This document shows positions 1-64,000 of a stretch of 64,000 nucleotides of DNA, in pieces. Within the stretch, counting starts at the first letter, position 1, and every line of letters starts with the position of its first letter. The stretch covers positions 7,201,501 through 7,265,500 of the forward strand of contig OY727096.1 in assembly GCA_963402885.1 (NCBI GenBank). Reading direction: 5' to 3'. Under the pieces are notes generated by a model. It had not been told where the DNA came from and did not search any database. It worked only from the letters and a program-made list of their open reading frames with translations. The stretch is from Antedon bifida (Eukaryota > Echinodermata > Crinoidea > Comatulida > Antedonidae). Position numbers and translations under genes: made by a program.

Positions 1-539
1 AAAACCAAATTAAAAATAAACTGTAATACTAATACCAATTAAATGCAATCCACATACTTTGGAAACTAAATAGCATATCAATTAGTATATGAACAAAGGA
101 ATATACAGTACTTAGATCTATGTTAAGATATACACACTCTTGATACACAGTGTTACCAGCAAAAATAATAAGGAACAATAGGAACCCAAATTAGGGACAA
201 TCAATAAACAGGAAAGCATAGATTAGATTATTTCAGCTGTAGTGAATTATTTGATGACTGTAAACAGAATTGATTAACAAAAGAAAACAGTAAGATAACT
301 AAAATATAAAAATCATTCAATAATGTTAGACTTGATACGTTGTCTAAAGGCCCATGCTTTCTTAACATATGATTTGCAGAATTTATCAAGAATTTCATGG
401 GCTTTGTTTACCATATTAATCGACATTGTTGGAATGAGAACAGAACAATCACCACCAAGTATAATCATTAAATAACCTCTGAATTATTTAACTGGAGTGA
501 ATTCCATAGATCTGATAGACCAGAATCATTACGGTTTTT
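1..539. other. AT-rich flank, probable 3' part of the LINE
   Basis: No gene seen. Positions about 300-480 resemble 4215-4340, matching the partial duplication seen on the other side of the LINE, so at least this part belongs to the same repeated block. Confidence 0.4.
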
Positions 540-1850
540 TTTCAAGCATTCAAATTCTGAAATTCGCACTTTTTGTAGTACTTTACAATTTAACATAAAA
601 TGATATAAATCTTCAAGTTCATCCTTACATAACATATACAATTACCAGTATTATTCATATCCCATTTACTTAATTTACTTTCAAGTTGAAGAGTATTTGA
701 TCTTGCCCTAAATTTCAATTGAGCACCAAGAAAATCAGTTTTAACAGTAAGATAATTTTCTAACTCAGGCAATTTTTTTAATTTAACATAAAGTGATAAT
801 GATGGTTTTGGTACAGCTTTTTTTTAAACCAATCCAATTCATACATTTGACAATTAACACACTTTAAAGATTTAAACAAACCTGAATCTATAGGTATGTT
901 ATTTGAGAATACATTATTAAATCCAGTATTATTCAGAATACTTTTAATTGAGAAAGACAACGTCATCAGCTCAAAAAAGACAGCTAATTTTTGTGCCCAA
1001 AGTATGACATCCAACATTTTCATTATAAAACATTTTGGAGAGTTCATTTATAAAAATACAGAATAAGGTCGGTGATAATACGCAGCCTTGCTTAACCCCT
1101 CCATCGACATAAAATAATCAGTTACAATATCATCAAACTTAACATTACATTTGACATTTGTATAAAGTTTATCAATAATTTTCCAGACTTTACCAGGGAT
1201 ACCAGTATTCCATGCTATTGACAAAAGGCCATTACGCCAAACCGTGTCAAAAGAATGAAATCCATGAAGGCTAAGTATGTTAACATATTTTCCGCATTAC
1301 GCGTAGCCAGTAATGCTTTAAGTGTAAATATGTGGTCCTCACATCTATGATTTTTCCTAAAGCGCCTCCCTGGATTTCCGTAACAATACTAGATTACTCT
1401 AAAGAAATTCTGAGATACGATCACAAATAATACGATTGAAAATTTTAGCAACACATGATGATAATGTAATACCTCTAGTTATCTTTTTTATGGGTAGGTA
1501 TAATGATCCCTTATTCCACTCGGTGGAAATTCTCTCTGATGTAACAAAATAGTTTAAAAGATATGTAAGTGACCTAATAAGGCAGTCACCTCCGTTCTTT
1601 AACAATTCGTTAGTGATGCCATCAACACCAGGTGCTTTATTGTTTTTAGAATGAAGTATTGAACTTTTAACATCTTCAAATGAAATTCTTATATCATCCA
1701 GAACTTTTTGTGGATCATCATTGACATAATCTATATAATTTTCCCTAACATCAGAAACATGACTATTGATAACTATATCATTATAAGTATTGACACCAGT
1801 TTGATTACTTAAGTTACTCCAATAAATTTTAATCAAGTTAGCCATAACAT
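540..1850 (-). mobile_element. Decayed LINE reverse transcriptase region
   Basis: Reading the minus strand from 1845 downward gives the start of a non-LTR reverse transcriptase: a segment with NNKAPGVDGITNELLKNGG followed by WNKGSLYLPIKK. Further down, in other frames, come words resembling KQGCVLSPTLF and a degenerate ADD box, then the C-terminal end GAQLKFRARSNTLQLESKLS with a CxxC...H...C-like cluster near 590-700. These parts lie in order but in several frames, so the element is broken by multiple frameshifts and stops. No endonuclease domain is visible upstream. The order of motifs and the C-terminal zinc-like cluster are typical of LINEs of the L1/CR1/RTE groups; I cannot fix the clade. 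Confidence 0.75.
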
Positions 1851-1877
1851 AACTAGTTTAGATTATTAGAGGTAAAA

Positions 1878-2110
1878 GTGAGAAACTAAGGGACAATTTG
1901 GTTACTGAAACCAATGATGCATTAAGTACATTAGCCTTGAGTGGTGTTGCAAGAGTCAGCTTTCTTGATGATGATTTGAAATGCAGGATACAAGACCAAG
2001 AAAAAATCTCAGGAAATTGGTTTCTTTTAACAACAACATTTTTATCATTGAAGCATTTTTATTCACATGGCGACAAACTTTGTATAGTCGTTCTATTTTT
2101 AGAGGATTAA
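1878..2110 (+). repeat. Repeated block, copy 1
   Basis: This stretch, beginning GAGAAACTAAGGGA, matches 4849-5100 with substitutions and small indels. In both copies the plus strand stays open over part of the match, giving peptides sharing ETNDAL and DDLKC. This might be a remnant of coding sequence carried with the repeat. Function unknown. Confidence 0.6.
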
Positions 2111-2240
2111 AGACATTTGGCAATTTGAGTTTCATACGCATAGACATACAAACATTTACAAATGTTATCCAAATTTCCATTAGTCTGCAATGAACTGGTA
2201 TTTGGTAAATTTGTTGTGTAGTTACCATATTGATAAAACT

Positions 2241-2798
2241 ATGACCTATTTGTACATAAATATCTATCTAAAGCAAGTGTATTGGAATGTATCTTTAAAA
2301 TCAACAACCTTTACCTTCTCTAATTTCATAACTACATTGAGCCAGGGAGATAAATAGCTGTTATTCTTCTATTAAAATTTATATCTGATTTTAATTAATT
2401 TTACTTTTATTTGACTTTACCCTATTATCATAAATTTGTTTAAGCCAATTAATAATTCTTACCTAACTTCATTTAATGTTATCTCTATTGCAAACACTGG
2501 CAAGTAACATCTGGAGGCCATAAAAACATCAAAGGAAGGGAGACCATTACTAATAATTTATTCGGAGAACACTTAACTTAACTACAAAAATACAAAATAA
2601 ACTATTAATATATATATTAGAACTTCAATTCAGATATGACTTTACCGTGTCCTAATTATGCAGTACTAGTAGTACTTATAAAAGGTAAATGAACCCAGTT
2701 GTATCCTATGGGAGCAAAAGTTATTGAAGTCTTGACCAGAGGTACATTCCTGGTTACAGGCCCACCTCTGATATACCTGACTCATTCATATAGAATAA
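2241..2798. other. AT-rich intergenic sequence
   Basis: Nothing recognisable as a gene or named repeat; short open frames only. Confidence 0.4.
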
Positions 2799-3446
2799 GC
2801 GCCTGTTTCTGCTGCAACTACTCAAAATACGGTTTAAAAATACGGTATAAAATACGGTATTTTTTATATCGTACTTTTCAGTACCCCGTTTCTGCTAACA
2901 ATACTTCTTGGGTAGTCGTGTTAAATTTCATCCTTTTTACCCAAATTGCCATTCATTTATTTGGTCGATAATTAAAAGTCGCAATAAAGCCTTAAAGGAA
3001 GTTTTACGTCTCACTTTCAACAGCCTAGCCCTAGTGATAGAGATGTTGTGAGAGCACAGAAAACATCTTAATGGGGACAAGTAATTCATTCCCTCCCCGA
3101 GTTATTGTCTTTTGCAATGTTGTACTGCTTTCGCAGGCTCTTCAGCTTTGAGTTTACTTGATTTGGAGACAAGTCTATTCCGTACTCTTGCTTTATGTTT
3201 TTTAGAAATGTCTTTAAAAATGTGGTTGTCCCTTTTATTACCTTTTAGTTGACCAGAAATTTTAGCTTCCCCACACAGATTTATATAGTAAATACTGTGA
3301 CGTCTTTGCTCCACATTTTCGCCGAATATATCTATACATGTGTGTAAAACAGCTAACAGCGACAGAAAATAAAAACATGATGTTGACGGATCATGTCGCA
3401 GGTATAAAAAAATACCATATTGTTTATTGGCAGCAGAAATAGGGCC
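2799..3446 (-). mobile_element. PIF/Harbinger-like non-autonomous element
   Basis: The left end reads GCGCCTGTTTCTGCTGC and the reverse complement of the right end reads GGCCTATTTCTGCTGCC, so the ends are imperfect inverted repeats. They are flanked by TAA at 2796-2798 and again at 3447-3449. A 3-bp TWA target duplication with GGCCTGTTT-like termini is characteristic of PIF/Harbinger elements. The interior holds only a remnant of a Myb/SANT-type protein and no transposase. At 648 bp it is a deletion derivative or MITE. Confidence 0.7.
3102..3314 (-). pseudogene. Myb/SANT-like DNA-binding domain remnant
   Basis: The minus-strand frame gives INLCGEAKISGQLKGNKRDN followed by HIFKDISKK. This resembles the Myb/SANT-like (MADF-type) domain that PIF/Harbinger elements encode beside their transposase, where the usual pattern is a tryptophan-glycine-acid start and an RNxxVFxxIA helix. 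Here the tryptophan is replaced by cysteine and the frame is short (70 codons), so it is probably a decayed fragment. It lies wholly inside the Harbinger-like element at 2799-3446, which fits its assignment. Confidence 0.5.
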
Positions 3447-3449
3447 TAA

Positions 3450-4214
3450 GTTACCAGGAAATGAGTGAGATTGATTGATGACATGGCTTCACACATATAT
3501 ATAATATAAAATAAAAAGTAAACTAAAATTAAACAGATAACACTCAGATAGTACCACCATCCACTAAACCAAATTACCAATGACACAATAACAATAAATA
3601 CAACCCACATTCATAATAATTAATATAATAATAATATTCATTTGGAATTGACATTACTGTGTAATTTTAATTTTTTATGATCATTCTAACCACTTTTTAA
3701 ATGTAGTATTTTAATGTAGGTGTTTTGTAATAGTTTAGTAGGTCAAATATCATACTTTTGTAATTTGTCTATATAAATATAGTATAGTTTAAGTTTCCTC
3801 ACCTTCATGTCAAAGTGTGCTGCTGTTATAAAAGCATATGTTCAATAAAATTATTATTTTTCATTTCGAAAAAGCATTTTATAGTTTGATTCATAATTTT
3901 CATGTACCTTGTATTTTAATGGATTTAAATTTCATGAGATCATCCCCCAATACAAGGATTGTGTTTTTACATGATATCTATACAAAGAGTTCACATAATA
4001 AAATGAAAAGGAGTATTTTAAATTGGTAATTATTATTCATCAATGACAAATTTCTTAAAATGTTATATAAATTTGTTGCTTCATTTGTTAAAATAATGTA
4101 ACAATAATAATAACAGGTATATGTATTACATTTTCATTATAAACAAAATTAATCAAAAATAATATATAATAATAAATATGATTTAACTAAACCAAAATAC
4201 TGTATACTTTAATA
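3450..4214. other. Very AT-rich intergenic sequence
   Basis: No coding signal. Contains simple AT-rich runs and short ATAATA tracts. Confidence 0.4.
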
Positions 4215-4340
4215 TCAAATATGAAAATCATCCAATAGTGTTTAGTAGACTTTAAATACATTGTCTAAAAGCACAATTTATCAAGAATGTACAGTAATGG
4301 GAGCACAATCACCACCTATTATCATCACTAAAATAGAATT
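4215..4340. repeat. Partial copy of the 300-480 block
   Basis: Shares words such as ATTTATCAAGAAT and ACAATCACCACC in the same order as 300-480. Together with 4849-5100 it forms a second, shorter copy of the LINE-containing block at the start of the window, lacking the reverse transcriptase part. Confidence 0.5.
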
Positions 4341-4593
4341 AGAGGAACCTTATAGAACTTAGATTAACTCAACAGGAAAATAGGTTGGGGCAAATTAAGT
4401 GTTTTGCTTTTTGTAAACCAATAGTTTTTCGTATAAGCATGGAGGAAATCCATGGTATAAAAGCTACTAAAAATTGCTACTAAAGCCAGTATGAGAATAG
4501 ATTTTGAGGTGGAATTTGTTTTTTTTACTCATGTATTAATATTACTCTGAAACAAGTATGTATCATTGCTGTATTAAATAAATTTAAAGAAAA

Positions 4594-4613
4594 GGGGGTG
4601 GGGTGGGGGTGGG
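4594..4613 (+). other. G-quadruplex-type motif
   Basis: Four runs of 3-5 G separated by single T residues (GGGGGTGGGGTGGGGGTGGG). One-base loops favour a stable parallel quadruplex. It lies in intergenic sequence with no gene recognised beside it. Confidence 0.6.
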
Positions 4614-4848
4614 AATTGTATTACTGTAGTTATATGTTATAGTTTGATTACTTATTTGTTACGTAATATTGTGTGCGTGCCACCGATTTAAAGGTGTAAA
4701 TCCAAATAAATATAAATAAAAAATCTGATTCAATAAAAGCAAAATGTTTTTCTTTTTGTAATTAATTAAATATATAAATTTTATTGTTATAGAAGATTAT
4801 ATACAATAATTGAGATCATGGAGATTATTATGATACAAAGAATTCAAA

Positions 4849-5100
4849 GTGAGAAACTAAGGGAAAATTTGGTTAGTGAAACCAATGATGCATTGGTTAC
4901 CTCATTACCATTAGCCTTGAGTGTCAAGTACTGTAATGTAGGAACAAAAATATTTATGGAAGTCATTGCTGCAAGAATCAGCTTTTGGAATGATGATTTG
5001 AAATGCTGGATAAAATCATGGCCAGGAAAGACAAATTAGGTTTCTTTTAACAAAAAAATGTTTATCATTGAAGCATTTCATTCACCCTGCGACAACACTT
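4849..5100 (+). repeat. Repeated block, copy 2
   Basis: Second copy of 1878-2110. Open on the plus strand for about 73 codons from 4818, including EKLRENLVSETNDALV and WNDDLKCWI. It contains about 40 bases more in the middle than copy 1. No known domain. Confidence 0.55.
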
Positions 5101-5380
5101 GCGAAATTAAATTCGCTGAATTGTTGCGCAAGCAGCGTTCCATATAGTTTATAATGTTTTAATTGTAACATAATTGTATCTTATGGTATTTGTGCCCTAA
5201 GGATAGAAACCAAAAATTAAAACACTTGCAAGTGTTAATAATACCATGATGATACACTCTATTACATATTAGTACAAACCTAGCACTCTTCAATAGTAAT
5301 CAAATTTGAGTTAATTTTAATTATTATAAATTGTTATAAAAATTAATATTCAGAGGGACAATTATTATATATTCACTCAC

Positions 5381-5475
5381 CCTTAGCACAAGGATGTAAT
5401 TTATTAAGTACAAGTTCATATTCATGGACACCAAATTTTGCAGCTGTCTCAATAATTTTTAAAGTTTGATTCCAT
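5381..5475 (-). CDS. Orphan candidate exon
   Basis: On the minus strand a 95-nt open segment is bounded by an ATGTAG acceptor-like end and a consensus GTGAGT donor. It encodes a peptide beginning WNQTLKIIETAAKFGVHEYE and ending LHPCAK, compositionally protein-like. No neighbouring exon with compatible phase was found before the Penelope-like element that begins just upstream. It may be an exon of a decayed or very dispersed host gene. No family recognised. Confidence 0.3.
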
Positions 5476-5740
5476 CTACATAGGAATGTATCTTCCTAAA
5501 TATACATTTGTGGAAATTGCTAGATATCAGATTGAAGACAATTTGTACACCCTATGATATGCATAGTTTTAATATATTGTTTAGCAATATTTAAATTGTA
5601 TACAATATACAATTTGAAATAGATCATTTTTTTACCATTCCTAAAAAAAATGTGTAAAATAATTGAATATGTCAATTTACGAATTAAAAGACGTTTACTA
5701 TATAATTTCAATATAAAATTTAATGACAAAAATAGAGATC

Positions 5741-5775
5741 GACGTTTCGGTACCATCATAGAACCATTTTCAAGA
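5741..5775 (-). ncRNA. Degenerate hammerhead-like motif of the first Penelope-like element
   Basis: On the minus strand CTTGAAAATGGTT...GGTACC precedes GAAACGTC. The stem and GAAAC part are kept, but the CUGANGA part is poor, so activity is doubtful. Confidence 0.4.
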
Positions 5776-5879
5776 TCAAGTGAATACAAAACAATAATAA
5801 TTATGTGCACTAAGCACCAAAGTTGGTGACAGGAAATGCTAATTGAGGGCTAATTAAGTAATTAGCTCCTCCTACTGAG

Positions 5880-6470
5880 TTAGATAAACAATTTAGCTTT
5901 GATGGAATCCGATTGTTTATTGAGTGTAGGTTTTATCTCTTTGATCCACAACATCTCCTTAATTAGGCAATCAAACTTATTGTTACATTTAGATAAGACT
6001 CTAAAGTATTCTGAGATATCACCAGTTATGCCATGTTGTTTTAGGTGATCGCCTATAATACTTTTGTTATGTTCATTAATGCGTTTGTAAAGGTGTCGGC
6101 AAGTGTAACCGACATAGTTTGTATCACACAAACCACATTGAAATTTGTACACCACGCATTGTGAATTAATGATTCTGGGTTTCATTTCTTTAGGTTTTAA
6201 GGTGTCACCTATCTTACGACTAGTAAATACTGGTAAAATATCGTTTTCAATCTTCGCACTAAGTTGTTTAAGTTGTTTAGTAACCGTGTTACAACAAGTT
6301 TGATCCTTGTACGGTAGTACAATCCTAATAGGCTGGGGAGATTCATCAGTTAGCATATCTTCATTAGTATTACTAGGAGTCACACAAGTATTAATGGATT
6401 GGTTGAAAGCCTTAACAATATTACTAATAAGATCTAAATTTAGTAATGTCAATTTAGTAATGGAAATCAT
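5880..6470 (-). CDS. GIY-YIG endonuclease domain of a Penelope-like element
   Basis: The 196-residue frame carries CVVYKFQCGLCDTNYVGYTC then RHLYKRINEH near residues 105-135. This matches the Penelope-type GIY-YIG nuclease: the Y..C..C....YVG core, the catalytic arginine and the downstream histidine. The family uses the domain to nick target DNA for reverse transcription. The C-terminus (LWIKEIKPTLNKQSDS) is the usual end of the protein. The upstream RT fingers and palm are missing, so this is a fragment even though the frame is open. The methionine used is just the first in frame and is not a real start. Confidence 0.8.
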   Translation of the reverse strand: MISITKLTLLNLDLISNIVKAFNQSINTCVTPSNTNEDMLTDESPQPIRIVLPYKDQTCCNTVTKQLKQLSAKIENDILPVFTSRKIGDTLKPKEMKPRIINSQCVVYKFQCGLCDTNYVGYTCRHLYKRINEHNKSIIGDHLKQHGITGDISEYFRVLSKCNNKFDCLIKEMLWIKEIKPTLNKQSDSIKAKLFI

Positions 6471-6475
6471 AACAT

Positions 6476-6729
6476 ATACTTGAATATTCTAAATCTTAAT
6501 ATGTAAACTACAGTACGGTACTGGCAAGTAATACTGTAGTTCATTTATTATAGATTATAGAAAAGTACCTTTGTTAAAATGACAAAATAACACTGTGGTA
6601 ACAAATACAATATTTAACTGAAAGTAGCCTTCAATGATTAGCATAGAATTCTCATAAAATCTTGTGATATCTGAGAAGGTCACTCCCAATGGACTGGTGG
6701 TATAGCAATTTTACCAAACACAATTAAGA
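6476..6729. other. Short non-coding stretch before the TTAA element
   Basis: Nothing recognisable; ends at the TTAA target site 6726-6729. Confidence 0.4.
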
Positions 6730-7628
6730 GCCATTGTCTGTAAGAATCAAAGAAATATCAAAAATAGTGGCAGACTCAAAAAAATGGATTTCTTTCAAAT
6801 TTTGCACATGGCTATATATGTGTTAAGAGAAATCAATTATGAAGTATTTTTTATTTCACACATATATTTCCATGGCAACGGCCAAATTTGTGTTTTTGAC
6901 AAATTTTGTCCTTTTTTAAGGTTTTTTAAAATGGATATTGGTACTACTTTGATGAACGATATTTTTGTTTTGCTCATTTAATTATAAAAAATAATTAGTG
7001 TATGCATAATAACAATGCATTGTGTACCTGTTTCATAATTTTTTTTATATTTTTGATTTTATACTTTGGGAGATACCATTTATTTAAAAAGGGGTGTTTT
7101 TCACTTTTTTTAAATTGTTAAATGCAACTAAACTTTACTTCACCATAACGCCCAAAGTGGTGTATTTTTTTAGCTGATTTATTAGAAATAGGTTGTTCTA
7201 AGGTTTAATAATTGATTTCTAAAATAAAATACTGGGGTAATTTAAAAATCTACAAGCAGTGTTGCGAGAAACATAGGCATTTTGATATAAAAAAAACATG
7301 GTATATTAGTAAAAACATTTTATTTTCTTTGATTAATTGATTTAAAACTCTTTGGTAAGAAAAATTCTTAATGTTTTATATAGTTCTAGTTGTGTTGTAA
7401 GAAAAAAAACCAATATTTTTAATTATAGATTCTGTAATTTCCAGTTTTAATGTCATTTTATAGGTTATATCCTCTGGAAATTTGAATAAATTATCAGATC
7501 GTTGTGAATTTTAATCTTTGCAACAGATTACTCCTCTCTTATTTTGAAGCTCCTCTTTCATTTTTTTACTTTTTTTATTTGCTAACCTAAGCAGATCCCA
7601 CATTCCCATCCACCACCACTTTCGACTA

Positions 7629-7662
7629 CCACCCCCACCCCCCCCCCCCCTCTCCCTACCCC
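7629..7662. repeat. Poly-C tract
   Basis: A run of thirteen C flanked by further C4-C5 runs; the minus strand is a long G-run with quadruplex potential. Open frames across it are composition artefacts. Confidence 0.6.
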
Positions 7663-8159
7663 GACAATAACCACAAAAAGATAAACTGCAACACTTTGGT
7701 CGATCATCCACTATAGAGTGTTAAATGCATGCATTCAAGCACCACCCACACTGCCGCTACCATCGCCCAACCAATAGATGGATTCAAACTCCTCCTTCAC
7801 ACCCCCTCCCCCTTTCTCAAAGCCCCCACCAACCCCAAGTTAAAAATTGCAATGCAAAAGATAGGACAAAAAGTTAAGTTTTTAGACCCTCGCCTCCAAC
7901 CCCCTTACTATTTCAAACTCCTGGATCCACCACTTTCTTCTCCCCAAAGTTGAACCAATCAAAAGTCAATGATATACTCAGGTATGTTAATGCTACATAA
8001 CAAATATTGAAGCCCTGATGTGAAATTTCATTTCATTTAAGGTCAGCATGTAAAATATCACACTTTATATTAAATATTGGTTTTAAATTCTATATTTTTT
8101 TTACTGTGATGGTTGGATTCAGTATTAATATTAATTAATAATTATCTGATAATTATTTA

Positions 8160-9880
8160 ATTTCCCTTAGTTATGCATAGCAACAGTTACTATGGTAACT
8201 AAAATTGAGATGTTTCATACTTATCTTTAAAATTTAAATTTGTAGATTATTAGCAGTCATGCCTTATTTGCATTTTCAAATTACCGTTTCACAAGGTCAT
8301 ATTCATAAGGACTTTCTTCTGTGATTATTTTTATTCATGAAAACCCCATATTTTATTTACAGCGGGCACCTCCCGTAAGCGGCCACCTCCCTTAACGGAC
8401 GCAATTTGAAAAGCCTGTTTGTTCTTCCTATCTAATTAGTGCATTTGGTACCTACCGTAAGCGGCCACCTCCGTAAGCAGCTGCGGGCACCTTTTTATAC
8501 TAAAAATGAGATTTTTTGTATGATAAATGACCTCCCGTAAGCGGCCACCCGAAAAATGTGATACTTATTGCATGGACCTATGAATTAGAGGTCCATGTTT
8601 ATTGTATTTCTTTTTATATTGGCTTTATTTCGAAGCGGTTTTAAAAACATTACTGTGAAGAGATGAGAAAACTACACAGATTGTGACCGACCATTTTTCA
8701 TATGATAAAAGCTTTTAAAATTTGTCTGAAAATGCTAAAAAATACTAAACGACCTGATTATAAATAATAATACAATTAGCTGGAAAATTGAGAGGCTCTT
8801 TTCGTGTATCGTGTATAGCCATAATACGTGATTTTGGCCCTTTATCGGCAGAACCTCCCGTAAGGGGTCACCGCCCGTAAGCGGCCACTTTTCCAGGTCC
8901 CGAGGATGGCCACTTACGGGAGGTTCAACTGTATTTAAAAAAACAATTATCCTTAGTTACGCATAGAAACAGGTTCTAAGATAACATAAATAATACATTT
9001 TGACATAGTTTGACCCAACAAATGACCCTTTCACAAGGTCAGACATTTTCTGGGATTCAGTAGGTAAGTAAATTTGGGAAAAAGTAGTAAAGCTATATAA
9101 TCAATTGTTTGTAGTCATGAAACCCCATATTAAAAATATTGTACTTAGTTACGTATAGAAACAGTTGCTACAGTACACTATAGGTAAAATGTTGATGTAA
9201 TTTGACCTCAATATGTAAAATATAATTTTTTTTTTCATGAAAACTCCATATTTTATTCAAAAAAAATTATCCTTAGTTACGTAAACAGGTTTAAGATAAC
9301 ACTAAAGGTCAATTTTTTACCTTTATTCAGATTTGTCAAGACTTCCTTTCTGAGATTATTAGGATTCAGTATTTAAAGTAAATTTGGCAAAAAGTAGAAA
9401 TGTAAAACTATGTAGAAAAAATGTTTTGTATTTATGAAAAACCCTTTATTTTTTTAATATTTTCGCATAGAAACAGTTACTATGGTAAAATGTTGACCTC
9501 ATTTGACCTCAAAATGAATGAATTTACAAGGTCAAGTTTGTCATCACTTTAAGATTATTAGAATGCAGTAGAAGTAAAATTGAGAAAAATTACAAATGCA
9601 ATAAATTCTTTGTATTCATAAAAACGCCATTTTTTACGTTTTTAAAAAAATTACTTTCCTTAGTTACACATAGAAATGGTTGCTAAGGTAACACTATAAA
9701 TAAAAAATGAAAATTGTTGAGAATTTTTTATGAACTATCTTGTAAATTTTGATCAAACATTAATAGTTGTAGTAAAGTGGGGACCTGTCCTGTTTTGCAT
9801 TCTGACCCCTTTTGACCTCAAATGACCTTTGACCTTTACAAGGTCAGATTTTTTGGGAGGTCTTTCTGTATCTCTTTACA
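8160..9880. repeat. Degenerate internal tandem units with AGGTCA half-sites
   Basis: About six units of 200-250 bp, each with a CCTTAGTTACGCATAGAAAC-like word, a CTATGGTAAC-like word and one or more TGACCT/AGGTCA words, and often a CATGAAAACCCCATATTT-like join. The set is interrupted by the MITE at 8360-8931. Near 9825-9850 TGACC words are closely spaced (TGACCTTTGACCTTTACAAG followed by GTCA). Confidence 0.55.
8360..8931. mobile_element. pogo/Tigger-like MITE nested in the TTAA element
   Basis: Ends are CAGCGGGCACCTCCCGTAAG on the left and, reading inward from the right, CAGTTGAACCTCCCGTAAGT. Both sit beside TA dinucleotides (8358-8359 and 8932-8933). CAGTNGAACCTC-type ends with TA targets are typical of pogo/Tigger members of Tc1-mariner. 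Several internal CTCCCGTAAGCGGCCAC words repeat near both ends. No transposase. Confidence 0.65.
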
Positions 9881-10708
9881 CAAAATAGATGTAAACATTT
9901 ATAAAAACCATTGATGCAATTATTTCAAAGTTTAACGTTATTTTCCATCAACTAAATACAGTATTTCAATGCAAAATACTGTTTTTTTGGCAATTAATTG
10001 AAATAAACCTGGCAACACATTCTCCTATTTTATCTAAACTATTTGTATGACTCTAGTAGCATTATGACAAGCCACATATACATTTTATTATTGTATTAGC
10101 CATATTTAAATTGTGTTTCATGTGTTTTGTTTGTTGATATTTTGTTTGTATTTTTTGTATTTTTTGTATTTTCCTGGCAACACAAAACCTATGTACGAAA
10201 TTTACCCCAGTGTTTTTTTCGTGATTATTGTTGACAAACCTATTGACTATCAAATTACAAAAGTTCATTGATATAAAAACACCACTTTGAAAGTTATAGG
10301 TACGTTTATGAGGTATACTTTTATAAAAAAAATATTTTTAAAAAACACCCCTTTTTAAAATAATGGTATCAACCAAACTCCATTTTGTAAATTTTTTTTT
10401 TCTACATTAAATGGAACTCAATACATGTTGTTTACACTGCTATAAACAAAAACTGTATACTGTAAGTATTTTTGCTTAAAATAAGTATACAAGTTTGTAC
10501 TTTTTCACTATAGAAAATCTGTGAAAAATGGCAAAAACATCAAAATTTGGATAATTGACCGTTGTCATGGCAACGGAGGCTAAAAATTAAAATGAATGTT
10601 GTAGATATGCTTTTTATTGAAATGTCTATTCATGGTAAAAATTTGAGCGAAATCCATTTTTTTACATCTGCCACCAAATCTTTGATTTTTACAGACAATG
10701 GCTCTTAA

Positions 10709-11975
10709 CTACACTACCCAGTAGAACCAGGGAGATGTAGTTTACACTGAGCTTCTTTTCGAAAAGAAGCTCTCAAAAAGAACGCCTCCCCACCCTGTTT
10801 GGTTTGCAAAAGTAATCTCGAAAAGAAGCCCACCCAAGAGTCCTAAAAAAAGGAGAATCTTATAGGGCCTAGGGTTCTTTTGAAGTTTTATGGTAAAAAT
10901 ATATGTCATAAGTAAGGACCTTCAGCAGTAACAGTAAACCCATAGAAAAAAATAACTTTGCGAGTCTGAACTATTATAAGACTTTTATTTACATGCCGAT
11001 GATTACATCATTTTGAGACGTTGCGTCAGATCGTATTTCTCACTAGAATTAGAGAGTTGGTGAGACTTGGATTTGACGTACACCTAAATATTTTACGCCG
11101 AGGTCTTTTGTAATCTATTTTTTGGTCATTGAGTGAAATCTAAAAGTGTTCAACGAGAAAGTCAGCTTGGTGGGAACTGCAAAGGTCCATGGTCACATTT
11201 AGTGCTGATGGAATTTAGGTAATGTTACTTTTGTTAAATTTAGCATTATTCAATTGAAATGCAAACTAGACTTAAAAGAAATGAAGCCAATGAGTTTACC
11301 TCCATGATTAATCAAATAACCATTTCTTGTTTGCAACTAAATTAAAAAGTATTTTTTTAGGCTGAATATTACTCTATTAATTAGTAATTAATACAAATTT
11401 TGTCTCATTATTTGAATTAAACAACACAGATCATGAGATTGCTTGCTGATTAATTGTTTATGTGTAAAACCACTTACTGTAATTGTTAACTCATGTGGAG
11501 AATTTCTCTATGGTTAACAGCCATTAGCCTATAATTCACTTCATTGGTTGATCATTTTAGTTAACTGAATCCGATTGGTCAGTTATTGAGCCTATAATTG
11601 TTTTATATTTTTGAACTAATTCATTCTTTGTTTAGCATTAATGTTAACAAGGCCAACAATTGATATCTCTTTGCACATTATTATACTGTACTGTATTATC
11701 TTTCATAAATTTTTAAATTTTGTCATCAGCTGGTCCACAACAAATTTGACTTCTATTTGGAAGCAACAGCAACCTGTTTGATTGTGAAATTAAGGTAATG
11801 AATAGACATTTTCATTTGTTTTAATTTGAGTTTAATACCATTACATTTGTTTTGATACTATTGATGTTTACATTTCAGCTTTTATATTGCCAGTGGGAAT
11901 TCTGTATAATATCACAATATATAAATGCTATAGTTTGTTAATTAGTTATTAAAAAAAATATACACTTACATTTAC
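10709..11975. other. Non-coding region with palindrome and possible promoter/leader
   Basis: No coding frame. A palindrome (GAGCTTCTTTTC and its complement) occupies 10749-10772, with partial copies just downstream, probably a small hairpin element. Two ATTGG (inverted CCAAT) words lie near 11540-11575, and 11745-11793 ends in AAG followed by GTAATG, a possible 5' UTR exon donor. The link to the downstream genes is speculation. Confidence 0.25.
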
Positions 11976-12190
11976 TGTTTAAAAAGCATAGCAAACCCCC
12001 ATTGAACCAACATAAAAGTGATTGAATTGTGTAGTGTACAACTTTGGTATGTCAGTAAAAAAATAGTATTTATTTTTGGAGTAAAACATAATTTTTAGTT
12101 AAAAATAATTCATAAACCTGCAAACCTTCAAAAAACATGGCAAACCTCATGAAAACCAAATAAAAATGATTGAATTGATTGATTGAATTC
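11976..12190 (+). repeat. CACTA-associated about 150-bp repeats, left block
   Basis: Contains the words GCAAACC, AACATAAAAGTGATTGAAT, GTAGTGTACAAC, GTATGTCAGTAAAA, then GGAGTAAAACAT, in the order seen in all copies up to 17075. The second unit here is split by the LINE tail at about 12191-12650 and resumes at 12652. Confidence 0.65.
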
Positions 12191-12651
12191 TTAGGGTTTT
12201 TTATAATTCCTTGATATTGAGAACGTTTTAACTTTTTCCTCTTTTATGCTGGTTTTTTAGTCTTAGTTAGGGTCAAAGAGAAAAACTCACTACAAAGAAT
12301 TGTTAACTTAAGTTCTAAATTAATAGGTTGTCAACTTTGTAGCTTATCTTCTTTTTGTGACATGCAAACTCTAGAAAAAAGTAGAGCTATTCTAAAAAAT
12401 GTTAACCATGCCTTGTTCAGTGATTTCAAGCTAATGCCTCATTGGTGTCACTTTCGATGCCCAGCATGTAGAACAAACCGGAAAAGGAATTCGTTTTTGC
12501 GAGTGCAGTGGCCATCTGACTCTTAAATTTTTTTAATTTGACTCTTGTTATTTTGTACTGTGTTTTGTGATATTTTGTAAGATAATTTTAATCCAGACCT
12601 TTTTATTTGAATTGCCCCGTGTGGGATGATTAAAGAATTTTGAATTGAATA
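12191..12651 (+). mobile_element. Truncated LINE/SINE 3' tail inserted in the repeat
   Basis: The sequence ends in GCCCCGTGTGGGATGATTAA followed by a short GAATTGAAT tail, the style of CR1-like or SINE 3' ends. It separates the words ...AGTGATTGAAT and GTAGTGTACAAC, which are adjacent in the other repeat copies, showing that it was inserted into the repeat. No open frame. Confidence 0.5.
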
Positions 12652-12915
12652 TGTAGTAGTGTACAACCTTTCTACCACTTGGTATGTCAATTTAAAAGAA
12701 AGTTTTGTTGTTACAACATATTTTTGGGTAAAACAGCATTTTTTAACCCAATTAGTTTTAACCTTAAATATGATGTTTTACCCCAAAAATAAGTACTGTA
12801 TTTAACAATTTTTAACAATTTTTTTTTTGACTGACATACCAATTTAGTCATACTGTACACTACATGATTCAATCACTTTTATTTTGGTTCAATGGGGTTT
12901 AAAAATATGTTTTTT
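12652..12915. repeat. CACTA-associated repeats, resumed and inverted unit
   Basis: The first half continues the unit broken at 12190. The second half (about 12760-12910) is the same unit in reverse orientation (ATGTTTTACCCCAAAAATA, then GTACACTACATGATTCAATC). This makes an imperfect palindrome. Confidence 0.65.
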
Positions 12916-13790
12916 TGTGATGTTTGAAGGATTTAACAATACCACCCCTTTTATCAGTGTTTCAATGGTTGAATTATATTGATGATTGTAAATAAAAGTT
13001 TGCGCTGTGTCAAAAACAATTCTTTTAATAGCAAAATTATAATATTTTTTAACCTAGACAAAAGTGTTCTATTTGGATGTTAAAATGTCTCGTCCGCAAC
13101 GACATTATAAATCATATTTAATAAAAATAAATAAATAATAATAAAATGTTATAATTTAAAGTAAGTTATATAAAACAACTATCTGGCAACAATAAAAAAC
13201 AGATTAAGTATCTTTTATAATGAGGATAAATGTATACCTTCTGAAAAGTCATGTTTATTTGCTGTCCCATTCGTGACACATAGCTTTATGCAGTACTTCA
13301 TTATTATAGACCTCGGTGTTTTTTGGTTTAAGAAAATGTTATTTCGCAATTTAGGAATAAATACAAAGTATTTTACTACATGAACCTACATAATTTGAAA
13401 AATCTGACTTATTTATTATTTAACCGTACACATAATCTAAAAAACAACTAAACTGAACCTAAAATACCTAGATTTAATTTATGATTTCTTAAAAACAAAT
13501 GTTAGCATTAAACTCAAAATTAAATCATCACTCTGACGAATTTTTATGATTGTTAATTTAATGGGAAAGAATCACAAAATAAGTAATTATTACTTGTTCA
13601 ACAAAGTTACAAAATGTTAAAAAATTCAGATTGCAAGAAATTCAAATTGTGGGTACAGCATCGGTATCTACAACATTATTCTATCGATCGCTTGTACACA
13701 CCACACACACCACATATTGTAAGAATTTGAAAATAATTGAAATTCTAATTTTTTTTGTTCGGACATCAAAATCTGTACAGAAACAAATAA
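12916..13790. other. AT-rich interior without recognised content
   Basis: No gene and no copy of the flanking repeat. A 67-codon frame at 13631 has no protein-like features. Confidence 0.4.
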
Positions 13791-14450
13791 GAATGGGTAT
13801 TGCTAAACACAACCCACTGGGTATATCCATGTAAAAAAAATAATACATTTTTACTGTTAACTAAGTATTTTTGGGGTAAAACATCATTTTTTGGTCAAAA
13901 ATGATTGCTAAACCCTGAAAACCTCCAAAAAAATATAGCAAACCCCATCGAACCAACATAAAAGTGAATGAATCATGTAGTGTACAACCCACTGGGTATA
14001 TCCATGTAAAAGAAATATTAAATTGCTACTGTTAACTACTTATTTTGGGGTAAAACATCATTTTTTGGTCAAAAATGATTGCTAATTTTTAACCAAAAAA
14101 TGATGTTTTATCCACAAAAAAGTAGTTAACAGTAAAAATTTAATAATTTATATACCCAGTGTGTCGTACACTACATTATTCAATCACTTTTATGTTGGTT
14201 CGGTGGGGTTTGCTATGGTTATTTGGAGGTTTGCGGGGTTTAGCAATCATTTTTGACCAAAAATGATGTTTTACCCCAAAAATAAGAACTTGGGTTAGGG
14301 TCAGTAGAAATTTAATTTTTTTTTATATTGATATACCCAGTGGGTTGTACACTACATGATTCAATCACTTTTATGTTGGTTCGGTGGGGTTTGCTATGTT
14401 TTTTTGGAGGTTTGCGGTGTTTAGCAATACCCATAAGAATAAAAACCGAG
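13791..14450. repeat. CACTA-associated repeats, palindromic block before the transposase
   Basis: Two direct units (about 13791-13935 and 13920-14085) face two inverted units (about 14086-14240 and 14235-14450). The centre lies near 14085, where GTCAAAAATGATTGCTAA meets TTTTTAACCAAAAAATGATG. The last unit runs to within about 45 bp of the transposase start codon. Direct and inverted short repeats near the ends of CACTA elements are known binding sites for an accessory protein in plants; here only the arrangement is seen. Confidence 0.65.
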
Positions 14451-14492
14451 AATTTTTACAACAATTCATTCTTTCAGTCAAAAAAATTACAG

Positions 14493-16534
14493 ATGGCTAC
14501 CAACAAAAAGTCAGAGTACAACAAAAAATGGATGGCAGCTAGCCGTGCTTTAAAGAGAATACAACATAATGAAATTAGTTCATCGTCAGATGATGATAAC
14601 TGCAACATCAATAATTTTCCCCCTCATCACTATGATGTTGAAAGAAATGAATTAAATCATGAACAAGAAGAACAAATTTTAGATCAAAATTTTACAGCAG
14701 TAGTCAATGATTTACCCCCTGAATTTCCCATAAATGTTCAGCACAGAAGTGATTCAGAGAATAGCGATGACTTAAACAATCATATGGGTTACAGCGACCA
14801 TGACATTCCATTAACATCAGATTCTGAGTTTGAAAATGAGTTAGAAAAAGATAGGGATAATCAATTTGTAGATGATTTAGCAAGTTGGATAAACAAACAT
14901 CAAATAAAACACAATGCTGCAGATGAATTACTTAAATTACTACAGGGAAATGGCCATTCAAATTTACCAGCAACTGCTCGCACATTACTTAATACACCAA
15001 GAAATATAGTAACATCTGAAATGTCTGATATGCAATACATTTACATTGGTTTAAAGAAGCAACTTCTTTGTGCATTTCATAAATATCCAAAGGATATGCA
15101 AGAAAATGTACAAACTATTAAATTATCTCTTAACATAGATGGCATTCCTCTTCACAAAAGTTCTAACAAATCTCTATGGCCTGTTTTATGTGCTATAATG
15201 AATATGGGTGTGTTGTCCATGTATTTCCGGTAGTGTTAACTTACGGTACATCAAAACCAAAAAACTTAAAATTTCTTAATGAAATAGTACAAGATTTGAA
15301 TGATGTTCTGACAAATGGATTCACAGTTCACTTAGAAAATGCTGAAAAAACTATACCAGTAGAGATAAAATGCATTGTCTGTGATGCACCAGCAAGAGCC
15401 TTTGTTAAAGAAATCAAATCATTTTCTGGTTACTATGGTTGCGATAAGTGTAACCAAAGTGGAGTTTGGTGTGGACGAATCACATACCAAGATGTACGTT
15501 CCTTTGAATGCAGATCTGATGCTGCCTTCCGCAGGCAATCTAATCAGGAGCATCATCTTCGTCCTGTAGGATTGGAACAGCAACGAATATCACCATTCTG
15601 CAATTTACCAATAGATATGGTTAAGTGTTTCCCAATTGACTACATGCACCAGTCATGTTTAGGAGTCACAAGGAAGTTAATATATCTGTGGACAAAAGGA
15701 AAGGTGGGAGTAAGGATGTCTCAATTACAAAAAGACATAGTCAGCACAAAGTTGGTGTCACTGCAAAAATCTATCCCCAAATGTTTTGCTAGAAAACCTC
15801 GTAGCCTAGCAGAGGTTGAAAGATGGAAGGCAACAGAGTTCCGTCAGTTTCTTTTATATACGGGGAAAATATGTTTAAAAGGCACACTCCAAAAAAAATA
15901 TTTTGACCATTTTATGACTTTAAGCATTGCCACCTGTATTCTTGTTTCACCAAGGTTAGCTGCAACCTATATAGAGTATGCACATAATTTGATGTTATAT
16001 TTCAATGAGCAGGGACGTGTTCTGTATGGCAATGAATTTTTAGTGTACAATGTCCACAGCATGGTACACCTTGCTGATGAAGCAAAATCATTCGGAAGCC
16101 TTGACAACTGCTCAGCATTTCCCTTTGAAAACTATTTACAACACTTGAAAAAATTAGTTCGTTCTGGAAAAAATCCTCTAGTTCAAATATCTAAGAGGTT
16201 AGCTGAAACTTCTAAGGCTAGTTTAATTAATATTCCATGTACTGATGACATCTCAACAGCTGAGCCAAACAATGCATTTTTGCTATCAAATGACTCGTGT
16301 GCAGAAGTTGTGGGAAAAGTGCATTGGGATAAAGAAAAATATCTGTGCAGGGTTTATAGAAGAACTCAAGATGCCTTTGACAATCCATGCAACTCGCGTC
16401 TCATTGGTGTACATAAAGTTCGCAATTGCAATGCATCAATAAGAGTGGTATCAAAAGCTGAATTAAAACAACAGGCAATCAAAGTAATGGTGGGGGAAGA
16501 AACAATCTTCATGGGAATTTTACACAGGCTATAA
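14493..16534 (+). pseudogene. CACTA (Tnp2-like) DDE transposase, one frameshift
   Basis: Two overlapping frames (14493-15233 and 15176-16534) together cover about 680 residues. The first has a charged serine-rich leader, then LSLNIDGIPLHKSSNKSLWP, which corresponds to the first aspartate region of Tnp2-type transposases (DG...WP). The second carries CIVCDAPAR, a CDKCNQSG zinc-like segment, and FPIDYMHQSCLGVTRKLIYL, matching the conserved D.MH...LGV..K box, and later EFLVYNVHSMVHLADE. These identify the animal branch of CACTA/EnSpm (CMC) transposases. The switch of frame lies close to 15200-15235, a single lesion. The start chosen is the ATG at 14493, right after TTACAG, a splice-acceptor-like word. 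Flanking repeats in both orientations fit a transposon. Otherwise well preserved, so probably recently active. Confidence 0.75.
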
Positions 16535-16684
16535 AATCTATCTACAGTAATTTTAAAATGTAACTGAAACTTTTAATATTATAATCACTATTTTAGAATG
16601 ATACTATGTTTGATCACTACGATGTAGATGTTAATGATTTTTTTTAACCTTTATTGATTCTACTGTAAATGGTGTCAAAAGTGG
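16535..16684. other. 3' flank of the transposase
   Basis: AT-rich, no clear polyadenylation signal of the AATAAA form; leads into the next repeat block. Confidence 0.35.
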
Positions 16685-17075
16685 TATATTGTTAAACCTG
16701 CAAACCTTCAAAAAAACATAGCAAACCCCAACTCCCATAAAAGTGATTGAATCATTTAGTGTACGACTCATTTGGTTGTATTTCAGTTTTTTTGTTACCT
16801 ACTTATTTTGGGGGTAAAACATATTTTTTGGTTAGAAATAATTGTGTTAAAAAAAGGTTGTATAATTCCAAAAATAAATTATTTAGTTTTCATGAGGTTT
16901 GCAATGTTTTTTAGAGGTTTGCAGGTTGTATTAACCATTTTTAACCAAAAAAATGATGTTTTGTGCTCCAAAAATAAATACTATTTTTTTACTGACATAC
17001 CAAATGAGTTGTACACTACACGATTCAATCACTTTTATTTCGGTCCAATGGGGATTGGATTGTTGTATTTTTTTT
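16685..17075. repeat. CACTA-associated repeats, right block
   Basis: Contains the same unit first forward (CTGCAAACCTTC, then CATAAAAGTGATTGAATCAT) and then inverted (ATGATGTTTTGTGCTCC, GTACACTACACGATTCAATC), again palindromic. It lies between the transposase and the DUF4806 gene. If the repeats mark element ends, the element would be about 11976-17075 and would exclude the DUF4806 gene. Confidence 0.65.
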
Positions 17076-17237
17076 GAGTAACAAAGGGTTATACTGTAGT
17101 AGGTAAATCTTACAATACGACGCTCAACCTAATAATAGTATTTAAGAAATTAATTTTTCATTGCCATTTGTTGGACATATAACATATGTATTAAATTAAA
17201 ACAATAAAAACATAAAAATAATATTTTCATCCCACAG

Positions 17238-20200
17238 ATGACTAACTTTGCCGTAGTAATTTTTGATGATGAAGAGGCAGTGGACATTGTCTCAGAAAAA
17301 TGGATAATAAAAAAACAGGAGGTAAGTATTTTGTTATAGCCACTTATTGTATTGTACCACTGTATGAAGAAAAAACAATTAAAAATAGAAAGATAACCAC
17401 TTTAACTTTTGTTTTTTAGAAATTACACTGCTACTGGCCAAGGCAAAACGTTGTTTCAAGGGCAAAAAGGCATGAAATTCCAGACCCAAAATGGCCCTTG
17501 TATCCTATAAGGATAGTGAAATACACTGGTAAGAAAAAATATTTCTGAATCACAAACACTTTTAATGTATCCAAAGTTATCAATATGTTATTTGCACTAA
17601 GTTTAGTATCTTATCACTACAAAATGATAACTAATAAAGATTTATTTTATGTTATGTTATGTTAAGTCCATTCTTAAATTATGCTAAAAATTAATCTTTA
17701 TCTAAAGTAACACTAACAGTGCTTGAGCAAAATTGCATTATTTTCTCCCATTGTGAAAGGAAAAATTAAACAATGTTATTACTAGTCTATTAAATAGCCT
17801 AGTGAAAATATACCTGTATAATCTAAAATTAAACTTAAATCCATTATTCCTTAAACCACCAAACTAACTAAAATACAGTTTTATAAAGCTATGATTGATT
17901 AAAAAAATGACTACATTTACAGAATTATATGAGAAGGCAAAGGAGTACAGAGATCAGGCGAAGAATGACTCTGTTGTTGAAAGTAATGACTCAGATGAAG
18001 AGTTGGGAAGGCGGGTATCAAGAGTACCAAAGCGCCTTGCTGATGATTCAGACTATGAAGCAGAGAGCGAAGGTATACATGTTGTTAATGACATACAATT
18101 TTTTGTAATTTTTTTATGACCTATATTAGCAACACAAACCAGCACACCTTCAATACCTACAGTGGTCAAATGGCTGATTTGAATGAATCCCTACAAACCA
18201 AAATTATGGATGAATATATTCAGTTCAATTTTTGGAAGCCTAACACTTCGTTTTATTTCACTTACAGAAAGCATTGGTTCAGCAAAGAAAAAGAAATCAA
18301 ATGCAGAAAAGGTAATGGACCTTCCTAAGCTTCCCGAACCACCACAATCAATAAGTACACCACGTGCTGGAAGAAAAAACTTTGATGAGATGGTGGGGCC
18401 ACCAAATCTAACAACACCATCTACATCACGACGTATTGCAACAATAACGTCAATCACCCAGAGCACCGATGAAAGTAAGTACAATCAAAAAATAACATTC
18501 ATACATAAAAACAAGAATTTTAATCCTCAGAAAAGTTCAGAATAGAAATTTTGTTAATATTTTCTACATTTTTTTTTATTTGGTGATTCATACCAGGCGA
18601 ATCACCTATTGCTAAAGTTTTTCTTGCCATTATCTAAAATGGGATGGACATTCAATTTTTTAAACTTGGCTAGCAGGCACATGAACATAGTACATGCTGT
18701 TAAAGCGTAACTAAGGTTGTAAAATTCAAAACAATTTTTAATTCCTAATAATACTGTACCATCTACTACTGCCAGCTACTTGCACAGTTTATTATACAGT
18801 AATTTAAAAACAACATAAATCAACATACATTTTATGTTCTATTTTGTCAGCTTTCAAAAAAAATGTTCTAATGAAGTTGGACACAATAGTAGAAAATCAA
18901 AAAGAACAGCTTTCATTCTTGCGGCGGCAAGCTGCAAATCACCAACCATTGGATTTTGATATGGAGGACATGTTCCTGCAGCCCTTAGATGCAAAAGAGG
19001 AACTTGATGACCTAGAAGAAAAGCTAAAAGGAACAGACTTCAGAAAGAACATAGTATGTTATTGTTATTCTTGCGATTGTAGTTTACAGTAGCTTTTTAA
19101 AAGTGTACCCTGCACAGTACAATGCATATAAGCTTCATATTTAGTAGGAGGCCTTGAAGCTGTGTAGTCACACCAACTCAACTGCAGCATCTTTGATGAT
19201 ATGCCAATGATATTATTTTTAGAAAAAAAATATTTAATTAATTATTGTTATTTTTTGTTCTAGATCAAGTATCTGAGTGTTCTTGGTGGGCCTACAGTAA
19301 AGGCATCCATTAAAATTATGCTTAGGAAGATCGGATCAAACAAACTATGGTCTTCCTATAGCATGAAGGGAAGGAAGGGAAAGCAAAGCTTTAAAAAGCT
19401 TATTCTTTCCAGAGTAATTATAAGTAAGTATCATTATATTTATTTCCAAAAAACTAAAACTATTCATTTTCATTGTACTGTCTAAATGCAAGGCTGAAAG
19501 TATGTATCACTGTACACTCATGGTTTTCTTTTAGAATATTAAAGACCATGTATCTGCAATTTGTTTATGCTTTGTAAAATTTATGCATATTAATTTAATA
19601 TATATTGTTCTCTGCTGCTTCTCTTTGGAATTCTATCCCTCGTCATTTTACTAAATCAACTTCTATTGCTATTTTTAAAAAAGAACTTAAAACGCATCTT
19701 TTTAACATCCAATATAAGCGCCTTTGATTTTTACTTCGGTTTAGTTGATTCTGGCGCTATACAAATACCTAAATTATTATTATTTTTAAAAAACATAAAA
19801 AAATAAAATTCTGCTACTGCTGTAAAAAAAAGATTTCACCTAATCGCTCACATTTTTTTTTGTCAAAGCGAAAAACTATTTCTTACTCGTCAGGGATATT
19901 CCCCACAACGCGACATGCATGTTGGGCGCAATCAGAATACAGTACATGGAGCACACACATAGCCTAGCGTATTTTATACATACTCACTGTTATTTTTGTA
20001 CATTATTATTTAATTTTAGTTAATGTGTCTTTATAGCCTGCAAGCAGTGCACTACCTGTTTCATTAGCTGTTGTATAGTTAATCATCTAAGTATAATTTT
20101 GAAATATTTTCTTGTTTAATGTGCAGGGTCGTGTCTCCGGGTTCACGAAAAATCGAAGGAGAGCATAATCGAGACAGAAATTGGAGAATTTTTAAAATAT

Positions 20201-21306
20201 GCTCCTCATCGTCCAGGAGGTACAAAGATGAAGGTAAGAATAGCAATTGAACTATTTTCAAGTAGACCGATTTATTTCAATCTAGGATATGAAATTCAAT
20301 AGTCTGAAGTATTTAACTAAAATAGTCATTGTTTAAACATAGACAATGAAACAGGACTTGGAACATAGAAAGATGGAACAACAAAAATGGTCAATTGCTT
20401 CAAACCTTGTTATACTAGGCCTAGGCTAGTAGTTGTACTATAAATATTAATACCCGAAAGTAATTCAGGTTATATAAATTGACATGACAAGCTTTGATAA
20501 CCGTACCACACCACTATAAAATAGTTATGCATTAAGCTATCCCAAAGCAATGTTGTTGATACATTATACCATGTCTAAATGTTAAGTGAACCAACTAAAA
20601 AAGGCGCTGAGCACTTTCGAACCTCTATCTAGCCAGTTACCATCCAAGATCGCTGGGCATATAGTCAGGTGGCTTAACAACAAAAAAATTAGGAAATCGT
20701 TACACGGTGGACCATACAAAAGCGCCAAATAGAGCTTCGTTGGGACCTACTAATTGATTTTTTCCTAGGAGCCACTCTGGTCGTAATTTATTTTTCAAGA
20801 TGGCGGCCAAAATCCAAAATGGCCACAAATAAATTTGTGGCCATTTAAATCTAAGGATGGATAAGCAAGCCTGTCTGTGAGCTACAGCGATTTTAATTGC
20901 TTTTGCTTATCCTTGCCTCCTTAGATTTCCACCTGTCTTGTTTTTGTTACCTTGTTTTAAATGTATTTCGATTTTAAAGGCTAAATAAAGAATGAATGAA
21001 TGAATGAATTATATATAGGCCTAGGCCTATATGGCTCTGCTGTTCACCCACCGTAAAGTTGTAACCGCCGCGCAGCGGGTGAATGTTTTTAATTGGGTTA
21101 GCCTAGTTAGACCGTGGGGTGCGAAAGTGCGCTAACGCCCTAAAAAATCCATAGAAGATACGTCTACTTAATTAAAAATAAGGATGATTATTTTAAACAA
21201 TGACTTTTTAACTCTACAGGCTGTAACCATTGACGATTCCATTGACGATTCAATGGAGGAGGATGATGACGATACAACAGAAGACCTTGTAGGCCTAGAC
21301 ATATAA
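17238..21306 (+). CDS. DUF4806-domain protein, eight coding exons
   Basis: Coding exons: 17238-17321, 17420-17528, 17923-18072, 18268-18474, 18851-19053, 19264-19423, 20127-20233 and 21220-21306, all with GT-AG borders and compatible phases, giving 368 residues. The N-terminus MTNFAVVIFDDEEAVDIVSE, then WPRQNV and WPLYPIRIVKYTG, is the usual DUF4806-family start. A serine/acid and KKKK-rich middle follows (residues about 65-185). The C-terminal domain has LEEKLKGTDFRKNI, KYLSVLGGPTVKASIKIMLR and WSSYSMKGRKGKQSFKKL. The tail is acidic (EEDDDD). No lesion is seen, so it looks intact. Family function is not established; a nuclear DNA-binding role is suggested by composition only. It lies just downstream of a CACTA transposase and may be that element's accessory protein. 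The ATG follows CCCACAG, so an upstream noncoding exon is likely. Confidence 0.8.
19610..19790 (+). mobile_element. CR1/L2-like LINE 3' end in intron 6
   Basis: An open stretch reads SAASLWNSIPRHFTKSTSIA and ends FKKELKTHLFNIQYKRL with a stop, the usual C-terminus of CR1/L2-group ORF2. It is followed by CTGGCGCTATACAAATACC and an ATTATT tail. Only this end is present, so it is a 5'-truncated insertion within the intron of the DUF4806 gene. Confidence 0.7.
20580..21010 (+). mobile_element. LINE/SINE tail with (GAAT)n end in intron 7
   Basis: The stretch ends in GGCTAAATAAAGAATGAATG with further GAAT copies, a non-LTR 3' tail. Upstream is non-coding and includes TCAAGATGGCGGCCAAAATC. The same kind of tail, reversed, marks the two 270-bp insertions in the satellite. 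The left boundary is uncertain. Confidence 0.4.
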
Positions 21307-21590
21307 TGCATACTGTACTGGTGTAGTGATGAGGCTATGACTATGAGGAAACCATGCGATTAACTCTAAAACAGAGCCATATATGGCTCTGCTCTAAAAT
21401 AAAAAAAGACGCCGCCAACGCGCTATATCTTTATAATTTATTATCTTTTACACTGTATTATAAATTGCACCCTCTATATTTTAATTTTTAACTAATACTG
21501 TATATATCTAGACCCACCCACCCAGCCGTACTCTTTCTTAAAGCCTACAGTATTGTTATTTGTAAAATAATTAAATATTATTAAAACCAT

Positions 21591-21597
21591 AATAAAG
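21591..21597 (+). terminator. Possible polyadenylation signal of the DUF4806 gene
   Basis: AATAAAG about 285 bp after the stop codon, preceded by AT-rich sequence. Other A-rich words are nearby, so the site is only a candidate. Confidence 0.3.
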
Positions 21598-21639
21598 TAT
21601 TTTATTTCAATGATAATGATGGTAATTTGAATTGTGTGC

Positions 21640-22745
21640 GTTGTCCGTTTCTAAAACAATTGTAAAGCAATCCAACAAATGTGTGAAAAATAAAACAAAC
21701 ATTTAACTTGGACTAATTAATATGTTCAGAACACCAGTAATCTTTTAAAGTAAATTACGCTCTAAAACCGTTCTTTAAATGTTATACCAAACAAAAAAGC
21801 TCCACATTTCACGTTAACCTAACGTTATTTTATCTTATTTAATAACGTTCAACAAAACTTTCAACTAAATGATATAACGTTCTAAAAACCTTGTTTGAAT
21901 GTTAAAACAAACATTAGTTATAACGTTCGGCCAACCCAAAATAGTTCTACGTTTTCACGTCATCTTAACGATATTTTAAACCATTCAAATAATTTATAAA
22001 TAAAACATTCAAGTAAGGTTTTTTAAAGGTTATTTTTAATTTCAAAGGTAATGTTACACAAACGTTATTTAAATGTTAAAGCTAACGTTCGCTATAACGT
22101 TCAATTAACTAAAACAATGATCCACATTTTAACGTCATCCTAACGTTATTTTTACATTACTCACATAACGTTTCAACAAAACATTTATATAACGTTATTT
22201 AACAGTTGTTTGTAATGTAATATATAACTTTCTAAAAATGTTAACCGAATGTTAAAGCTAACGTTAGCTCTAACGTTCAATTAACCAAAAAAAGGGTCCA
22301 CATTTTAACGTTATCTTAACGTTATTTTTACATTATTCACGAAATGTTTCAGAAAAAAACATTCATATAACGTTTTTTAACAGTTAGTTTTAATGTAATA
22401 AATAACATTCTAACAATGTTAATTGAAGGTTAAAACCAACGTTAGTTATAACATTCGATTAACCAGAAAAAGGGTCCACACTTTTACGTTACCCTAACGT
22501 TATTTTTAAACCGTTCAAATTACGTTCAAACAAAACATTCAAGTAACGTTTTTTAAAGGTTGCTTTTAATGTCAGAAATAACGTTATACAAACGTTTCTT
22601 AAATGTTAAAACTAACGTTAGTTATAACGTTCGATTAACAAAAAAAAGGGTCCACACTTTCACGTCATCCTAACATTATCTTATAACATTCATATAACGT
22701 CATGGAAACATTCATATAACGTTCTGCAAACGTTATATTGTTTGC
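21640..22745. repeat. AACGTT-rich tandem repeats
   Basis: About six units of roughly 180 bp, each with TAACGTTCGATTAACCAAAA, a GGGTCCACA word, CACGTCATCCTAACGTTA and further AACGTT words. AACGTT is self-complementary, so units look alike on both strands. The block ends with TTGTTTGCTGGGTAG. Units are 70-85 percent alike by eye. No coding potential. Confidence 0.6.
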
Positions 22746-23095
22746 TGGGTAGTTAATAATTTGATGTTTAAGAGGTATAATACGACGTTGGAAATAGAAT
22801 TCGAGTGTGAAGATGTTTACTGTAGTTCGAAATATACATCGGTTGTAAAAGATTTCATAGATTTGAAGTAGATTATTGGATGGAAAGTTTCAATGTTTTC
22901 AATGTTATAACAGACCAAGATCGTTGGAGTTTTACCGACATTGGGATTGTTTTAGTTTCAAGACAAAGAATTGTTGATACTGTTGAGTACTTACTTATTA
23001 AACTGTTGTAAAATTGTATACTTATCGTATTCACTTTATTTGGATTCTTTACGATCTGAAGGGGATACATTAATAACCCCACACCCCACATTACG
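22746..23095. other. Unique-looking spacer before the satellite
   Basis: No gene or repeat recognised; ends in a C/A-rich patch (CCCCACACCCCAC) right before the first satellite unit. Confidence 0.4.
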
Positions 23096-24283
23096 ACAAT
23101 AATAAATAGGATTTAGTTTAGCACTGTGCGCTACCATATCCATCTTGTTTGCGCGAGTGCTAATTTTGTTAATAAATTGGTTTTAGTTTACCACTGTGCG
23201 CTACCATACCCATCTTGTTTGCACTCGCACAGTGATAATAAATATGATTTAGATTAGCACTGTGCGCTACTATATCCATCTTGGTTGCACTCGCGCACAG
23301 GGATAATAAATAGTATTTAGTTTAGCACTGTGAGCTACTATACCCATTTTGGTTGCTCTCGCGCACAGTGGTAATAAATAGAATATAGTTTAGCACTGTG
23401 CGCTACTAAACCAATTTTGGTTGCAGTCGCGCACAGTGATAATAAATAGGATTTAGTTTAGCACTGTGCGCTACCATATCCATTTTAGTTGCACTCGCGC
23501 ACAGTGATAAAAAATAGGATTTAGTTTTGCACTGTGCGCTACCATATCTATCTTGGTTGCACTCGCGCACAGTGATAATTAATAGGATTTAATTTAGCAC
23601 TGTGCGCTACTATACAAATGTTGGTTGCAATCGCGCACAGTGAAAATAAATAGGATTTAGATTAGCACTGTGCGCTACGATACTCATTTTGGTTACACTC
23701 ACGCACAGTGATAATAAATAGGATTTAGTTTAGCACTGTGCGCTACTATATCCATTTGGTTGCACTTGCGCACAGTGATAATAAATAGGATTTAGTGTAG
23801 CACTGTGCGCTACCATATCCATCTTGTTTGCACTCGCGCAAAGTGATATTAAAGATGATTTAGTTTAGCACTGTGCGCTACTATACCCATTTTGGTTTCA
23901 CTCGCGCACAGTGATAATAAATAGGATTTAGTTTAGCACTGTGCGCTACCAAATCCATTTTGTTGCACTCGCTCACAGTGATAAGAAATAGGATTTAATT
24001 TAGGACTGTGCGTTACTATATCCATTTTAGATAAACTCGCGCACAGTGATAATAAATAGGATTTAGTTTAGCACTGTGCGCTACCAAATCCATTTTGGAT
24101 GCACTCGCGCACAGTGATAATATATTGGGTGTAGTTTACCACTGTGCGCTACTATATCAATTTTGGTTGCAGTCGCGCACAGTAATAATAGATAGGATTT
24201 AGTTTAGCACTGTGCGCTACTATAACCATTTTGGTTGAACTTACTTGCGCACAGTGATAATAAATAGGATTTAGTTTAGCACT
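23096..24283 (+). repeat. 68-bp satellite, block 1
   Basis: About 17 units of the pattern TTTAGCACTGTGCGCTAC...GCGCACAGTGATAATAAATAGG. One aberrant unit near 23133-23185 has GCGCGAGTGCTAATTTTG in place of the usual second half; the same odd unit recurs near 25885 and 27315. Confidence 0.9.
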
Positions 24284-25795
24284 CACTCTTACTGCCATTT
24301 TCTGAAGTAAAAAGATAGGTTGTAAATACGATGAATAAGTGCTTCCCCAGATCTCAAGGCCATACATGATATGTGGTTGTATAAATGATTTGTAAATTAA
24401 TAAAAGAATATTCTGTGGAAGAAAATGTCTCAATTTAAAAATGATTCCAATTTTTCTTTTAATAGTAGTTCTAATTTTCTCTATGTGGTTTTTCCATGTC
24501 AAATATTTATCCATAATTAGGCCAATAAACATGACTTCAGATACTTCCTGGATGTACTTATTATCAATTATAATATTACCTATAGTTGTGACTGTTTTTC
24601 TCTTGCCTTGGAATATAATGAAATTTGTCTTGGACGAGTTTATTGTTATCTTATTTGCGTTGCACCACTTTAATACTTTATTTAATTGAAAAGATACTTC
24701 ATCAAGATTGATATTAGTGTGTTTTCCATCATATGTGTGAAAAAGATTTGAGTCGTCTGCAAATAATCGAAAATTAAAGAATGTTGATGAAGTTGGTAAG
24801 TCATTTATAAACAAAAGAAAAAGTGTTGGTCCCAGGACAGAGCCCTGAGGCACACCATGTGTAATACGTTCTTCGGTCGAGTTGCATCCACCATAATTTA
24901 CAAACTGTTTTCTGTTTGTTAGATAACTTTTAAACCAATCCAGGCAAATTCCTCTTATACCGTAGTGATGAATTTTGTTAAGTAAAATATTATGATCAAT
25001 TGTATCAAATGCCTTTGCCATGTCAATGAAGATTCCAATAGTGACTTTAGCTTCATCCACTTTCTTGATAACTGAATTTACTAGATTTACAAGAGACAAT
25101 GTAGTGCTGTAATTTTTCCTAAATCCATATTGGTGATCATAGAGAATATGGTGCTTTTCGAGAAATTCATTCGGACATTAACTAATTTTTCAAATATTTT
25201 GGCTAAAATTGGTAGAACAGAAATAGGCCTGTAATTGTTTATAACATCTTTTTCTCCCTTCTTAAAAATAGGATACACCTTTGCTATTTTCAGAGCATCT
25301 GGGAAGATCCCATTAATAAAATTAATGATAAATTAAATACATGCTCAAGTGGTCTACTAATATGGGAAGCAGAGTCTTTGACTAGACGCCCAGACATGTA
25401 ATCATAACCAGATGACTTCTTTATATCTATATTTTTAATTAGATTTTCAATTTCATAATGTGTAATTGGTTTTAAGAAAAAAGAAGGCGTTATGGGATTT
25501 TGTAAATAATCAGAAAGTGGTGTCGAGTTTTCATTAATTTTGCTGGCTAAATTTGGCCCTATATTAACAAAATAATTATTGAAAGTTGAAGTACAATTTT
25601 CTGGACCGTTACTTATTTGTTCACCCATGTCATAGACCACTCTGAGTGTATCGAGAGCATTTCCGTGATCATTAGAGTTAGATCCTTTAATTAGCATGTT
25701 TATATTGTTCCATATTTTTCCACTATCGTTTTTACAATTTCTGAACAGTTTACCGTAATATATTTTTTTAGCCTTTCTGATTACACTTGTTAATA
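24284..25795 (-). mobile_element. CR1/Jockey-group LINE fragment inside the satellite
   Basis: Minus-strand frames give, in order, an N-terminal part ending with the PITHYEIENLIKNIDIKKSS region, YPIFKKGEKDVINNYRPISV (RT start), FIDMAKAFDTIDHNIL, HGVPQGSVLGPTLFLLFIND, FRLFADDSNLF and FIGLIMDKYLTWKNHI. All the catalytic RT boxes are present, including FADD. At least two frame shifts lie in the upstream part (frames 25290-25697, 25087-25278, 24152-25099). The endonuclease and the end of the protein are both absent. TAGTTTAGCACT occurs at 24272-24283 and 25796-25807, so the insertion is bounded by a 12-bp duplication of satellite sequence. Confidence 0.85.
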
Positions 25796-26592
25796 TAGTT
25801 TAGCACTGTGCGCTACTAAACCAATTTTGGTTGCAGTCGCGCACAGTGATAATAAATAGGATTTAGTTTATCACTGTGCGCTACCATATCCATCTTGTTT
25901 GCGCGAGTGCTAATTTTGTTAATAAATTGGTTTTAGTTTACCACTGTGCGCTACCATACCCATCTTGTTTGCACTCGCACAGTGATAATAAATAGGATTT
26001 AGATTAGCACTGTGCGCTACTATATCCATCTTCGTTGCACTCGCGCACAGGGATAATAAATAGTATTTAGTTTAGCACTGTGAGCTACTATACCCATTTT
26101 GGTTGCTCTCGCGCACAGTGGTAATAAATAGAATATAGTTTAGCACTGTGCGCTACTAAACCAATTTTGGTTGCAGTCGCGCACATTGATAATAAATAGG
26201 ATTTAGTTAAGCACTGTGCGCTACCATATCCATCTTGTTTGCACTCGCGCAAAGTGATAATAAATATGATTTAGTTTAACACTGTGCGCTACTATACCCA
26301 TTTTGGTTTCACTCGCGAACAGTGATAATAAATAGGATTAAGTTTAGCACTATGCGCTACCATATCCATTTTGTTGCACTCGCTCACAGTGATAATAAAT
26401 AGGATTTAGTTTAGCACTGTGCGTTACCATAGTCATTTTAGATGCACTCGCGCACAGTGATAATAAATAGGATTTAGTTTAGCACTGTGCGCTACCAAAT
26501 CCATTTTGGATGCACTCGCGCACAGTGATAATATATTGGATGTAGTTTAGCACTGTGCGCTACTATATCAATTTTGGTTGTACTTGCGCACA
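25796..26592 (+). repeat. 68-bp satellite, block 2
   Basis: About 12 units in the same orientation as block 1, and in nearly the same order of unit variants as part of block 1 and of 27290-27950. Confidence 0.9.
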
Positions 26593-26865
26593 GTTCATTC
26601 ATTCATAATAACATTTATTTCTTATCATTTCAAAGTAAACAAAATAACAATTTAAATATAAATAATTAAGAGGCAAAACCCAGAAAGTAATAACATTTGG
26701 AGGTTTCCCTCCAAAAAAACTTGTGACGGGTAGCCAGTTAAAAAGTTGTAATCATATTGGAGTTTAAACAAACAGAAACAAAACAAGACAACGACAAGTT
26801 AATAATAATATAATACTATGGAAGCACAGAAAAACCAGAATAAATATGTTGTTTTATTATTATAG
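26593..26865 (-). mobile_element. LINE/SINE 3' tail, copy 1, in the satellite
   Basis: Begins with TTCATTCATTCAT, which on the minus strand is a (GAAT)n 3' tail. It continues with about 250 bp of non-coding sequence including GGAGGGAAACCTCC read on the minus strand. The adjoining satellite is split between GCGCACAG and TGATAAT. Nearly identical to 27952-28228. Confidence 0.6.
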
Positions 26866-27951
26866 TGATAATGAATAGGATTTAGTTTAGCACTGTGCGC
26901 TACCATATCCATTTCGGTTGCACTCGTGCACAATGATAATAAATAAGATTTAGGTTTGCACTGTGCGTTACCATATCCATTTTAGATGCACTCGCGCACA
27001 GTGATAATAAATAGGATTTAGTTTAGCACTGTGCGCTACCATATCCATTTTAGTTGCACTTGCGCACAGTGATAAAAAATAGGATTTAGTTTTGCACTGT
27101 GCGCTACCATATCTATCTTGGTTGCACTCGCGCACAGTGATAATTAATAGGATTTAATTTAGCACTGTGCGCTACTATACAAATGTTGGTTGCAATCGCG
27201 CACAGTGAAAATAAATAGGATTTAGATTAGCACTGTGCGCTACGATACTCATTTTGGTTACACTCGCGCACAGTGATAATAAATAGGATTTAGTTTAGCA
27301 CTGTGCGCTACCATATCCATCTTGTTTGCGCGAGTGCTAATTTTGTTAATACATTGGTTTTAGTTTACCACTGTGCGCTACCATACCCATCTTGTTTGCA
27401 CTCGCACAGTGATAATAAATGGGATTTAGATTAGCACTGTGCGCTACTATATCCATCTTGGTTGCACTCGCGCACAGGGATAATAAATAGTATTTAGTTT
27501 AGCACTGTGAGCTACTATACCCATTTTGGTTGCTCTCGCGCACAGTGGTAATAAATAGAATATAGTTTAGCACTGTGCGCTACTAAACCAATGTTGGTTG
27601 CAGTCGCGCACAGTGATAATAAATAGGATTTAGTTTAGCACTGTGCGCTACCATATCCATTTTGTTGCACTCGCTCACAGTGATAATAAATAGGATTTAG
27701 TTTAGCACTGTGCGTTACCATATTCATTTTAGATGCACTCGCGCACAGTGATAATAAATAGGATTTAGTTTAGCACTGTGCGCTACCAAATCCATTTTGG
27801 ATGCACTCACGCACAGTGATAATATATTGGATGTAGTTTAGCACTGTGCGCTACTATACAAAATTGGGTTGCAGTCGCGCACAGTGATAATAAATAGGAT
27901 TTAGTTTAGCACTGTGTGCTACTATACTCATTTTGGTTGCACTTGCGCACA
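26866..27951 (+). repeat. 68-bp satellite, block 3
   Basis: About 16 units. Contains at 27141-27185 the uninterrupted sequence into which the piggyBac-like MITE is inserted elsewhere (28521-29375). Confidence 0.9.
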
Positions 27952-28228
27952 GTTCATTCATTCATTCATAATAACATTTATTTCTTATCATTTCAAAGTA
28001 AACAAAATAACAATTTAAATATAAATAATTAAGAGGCAAAACCCAGAAAGTAATAACATTTGGAGGTTTCCCTCCAAAAAAACTTGTGACGGGTAGCCAG
28101 TTAAAAAGTTGTAATCATATTGGAGTTTAAACAAACAGAAACAAAACAAGACAACGACAAGTTAATAATAATATAATACTATGGAAGCACAGAAAAACCA
28201 GAATAAATATGTTGTTTTATTATTATAG
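27952..28228 (-). mobile_element. LINE/SINE 3' tail, copy 2
   Basis: Same element as 26593-26865, with one more TTCA unit in the tail and the same satellite flanks. Both copies therefore derive from one insertion that was copied together with the surrounding array (offset about 1360 bp, near 20 units). Confidence 0.65.
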
Positions 28229-28520
28229 TGATAATGAATAGGATTTAGTTTAGCACTGTGCGCTACCATATCCATTTCGGTTGCACTCGTGCACAATGAT
28301 AATAAATAAGATTTAGATTTGCACTGTGCGTTACCATATCCATTTTAGATGCACTCGCGCACAGTGATAATAAATAGGATTTAGTTTAGCACTGTGCGCT
28401 ACCATATCCATTTTAGTTGCACTCGCGCACAGTGATAAAAAATAGGATTTAGTTTTGCACTGTGCGCTACCATATCTATCTTGGTTGCACTCGCGCACAG
28501 TGATAATTAATAGGATTTAA
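28229..28520 (+). repeat. 68-bp satellite, block 4
   Basis: About four units, ending at the TTAA (28517-28520) used as a target by the MITE. Confidence 0.9.
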
Positions 28521-29375
28521 CTCTTTCACTGCGTATACCCGGTACTACCGGGTATAAACAGATGTCGTTGAAATACGTATACACGGTAATACCGGGTATG
28601 GGCAAAACAATGATTTAATCGTATTTGCCTATAATATATAGCACCCTCTATATTTGTTCGATGAACTTGAATATTTTTGCAAGTCATTAAAAAATTTTTC
28701 CAGCAAAAAAAACGGCCCTCTATAGTTGTATTATCGTCTTGAAAATCATGCGCCCTCTATAGTTATATTATATATAGTATAGTATATATAATAGTATTCT
28801 ATCTTGGAAAGTTGTTTTGAGTAGCGTAATGGCGGCCATTTTGAAAGTAACCAAAATTTACCAGCCCCAATAGGGCAACATTGTGTTTATCACAACACGC
28901 AAAAAAAAAAATTCTGAAACAATAGTTAGTTTTTGTACTATAGTGAATTTTTGGAAAATGTCATTATTTTCACGATTTTGCCCCAAAACTTTGATTTGTG
29001 CATAATTTTTATAAAACAATAAAAATAATTCAATTTTTTTTTATATTTTTATTTGTTATGCATATCTTCATCAATATCCAGTTGGAAAAACATATTCCAT
29101 AAGAATTTCTTATAGAAAATATAGTTTTTATTATTGATTCGATAAAAAACACGAAATCCAAAATACATGTAATGACGTCACATGACGTCATCAATATGCA
29201 AATGACTTTTTTTTTTATACCTAACTGTAGACTAACCCTTTGCCCATCACACACCACAAAAATAATTACACAATTATCTCAATTAGTATTTTTTTGCAAT
29301 TTATTAAAATACCATATGTTTTTCTTAAATATATATTACGCACAGAGGTGGGAATAATGCTCCGCAGTGAAAGGG
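28521..29375. mobile_element. piggyBac-like MITE in the satellite
   Basis: Ends CTCTTTCACTGCG and, inverted, CCCTTTCACTGCGGAGC, each next to TTAA (28517-28520, 29376-29379). TTAA targets with CCCTTT-type ends are the piggyBac signature. The related array copies at 27141-27185 and 23575-23620 show the same satellite words joined with a single TTAA, an in-window empty site. The interior has repeated TACCCGGTA/ACCGGGTA words and no transposase. Confidence 0.85.
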
Positions 29376-29678
29376 TTAATTTAGCACTGTGCGCTACTAT
29401 ACAAATGTTGGTTGCAATCGCGCACAGTGAAAATAAATAGGATTTAGATTAGCACTGTGCGCTACGATACTCATTTTGGTTACACTCGCGCACAGTGATA
29501 ATAAATAGGATTTAGTTTAGCACTGTGCGCTACTATACCCATTTTGCTTGCACTTGCGCACAGTGATAATAAATAGGATTTAGTTTAGCACTGTGCGCTA
29601 CCATATCCATCTTGTTTGCACTCGCGCAAAGTGATATTAAAGATGATTTAGTTTAGCACTGTGCGGTACATATCAATT
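29376..29678 (+). repeat. 68-bp satellite, block 5
   Basis: About four units up to the LINE insertion; the order of variants continues that of block 4 across the MITE. Confidence 0.85.
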
Positions 29679-30472
29679 GCAGTATAAATCATATTAATGC
29701 ATTTTTACTATTGCTAAAGGTAAGTATATTAACAAAAAAAACAAAAAAACATGGCCTCTAAGTATTGTTTGATAATAAATAATATTTTGCAATCTTTTTG
29801 AAACTATTTACATTTTGTATGTTTTGTAGCGAAAGAGGCAAAACATTCCAAAGTTTTGCACCGGAGTATCTAATACTTTGGTGAAATATGGTAGTCCTGT
29901 GTTTTGAAAGATGAATATAAGAGGATGACCTCGTGTTGTAGTTATAGAAATTAACATTAAATTTAAACATATCGTAAAATCTATGAGGATAATTATGATT
30001 AACATAGTTATGAACAAAAATATACTGCTGATAAGTAGTTATATCTTTAAGTGTCATTATATTAAGTTCCTTAAATAGAGGACCCGTATTAGCTGTAAAA
30101 GAAGATTTTGAAATTATACGTATGATTCTTTTTTGGAGCAATGTTAATTTATTAAGATTTGATTGAAAAGTATTACCCCAGACCACATTACAATATGAAA
30201 AATAATGAAGAACAAGAGAATTATATAAGGTACGGAGGATATTTACAGGAACTAAACGTTTAATTCTGTTGATTACTCCTATACTTTTAGATATTTTAGT
30301 CATTGATTCGTTGATATGGTATTTCCAAGTCAACTGCTCATCAATTAAGACACCGAGAAATGTTGTTTGTTCTACTCTTTGAATGTCATCATTGTTAAGT
30401 ACAATTTTTAAATTATCTACATCATCAGCCTTCTTTTTCTTATTACTAAAAATAATATAATTACATTACATT
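29679..30472 (-). mobile_element. CR1/Jockey-group LINE 3' fragment in the satellite
   Basis: The minus-strand frame 29758-30333 (191 codons, open) is the C-terminal RT end: LTWKYHINESMTKISKSIGV, then NILRTLYNSLVLHYFSYCNV, LLQKRIIRIIS and GAKLWNVLPLS. The frame continues upstream without a start to about 30450. The RT catalytic boxes are missing, so the copy is 5'-truncated. TACATATCAATT is present at 29667-29678 and again at 30473-30484, a 12-bp target duplication. The 3' end carries no long A tail. Confidence 0.85.
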
Positions 30473-30784
30473 ACATATCAATTTTAGATGCACTCGCGCA
30501 CAGTGATAATAAATAGGATGTAGTTTAGCACTGTGCGCTACTACACCAATTTTGGTTGCAGACGCGCACAGTGATAATAAATAGGATTTAGTTTAGCACT
30601 GTGCGCTACTATACCCATTTTTGTTGCATTTCCGCACAGTGATAATAAATAGGATTTAGTTTAGCACTGTACGCTACCATATCCATCTTGTTTGCACTCA
30701 CGCACAGTGATAATAAATTAGATTTAGTATAGCAGTGTGCGCTACCATATCCATTTCGGTTGCACTCGTGCACAGTGATAATAA
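30473..30784 (+). repeat. 68-bp satellite, block 6
   Basis: Between four and five units, ending at the ATAA target site of the LTR element. Confidence 0.85.
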
Positions 30785-31415
30785 TGTAATATAAAGTTGT
30801 TATGTTGTACTTTGTAAGGAAGACTCTTTACTCGCTTTGCTGTCGTAACATATATTATTTATTCAGAATATACTTCAGAAGATACAATAATAATGATGCT
30901 GATAACTAACTGACTAAGGAACAGAGGATTAGTGATGCTGGCTGTAAGGTGTGTGCTCCGTGAAGTGGCTGTGTAAGGTGTGTGCTCCGTGAAGTGGCTG
31001 TGAGGTGTGTGCTCTGTAAAGTGGCTGTAAGGTGTGTCTGGGCTCTTCTGAAACTTGGGGGTATATCGGCTTCGGTTCATTTACATATGTCACTACGTAA
31101 TCTGTGAGGGTAACGATTGGTCCTAAGTTGGTCCAGGGGTGTTTAAGTGGGAGTGATTAACGGTATAATAAGGTATTTCAATGATGGATGACACTGTCAA
31201 ATCTGTACTTAAATAGTGTCAATCTCTCCTGGTTTAACGATGGGATAGGTCAAATGTTAAGCTAAGTGTTTTCTTTAGGGATTCTATTATAAACTAAATG
31301 GACATTAAAAACATCTGGACAAACTCTCCTCTGGACTTTCTGGGTCAAGTTTGTGAACTCAAATACAAATACAAAGGTTGATTTCTTAATTATAAAAGTA
31401 TATCGTTACATTACA
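30785..31415 (-). repeat. 3' LTR (left)
   Basis: 631 bp, TG...CA, contains a short internal repeat of GTGTGCTCCGTGAAGTGGCT-type units. Confidence 0.85.
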
Positions 31416-33313
31416 TCCCTCTGTTTTCCTTTTTTTTTTCTAATCTATTTAAAATATAAAAATGGTTATAATAGTGGCATGCAAAATTAAAGTTATATAA
31501 AAGAAAAAAAAACATGATTATACATATAAGCAAAAATTGAGTTAGTCAAAACCATTGACTCTGAAGTGTAACCTTATCACTTTCACTCTCTCTCTTCTCT
31601 CTCTCTTAAAAAAATTGAAATTAGAACTGAATTTTGTATAAAATTTCCGGAATTTATAAAAAAAATTTGGAAGAAAAAAAATGTATAAAAAACAAAAGTT
31701 TTCTTCAAGATCGACATAATTGTGGGTCCGTTGCTTTGGAGGCATGCTACACTCGGATTACCGAAATAAAGACATCACAACGGTGGGGTTTCCCTAAAGA
31801 ACATCGGTCAAGAAGGCAACTGTTGTTAATTATGCACTCTAATCTATAATAACGGTAATCGCGTAAATCAAACAAAATCGGTCAAAATAAAAATACAAAA
31901 CTTAAAAATAGTATGTTACATTGAACATACAACAAATCGTGCGACGACTTATCGCATTCTAATGGCCTTCAAACATAAATCAATCAAATTAAAACATAAA
32001 ACTCAAGAAAACTGTGGCTGATTAGCCTAAATTCAATAATTAACTCGAAATATCAAACTTAATCACTTAAAACTTTAAAAGAAACAAATGTGTGTCCCGT
32101 TGACACAAACTTATCCACAATATATCGTTATCATCACAACTTTATCGATTTAAGCATTTATATTCACAGGTAATTACGATTTCAATCGGTCGACAAATTC
32201 GACTTTTGTACTCAATGTCAAAAAATACAATTAAAAGTACTAAGAAAATCTCCTGTTCTTATATCAATTAATTAATTAATGCTTGAGATTAACGACTCAA
32301 AAGTTAAACAAAATATTTGTTACAAAATGATTGTCGTTCTTTTCAATATCTCAATATATCGATCATCAAAATTCAAAATTAATCATTATCAAACTCGTTA
32401 CAAAATCAATACTTAATCATAAATTCAATTCTCCTTTTAACTGAAATCACATCGTTACTAAACAAATCTTATCAAATACGTAGACTATGCTATCATTAAT
32501 TTAGCAAATGTCGTAATTAAAAAAATTCTCGCAAAAAATTAAATCAGTAACTTGTTGCATTATACAAACGTTTTATGAATCGTTTTGGCGATCCACTTAT
32601 CGGTATCTGTTTATCATTAATAATCTCTTTAATCAATTTATCTGTATCGTTATATCTGTCGATATTCCACCAAAATTTTCGAACATTGGATTCGTGTTTT
32701 GTTTTATCGGTGTTACATTTGGCTGAAGTCGGTTTAGAATACGAAACTAAAACTTGGAAATGTCCTGCTTTAAATCTACCTCGGTTTAATGTCATATTTG
32801 AATCATTAGGTGCTGTCATAATTAGATTAGTTTGTTCCTTAATTTGTTCTTCTTTCATTTGGAATGGGGCTGCTAATCCCATGTTATTCTCTACACAGTC
32901 AATGTAAGGTTGCAAGTTAAGGGGTTCTACTTTAGTTGGGTGTGTAAAGGTATCTGATTGCAATTGGGTGGGTGTCCTATCATGTTCGTCGACAAATTCA
33001 ATATTGGTTTCGTCATTTACTACATTAACGGTGTTCTGAATTTTCTCATTCTTATCGGTGGTTTCATTTAACGATTAATTTAACAATTAAAAAAAATTTT
33101 AAGTGTATACCATCAACTTTCACACAGGGTTACAATTCAAAAATAATAATAATAATTTAATAATAATAATAATATAATTTTGTTATGTTATGGCCATATC
33201 TAACTTAAGAGAATTAATCTCATGTTGGAGCGATTCGAGACTATTATCTGTTTCCTTTTTGATGTTGAATGAAACTTCCCGTGTGGAATCATCGACGGAA
33301 AGGTCTTCCACCA

Positions 33314-33944
33314 TGTAATATAATGTTGTTATGTTGTACTTTGTAAGGAAGACTCTTTACTCGCTTTGCTGTCGTAACATATATTATTTATTCAGAATAT
33401 ACTTCAGAAGATACAATAATAATGATGCTGATAACTAACTGACTAAGGAACAGAGGATTAGTGATGCTGGCTGTAAGGTGTGTGCTCCGTGAAGTGGCTG
33501 TGTAAGGTGTGTGCTCCGTGAAGTGGCTGTGAGGTGTGTGCTCTGTAAAGTGGCTGTAAGGTGTGTCTGGGCTCTTCTGAAACTTGGGGGTATATCGGCT
33601 TCGGTTCATTTACATATGTCACTACGTAATCTGTGAGGGTAACGATTGGTCCTAAGTTGGTCCAGGGGTGTTTAAGTGGGAGTGATTAACGGTATAATAA
33701 GGTATTTCAATGATGGATGACACTGTCAAATCTGTACTTAAATAGTGTCAATCTCTCCTGGTTTAACGATGGGATAGGTCAAATGTTAAGCTAAGTGTTT
33801 TCTTTAGGGATTCTATTATAAACTAAATGGACATTAAAAACATCTGGACAAACTCTCCTCTGGACTTTCTGGGTCAAGTTTGTGAACTCAAATACAAATA
33901 CAAAGGTTGATTTCTTAATTATAAAAGTATATCGTTACATTACA
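33314..33944 (-). repeat. 5' LTR (right)
   Basis: 631 bp, matching the left LTR. On the minus strand the interior begins TGGTGGAAGACC, a possible primer-binding site; the tRNA is not identified. Confidence 0.85.
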
Positions 33945-36900
33945 ATAAATAAGATTTGGTTTGCACTGTGCGTTACCATATCCATTTTAGATACAATCGC
34001 GCACAGTGATAATAAATAGGATTTAGTTTAGCACTGTTCACTACCATATCCATCTTGTTTGCACCCGCGCACAATGATAATAAATAGGATTTAGCTTAGC
34101 ATTGTGCGCTACTATATTCATTTTCGTTCCACTTGCGCACAGTTATAATTAATAGGATTTAGTTTAGCACTGTGCGCTACTATATCCATTTTGGATGCAC
34201 TCGCGCACCGTGATAATAAATAGGATTTAGCTCAGCACTGTGCGCTACCATATTCATCTTGGTTGCACTCACACACAGTGATAATAAATAGAATTTAGTT
34301 TAGCACTGTGCGCAACTATACCGATTTTGGTTGCACTCGCGCAAAGTGATAATAAATAGGATTTAGTTTTGCACTGTGCGCTATAATATCTATATTGGTT
34401 GCACTCGCGCACAGTGATAATAAATAGGATTTAGTTTAGCACTGTGCGCTACCATATCCATCTTGGTTGCACTCGCGCACAGTGATAATAAATAGGATTT
34501 AGTATAGCACTGTGCGCTACCATACCCATATTGGTTACACTCGCGCACTGTGATAATAAAAAGGATTTAGTTTAGCACTGTGCGCTACTATACAAATTTT
34601 GGTTGCACTTGCGGACATTGATAATAAATAGGATTTAGTTTAGCACTGTGCGCTACCATATCCATCTTGATTGCACTCGCGCACAGTTATAATTAATAAG
34701 ATTTAATTTAGCACTGTGCGCTACTGAACCCATTTTGGTTGTAGTCGCGTACAGTGATAATAAATAGGATTTAGTTTAGCACTGTGCGCTAGCATATCCA
34801 TTTTGGTTGCACCCGCTAACAGTGATAATAAATAGGATTTAATTTAGAAACTGTGCGCTATCATAACCATCTTATTTGCACTCGCGCACAGTGATAATAA
34901 ATAGGATTTAGTTTTGCACTGTGCGCTACCATATCCATATTGGTTGCACTCTCGCGCACAGTTATAATAAATAGGATTCAGTTGAGCACTTTGCGCTACT
35001 ACACACATTTTGGTTGCACTCGCGCACAGTTATAATAAATAGAATTTAGTTTAGCACTGTGCCCAATTATACCGATTTTGGTTGCACTCGCGCACAGTGA
35101 TAATAAATAGGATTTAGTTTTGCACGGTGCGCTATAATATCTATATTGGTTGCACTCGCGCACAGTGATAATAATTTAGTTAGGCACTCTGCGCTACCAT
35201 ATACATCTTAGTTGCACTCGCGTACAGTGATAATAAATAGCATTTTGCTTAGCAATGTGCGCTACCATATCCATTTTGGTTGCACTCGTTAACATTGATA
35301 ATAAATAGGATTTAATTTAGAAACTGTGCGCTACCATATCCATCTTGATTGCACTCGCGCACAGTGATAATAAACAGGATTTAGTTTAGCACTGTGCGCC
35401 ACCATAGCCATCTTGGTTGCACTCGCGCACAGTGATAATAAATATGATTTAGTTTAGCACTGTGTGCTACTATATCCATTTTGAATGCACTCGCGCACCG
35501 TGATAATAAATAGGATTTAGCTTAGCACTGTGCGCTACCATATTCATCTCGGTTATACTCACACAAAGTGATAATAAATAGAATTTAGTTTAGCACTGTG
35601 CTCAACTATACCGATTTTGGTTGCACTCGCGCACAGTGATAATAAATAGGATTTAGTTTAGCACTGTGCGCTAGCATATCCATTTTGGTTGCACCCGCTA
35701 ACAGTGATAATAAATAGGATTTAATTTAGAAACTGTGCTCTACCATATCCATCTTGATTGCACTCGCACACAATGCTAATAAATAGGATTTAGTTTAGCA
35801 CTGTGCGCCACACCATATCTATCTTGGTTGCACTCGCGCACAGTGATAATAATTATGATTTAGTTTAGCACTGTGCGCTACTATATCCATTTTGGATGCA
35901 CTCGCGCACCGTGATAATAAATAGGATTTAGCTCAGCACTGTGCGCTACCATATTCATCTTGGTTGCACTCACACACAGTGATAATAAATAGAATTTAGT
36001 TTAGCACTGTGCGCAACTATACCGATTTTGGTTGCACTCGCGCAAAGTGATAATAAATAGGATTTAGTTTTGCACTGTGCGCTATAATATCTATATTGGT
36101 TGCACTCGCGCACAGTGATAATAAATAGGATTTAATTTAGCACTGTGCGCTACCATATCCATCTTGGTTGCACTCGCGCACAGTGATAATAAATAGGATT
36201 TAGTATAGAAGTCTGCGCTACCATATCCATTTCGGTTGCACTCGTGCACAGTGATAATAAATAAGATTTAGGTTTACACTGTGCGTTACCATATCCATTT
36301 TAGATGCACTCGCGCACAGTGATAATAAATAGGATTTAGTTTAGCACTGTGCGCTACCATATCCATTTCGGTTGCACTCGTGCACAGTGATAATAAATAA
36401 GATTTAGGTTTACACTGTGCGTTACCATATCCATTTTAGATGCACTCGCGCACAGTGATAATAAATAGGATTTAGTTTAGCACTGTGCGCTACCATATCT
36501 ATGTTGGTTGCACTCGCGCACAGTTATAATAAATAGGATTTAGTTTAGCACTGTGCGCTACCATACCCATATTGGTTGCACTCGCACACATTGATAATAA
36601 ATAGGATTTAGTTTAGCACTGTGCTCTACCATATCCATCTTGATTGCACTCGCACACAATGCTAATAAATAGGATTTAGTTTAGCACTGTGCGCCACACC
36701 ATATCTATCTTGGTTGCACTCGCGCACAGTGATAATAATTATGATTTAGTTTAGCACTGTGCGCTACTATATCCATTTTGGATGCACTCGCGCACCGTGA
36801 TAATAAATAGGATTTAGCTCAGCACTGTGCGCTACCATATTCATCTTGGTTGCACTCACACACAGTGATAATAAATAGAATTTAGTTTAGCACTGTGCGC

Positions 36901-39900
36901 AACTATACCGATTTTGGTTGCACTCGCGCAAAGTGATAATAAATAGGATTTAGTTTTGCACTGTGCGCTATAATATCTATATTGGTTGCACTCGCGCACA
37001 GTGATAATAAATAGGATTTAATTTAGCACTGTGCGCTACCATATCCATTTCGGTTGCACTCGTGCACAGTGATAATAAATAAGATTTAGGTTTACACTGT
37101 GCGTTACCATATCCATTTTAGATGCACTCGCGCACAGTGATAATAAATAGGATTTAGTTTAGCACTGTGCGCTACCATATCCATTTCGGTTGCACTCGTG
37201 CACAGTGATAATAAATAAGATTTAGGTTTACACTGTGCGTTACCATATCCATTTTAGATGCACTCGCGCACAGTGATAATAAATAGGATTTAGTTTAGCA
37301 CTGTGCGCTACCATATCTATGTTGGTTGCACTCGCGCACAGTTATAATAAATATGATTTAATTTAGCACTGTGCGCTATTATACAAATGTTGGTTGCAAT
37401 CGCGCACAGTGAAAATAAGTAGGATTTAGTTTAGCACTGTTCGCTACTATATCCATTTTGGTTGCACTCGCGCACAGTGATAATAAATAGGATTTAGTTT
37501 AGTACTGTGCACTACTAGACCCATTTTGGTTGTAGTCGCATACAGTGATAATAAAATATGATTTAGTTTAGCACTGTGCGCTACCATACCGATTTTTATG
37601 GCACTCGCGCACAGTGTTAATAAATTGGATTTAGTTTAGCACTGTGCGCTACCATACCCATCTTGTTTGCTCTCGCACAGTGATCATAAATAGGATTTAG
37701 AATAGCACTGTGCGCTACCATATCCGTCTTGGTTGCACTCGCGCACAGTGATAATAAATAGGATTTAGTTTAGCACTGTGCGCTACCATACCCATATTGG
37801 TTGCACTCGCACACATTGATAATAAATAGGATTTAGTTTAGCACTATGCTCTACCATATCCATCTTGATTGCACTCGCGCACATTTATAATTAATAGGAT
37901 TTAATTTAGCACTGTGCGCTACTGAACCCATTTTGGTTGTAGTCGTTTACAGTGATAATAAATATGATTTAGTTTAGCACTGTGCGCTACCATACCGATT
38001 TTGACTGCACTCTCGCACATTATTTATAAATATGATTTAATTTAGCACTGTGCGCTATTATACAAATGTTGGTTGCAATCGCGCACAGTGAAAATAAGTA
38101 GGATTTAGTTTAGCACTGTTCGCTACTATATCCATTTTGGTTGCACTCGCGCACAGTGATAATAAATAGGATTTAGTTTAGTACTGTGCACTACTAGACC
38201 CATTTTGGTTGTAGTCGCATACAGTGATAATAAAATATGATTTAGTTTAGCACTGTGCGCTACCATACCGATTTTTATGGCACTCGCGCACAGTGTTAAT
38301 AAATTGGATTTAGTTTAGCACTGTGCGCTACCATACCCATCTTGTTTGCTCTCGCACAGTGATAATAAATAGGATTTAGAATAGCACTGTGCGCTACCAT
38401 ATCCGTCTTGGTTGCACTCGCGCACAGTGATAATAAATAGGATTTAGTTTAGCACTGTGCGCTACCATACCCATATTGGTTGCACTCGCACACATTGATA
38501 ATAAATAGGATTTAGTTTAGCACTGTGCTCTACCATATCCATCTTGATTGCACTCGCGCACAGTTATAATTAATAGGATTTAATTTAGCACTGTGCGCTA
38601 CTGAACCCATTTTGGTTGTAGTCGTTTACAGTGATAATAAATATGATTTAGTTTAGCACTGTGCGCTACCATACCGATTTTGACTGCACTCTCGCACATT
38701 ATTTATAAATTGGATTTAGTTTAGGACTGTGCGCTATCATAACCATCTTATTTGCACTCGCGCACAGTGATAATAAATAGGATTTAGTTTTGCACTGTGC
38801 GCTACCTTATTCATATTGGTTGCACTCGCGCACAGTGATAATAAATAGGATTCAGTTGAGCACTGTGCGCTACTATACCCATTTTGGTTGCGTTCGCGCA
38901 CAGTTATAATAAATAGTATTTAGTTTAGCACTGTGCGCTACCATATCCATCTTGTTTGCTCTCGCGCACAGTGATAATATATTGGATGTAGTTTAGCACT
39001 GTGTGCTACTACACCAATTTTGGTTGCAGTCGCGCACAGTGATAATTAATAGGATTTAGTTTAGCACTGTGCGCTACCATATCCATCTTGTTTGCACTCG
39101 CGCACAGTGATAATAAATAGGATTTAGTTTAGCACTGTGCGCTACCATATCCATCTTGGTTGCACTCGCGCACAGTGATAATAAATAGGATTTAGTATAG
39201 CACTGTGCGCTACCATACCCATATTGGTTACACTCGCGCACTGTGATAATAAAAAGGATTTAGTTTAGCACTGTGCGCTACTATACAAATTTTGGTTGCA
39301 CTTGCGGACATTGATAATAAATAGGATTTAGTTTAGCACTGTGCGCTACCATATCCATCTTGATTGCACTCGCGCACAGTTATAATTAATAAGATTTAAT
39401 TTAGCACTGTGCGCTACTGAACCCATTTTGGTTGTAGTCGCGTACAGTGATAATAAATAGGATTTAGTTTAGCACTGTGCGCTAGCATATCCATTTTGGT
39501 TGCACCCGCTAACAGTGATAATAAATAGGATTTAATTTAGAAACTGTGCGCTATCATAACCATCTTATTTGCACTCGCGCACAGTGATAATAAATAGGAT
39601 TTAGTTTTGCACTGTGCGCTACCATATCCATATTGGTTGCACTCTCGCGCACAGTTATAATAAATAGGATTCAGTTGAGCACTTTGCGCTACTACACACA
39701 TTTTGGTTGCACTCGCGCACAGTTATAATAAATAGAATTTAGTTTAGCACTGTGCCCAATTATACCGATTTTGGTTGCACTCGCGCACAGTGATAATAAA
39801 TAGGATTTAGTTTTGCACGGTGCGCTATAATATCTATATTGGTTGCACTCGCGCACAGTGATAATAATTTAGTTAGGCACTCTGCGCTACCATATACATC

Positions 39901-42900
39901 TTAGTTGCACTCGCGTACAGTGATAATAAATAGCATTTTGCTTAGCAATGTGCGCTACCATATCCATTTTGGTTGCACTCGTTAACATTGATAATAAATA
40001 GGATTTAATTTAGAAACTGTGCGCTACCATATCCATCTTGATTGCACTCGCGCACAGTGATAATAAACAGGATTTAGTTTAGCACTGTGCGCCACCATAG
40101 CCATCTTGGTTGCACTCGCGCACAGTGATAATAAATATGATTTAGTTTAGCACTGTGTGCTACTATATCCATTTTGAATGCACTCGCGCACCGTGATAAT
40201 AAATAGGATTTAGCTTAGCACTGTGCGCTACCATATTCATCTCGGTTATACTCACACAAAGTGATAATAAATAGAATTTAGTTTAGCACTGTGCTCAACT
40301 ATACCGATTTTGGTTGCACTCGCGCACAGTGATAATAAATAGGATTTAGTTTAGCACTGTGCGCTAGCATATCCATTTTGGTTGCACCCGCTAACAGTGA
40401 TAATAAATAGGATTTAATTTAGAAACTGTGCTCTACCATATCCATCTTGATTGCACTCGCACACAATGCTAATAAATAGGATTTAGTTTAGCACTGTGCG
40501 CCACACCATATCTATCTTGGTTGCACTCGCGCACAGTGATAATAATTATGATTTAGTTTAGCACTGTGCGCTACTATATCCATTTTGGATGCACTCGCGC
40601 ACCGTGATAATAAATAGGATTTAGCTCAGCACTGTGCGCTACCATATTCATCTTGGTTGCACTCACACACAGTGATAATAAATAGAATTTAGTTTAGCAC
40701 TGTGCGCAACTATACCGATTTTGGTTGCACTCGCGCAAAGTGATAATAAATAGGATTTAGTTTTGCACTGTGCGCTATAATATCTATATTGGTTGCACTC
40801 GCGCACAGTGATAATAAATAGGATTTAATTTAGCACTGTGCGCTACCATATCCATCTTGGTTGCACTCGCGCACAGTGATAATAAATAGGATTTAGTATA
40901 GAAGTCTGCGCTACCATATCCATTTCGGTTGCACTCGTGCACAGTGATAATAAATAAGATTTAGGTTTACACTGTGCGTTACCATATCCATTTTAGATGC
41001 ACTCGCGCACAGTGATAATAAATATGATTTAGTTTAGCACTGTGCGCTACCATATCCATTTCGGTTGCACTCGTGCACAGTGATAATAAATAAGATTTAG
41101 GTTTACACTGTGCGTTACCATATCCATTTTAGATGCACTCGCGCACAGTGATAATAAATAGGATTTAGTTTAGCACTGTGCGCTACCATATCTATGTTGG
41201 TTGCACTCGCGCACAGTTATAATAAATATGATTTAATTTAGCACTGTGCGCTATTATACAAATGTTGGTTGCAATCGCGCACAGTGAAAATAAGTAGGAT
41301 TTAGTTTAGCACTGTTCGCTACTATATCCATTTTGGTTGCACTCGCGCACAGTGATAATAAATAGGATTTAGTTTAGTACTGTGCACTACTAGACCCATT
41401 TTGGTTGTAGTCGCATACAGTGATAATAAAATATGATTTAGTTTAGCACTGTGCGCTACCATACCGATTTTTATGGCACTCGCGCACAGTGTTAATAAAT
41501 TGGATTTAGTTTAGCACTGTGCGCTACCATACCCATCTTGTTTGCTCTCGCACAGTGATAATAAATAGGATTTAGAATAGCACTGTGCGCTACCATATCC
41601 GTCTTGGTTGCACTCGCGCACAGTGATAATAAATAGGATTTAGTTTAGCACTGTGCGCTACCATACCCATATTGGTTGCACTCGCACACATTGATAATAA
41701 ATAGGATTTAGTTTAGCACTGTGCTCTACCATATCCATCTTGATTGCACTCGCACACAATGCTAATAAATAGGATTTAGTTTAGCACTGTGCGCCACACC
41801 ATATCTATCTTGGTTGCACTCGCGCACAGTGATAATAATTATGATTTAGTTTAGCACTGTGCGCTACTATATCCATTTTGGATGCACTCGCGCACCGTGA
41901 TAATAAATAGGATTTAGCTCAGCACTGTGCGCTACCATATTCATCTTGGTTGCACTCACACACAGTGATAATAAATAGAATTTAGTTTAGCACTGTGCGC
42001 AACTATACCGATTTTGGTTGCACTCGCGCAAAGTGATAATAAATAGGATTTAGTTTTGCACTGTGCGCTATAATATCTATATTGGTTGCACTCGCGCACA
42101 GTGATAATAAATAGGATTTAATTTAGCACTGTGCGCTACCATATCCATCTTGGTTGCACTCGCGCACAGTGATAATAAATAGGATTTAGTATAGCAGTCT
42201 GCGCTACCATATCCATTTCGGTTGCACTCGTGCACAGTGATAATAAATAAGATTTAGGTTTACACTGTGCGTTACCATATCCATTTTAGATGCACTCGCG
42301 CACAGTGATAATAAATAGGATTTAGTTTAGCACTGTGCGCTACCATATCTATGTTGGTTGCACTCGCGCACAGTTATAATAAATATGATTTAATTTAGCA
42401 CTGTGCGCTATTATACAAATGTTGGTTGCAATCGCGCACAGTGAAAATAAGTAGGATTTAGTTTAGCACTGTTCGCTACTATATCCATTTTGGTTGCACT
42501 CGCGCACAGTGATAATAAATAGGATTTAGTTTAGTACTGTGCACTACTAGACCCATTTTGGTTGTAGTCGCATACAGTGATAATAAAATATGATTTAGTT
42601 TAGCACTGTGCGCTACCATACCGATTTTTATGGCACTCGCGCACAGTGTTAATAAATTGGATTTAGTTTAGCACTGTGCGCTACCATACCCATCTTGTTT
42701 GCTCTCGCACAGTGATCATAAATAGGATTTAGAATAGCACTGTGCGCTACCATATCCGTCTTGGTTGCACTCGCGCACAGTGATAATAAATAGGATTTAG
42801 TTTAGCACTGTGCGCTACCATACCCATATTGGTTGCACTCGCACACATTGATAATAAATAGGATTTAGTTTAGCACTGTGCTCTACCATATCCATCTTGA

Positions 42901-45593
42901 TTGCACTCGCGCACAGTTATAATTAATAGGATTTAATTTAGCACTGTGCGCTACTGAACCCATTTTGGTTGTAGTCGTTTACAGTGATAATAAATATGAT
43001 TTAGTTTAGCACTGTGCGCTACCATACCGATTTTGACTGCACTCTCGCACATTATTTATAAATATGATTTAATTTAGCACTGTGCGCTATTATACAAATG
43101 TTGGTTGCAATCGCGCACAGTGAAAATAAGTAGGATTTAGTTTAGCACTGTTCGCTACTATATCCATTTTGGTTGCACTCGCGCACAGTGATAATAAATA
43201 GGATTTAGTTTAGTACTGTGCACTACTAGACCCATTTTGGTTGTAGTCGCATACAGTGATAATAAAATATGATTTAGTTTAGCACTGTGCGCTACCATAC
43301 CGATTTTTATGGCACTCGCGCACAGTGTTAATAAATTGGATTTAGTTTAGCACTGTGCGCTACCATACCCATCTTGTTTGCTCTCGCACAGTGATAATAA
43401 ATAGGATTTAGAATAGCACTGTGCGCTACCATATCCGTCTTGGTTGCACTCGCGCACAGTGATAATAAATAGGATTTAGTTTAGCACTGTGCGCTACCAT
43501 ACCCATATTGGTTGCACTCGCACACATTGATAATAAATAGGATTTAGTTTAGCACTGTGCTCTACCATATCCATCTTGATTGCACTCGCGCACAGTTATA
43601 ATTAATAGGATTTAATTTAGCACTGTGCGCTACTGAACCCATTTTGGTTGTAGTCGTTTACAGTGATAATAAATATGATTTAGTTTAGCACTGTGCGCTA
43701 CCATACCGATTTTGACTGCACTCTCGCACATTATTTATAAATTGGATTTAGTTTAGGACTGTGCGCTATCATAACCATCTTATTTGCACTCGCGCACAGT
43801 GATAATAAATAGGATTTAGTTTTGCACTGTGCGCTACCTTATTCATATTGGTTGCACTCGCGCACAGTGATAATAAATAGGATTCAGTTGAGCACTGTGC
43901 GCTACTATACCCATTTTGGTTGCGTTCGCGCACAGTTATAATAAATAGTATTTAGTTTAGCACTGTGCGCTACCATATCCATCTTGTTTGCTCTCGCGCA
44001 CAGTGATAATATATTGGATGTAGTTTAGCACTGTGTGCTACTACACCAATTTTGGTTGCAGTCGCGCACAGTGATAATTAATAGGATTTAGTTTAGCACT
44101 GTGCGCTACCATATCCATCTTGTTTGCACTCGGACAGTGATAATAAATAGGATTTAGAATAGCAATTTGCGCTACCATATCCGTCTTGGTTGCACTCGCG
44201 CACAGTGATAATAAATAGGATTTAGTTTAGCACTGTGCGCTACCATACCCATATTGGTTGCACTCGCGCAATGTGATAATAAATAGGATTTAGTTTATTA
44301 CTGTGCGCTACTATACCAATTTTGGTTGCACTCGCTCACATTGATAATAAATAGGATTTTAGTTTAGTACCGTGCGCTACCATATCCATCTTGATTGCAC
44401 TCGCGCACAGTTATAATTAATAGGATTTAATTTAGCACTGTGCGCTACTGAACCCATTTTGGTTGTAGTCGCGTACAGTGATAATAAATATGATTTAGTT
44501 TAGCACTGTGCGCTACCATACCGATTTTGACTGCACTCGCGCACATTATTTATAAATTGGATTTAGTTTAGGACTGTGCGCTATCATAACCATCTTATTT
44601 GTACTCGCGCACAGTGATAATAAATAGGATTTAGTTTTGCACTGTGCGCTACCATATCCATATTGGTTGCACTCGCGCACAGTTATAATAAATAGTATTT
44701 AGTTTAGCACTGTGCGCTACCAAAGCCATCTTGTTTGCACACGCGAACAGTGATAATAAATAGGATTTAGTTTAGCACTGTGCACTACTATACCCATTTT
44801 GGTTGCACTCGCGCACAGATATAATAAATAGGATTGAGTTTAGCACTGTGCGCTACTATACTCATTTAGGTTGCACTCGCGCATAGTGATAATAAATAGG
44901 TTTAGTTTAGCACTGTGCACTACTATACCCATTTTGGATGCACTTGCGCACAGTGATAATACATTGGATGTAGTTTAGCACTGTGCGCTACCATATCCAT
45001 ATTGGATGCACTCGAGAACAGTGATAATACTTTGGATGTAGTTTAGCACTGTGCGCTACTAAACCAATTTTGGTTGCAGTCGCGCACAGTGATAATAAAT
45101 AGGATTTAGTTTAGCACTGTGCGCTACTATACCCATTTTGGTTGCACTTGCGCACAGTGATAATAAATAGGATTTAGTTTAGCACTGTGCGCTACCATAC
45201 CGATTTTGACTGCACTCGCGCACATTATTTATAAATTGGATTTAGTTTAGGACTGTGCGCTATCATAACCATCTTATTTGTACTCGCGCACAGTGATAAT
45301 AAATAGGATTTAGTTTTGCACTGTGCGCTACCATATCCATATTGGTTGCACTCGCGCACAGTTATAATAAATAGTATTTAGTTTAGCACTGTGCGCTACC
45401 AAAGCCATCTTGTTTGCACACGCGAACAGTGATAATAAATAGGATTTAGTTTAGCACTGTGCACTACTATACCCATTTTGGTTGCACTCGCGCACAGATA
45501 TAATAAATAGGATTGAGTTTAGCACTGTGCGCTACTATACTCATTTAGGTTGCACTCGCGCATAGTGATAATAAATAGGTTTAGTTTAGCACT
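33945..45593 (+). repeat. 68-bp satellite, main block with higher-order repeats
   Basis: About 170 units, all in one orientation. A typical unit has CACTGTGCGC and, about 29 bases later, its exact inverse GCGCACAGTG, then TGATAATAAATAGGATTTAG. The GC-rich, CpG-bearing arms stand out from the AT-rich genome. Variants of the middle (CCATATCCATCTTG, CTATACCCATTTTGG and so on) recur in fixed order. About 34415-36537 matches 39108-41230 (offset 4693, 69 units). About 37351-39098 matches 42383-44130 (offset 5032, 74 units). Shorter shifts of 136, 679 and 886 bp are also seen. No transcription unit is recognised. The block stops at the assembly gap, so its true length is unknown. Confidence 0.95.
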
Positions 45594-45793
45594 NNNNNNN
45601 NNNNNNNNNNNNNNNNNNNNNNNNNNNNNNNNNNNNNNNNNNNNNNNNNNNNNNNNNNNNNNNNNNNNNNNNNNNNNNNNNNNNNNNNNNNNNNNNNNNN
45701 NNNNNNNNNNNNNNNNNNNNNNNNNNNNNNNNNNNNNNNNNNNNNNNNNNNNNNNNNNNNNNNNNNNNNNNNNNNNNNNNNNNNNNNNNNNNN
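45594..45793. other. Assembly gap (200 N)
   Basis: Exactly 200 unknown bases at the edge of the satellite; probably a placeholder size. Sequence to its left ends mid-unit. Confidence 0.98.
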
Positions 45794-45849
45794 TTTTTTT
45801 TTCACGTTTTAAACTTCTTTCTTCTGGCTAATTATTTTATCGTTTGTAT

Positions 45850-46190
45850 CTGGTATTTGTCCTAGGGTGTATAGTTGTCCTAGAGGGTAGTTGTTCAAGG
45901 CAGAGGGGTAGTGGTCATAGGGTGCATAGATGTCCTAGAGGGTAGTTGTCCTAGGGGTGGTTATCTTATGGATTTTTCTCCTAGAGGGTAGTTCTAAGCA
46001 GAGGGGTAGTTGTCATAGGGTGCATATATGTCCTAGAGGGTAGTTGTCCTAGGGGTGGTTATCCTATGGATAGTTGTCCTAGATGGTAGTTTTCCTAGAT
46101 TGTAGTTCTCCTAGAGGGTATTTGCCATAGGGGAATAGTTATCCTAGTTGTCCGGGTGGTAGTTGTTCATAGCGTAGTTGTCCGAATACG
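45850..46190. repeat. Minisatellite of TCCTAGAGGGTAGTTG units
   Basis: Degenerate tandem units of about 16-18 bp around GTCCTAGAGGGTAGTT, with a longer-period repeat of about 110 bp (GCAGAGGGGTAGT...GTCATAGGGTGCATA occurs twice). Confidence 0.75.
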
Positions 46191-46199
46191 CCATTTTAT

Positions 46200-47725
46200 T
46201 GTGCGCATGCATTTGAGTTTGGTTGGGCATATTTGGTAAAGTCGTTGGACTCAATTTCATCAATTCTAGGTCCGGTTTACGACTTTAGATTCTGTATCAT
46301 ATACGCATGTCAACCTTGCTTGGTAGCAATGTCGTCGCGAAAGTTAGTGGACGATTCGGGACTAATGACATAATGCATAATTTACTAGGTTTTACTGTAG
46401 TTTATCACATATCGAAATCTCCATAATATTTGATACCCTTAAGCTAAGTTAATAATAAATTTAACCCTTTAGATTATGTCTAGATGTTACTGGTTACGTG
46501 CGCCAGTTGTTGCACTGTTTGGACTACAATATTTGTTGGCATATTATTTTATGCGCCGATAAAACCAAACAGATAAGAAAAAAAAAGGTACTTGGTTTTT
46601 GTCTTTAAATTAGGAAAATATAGTGAGAGTGTACAGTAAAGTAGTGTTCATTGAAATCCACCAGGTTTTGAAACAATCTGACAATATTTTACCTAATTTA
46701 AACAAAACAACGAACAAAAAGTTTCCAAAAATTTAAATTTAAAAACATGAGGAAATCTATTTTAAATTAAATCAGTTGGTGTCATATTATTTGCTTCAAT
46801 GAACCATAGCTAAAAAACTATTCGTCAGGCATATTTGTGTTGTAGTACGTGAGACCATGCCCGGATTAATTTGGAAGTTTGCTCCCCGGGTATCAAGCGT
46901 GCGAAGCTTGGCTCAAATGAATACAATATCAAGACCAACAGAAAGACAACAAGTTGTTGATTGCCGTTACCATACCATTTATTGTGCACGAATCAACGTT
47001 ACTCAGAAAATAAAGAGAACGAAGGAAAGCCCTGCAAATATACAAACAAGCGTTACATAATTTCAATAACAATCAGTTTATAACTTCACTTTACCACTGT
47101 ATATATTACCACTATAATTACTGTGTACAAACTGGTTACCATTAAGAACAACACAATCAATTGAACGTCATTACAAATGATTAATACCTGAATCAACTTG
47201 AATGATGTATTTACAAACTAAGAACGAAAGATCGTACAGCAATCAACCATTTCTCTATATTGAAGTAAAGATTTGAGAACATTATTTGCTTTATTTAAGT
47301 TGTATGCAGGCAATTTCGTATAATCAAATAAACAGGCAATGATCTGTCTATCGTGTAATAGATACAAACAAGACACGAACAACAACTGATCCATGACATT
47401 TGTAATCGGTGTTAAATGTGTCGCCGTTCAAATCAGCTGGAGAGGTACTATACTATATTAAGAGAAAGAATCGTTTTTTTTTATTCATCAATTTCACTAT
47501 TCATATAAAATAAACAAAAGGAATCCACATAAAAACAGAAATCGTTAAAAAAACATACCAACCAACAAACATTCCGTTCACATTTGATCTAACAAATCAC
47601 CAACAAGTTAAAAAGGTACAGTATTATATACGGAATATTGTTAATACGGTACAGCATTATTGAGTTTATACAATTACATTAAACACCCAATAATCCTAAA
47701 TTAGCTAAAAGTGTGAATATAATAG
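46200..47725. other. Intergenic region, no gene recognised
   Basis: A 67-codon plus-strand frame at 46857-47060 has no homology I recognise and no splice or regulatory context. The rest is AT-rich. Confidence 0.4.
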
Positions 47726-47729
47726 TGTA

Positions 47730-47985
47730 TATATCACAGGCACAGAATAAATTCTAAACCGCCCGGTGACATACTGAAATTTAACATTCTCGGCGTTGTA
47801 CGGCGGAACAGCACTAGTCCCTCAGTTGTACGCACGCGCACCAGAGATCAAATTGATACGCCCTCATCTTTCAGTATTTTTATTCACGAAGCGGGATCTC
47901 TGAAGAGATACTTTTTTATATATAAACATCACAGGCACAGAATAAATTCTAAACCGCCTGGTGATATACTGAAATGTAATTAATT
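47730..47985. repeat. Direct repeat pair of about 50 bp
   Basis: ATCACAGGCACAGAATAAAT plus the following TCTAAACCGCC and ATACTGAAAT words occurs near 47734 and again near 47929, about 195 bp apart. Confidence 0.55.
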
Positions 47986-48173
47986 AATTTGAAACGATAA
48001 GATGAGGAAATCTGTGGAAAGAGTCGCTATCCAATCGAGTTTGAACAATGCCATGAAAGCCCCCAGTGGTCTAATGGTTAGGACATAATTATGCATATCA
48101 AGCAGAAGGTTCCGGGTTCGAGACTCGAGGCTCGAGATTCTCATAGATTTCCTCATCTAATCGTTTTAAATTA
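47986..48173. mobile_element. Foldback element with tRNA-like core
   Basis: GATGAGGAAATC with its flank (47986-48012) is mirrored at 48147-48173 (GATTTCCTCATC), making arms of about 27 bp. The loop holds a tRNA-like segment with both internal promoter boxes (48058-48140). This could be a SINE trapped in a hairpin or a hairpin SINE. Confidence 0.45.
48058..48140 (+). ncRNA. tRNA-derived SINE head or tRNA pseudogene
   Basis: TGGTCTAATGGTTAGG matches an A box of the tRNA-Glu/Asp type and GGGTTCGAGAC a B box, about 35 bases apart. The acceptor and T stems do not pair properly and no anticodon arm can be drawn with confidence, so a working tRNA is unlikely. Pol III transcription is possible. Confidence 0.45.
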
Positions 48174-48320
48174 TAAATATATATATATTTCCAAAGGCAA
48201 ATAACTGAAAAAATGACAATGCTGTGGGTATCAGTGGCTGGATCTCAATGGAGATACAAAAAAAAGCAAGCGAAAAGCTAAATCAAAATTATAAAGTAAA
48301 ACAGCTAGAAAAGTTAGCAG

Positions 48321-48352
48321 AACTTTCGGGCAACACTAGCCCTTCATCAGTG
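48321..48352 (-). ncRNA. Hammerhead-ribozyme-like motif (orphan)
   Basis: On the minus strand CTGATGA is followed by AGGGC, a short loop, GCCC and GAAAG. This reproduces the hammerhead core (CUGAUGA, stem II, GAAA). Such motifs lie in the terminal repeats of Penelope-like elements. No Penelope coding sequence is next to it. Whether stems I and III form was not tested. Confidence 0.5.
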
Positions 48353-48357
48353 CAAGT

Positions 48358-48380
48358 GTATATATATATATATTTATATA
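48358..48380. repeat. TA microsatellite
   Basis: A (TA)n run directly beside the hammerhead-like motif. Confidence 0.6.
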
Positions 48381-48568
48381 CAAATATAAATGCAAAATAC
48401 GCAATGGTATACAACAACAATGTTTACCATACGTATCAACGTTTTGTTTTCTCAATTTACTTAATTTTTATTGACATTCTTATTTGCACTAATATTTATC
48501 ATTCCAACTGTGATTAACTATAAATTAATAGATTAAATATAAATATTTCCTTAATAAAAAAACTAAAG

Positions 48569-50807
48569 CTATATTATAACATTATTTTCCTCAATTTGTG
48601 ATTCTTCAAGCTCATTTTCATCATCGATCTGAAGAAGCAGTGGCCAACTCTTTTGACGACAACAGTCTGTTTTAAGTTTCTTCAAAAAATCCACTGAAAA
48701 CAAAAGAATAAAATAATTTAATAAAAAGTACTCACAAACTATTTTTGTTATAATCAGTTGGCTAAATCTGGTGGTTTGATAGGCCTATATATCCATTGTA
48801 GACCTTCGATAAATACCTTACCAATTACGATCAGCATGATAGAAACATTCAGCATAATTAGAATAACGGGAGTTATCTTGTGTAGCAAACCAATGACGTC
48901 ATCTTCATTGACATTTTGATTCAAATTTACGATCGCCCCAATGGATAGATTGACAACGATAAAAACAAGAGTCAACAATTGAAATCTCTGCTCTGACTTC
49001 TCTTTCATTGGTTGAAGGTACAAATGCAATACAATAAAGATGACAGTAAAAAACAGAGAGTATGACAAACTTGAGGACACGTCATCTTTTAAGTTGGCAA
49101 TAAGTGCCAACAGAGCTTTGTTGTACAGCTCAAATGATTCCCAAAACCAAAATTTGTGCTTGTATTGTCCACAAAAGAACCTCACACCAATCATCCGTCC
49201 TTGATCCTGGTTTTCTTCATGCTGATCACAATGTACATTTAGACAGTATAGCATAATCACTATGACCAATGGGAAGCCAATGATGTATGTTAAAGAAATG
49301 TAAACAAGTGTTCTGTTGACTTGATATGTAGATCCATCATTTTGGTCCAGATCAATCGAGTAGTCTGACGTTAGTACTGTTTTATTGACATTACCATCTT
49401 CTGTAACGTTATATAAACGAATTGACCATGGTCCAACCGCCATGATGTCTGCACATGTGTTTGCATATGTAAGGTAAAGAAGTAGCATTGACACAACGAT
49501 ACATTTGTCACGTGTGCGGCTCTCAGCTATTGCTACCCCATGACACTTATTCCACGTATAAAACATAAGGTAAATGGCGGACATAGTGATTACTATGAAA
49601 AAAGGTGTGGAAATAGCAACTTGAAGTGACGAATATGCATTCCAAGATTCAAGTAAACATCTTGGGCTTAGCATACTAATATATCTTATGACGTCAAAAT
49701 ACTCAAGTATTCTACCAGCATATTCATAATTTTTAGGCCAGTGAATTTCAGTTACTTCTGATAGTATACCTAAAACCTGATAGAAGTTTATAGCAATTTT
49801 TAGATATGTCACAAATGAATCTAGTTTTGTTTGTCGGTGTTGGTCGGTATTCCTTTGTTGTAATCTCCAAATGAGACAAATAACTCCAAACGTTACAAAA
49901 ATAACACAGATGAATGTGATAACAGTCAGAAGAGGGCCTTGGCATTTGTGACATTCGTTAAATAATTGATAATATCCTTTCGAACATGCTGCACAAAGCC
50001 AACCAGTGTATCCTTTAGCACAAGTGTCATTCAATTCCAATCCAATACTACAACTATTATTTCCTAGCGGACACAGGTGTATTTGTGGTAATGGACCTTT
50101 GTATACAGCATATTTTAGTTTGTTTGGATCGTCAATTGGAAATGTGTCGTTTTTTAAATTAATTATAAATGTGTTGTACGCCGATAAACAAGAGCTTTTG
50201 TTGTGTTCTTCATCTACAATACAATCACCAGTGAAATCCCAGGACCACCAGTATCCCCGTGTTAGATTTTGATACCCTCCTTCACACGTAACACCCATCG
50301 GGCAAGGCATGCATGGACCAAACCGATCAGTTCTATGGAACTTGTCGAGGCAATAACAAGCATTTAGATTAGCAAAGGTACTGGTATTGGTTCCAGATGG
50401 ACACGTCTGGCAATCAGCGATGGACGCCGCTCCTGCATTATCTGAAAAACTTCCAATAGGACATTGTTGACAGGTCTCGCTATAATCAATCCTTTCAATA
50501 ACTCCGAGTTTATCTTGATAGAAGCCACCTGCAACGATGAGATAAAATGTTTGCTAAAAACAATTTAGATAAAATCGTTTATGTTGATCAAATTTGTTTA
50601 ACTGAAAACAATTTGATGTCATAAAAAATATTGGACATAAAATAATTGAAATAATTAATAAATACCATCAATTACCTGGAGGGCACTTTTTACATGGTGT
50701 ATGCTCGCTCGACAATATTTTGTATGTCCCCTTTTTGCATGGACTGCACGTTCCCGTTTCTGAATTACACGCCAACCCACTACCTCCATTAATATCACGT
50801 AATAGGT
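48569..50807 (-). CDS. Cysteine-rich multi-pass membrane protein (3' exons of a host gene)
   Basis: Three exons on the minus strand: 50676-50807, 48822-50528 and 48569-48693, phase-compatible with GT-AG borders, about 650 residues; the 5' end is not found. The ectodomain has repeated CxxC modules (CSPCKKGTYKILS, CQQCPIGSFSDNAGA, CQTCPSGTNTSTF, CYCLDKF, CMPCPMGVTCEGG) like Ephrin_rec_like (GCC2/GCC3) repeats, then CAKGYTGWLCAACSKGYY before the first membrane helix (LLTVITFICVIFVTFGVICL). About eight hydrophobic segments follow, including SLSYSLFFTVIFIVLHLYLQ and ITPVILIMLNVSIMLIVI. Such proteins are abundant in lancelets, echinoderms and cnidarians and resemble TRP-like channel domains; function is unproven. 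Without splicing at 48822 the frame would end at 48754 (tail IKPPDLAN) instead of reading the acidic last exon (ESQIEENNVII). Confidence 0.75.
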
Positions 50808-51465
50808 CTGCAACAATGTTTATATTGATGTCAGTATTATCAGTAACACAAATACTAGTAAAAAAATAAATTATAATAACAATAACTTTTGAACATTGAA
50901 TTTTTGTCTTAGTATAAAACATAGGTACTATAACTGATAAGATGCAAAAGTTCGCAGTTAATTGTCTAAATTTATATCTCATCAGGATGAGCCCAACGCG
51001 TTGGAGCGTTTAAACTATATTAGAGAGAGTTCACATGCACGGCGTACATCTGGCGTATGTATTGCGCAGCATACGCCTTTATATAACTAAGCAGTAGTTT
51101 TATTACGCAACTCACTACGCCACGTCCTTGGCGATAGCTACATACCCTATCTTAACGTACGCCACTAACTACAGCGAATCTTGAATAATTTAAAGCTTAT
51201 TTCAAGATATTCATCAATTACTTCATGTTTTTTACTGTTGTATTGTAAATGTTATTGCTATATAAAAACTATTTAGCTGCTCTCTGTTCTTCGATATGAA
51301 AGCGCATGTTTAGGGTGAAATAAAAGTAAATAATGACTAAAATTAGATTGACTTTTGGGAAAGAATTGAACTCAGAAATTGGAAATCTAGCAATATCAAA
51401 TAAAGATGGGCGCAAGAAATGAAAAAACCAAAAGACGGCCATCATTCATTTATTCATTCATTTTA
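50808..51465. other. Upstream intron or 5' flank, no exon found
   Basis: A frame running back from the exon at 50676 to 50982 crosses the TTGTTGCAG acceptor and is probably intronic. No signal peptide exon with matching phase was identified. Confidence 0.35.
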
Positions 51466-51888
51466 TTGCAGTTAAGTTTAGTCATTAAAGGGGTTGAACT
51501 TTGGCGTGAAATACCTGATACTTGTAAGTTACATAGGAATCCTATAACTTTTAAAATAAAACACAAACATAAATTACTTTTGGTTAAAACAAGTATTTTG
51601 TTGTTTGTTTATGTCTCCTTTTTTAATGATTAAAACTGAACAATTCCATTTTACTCTCCTTTTCTTTGTTAAGATAAAAAAAAAAGATTGTTTGCATTTT
51701 CTTAAAAGACACATTTTGTTTGCCTATGCCCTTGTGCTTCTTTAACTATTTCTATATATATATATATACTCTTTTGTAACAGGGGGTTTCTACTTACAAG
51801 CTGTGATTCCCCCTTTCTATTCTTTTGTTTTGTACTGATTATTTATGTATGTTTATGTTTTGTGAAAGGAAACAAACAAACAAATAAC
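51466..51888 (+). mobile_element. 5'-truncated LINE 3' end
   Basis: The frame 51406-51633 contains KGVELWREIPDTCKLHRNPI followed by TFKIKHKHKLLL, the common C-terminus of CR1/Jockey/RTE-group ORF2 (KGxxLWNxIP...FKxxxKxxLL). After it comes an AT-rich 3' UTR and an A-rich tail ending in repeated AAAC. The next element is inserted directly behind it. Confidence 0.6.
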
Positions 51889-51892
51889 TTAA

Positions 51893-52445
51893 GAGTGCTT
51901 GTCACCAAAAATCAGAAATATTCATAATTTAGTGGTCAAAATTTCGAATTGGCTCATTTTTTGCACATTGGTAGACCTTGATGTAAGTAAACCTAGTGTG
52001 TAGTTTGTTTGGTAAAATATCGCTTAGTTTTCGAGAAAATCGAAAAATTACGATTTTCGGCCAATTTTGTTAATTTTTGGTGTATAATTTACATTAAGTT
52101 TAACAGCCTCTGGAAGCCAAACGTAGCAACTTAGCATTTTAATATTTTACACTTACGTTAACTAGCATCTTGATAATAAAAAGTAGGGTAAAAACAAACG
52201 CGTTTTTTTTCATGTGCGACAATTTACAGTTTAGATACTAATATTTATGAATCAAGTAAAACAAATTTGGGGAAACTATTTTCCGCTCCGCGCCAGAGCC
52301 ACAAAGTTGTAAGGAATTCAAAGATTTTATCTGTCGGCAAGATCAATCAGATGTACCTATTGTTCTCTATTTACGGATTTAAGGTAAATTTTACTACGAG
52401 AAACAAACTTTAAAGGTAAACTGAAAGGTCCCGAATAATTTGGAA
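51893..52445 (+). repeat. Left terminal inverted repeat
   Basis: Mirrored by 59350-60140; starts GAGTGCTTGTCACCAAAAAT. Confidence 0.8.
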
Positions 52446-52614
52446 TTACGGTTTAATATAAAAACATCTAAAAATAAATTTCTAGTCAAATTTAAACGAC
52501 TAACCCATGATGAAATTAAGCAATTACTATCTGAGCTCAACATTATAACTCGCTTAGCTTCATCACCTGTTATGTTTTTCACTTTATTCTTATTTTGTTT
52601 GAAGGTTTGCATGG

Positions 52615-54265
52615 CGAAATCGAATGTTGATATAAAGTTTGCGGTACACCACGTGTGTTAGTTCTGAAAAGAACTGTTGAGTTTCTCGACGTTTCGATCA
52701 ATATACTTTGATCGTCCTCAGGAGTGAGAATGCAGAAAGTCCAGGAAACTTGGAATATAAGTGGGAAGGGTGGGACTGGTGTGAAAGCCAGAAACAATGG
52801 CAAGTTCACACAGTGGGAGGGATTGAAACTAGCTATAGCAGAGCATTGTTTCTCAAGAACAATAGTGAATGGAAACTTGCTATAGAAGAGCATTGTTTCT
52901 GATAGGTGTGAAAAGCAGGGTGAGACAAGCTAAAAACAATAGCATTGTCTCAAAGTTGGGTGTGGACTGGCCAAACAAGACCATGTGTCCAGACTGGGTT
53001 GTGAAATGTAAACTGGCCAGAAACTATGGCATTGTTTAATGTCGATGAAGATTCTTGTTGAATAAAGATAGCCAAATGTCACTAATAACAAATCCAATAT
53101 CTTGATGAACAGTGTTTTGTTTGTAGATTTCAATAGCTTCCGTGGTTCGTCTGGAATGCCAAGAAGGAACGGTAGCAATTAGTTCAGCATCTTTCCAATT
53201 AACTCGGTGTTGTTGTTTGTGAGAATGCATAACTATTGATGATTTGTCTTGCTCTCCTCTTCTGGCATGGCCTTGATGTTCTTTAAGCCTGGTTTGAAGG
53301 TCGCGTCCAGTTTCCCCAATGTATACCTTTCCACATTCACATGGGATGCAGTATACACCAGGTTGATTGTGTTTAGCTGGTTTGTCCTTGTGTGTTTGAA
53401 GACACTGTGACAACTTGTTGACTGCACTATGAAATACTTTTATGTCGGCGTTTTGTAGTACTCGCTGGATACGATGAGAAAGCTGTCCCAAATATGGTAA
53501 ACATACAGACTTTCTGAACTCTACAGGATCGTTTTTTTTTTTTTTTTGTTGGTTGACGATGACTTGAAGTCCTTCCTGTTGTAACCATTGAGTTCCAATG
53601 CTTTGTTGACATGATGTATTTCTTGTCGGAGACACTTCTTGTCGCTGATGGTGTGCGCTCTTTTGATAAGAGTTTTACAAACTGATTTCTTCGTTGACGG
53701 ATGGTGGAAAGATCGCTTGTGTAAATATCTGTCCGTGTGCGTGGGTTTGCGATATACTTTGTGGGACAGAGTGCCCTCAGGTTCCTTTGTGACAAATACG
53801 TCAAGAAATGGTAAACTGTGGTCGTTTTCCTCTTCCATGGTGAATGCTATGTTACAGTGTTGAGAGTTGAGGTGTATTAGAAAACTACCTTGTTGTGCTG
53901 CCAGATGATAAAAGTGTCGTCTACATATCGAAGCCAAAGTTTTGGTCGCTTGTTGGCGGAGTAGAGTGCTAGATGTTCGAGCTCCTCCAGAAAGATGTTG
54001 GCAATGACCGGGGATAAAGGAGATCCCATAGCCGTGCCTTGAGTTTGTTCAAAGAATTGGTCTCGCCACTTGAAGTTGGTAGATGTAAGACATAGTAGAA
54101 GTAACTCATGGATTTCTTCTGCAGAAAGTGCGGTCCTCTGTTGGAGTTTAGGGTCAGCTTGCAGTCGATGTTTGACTATAGTGCAAGCTTCCCTAACTGG
54201 AACATTGGTGAATAAAGACTTGATGTCAAAGCTGATCAGTTTGTCTGTTGGTTCCAGGTAGACGT
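52615..54265 (-). mobile_element. Penelope-like element, RT to GIY-YIG, 5'-truncated
   Basis: From 54260 downward the minus strand reads SFDIKSLFTNVPVREA, QTQGTAMGSPLSPVIANIFL and LRYVDDTFIIW, the Penelope reverse transcriptase core with its YVDD catalytic box. Then come FLDVFVTKEPEGTLSHKVYR, KPTHTDRYLHKRSFHHPST and, after a poly-A-type run, a GIY-YIG domain (VYCIPCECGKVYIGETGRDL, TRLKEHQGHARRG). Below the stop lies a hammerhead-like GAAACGTC motif. A few frame breaks are present. The upstream half of the RT is missing at a junction with TTA-type simple repeats. The element lies inside the 8.2-kb transposon and so is younger than it. Confidence 0.85.
52688..52722 (-). ncRNA. Hammerhead-like motif of the Penelope-like element
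   Basis: On the minus strand CTGAGGA is followed by a 7-bp perfect hairpin (CGATCAA...TTGATCG) and AAACGTC. This resembles the hammerhead core CUGANGA/stem II/GAAA known from Penelope termini, with one position of the core shifted into the stem. Confidence 0.5.
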
Positions 54266-54274
54266 CTTTTATTC

Positions 54275-54315
54275 TTATTATTATTATAATATAATAATAA
54301 TAATATTATTATTTT
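54275..54315. repeat. TTA/ATA microsatellite at the Penelope 5' junction
   Basis: Runs of TTATTATTATTATAATATAA-type sequence on both sides of a short palindromic centre. Confidence 0.6.
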
Positions 54316-54543
54316 TTGCACTATACGCGCGCATGCGCAGTTTATTTTTATCAACAAAGTGTTCCATTGGGCGTGCGCGTATACGCGAAAATGTTTGATT
54401 TGCGCGAATAATTTCGCCAGATAGTCATATTTCCACTCTAATAAGATGCTGTAGGCATTTCGTGTTGAAAGCGAAAAAACATGTGTTTTAGGGTAATAGT
54501 GGAAAACAGGCTTTACAACATATTGTTCTTATCTTCTCATATA

Positions 54544-54939
54544 GGGAGTTTTCGCACGAGCACGTTAACGCTATTTTCCAAGCTCCGCCCACTTTGTAAA
54601 CAACTTGCTGTGCGTGCGCAAGTATTACGAAAAACTTTAATTACGTGCGTCGAGAACCTTATTTCTGAAAAATAGCGTAAATGAAAACGTTAACCAAAAC
54701 ATGATTAAACATGCCTGGCTAGGCTTAGTCTCTATAAACCCAAGGTATTCCATGATTTGTTTTAATACGTGTGGCGTATGTTGCGTGCGCTACACATGCG
54801 TTGCGTTCTACACTTCCCGTCGAAGCGCGAAATCAAAAGGAGCAAGTACGTTAACGCAAATGTTCACTGAACTCTGTTGTTATGCAAATGAGTAGAATGG
54901 TGACATCCGATAACGTTCATGTGCTCGTGCGAAATTTCC
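54544..54939. mobile_element. TA-flanked MITE (Tc1/mariner type)
   Basis: Left end GGGAGTTTTCGCACGAGCAC and right end, inverted, GGAAATTTCGCACGAGCACA. TA flanks both sides (54542-54543, 54940-54941). The interior is CG-rich with paired CGTTAACG words. No transposase. The target and end type suggest Tc1/mariner. Confidence 0.7.
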
Positions 54940-55134
54940 TAATTCGTAGCCTAAACAATAAATTATTGTTTGGAAACTTGTAAACAATTGTTTCACCCCT
55001 TCGCTTTATTAAAAATTTACAGAACGCGACTTTAAATACTAACAACTTAGATAACAGAATCGTCCCACATATTAAATTGTTATTTTAAAGAATTCTCACA
55101 GACACAGTTTTACCTTCGTTGCTACCTTAATCAA

Positions 55135-58100
55135 TCAATCAATCGAGCAACTGCACATGAAAACCAGCTTTCCCAGCAAATCAATGTATGACTTCTTGCG
55201 CTTTATGGTTATATCTGTGGTATCAAGTTCAAGAGAAGTACAAATTTCTTGCAACATTGGCAAAGAGAATCTGGAGAGTTTTTCTTGAGCTTTCAGTTCA
55301 CAAATATTATGCCTTTCAAACATTATTGGATGCTGCAAGCCTATTGTGTCCAGTACGGTTTGCGACAAAAGTTGAATTTCTCTTTCTTTTTCCGTTTTTG
55401 AATCGTCTCCATTTTCTTCGACTTCGTCACCATCTTCATTACTATCGTAATCATCATCTTCGTCATCATCATCATCATGAACGGCTGCATCTGTCCTCCG
55501 TTTTTTAGCCAAGCGTGAGAAAAAACTTTCAATCTGCTGTGCTGTTAAAAATTCAGTCTTGCTAAATTGATGTGAACCTGGCCGATCTCATCTCTCGTGA
55601 GACATCACATGGATCAGCTTTCTGTCCTGTCTGCTCTCCAGCGTCAAAAACATCCATAAGGTAGGTTTTCTGTGGTACAGAAAATCGGGTTTTTTTTGCA
55701 GAGGACTTTAACGCCCATTTGCAGGTCGGGGCCAATGTCAAACCGTGGCAAATCGTTGGTTCTTGTGGGTTCTGGATTTTTAGAAGTACCCTCTTCTAGT
55801 TGTGTTGCGTATAATTTCATTGCCCTGTCATAAAGTGTTTTATGTTCTAGTACGTTCTTGTGATTTTCATAATGTGTTTCTCTAGGGAAGAGTACCTCTG
55901 ATATGACCTAATGCAACCTTGTTCGCGACAAAAGAACAGTTTGCTGGGGGTGCCAGGACTTTCTTCACTTTTTAGTTGGTCGTCGTCATTTATATCAGCT
56001 TGTTCTTCATGAGATGTCTTGGCTTGTATTCTTGCTTTTACCGCAAAAAACGTTGTATCTTTGTTATGAATTAAATTGGGTATTTTAGAGGGCACACAGA
56101 ATTTACTCAAAAGTAGATTTTGTCCTGCACCAATACCATACGCCATCCACACCTTCATGGACCTGCTTCCATACTCTATGTTTTTGATGTGACTCACACC
56201 TTTCCATTTTCCTGCTGCACAAATAGTACCAGTAGGTAAAAGCACAAACTATGACTTTCACTACAGGAATGCCTCCAAAGGATTCAATTGCTGCCTTCAA
56301 CTGCTATATATAGATATAGATATTTATTCATGTGATTTTTGATATGGGCTGCCTTCCGGTCACATGTACCCTTCCCCCCTTGAGGATCCGAAAAATCCGT
56401 CGGATTTTGATATTCGTTTCTTTCGCTATCTCTTTAACGAGAGTAATGTTAGGGCAGACTGGTAGCATCCTGCATTATCTTGACGCAGATACACAGAGTG
56501 TATATCGGGTGCAATAGACGGCAGCTGCCTTAACACATCGTCGATGATTGCCACAACAGTAGTACTATCCTGACTGCAAGATTTAAAAATATGCACAAAC
56601 GTAAGCATCTGTACCTCTCTATCTCTATCTATCTTCTTTTTCGTCAAGACCGTTATGTGCCACGGAAGTCCACGCTTTCCAAACCAGTCTCTTTGGCTTT
56701 CGCGATATTTACGTGGTACAAACTTCATCGCCCAGTCTAAAACAATTAGGGCACAACCAGGATTCAAATCTCCTAAAATATCATGTCGTGCAGCGTCTTG
56801 GTTAATGGATCTTAAGATATGCGCCTTCCACGTCTCAATGTTTTGAACTGACTGTGTAATTACGTACTCCATGTCATCTTTTTCTTCAGAAGAGCAGCGC
56901 ACTTCGTTTAAATCTTTATGAATTTCAGACAAAGCTTCTGGAAATATACGACATCTGTCACATCTTGCATTGTGGTCATGATCACAGACAGTATGGTAAT
57001 CTTTGTCTTCGCAAGAATCAAGAGCATACGCCCTACAATGATCGGCAACTTCAGAATGGTTAGAAATGTGAATCTGCAATAATATATAAAATAAATTGTA
57101 TAAAAAAATGTAATTAGTCTTGAATGTTTCTTACATGCATTACTGAGCAATACAACGCGCTATTTTGCGTTTTTTTTTTATTATATTGCTTTTCTATTTA
57201 TACTGTAGCAGTTATCAAGATATTTAAACAAGATTGTTATTACCTTATAGTCACCTTTTAGGTAGCGCTTGTCATCTTTTTTATTTTTTTTGTTTGGCCC
57301 AAGTCAAACCCATTTCATAGCAATCTCCCAGCTTATCAACGATGTTCTCCAGTTCATCGAAGGCTTTTCCACAATTGACAGAAATATAATCAAGGCCTTG
57401 TAAGGATTTGCGTACAGAAGCAGAACAAACGCTGATAACTCTACGCAATGTACTGCGGCTCATAGGTTGAAATTTCTTCTCTTGACAGTAACTCTCGTAT
57501 TGAAGAATACATTGTTCTTGGATAAGATTACGCACAACATTTAGGATTTTTATAACTCTGTCTGTAGAAAGTTTTAGAGTTTTTTCTCCAAATGGCAAGT
57601 CTTGTATAACTTGAGAACTTGTTATAAATGTAACAAGGTGGTCAATTTTCTCTGGCTGTACGCATACTCTAGTGTTCTTTAGAGGTTGAATTACAGAACC
57701 TCTACCATGTAACAATAAATGGTGTTGGCCACGTTAAAACGGTATCTAGTCAAGTTAGGTATCCATCCTTGAAGGTAACCTTATCAACCATGATCGATAA
57801 AATCTGACGTCTTGTACTCCAGTGGTTAGTATGAAGATAGCATACTGATAGAGCATCTAATAGAGAAGAATCGGTTCTTTCGTCAGCTTCTGTGGTTTTA
57901 TCACTTGATAAGCCCTCAAGTAAAGTAGTCGACTGACCAGGTGCGATTTCTTCCAGGCACATAGAGACAACTTGACGAGCCTTGTGCATGTAGAAACGTT
58001 TAGTACGGTCTGAAACTTGCTCCAGCGGTGCAGATAAAGGATATCTAATTGGACTGACGTCCCTTGAAATGAGAAATGCATTTAATTTTTCTCTTGGTGT

Positions 58101-58790
58101 AGATTGAATTGATTCATCTTCTGAGGCAGTTGAAGCAAAAGTTGGATCAAAAAATTGATATAGGCTCATTTGAGTATCCATAACATTACACGCCGGTGTT
58201 TGACAAGTTGGAGTTGCTAATGGTATGTAGAACTCATCCTTATTACTTTCCTGAAAATAAGAATAATATTGGTAAAAAATTACTACTGACTTTGATTCAA
58301 TTATTGACACACTGATTCGTGATATATATAAAATGATGATGACAATGGCAGGGAATGCAGACATTTTTCCTCCTACCACCAACATAAAATGAACAAAGTA
58401 ACATGAAACACATTATTTACTTATTCTTTCCGCCAATAAATGCGTATTCATAAATGTCATACTGTACGGTATTTTTTAACTTACAGTTGTTAAATTATAT
58501 TTACCTGAACCAACTTGCAGGAAAGTTCCTGTTTTCTTTAATATTAGTTGCGAATCTTCTTTGCTAATACCCCTATCGCACTTGGGTCCCTTTCCCTTGC
58601 TTTGGATGTGATTAGAGAGATCAGGCGGCACTCTACATCTGTTGTTATTTCCTCGAGACCAACCTAAGCCAAGCTCCGATCGATGCAAGGGACAAACAGT
58701 CCAACTATGTATATCAGCGGGCAATGTAAACATGGCTGCTCGACTAAGAATTAGGTCTACCTCACTATCGATGCCCGTAAACCTAAACAT
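55135..58790 (-). pseudogene. Transposase gene of the 8.2-kb element, spliced and decayed
   Basis: In order on the minus strand: an N-terminal zinc-like part (58505-58790: TVCPLHRSELGLGW, DRGISKEDSQLILKKTG); an intron 58251-58504; ESNKDEFYIPLAT and ALSVCYLHTNHWSTRRQILS (57750-58250); VTFITSSQVIQDLPFGEKTL and RKSLQGLDYISVN (57283-57715); an intron 57074-57243; then a probable DDE core VLDWAMKFVPRKYRESQRDW with FGKRGLPWHITV and YLRQDNAGCYQSALT (56420-57073); FSDPQGGKGTCDRKAA; a C2H2-like FFCREQGCIRSYQRYSSLEK; a WALK-type and FLTAQQIESFFSRLAKKRR segment; an acidic run; and the end SLELDTTDITIKRKKSYIDL. The order matches a large uncharacterised protein family of corals, lancelets and molluscs. 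Several frameshifts and stops lie in the 3' half, so it is inactive. Confidence 0.65.
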
Positions 58791-59349
58791 GTATTTGTGT
58801 GCAGCGATTTCCTTCTGGCATGCTTATAAAGGTAGGTTCAGTGCTCTGTTTGCGGTCTTTTCTATCGAATCCACAAGCTCTGCCGACAACCGATTTAAAA
58901 GAACATGAAATCTCCATTTTGTTTGAACTTAAAGCCATCAGACAATAATTATACACTATATAACAATTATTTTCAACACGTCTTTACATTGTAAAACATA
59001 AACAAAAATGGATAACAAATCAGTTCCGTTGTCAACGTCAATGAAGATATCGTTGTCTATCGAATATACGCAGTAAAGTGTTTTGTCTACCGTGGTTAAT
59101 GTTTTGAAACATTATCGTTGAGTAAGTTCGACCAGATTCGACAAACAGGAAAACGATAACAAGTTAAAACAAATGTGTTTTTCAGTTTTATCCAATAAAT
59201 TATGAGAGGATGGAAAATTTATAATAATGTTGTTTGACAAAGAATAAGCGAGTGATTTTTAGTTAATTGCTTAATTTCGTATATTGGTTAGTAATTGAAA
59301 TTTTACAAGAAACATATTTTTAGTTTGTGTTTAAATTGCAACTTAATTC
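58791..59349. other. 5' region of the transposase gene
   Basis: Non-coding, AT-rich; probably holds the promoter of the decayed transposase. No specific motif can be assigned. Confidence 0.3.
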
Positions 59350-60140
59350 AAAATTATTCCAGGAACTTTCAGTTTATCTTTCAAGTTTGTTTCTCGTAAT
59401 AAAAGTTTGGATCAAAGCGACTTAGATTGCTAAATAGAGAACAATAGGTACATCTGATTGCCGACAGATAAAATCTTTGAATTTCTTGCAACTTTGTGGC
59501 TCTTGCGCGGAGCTCAAAATAGTTTCCCCAAATTTGTGTTACTTGATTCATAAATATTAGTATCTAAACTTTAGATTGATGACTTTTCTATTTTAAAAAA
59601 TTTCGTCGCACATGAAAACATGTTTTTACCCTACTTTTTAAGAGTTTTATATATGCTAATTAGTAATTAATTAGTCACTTTGACTGACAAACACGAAGAT
59701 CTTCGTGTTTGGAAACACAACGCTTGACTGCCAAACACGAAGATCATCGTGTTTCGCGTTTTGTTACGAAATCCGGTAGATAGGTTGATTATTGGTATAT
59801 ACTATAAATGTGGACACTATATTCGGTCTGGTCAAATTTTTTGAAACTTTATTAAATTATTGTCAAGATGCTAGTTAACGTAAGTATAAAATATTAAAAC
59901 GCTAGGTTGCTACGTTTGGCTTCCAGAGGCTGTTAAATTTAATGTAAATTAAACACCAAAAATTAACAAAATTGGCCGAAAATCGTTATTTTTCGATTTT
60001 CTCGAAAACTAAGCGATATTTTACCAAACAAACTACACATCAGGTTCACTTACATCAAGGTCTACCAATGTGTAAAGTATGAACCAATTCGAAATTTTGA
60101 CCCTTGCCACCTAATGTTTGATTTTTAGTGACTGGCTCTC
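59350..60140 (-). repeat. Right terminal inverted repeat, with a 210-bp insertion
   Basis: Inverse of 51893-52445. About 59640-59855 has no counterpart in the left arm; it contains two near-identical palindromes, AAACACGAAGATC with its inverse, at 59689-59710 and 59733-59754. Confidence 0.75.
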
Positions 60141-60600
60141 TTAATTAGTAAACAGAATTACATTAGGTGGTTAAAATCAGTACCGAAAGTACGAACCGAC
60201 TTTATATACCTTCTAATACAAATTCTAGAAGTTACGCGCGATTAAACGAATTTTGCCTTTACGTAAATTTATATATAGATAAAACCCGTGAACATATAAA
60301 CAATGTGTAACTTATTGTTTTGAGGCGATGGGCTATCCAATAATACTTGTCTTAGAAAGGAGATAAAATCATAATTTCCCAAATTCCCAAGTTTCGATTA
60401 CAATAAGTATCATGTTCTTGTTGTCGATGTGTGTAAATGAAACAATAGTAATTCAAATATTTAATTCTGAGAAAAATGTGTTTACGTTTTTATATGTTTT
60501 TCAATACCATTCGGGAGTGATTGTAGTCCACCGCAGTTCAGATATCTAAATAAAGATAAGGTTGTATTAAGTGCATGCTAGTTCATTGACATAATGAAAA
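60141..60600. other. Flank of the transposon; first part duplicated downstream
   Basis: 60141-60312 is repeated at about 62509-62687. The rest shows no gene. Confidence 0.5.
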
Positions 60601-60619
60601 ATGATGATACTAATAGTAT

Positions 60620-60785
60620 ACAAATAATTAATGTTTATGAGTGTAATGGTACAAATAATGGCATGAGGTGAATGATGAAAGGTTATATATCAACGAGGCA
60701 ACGTCGAGTTGATATTAACCTTTCATCATTCACCAAATGCCATTATTTGTACCATTACACGAATATAAAACATTCATTATTTGTT
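60620..60785. mobile_element. Hairpin MITE
   Basis: An imperfect palindrome of about 165 bp: TAATGGTACAAATAATGGCA and GAATGATGAAAGGTTATAT on the left are mirrored by TTAACCTTTCATCATTCACC and ATGCCATTATTTGTACCATT on the right, around the centre GCAACGTC. Confidence 0.7.
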
Positions 60786-61255
60786 TTATATAACATCTAA
60801 ATAGATTCCTGTCATTTGAATCAAATAAGGTAAGGTAGCCCTAGCCAAAGGCATACATGTCATTCACACTGATTAAAAACAGTAACATTTGGTTTTTAAT
60901 ATTATATTAAATGTTATATTTATATGGATTTTATAAACACACATACAAACGACCAAACAATCTTAGGCCTAGCAAGGCTAAAACGCCTAGACTAGGCCTA
61001 GCCTAATACTAGCATGGCCTAGGCTAGACCTAGGCTAGTAGCCTAGTACTAGCTTGGCTGATCGACAGACAATTGGAACTTATCTAGGCTAATTATGGTT
61101 TTTCCAAAAATTCCACGTCTTGTATGGATGTCCCCATTAATTAATCAAAATCATAAAAACGATAAAAAGCTATATTAAATGCCTTTTTGCATTAAATTAG
61201 TACATATATATGTCCAAATCGTACACAAATATCTGCTGCTGTTGCATATCTCGCG
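60786..61255. repeat. CTAG/GGCC-rich low-complexity stretch and flank
   Basis: 60965-61045 is dominated by CTAGGCCTAG-type self-complementary words. No gene. Confidence 0.5.
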
Positions 61256-61284
61256 GTGGTGAATGAAATCAAAGATCTTAGAAA

Positions 61285-61545
61285 GTAAGATCTTTGATGA
61301 AACTGAGACCAGACGACATGTGGCGCTGTTGTATTTCACAGTAATTTGTATAGTAGATTTTTTTTCATCCGCGAAACGTTTTTTTTTTCGTACACAAATG
61401 TTTAAAAGAGAAACGAAACTGAGGCCAGACGACAAGTGGTGCTGTTGTACTTCCCAGTACAGAGCCATATTATAGATAGGGTAATTTGTATATTAGATTT
61501 TTTTTCATCCGCGAAACGTTTTTTTTTTTCGTACACAAAAATGTT
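61285..61545. repeat. Tandem duplication of about 160 bp
   Basis: GAAACTGAGACCAGACGACA and the later TTTTTTTCATCCGCGAAACG words appear twice (near 61299 and 61399; near 61357 and 61498). A small palindrome with AAGATCTT words precedes it at 61268-61299. Confidence 0.6.
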
Positions 61546-61894
61546 TCAAAAAGTACAATTAAACGATCGTTTAATAGTGCGTACTATTGCACGCCATGTG
61601 ACCCACAATCGTCCAATCAAATGACAGGAATTTATTTAGGTAATTTTGGATAATGAACAATACTTTTATGAAATAATGATAGTTTGTTTCTATATATAAA
61701 TTATGATTAATTCCGACAATTGAATACCTTTACCATTGTAAAGCTAAAATCTGTATGATTATTTTAGTCTAAATTACATATAAATCAGATCACATACATA
61801 GTTTCAATCAGCTTTAATAAAAACATCGAATTGGGCTAAAAACGCTGGCGGTTTCTAACTGGAACAAGGCCAACAGCCATAAGTCGCGTGCTCT

Positions 61895-62155
61895 CAGAAA
61901 AAAATGAACTTTCAAAAAGTAATGTACTTTGAAACTTTTCTGTACATCAAAACAGTTCAAAAAGTACAGAAAAAGCGATAAAACGCAAAGTGATACCGGA
62001 CCGACCAACCGACCGACAGACCGACCGACATAGTTAAAACTTGTCTGTACATCAAAACAGTTCAAAAAGTACAGAAAAGCAATAAAACGCATAGTGATTC
62101 CGGACCGACAGACCGACAGACCGACCGACCGACATAGTGAACTATTGAGTCGCGT
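61895..62155. repeat. Tandem duplication with GACC-type microsatellites
   Basis: ACATCAAAACAGTTCAAAAA with the following GTACAGAAAA and a (GACC/GACA)n run occurs at about 61945 and 62050. Ends with CTATTGAGTCGCGTCCAGGC. Confidence 0.65.
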
Positions 62156-62198
62156 CCAGGCGACTAAAAACCACTGGCAGTCAAAGTGTTAAAATTTC

Positions 62199-62690
62199 AT
62201 CAAATTTTTTGAAACTTTATTAAATTATTGTCAAGATGCTAGTTAACGTAAGTATAAAATATTAAAACGCTAGGTTGCTACGTTTGGCTTCCAGAGGCTG
62301 TTAAATTTAATGTAAATTATACACTAAAAATTAACAAAATTGGCCGAAAATCGTTATTTTTCGATTTTCTCGAAAACTAAGCGATATTTTACCAAACAAA
62401 CTACACATCAGGTTTACTTACATCAAGGTCTACCAATGTGTAAAGTATGAACCAATTCGAAATTTTGACCCTTGCCACCTAATGTTTGATTTTTAGTGAC
62501 TGGCTCTCTTAATTAGTAAACAGAATTACATTAGGTGGTTAAAATCAGTACCGAAAGTACGAACCGACTTTATATTCCTTCTAATACAAATTCTAGAAGT
62601 TACGCGCGATTAAACGAATTTTACCTTTACGTAAATTTATATATAGATAAAACCCGTGAACATATTAACAATGTGTAATTCTAATTGAAC
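62199..62690. repeat. Direct duplicate of 59828-60312
   Basis: About 490 bp matching the last 310 bp of the transposon's right arm, the TTAA and about 170 bp of flank, with few differences. It includes a tail of the 210-bp arm insertion, so it was copied after that insertion. Confidence 0.8.
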
Positions 62691-63074
62691 TAATTGTTTA
62701 AATATGCTATTTATTATTCATTTAATCAAATTTAGGTGCGATTCAATGTTACTAGAGGTCTGGTAGGCCTACCAGGAAAACACCTTTACTGTTTATATTA
62801 TCGATTATTTCTGTGGCTTGCATGCTCTATTTATAATTATAAATTTAAAACGGTGTCTACTATGACCGGGTAAGTAGGCTACGAAAGTTGTTCATGAAAC
62901 ATCACAAAATAAACATACATTACTCATCAGTCATATGCATAGATGTCACCCGGGCTTCAATTTTTTCCGAGGCGTTGGTCATGTTTTCGAGGACCATTCG
63001 GATAGACCCACTAAAGGGTGCGCGAGCGAAGCGAGCGAACCCTCTAGTATTTTTAATTTTTCCTATCAACATAC
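62691..63074. other. Intergenic or intronic sequence below the LRR exons
   Basis: No further LRR exon seen. A GC-rich word GCGCGAGCGAAGCGAGCG lies near 63020-63037. Confidence 0.35.
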
Positions 63075-63806
63075 ATTGTTCCATTTTCTGTCATATGTGA
63101 AAAAGCATTTTCCCCAATCTTCTCTAATTTATTGTCAAATAGATATCTGAAAAAAAAAACTTTCATTAGTTTAAAATATCTTTGTATTGGTTAGATTTTT
63201 TATTATTAAAACGTGCATAACACAGATAAAAAATTTAGTATTTTACTTATTTTAAAATAGTAACAAATCTCACATGTATTTCAGCGTTTTACCATTGGTT
63301 TTTAATGTTTGATACGTAATTTTAGTAATTCCATTCCCATAAAGGAAGCTGGAGAAAAAATAATTAAAACTTTGTTAAATAAATAGGCCTACACAATTGT
63401 AAAAGACGATAACGAAAATGAATGACTTTATCATTTAATTAAGTTCAATGGCGTCATCATCATCATCGTCATGATATGTACAGTAAAAGTCCTAACAATT
63501 AGAAAAGTTTTTTGCTCGTTTTACGTTAAAATAGCATTTATTATTCTTAAAATGTTCAAGTGGTGAAATTTCAACGTTTAATCTCGTTTGCTTTAAAACA
63601 TATAAAAGCTGCATGCATTATATAACACTTTCTGTTAATCTAATAGAAAGCCACGGATATCTTTGTAGTCTAATAGTGTTGCAAGTTATTTAACGTGCAC
63701 TATTATGTACACGGGACCAATATTGTAATTAACTTACAGAAACTGAAGATTAGTTCCACTAAATGCCCCTTCTTGTATAGAGGTAATGTTGTTTCCCATA
63801 AGCATT
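63075..63806 (-). CDS. Leucine-rich-repeat protein, three internal exons
   Basis: Exons 63738-63806 (69 nt), 63274-63348 (75 nt) and 63075-63146 (72 nt) on the minus strand have AG acceptors and GTAAGT, GTGAGA and GTATGT donors. Each starts with the third base of a codon and ends after the second, so they join in frame. They encode MLMGNNITSIQEGAFSGTNL, LFLYGNGITKITYQTLKTNG and IYLFDNKLEKIGENAFSHMT, each one LRR of 23-25 residues with the LxxNxIxxIxxxAF pattern. One repeat per same-phase exon is the layout of LRR receptors such as the LGR family, but nothing here identifies the class. Upstream exons lie past the window end; the 3' end was not found. Confidence 0.75.
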
Positions 63807-64000
63807 CTAAAAAATAATATTATAGATTAAGTATTGTTTTATATGGCTTTGAAGACGAAAACTTGATTTTTTAAATGAAACTTTTAAAGGACCTATAACT
63901 TGTTTAGATTATGGTTCATGAGCAAGACATGTACATGTTTTAAAAACATATCTGAGAAGACGTTTTCCACCACCAGTGTTTTGGTGAAAGAGAGTCTTGA
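63807..64000. other. Upstream intron of the LRR gene
   Basis: No further repeat-coding exon seen before the window ends. Confidence 0.4.

Follow-up and report, generated by a model that had tools for sequence, protein, structure and literature searches.

In Antedon bifida, a Tnp2-like transposase gene and a DUF4806 gene are parts of a single transposon with defined ends, 2-bp target duplications and subterminal motif arrays. The pair recurs in diverged copies and both proteins are conserved. This recurrence suggests that the DUF4806 family helps the transposase to move DNA. On balance we favour, with moderate confidence, an animal CACTA/EnSpm-type (TRC-like) two-gene transposon in which the DUF4806 protein binds the arrays at the ends and assists the transposase as TnpA does in plants.

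Ends, arrays and extent of the element

In the window (the whole stretch of 64,000 nucleotides that was analysed) the element occupies positions 1–22749 on the plus strand. It extends beyond window base 1 by a further 8,842 bases, up to its left end at C9:7192659; the right end is window position 22749, and the whole copy (copy A) is 31,591 bp long with a later insertion counted in. These limits come from the alignment of copies A, B, C and D and from the end sequences; the lists of copy alignments omit short alignments (below 60 to 150 letters, the threshold depending on the script). There are three near-identical copies of the element in the genome. A preliminary description of this DNA had suggested a possible element with both genes at 11976–21306. 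Both genes are indeed inside one element, but its real ends lie outside that interval and it is larger than supposed.

The element starts with CCCAGCAAAC and finishes with GCTGGG. Specifically, CCCAGCAAAC is found at both ends in copies A, B and D, and the right terminal inverted repeat (22729–22749) reads CCCAGCAAACAATATAACGTT on the minus strand. Two relatives, F and G, have the same left end as A, B and D, and their right ends are GCTGGG. The flanking DNA at the left end differs among A, B and D, and the right end is common to four copies with differing flanks; those of B and C share their first four letters and then diverge. Wherever both flanks of a copy were read, in five of five cases, there is a 2-bp target duplication (A ta, B ct, D tt, F ta, G ta; copy C stands outside this count). 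Copy D retains both outer ends and the DUF4806 gene, and its transposase is gone.

The terminal inverted repeats start with CCC, as in animal TRC/CACTA (EnSpm) elements. According to the available part of PMC1636069, the TRC elements of animals (Transposons Related to CACTA), SmTRC1 among them, likewise have CCC-starting ends, 2-bp duplications and a Transposase_21-like protein, and an Aedes element has a 10-bp inverted repeat, CCCAGTCAAC. Plant CACTA elements are different, since here the termini are CCCAG instead of CACTA and the duplication is 2 bp instead of 3 bp long.

The palindrome AACGTT is crowded at both element ends. Across the whole element the first 2.5 kb hold 77 motifs and the last three bins 24, with 4 between; in the window, 24 fall in the final 1.05 kb as compared to 3 in the preceding 21.7 kb. 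The right subterminal array (21821–22749) contains these 24 motifs and has a tandem unit of 176 bp. Copies D and F also have arrays at both ends, and G has one at least on the left; the right array of G carries ACGTYG in place of AACGTT. Compared with animal TRC elements, such large AACGTT arrays are particular to the A. bifida element.

Copy A alone carries the later insertion, which is 3,977 bp long (6728–10704), flanked by TTAA and with inverted ends GAGCCATTGTCTGTAA. It is missing at the same place in copies B and C and is thus not part of the element proper. The units that occur in both orientations (13809–14430) belong to a dispersed repeat, for which the genome has at least 152 matches. 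The preliminary description was right that these units surround the transposase in both orientations; as element ends they are ruled out, being a dispersed repeat. Its suggestion that the DUF4806 protein binds the unit finds no support either, because the unit is an unrelated dispersed repeat. The AACGTT array at the ends is a likelier candidate for the binding repeat.

The two genes

The transposase gene (about 14494–16534, plus strand) is Tnp2-like, of the CACTA/EnSpm type, in agreement with the preliminary description. A frameshift in the window copy splits it into two overlapping frames; in B and C the frames are unbroken. An unbroken copy (L002) scores 24.6 bits with Pfam Transposase_21 (cut-off 28.6) and 25.2 bits with DUF4218 (cut-off 27); the corresponding scores of L004, at the same cut-offs, are 27.2 and 26 bits. 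In five aligned transposases from this genome D256, D337, C356, C359, H561, H565 and E585 are invariant. They form the D, D, C(2)C, H(3)H, E signature known from CACTA elements, which agrees with the CMC/Transib group in having C(2)C and H(3–4)H between the second D and the E; D256, D337 and E585 are the putative catalytic residues.

The structural model of the transposase is of low confidence (mean pLDDT 46.1, pTM 0.40). With this low-confidence model, a PDB fold search has RAG1, BbRAGL or HzTransib in each of rows 1–43 (E 3.8e-7 to 1.4e-3, query-normalised TM 0.26–0.36), which hints at a RAG1-like, RNase H-like fold of the predicted core. ProtoRAG also carries a partner gene. Transib and ProtoRAG have 5-bp duplications, and the A. 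bifida element differs from them in its ends and in duplication length. The C(2)C and H(3–4)H pattern is shared with Transib/RAG1 transposases (PMC12730594, in the part available).

The DUF4806 gene (17238–21306, same strand) is intact and spliced, as had been claimed. Splicing with GT–AG introns and translation give eight exons (17238–17321, 17420–17528, 17923–18072, 18268–18474, 18851–19053, 19264–19423, 20127–20233 and 21220–21306) and 368 codons. The protein matches PF16064 (DUF4806) with 35.8 bits (E 1.1e-8), above the curated cut-off of 25. With exons joined by eye, the proteins of F and G reach 37.8 and 30.1 bits at this cut-off. The exons are identical in copy C and have one base changed in copy D. 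Search of the A. bifida genome with the PF16064 family gave no match, probably because exons were searched singly.

DUF4806 is classed as a subtype of the DNA-binding BEN domain in the available part of PMC11075544. A PDB profile search with DUF4806 returned two rows only, a designed PPR protein (E 0.005) and a PadR-like regulator, and no BEN chain. The N-terminal module of the protein (model pLDDT 60) has no PDB match at E 0.001.

Recurrence and conservation of the pair

The preliminary description had asked whether the two genes co-occur and whether the ends common to the element copies enclose both. Within this one genome, which the recurrence search covers, the pair recurs and the shared ends enclose both genes. 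At seven of seven places (the six best transposase matches and place H, which came from a search with G's transposase), the transposase is followed at a distance of no more than 1 kb by DUF4806 exons in the same orientation. Relatives with about 69% and 42% identity in the transposase keep the order transposase, then DUF4806, both genes being on one strand and enclosed by such ends. In two further relatives the pair survives as fragments. Moreover, DUF4806 is multi-copy in this genome and often element-borne, which does not fit the single-copy host gene considered in the preliminary description; some DUF4806 places have no transposase nearby.

Both proteins are conserved and DUF4806 is as constrained as the transposase. 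Between the window lineage and F, DUF4806 has a dN of 0.258 and the transposase one of 0.252, with third-position differences of 0.58 and 0.51, respectively. As dS of DUF4806 is saturated, the comparison is confined to dN and codon positions.

More distant Tnp2-like genes give another picture. At 13 of 14 places (a tally that leaves out C8:22221188 and C10:15779407) the 1.5-kb flanks have no significant match to DUF4806 or to the N-terminal module. The single positive, C14:9611808, is weak because the profile used in that search already included its module; compared with the module of G without that profile, it has 25% identity and E 0.98. In a second DUF4806 subfamily (L074, L075) there is no AACGTT in the 5–5.5 kb of surrounding DNA read. 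Viral contigs scanned with DUF4806 and transposase alignments contained no relatives.

Possible role of the DUF4806 protein

We infer that transposition requires the DUF4806 protein and that this protein binds the arrays. Movement would be of the cut-and-paste type: the transposase, with its predicted RAG1/Transib-like DDE core, would cut at the CCCAGCAAAC ends, and insertion would leave the 2-bp target duplication. The BEN-type protein of the second gene may bind the AACGTT palindromes of both subterminal arrays and, once bound, mark the ends or draw them together for the transposase. It may also control the element's promoter, like TnpA in plant En/Spm.

The plant elements En/Spm and Tgmt* (Tnp2/TnpD and TnpA-like proteins) have in common with the A. 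bifida element a Tnp2-type transposase, a second protein of DNA-binding type, asymmetric subterminal repeat arrays, large size and deletion derivatives (PMC2613891, in the part available). DUF4806 probably binds the motifs at the ends, as TnpA does. In contrast to plant CACTA elements, the second protein is DUF4806, which, to judge from the DNA, has a spliced gene of its own; it has no known similarity to TnpA. The BEN-domain protein Insensitive binds a palindrome as a dimer (PMC6317261, in part); AACGTT is a palindrome too, and DUF4806 is a BEN subtype in print (PMC11075544). Insensitive differs in being a host chromatin factor. We suggest only tentatively, at somewhat less than even chances, that DUF4806 is the animal counterpart of TnpA, a BEN-type accessory protein of TRC/CACTA transposons which binds palindromes, recognises ACGT-core subterminal repeats and changes together with them. 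Copy D and the right array of G speak against our main reading, and so do the 13 distant places, the L074/L075 subfamily and the PDB search.

It is less likely, though worth serious attention, that the element encodes DUF4806 as a regulator or anti-silencing factor, acting at the element's promoter or chromatin and outside the cutting complex. BEN proteins have known roles as factors of chromatin and transcription (available parts of PMC11075544 and PMC6317261), a regulatory function of the arrays is conceivable, copy D retains DUF4806 without transposase, and plant TnpA serves both roles (PMC1636069 and PMC2613891, in part). However, both ends have arrays, in D and F as well, and G has one at least on the left; this is expected for a role on the ends, and regulation is still compatible with it.

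That DUF4806 is a captured host gene, carried as cargo with no role for the element, we regard as improbable. DUF4806 is a widespread metazoan domain, its gene has eight exons as compared to the one open frame of the transposase, and some places lack a nearby transposase. Cargo would be expected to decay or vanish, but the pair is kept at three levels of divergence with order and strand constant, and DUF4806 is constrained as much as the transposase. There is hardly any chance that the inner inverted units, or the near-inverted repeats at 11994–12163 and 16879–17056, are the true ends and DUF4806 a mere neighbour: inverted stretches of 44–50 nt (90–95% complementary) do flank the transposase alone, but the unit is dispersed, the outer right end is common to four copies, D holds both outer ends and DUF4806 without transposase, F and G have the pair within outer ends, and the outer ends with their duplications already contradict it.

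In the literature available in part, we found no tie of DUF4806 to any transposon, and nothing joining the BEN domain with EnSpm or with transposon-encoded proteins; Repbase, outside this scope, may have such elements. In the available part of PMC5704228 the BEN domain and CACTA wording stand in unconnected places. Animal CACTA-type elements found in print are, in the parts available, described by their transposase. For animal TRC elements Transposase_21 is reported as the sole domain with detectable similarity to CACTA proteins, and no DUF4806 gene is named in the accessible text (PMC1636069).

As both genes are in one element with defined ends, the binding target of DUF4806 can be tested directly, and so can the question whether animal CACTA transposition requires two proteins, as in plants. 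If DUF4806 is the counterpart of TnpA, many scattered, lineage-expanded animal DUF4806 genes would be transposon genes or their domesticated descendants, including those counted in Hydra and those noted on zebrafish chromosome 4. Transposon-borne DUF4806 could explain the uneven numbers of this domain. Two Hydra species have 69 and 54 DUF4806 genes as compared to 0–6 in five other cnidarians, and one of the two Hydra species is listed as enriched in DUF4218 (47, as compared to 0–16 in the other six species; PMC7642931, in part). DUF4218 is a domain of these transposases; the link to transposons is ours and not drawn by the authors of PMC7642931.

The transposase–DUF4806 pair and its recurrence

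The window is C9:7201501-7265500. In it a Tnp2-like transposase (about 14494-16534) precedes, by 0.7 kb and in the same orientation, a DUF4806 gene of 8 exons and 368 codons, with GT-AG introns, whose product matches PF16064 at 35.8 bits (cut-off 25). The transposase of this copy (A) is split over two overlapping frames, its alignment with copy B having a single 2-letter gap that shifts the frame; in copies B and C it is an open frame of 738 codons. The preliminary description had suggested a two-protein transposon, and the pair does recur in the one genome searched (315.6 Mb, 27 contigs, animal to judge by its gene families; matches found there are lower bounds). DUF4806 exons lie less than 1 kb downstream of the transposase, on the same strand, at all seven places A, B, C, E, F, G and H, which are the six best transposase matches of the genome search and H, located via the transposase of G. 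Places E (C15:8.16 Mb) and H (C7:24.04 Mb) hold fragments of the pair. F (C10:15.8 Mb) spans 14,518 bp and G (C13:7.18 Mb) 11,714 bp, both with a left end identical to that of the window element, the right end GCTGGG and a ta duplication; F has arrays at both ends. Their transposases are 69% (F) and 42% (G) identical to that of the window in local matches, 64% and 34% in full alignment. In the second gene of G the N-terminal module is present (31%, E 6.6e-8), and the DUF4806 exons of this gene, joined by eye, score 30.1 bits.

Three further copies, B (C8:14.6 Mb), C (C8:25.2 Mb) and D (C11:8.1 Mb), are nearly identical to A. All four share the right end (window 22749) and differ in the flanks beyond it, those of B and C being alike for four letters before they diverge. 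The left end of A is at C9:7192659, outside the window; the left flanks of A, B and D differ, with 2-bp duplications ta, ct and tt, respectively. Copy A is 31,591 bp long, B 25,399 bp and C 27,477 bp, the last from end positions, its left end being placed by position only. From copy D (12,498 bp) some 14 kb are missing, the transposase among them, but its DUF4806 exons remain and differ at a single base. These exons are unchanged in C; in B, exons 1-2 and the greater part of exon 3 are gone. In a genome pattern search the element end was found at 34 sites, and at 1 site when read backwards. Facing end pairs 2.7 and 3.0 kb apart (C7:16482715-16485438 and C15:9581505-9584492) are likely short non-autonomous derivatives.

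Type of element and proposed role of DUF4806

Residues D256, D337, C356, C359, H561, H565 and E585 are common to five transposases of the genome; they form the C(2)C and H(3-4)H signature that extracts of PMC12730594 describe in EnSpm/CACTA, Transib and RAG1. The AlphaFold2 transposase model has a mean pLDDT of 46, several core blocks reaching 58-86; its first 43 PDB matches are RAG1, BbRAGL or HzTransib, at query TM-scores of only 0.26-0.36. With CCC at its termini, duplications of 2 bp and a transposase whose resemblance to Transposase_21 lies just below the Pfam cut-off, the element fits the animal TRC elements as described in extracts of PMC1636069. It has neither the CACTA termini nor the 3-bp duplications of plant CACTA elements.

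The palindrome AACGTT is crowded at the ends of copy A: in 500-bp bins there are 77 in the first five, 24 in the last three and 4 in the 56 between. Of 40 in the window, 24 fall in 21700-22749; the preceding 21,699 bases hold 3 and the following 41,251 hold 13. In 2000 single-base shuffles of 21700-22749 the motif appeared 0.32 times on average and at most 4 times. The tandem units measure 176 bp at the right end and 200 bp at the left. The right array of the relative G is based on ACGTYG, not AACGTT. DUF4806 has been described as a subtype of the BEN DNA-binding domain (PMC11075544), and the BEN protein Insv binds a palindrome as a dimer (PMC6317261); AACGTT is likewise palindromic. According to extracts of PMC2613891, plant TnpA binds subterminal repeats and is needed together with TnpD for transposition. 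From these parallels and the element anatomy we infer that DUF4806 may act as TnpA does, binding the subterminal repeats and being required for transposition.

Compared between the window lineage and F, DUF4806 (261 codons) has a dN of 0.258 with dS saturated, and the transposase (673 codons) a dN of 0.252 with a dS of 2.50. The three codon positions differ by 0.287, 0.157 and 0.582 in DUF4806 and by 0.281, 0.163 and 0.514 in the transposase. The two are under about equal constraint at the protein level, which argues against DUF4806 being a mere passenger. No report tying DUF4806 or BEN to CACTA elements was found in the extracts of literature searched, Repbase lying outside the search; as far as this literature goes, the conserved DUF4806 gene is the new feature of this TRC-like element.

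Extent of the association

Fourteen places with more distant transposases were compared with both profiles in 1.5-kb flanks; no match was significant at 13 of them, and that at the one positive, C14:9611808, is weak. Therefore the association is, as far as seen, a feature of a clade. DUF4806 exons were counted at 18 places at least. The transposase is directly upstream at 7 of them, and one is copy D, within an element that lost its transposase. C10:16846813 has an element right end 1.5 kb downstream, and C14:14768512, where the match is weak at E 7e-4, has a left end 10 kb upstream. The remaining 8 include two stretches, C12:18100001-18105500 and C15:2119501-2124500, of a second, different DUF4806 subfamily, 92% alike over the exon; AACGTT is absent from both in the parts read. 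The C12 copy has a Tnp2-like fragment some 18 kb away.

Other sequences in and beside the element

Copy A alone carries a later insertion of 3,977 bp (window 6728-10704) with TTAA flanks and inverted ends (GAGCCATTGTCTGTAA), in which no transposase frame of at least 120 codons was found; the TTAA suggests an element of the piggyBac or Kolobok type. Window 13809-14430, 11994-12163 and 16879-17056 hold a dispersed repeat whose 175-bp unit frequently stands in tandem and inverted pairs; this repeat has at least 152 genome matches. Within the transposon there are retroelement-like pieces at window 1402-1857 and 5883-6488 (minus strand); judged by eye, the translation of one resembles reverse transcriptase and that of the other GIY-YIG. 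A 68-bp satellite starts some 350 bases beyond the right end of the transposon and occupies several blocks over window 23099-45593, the largest with 171 copies (33944-45593).
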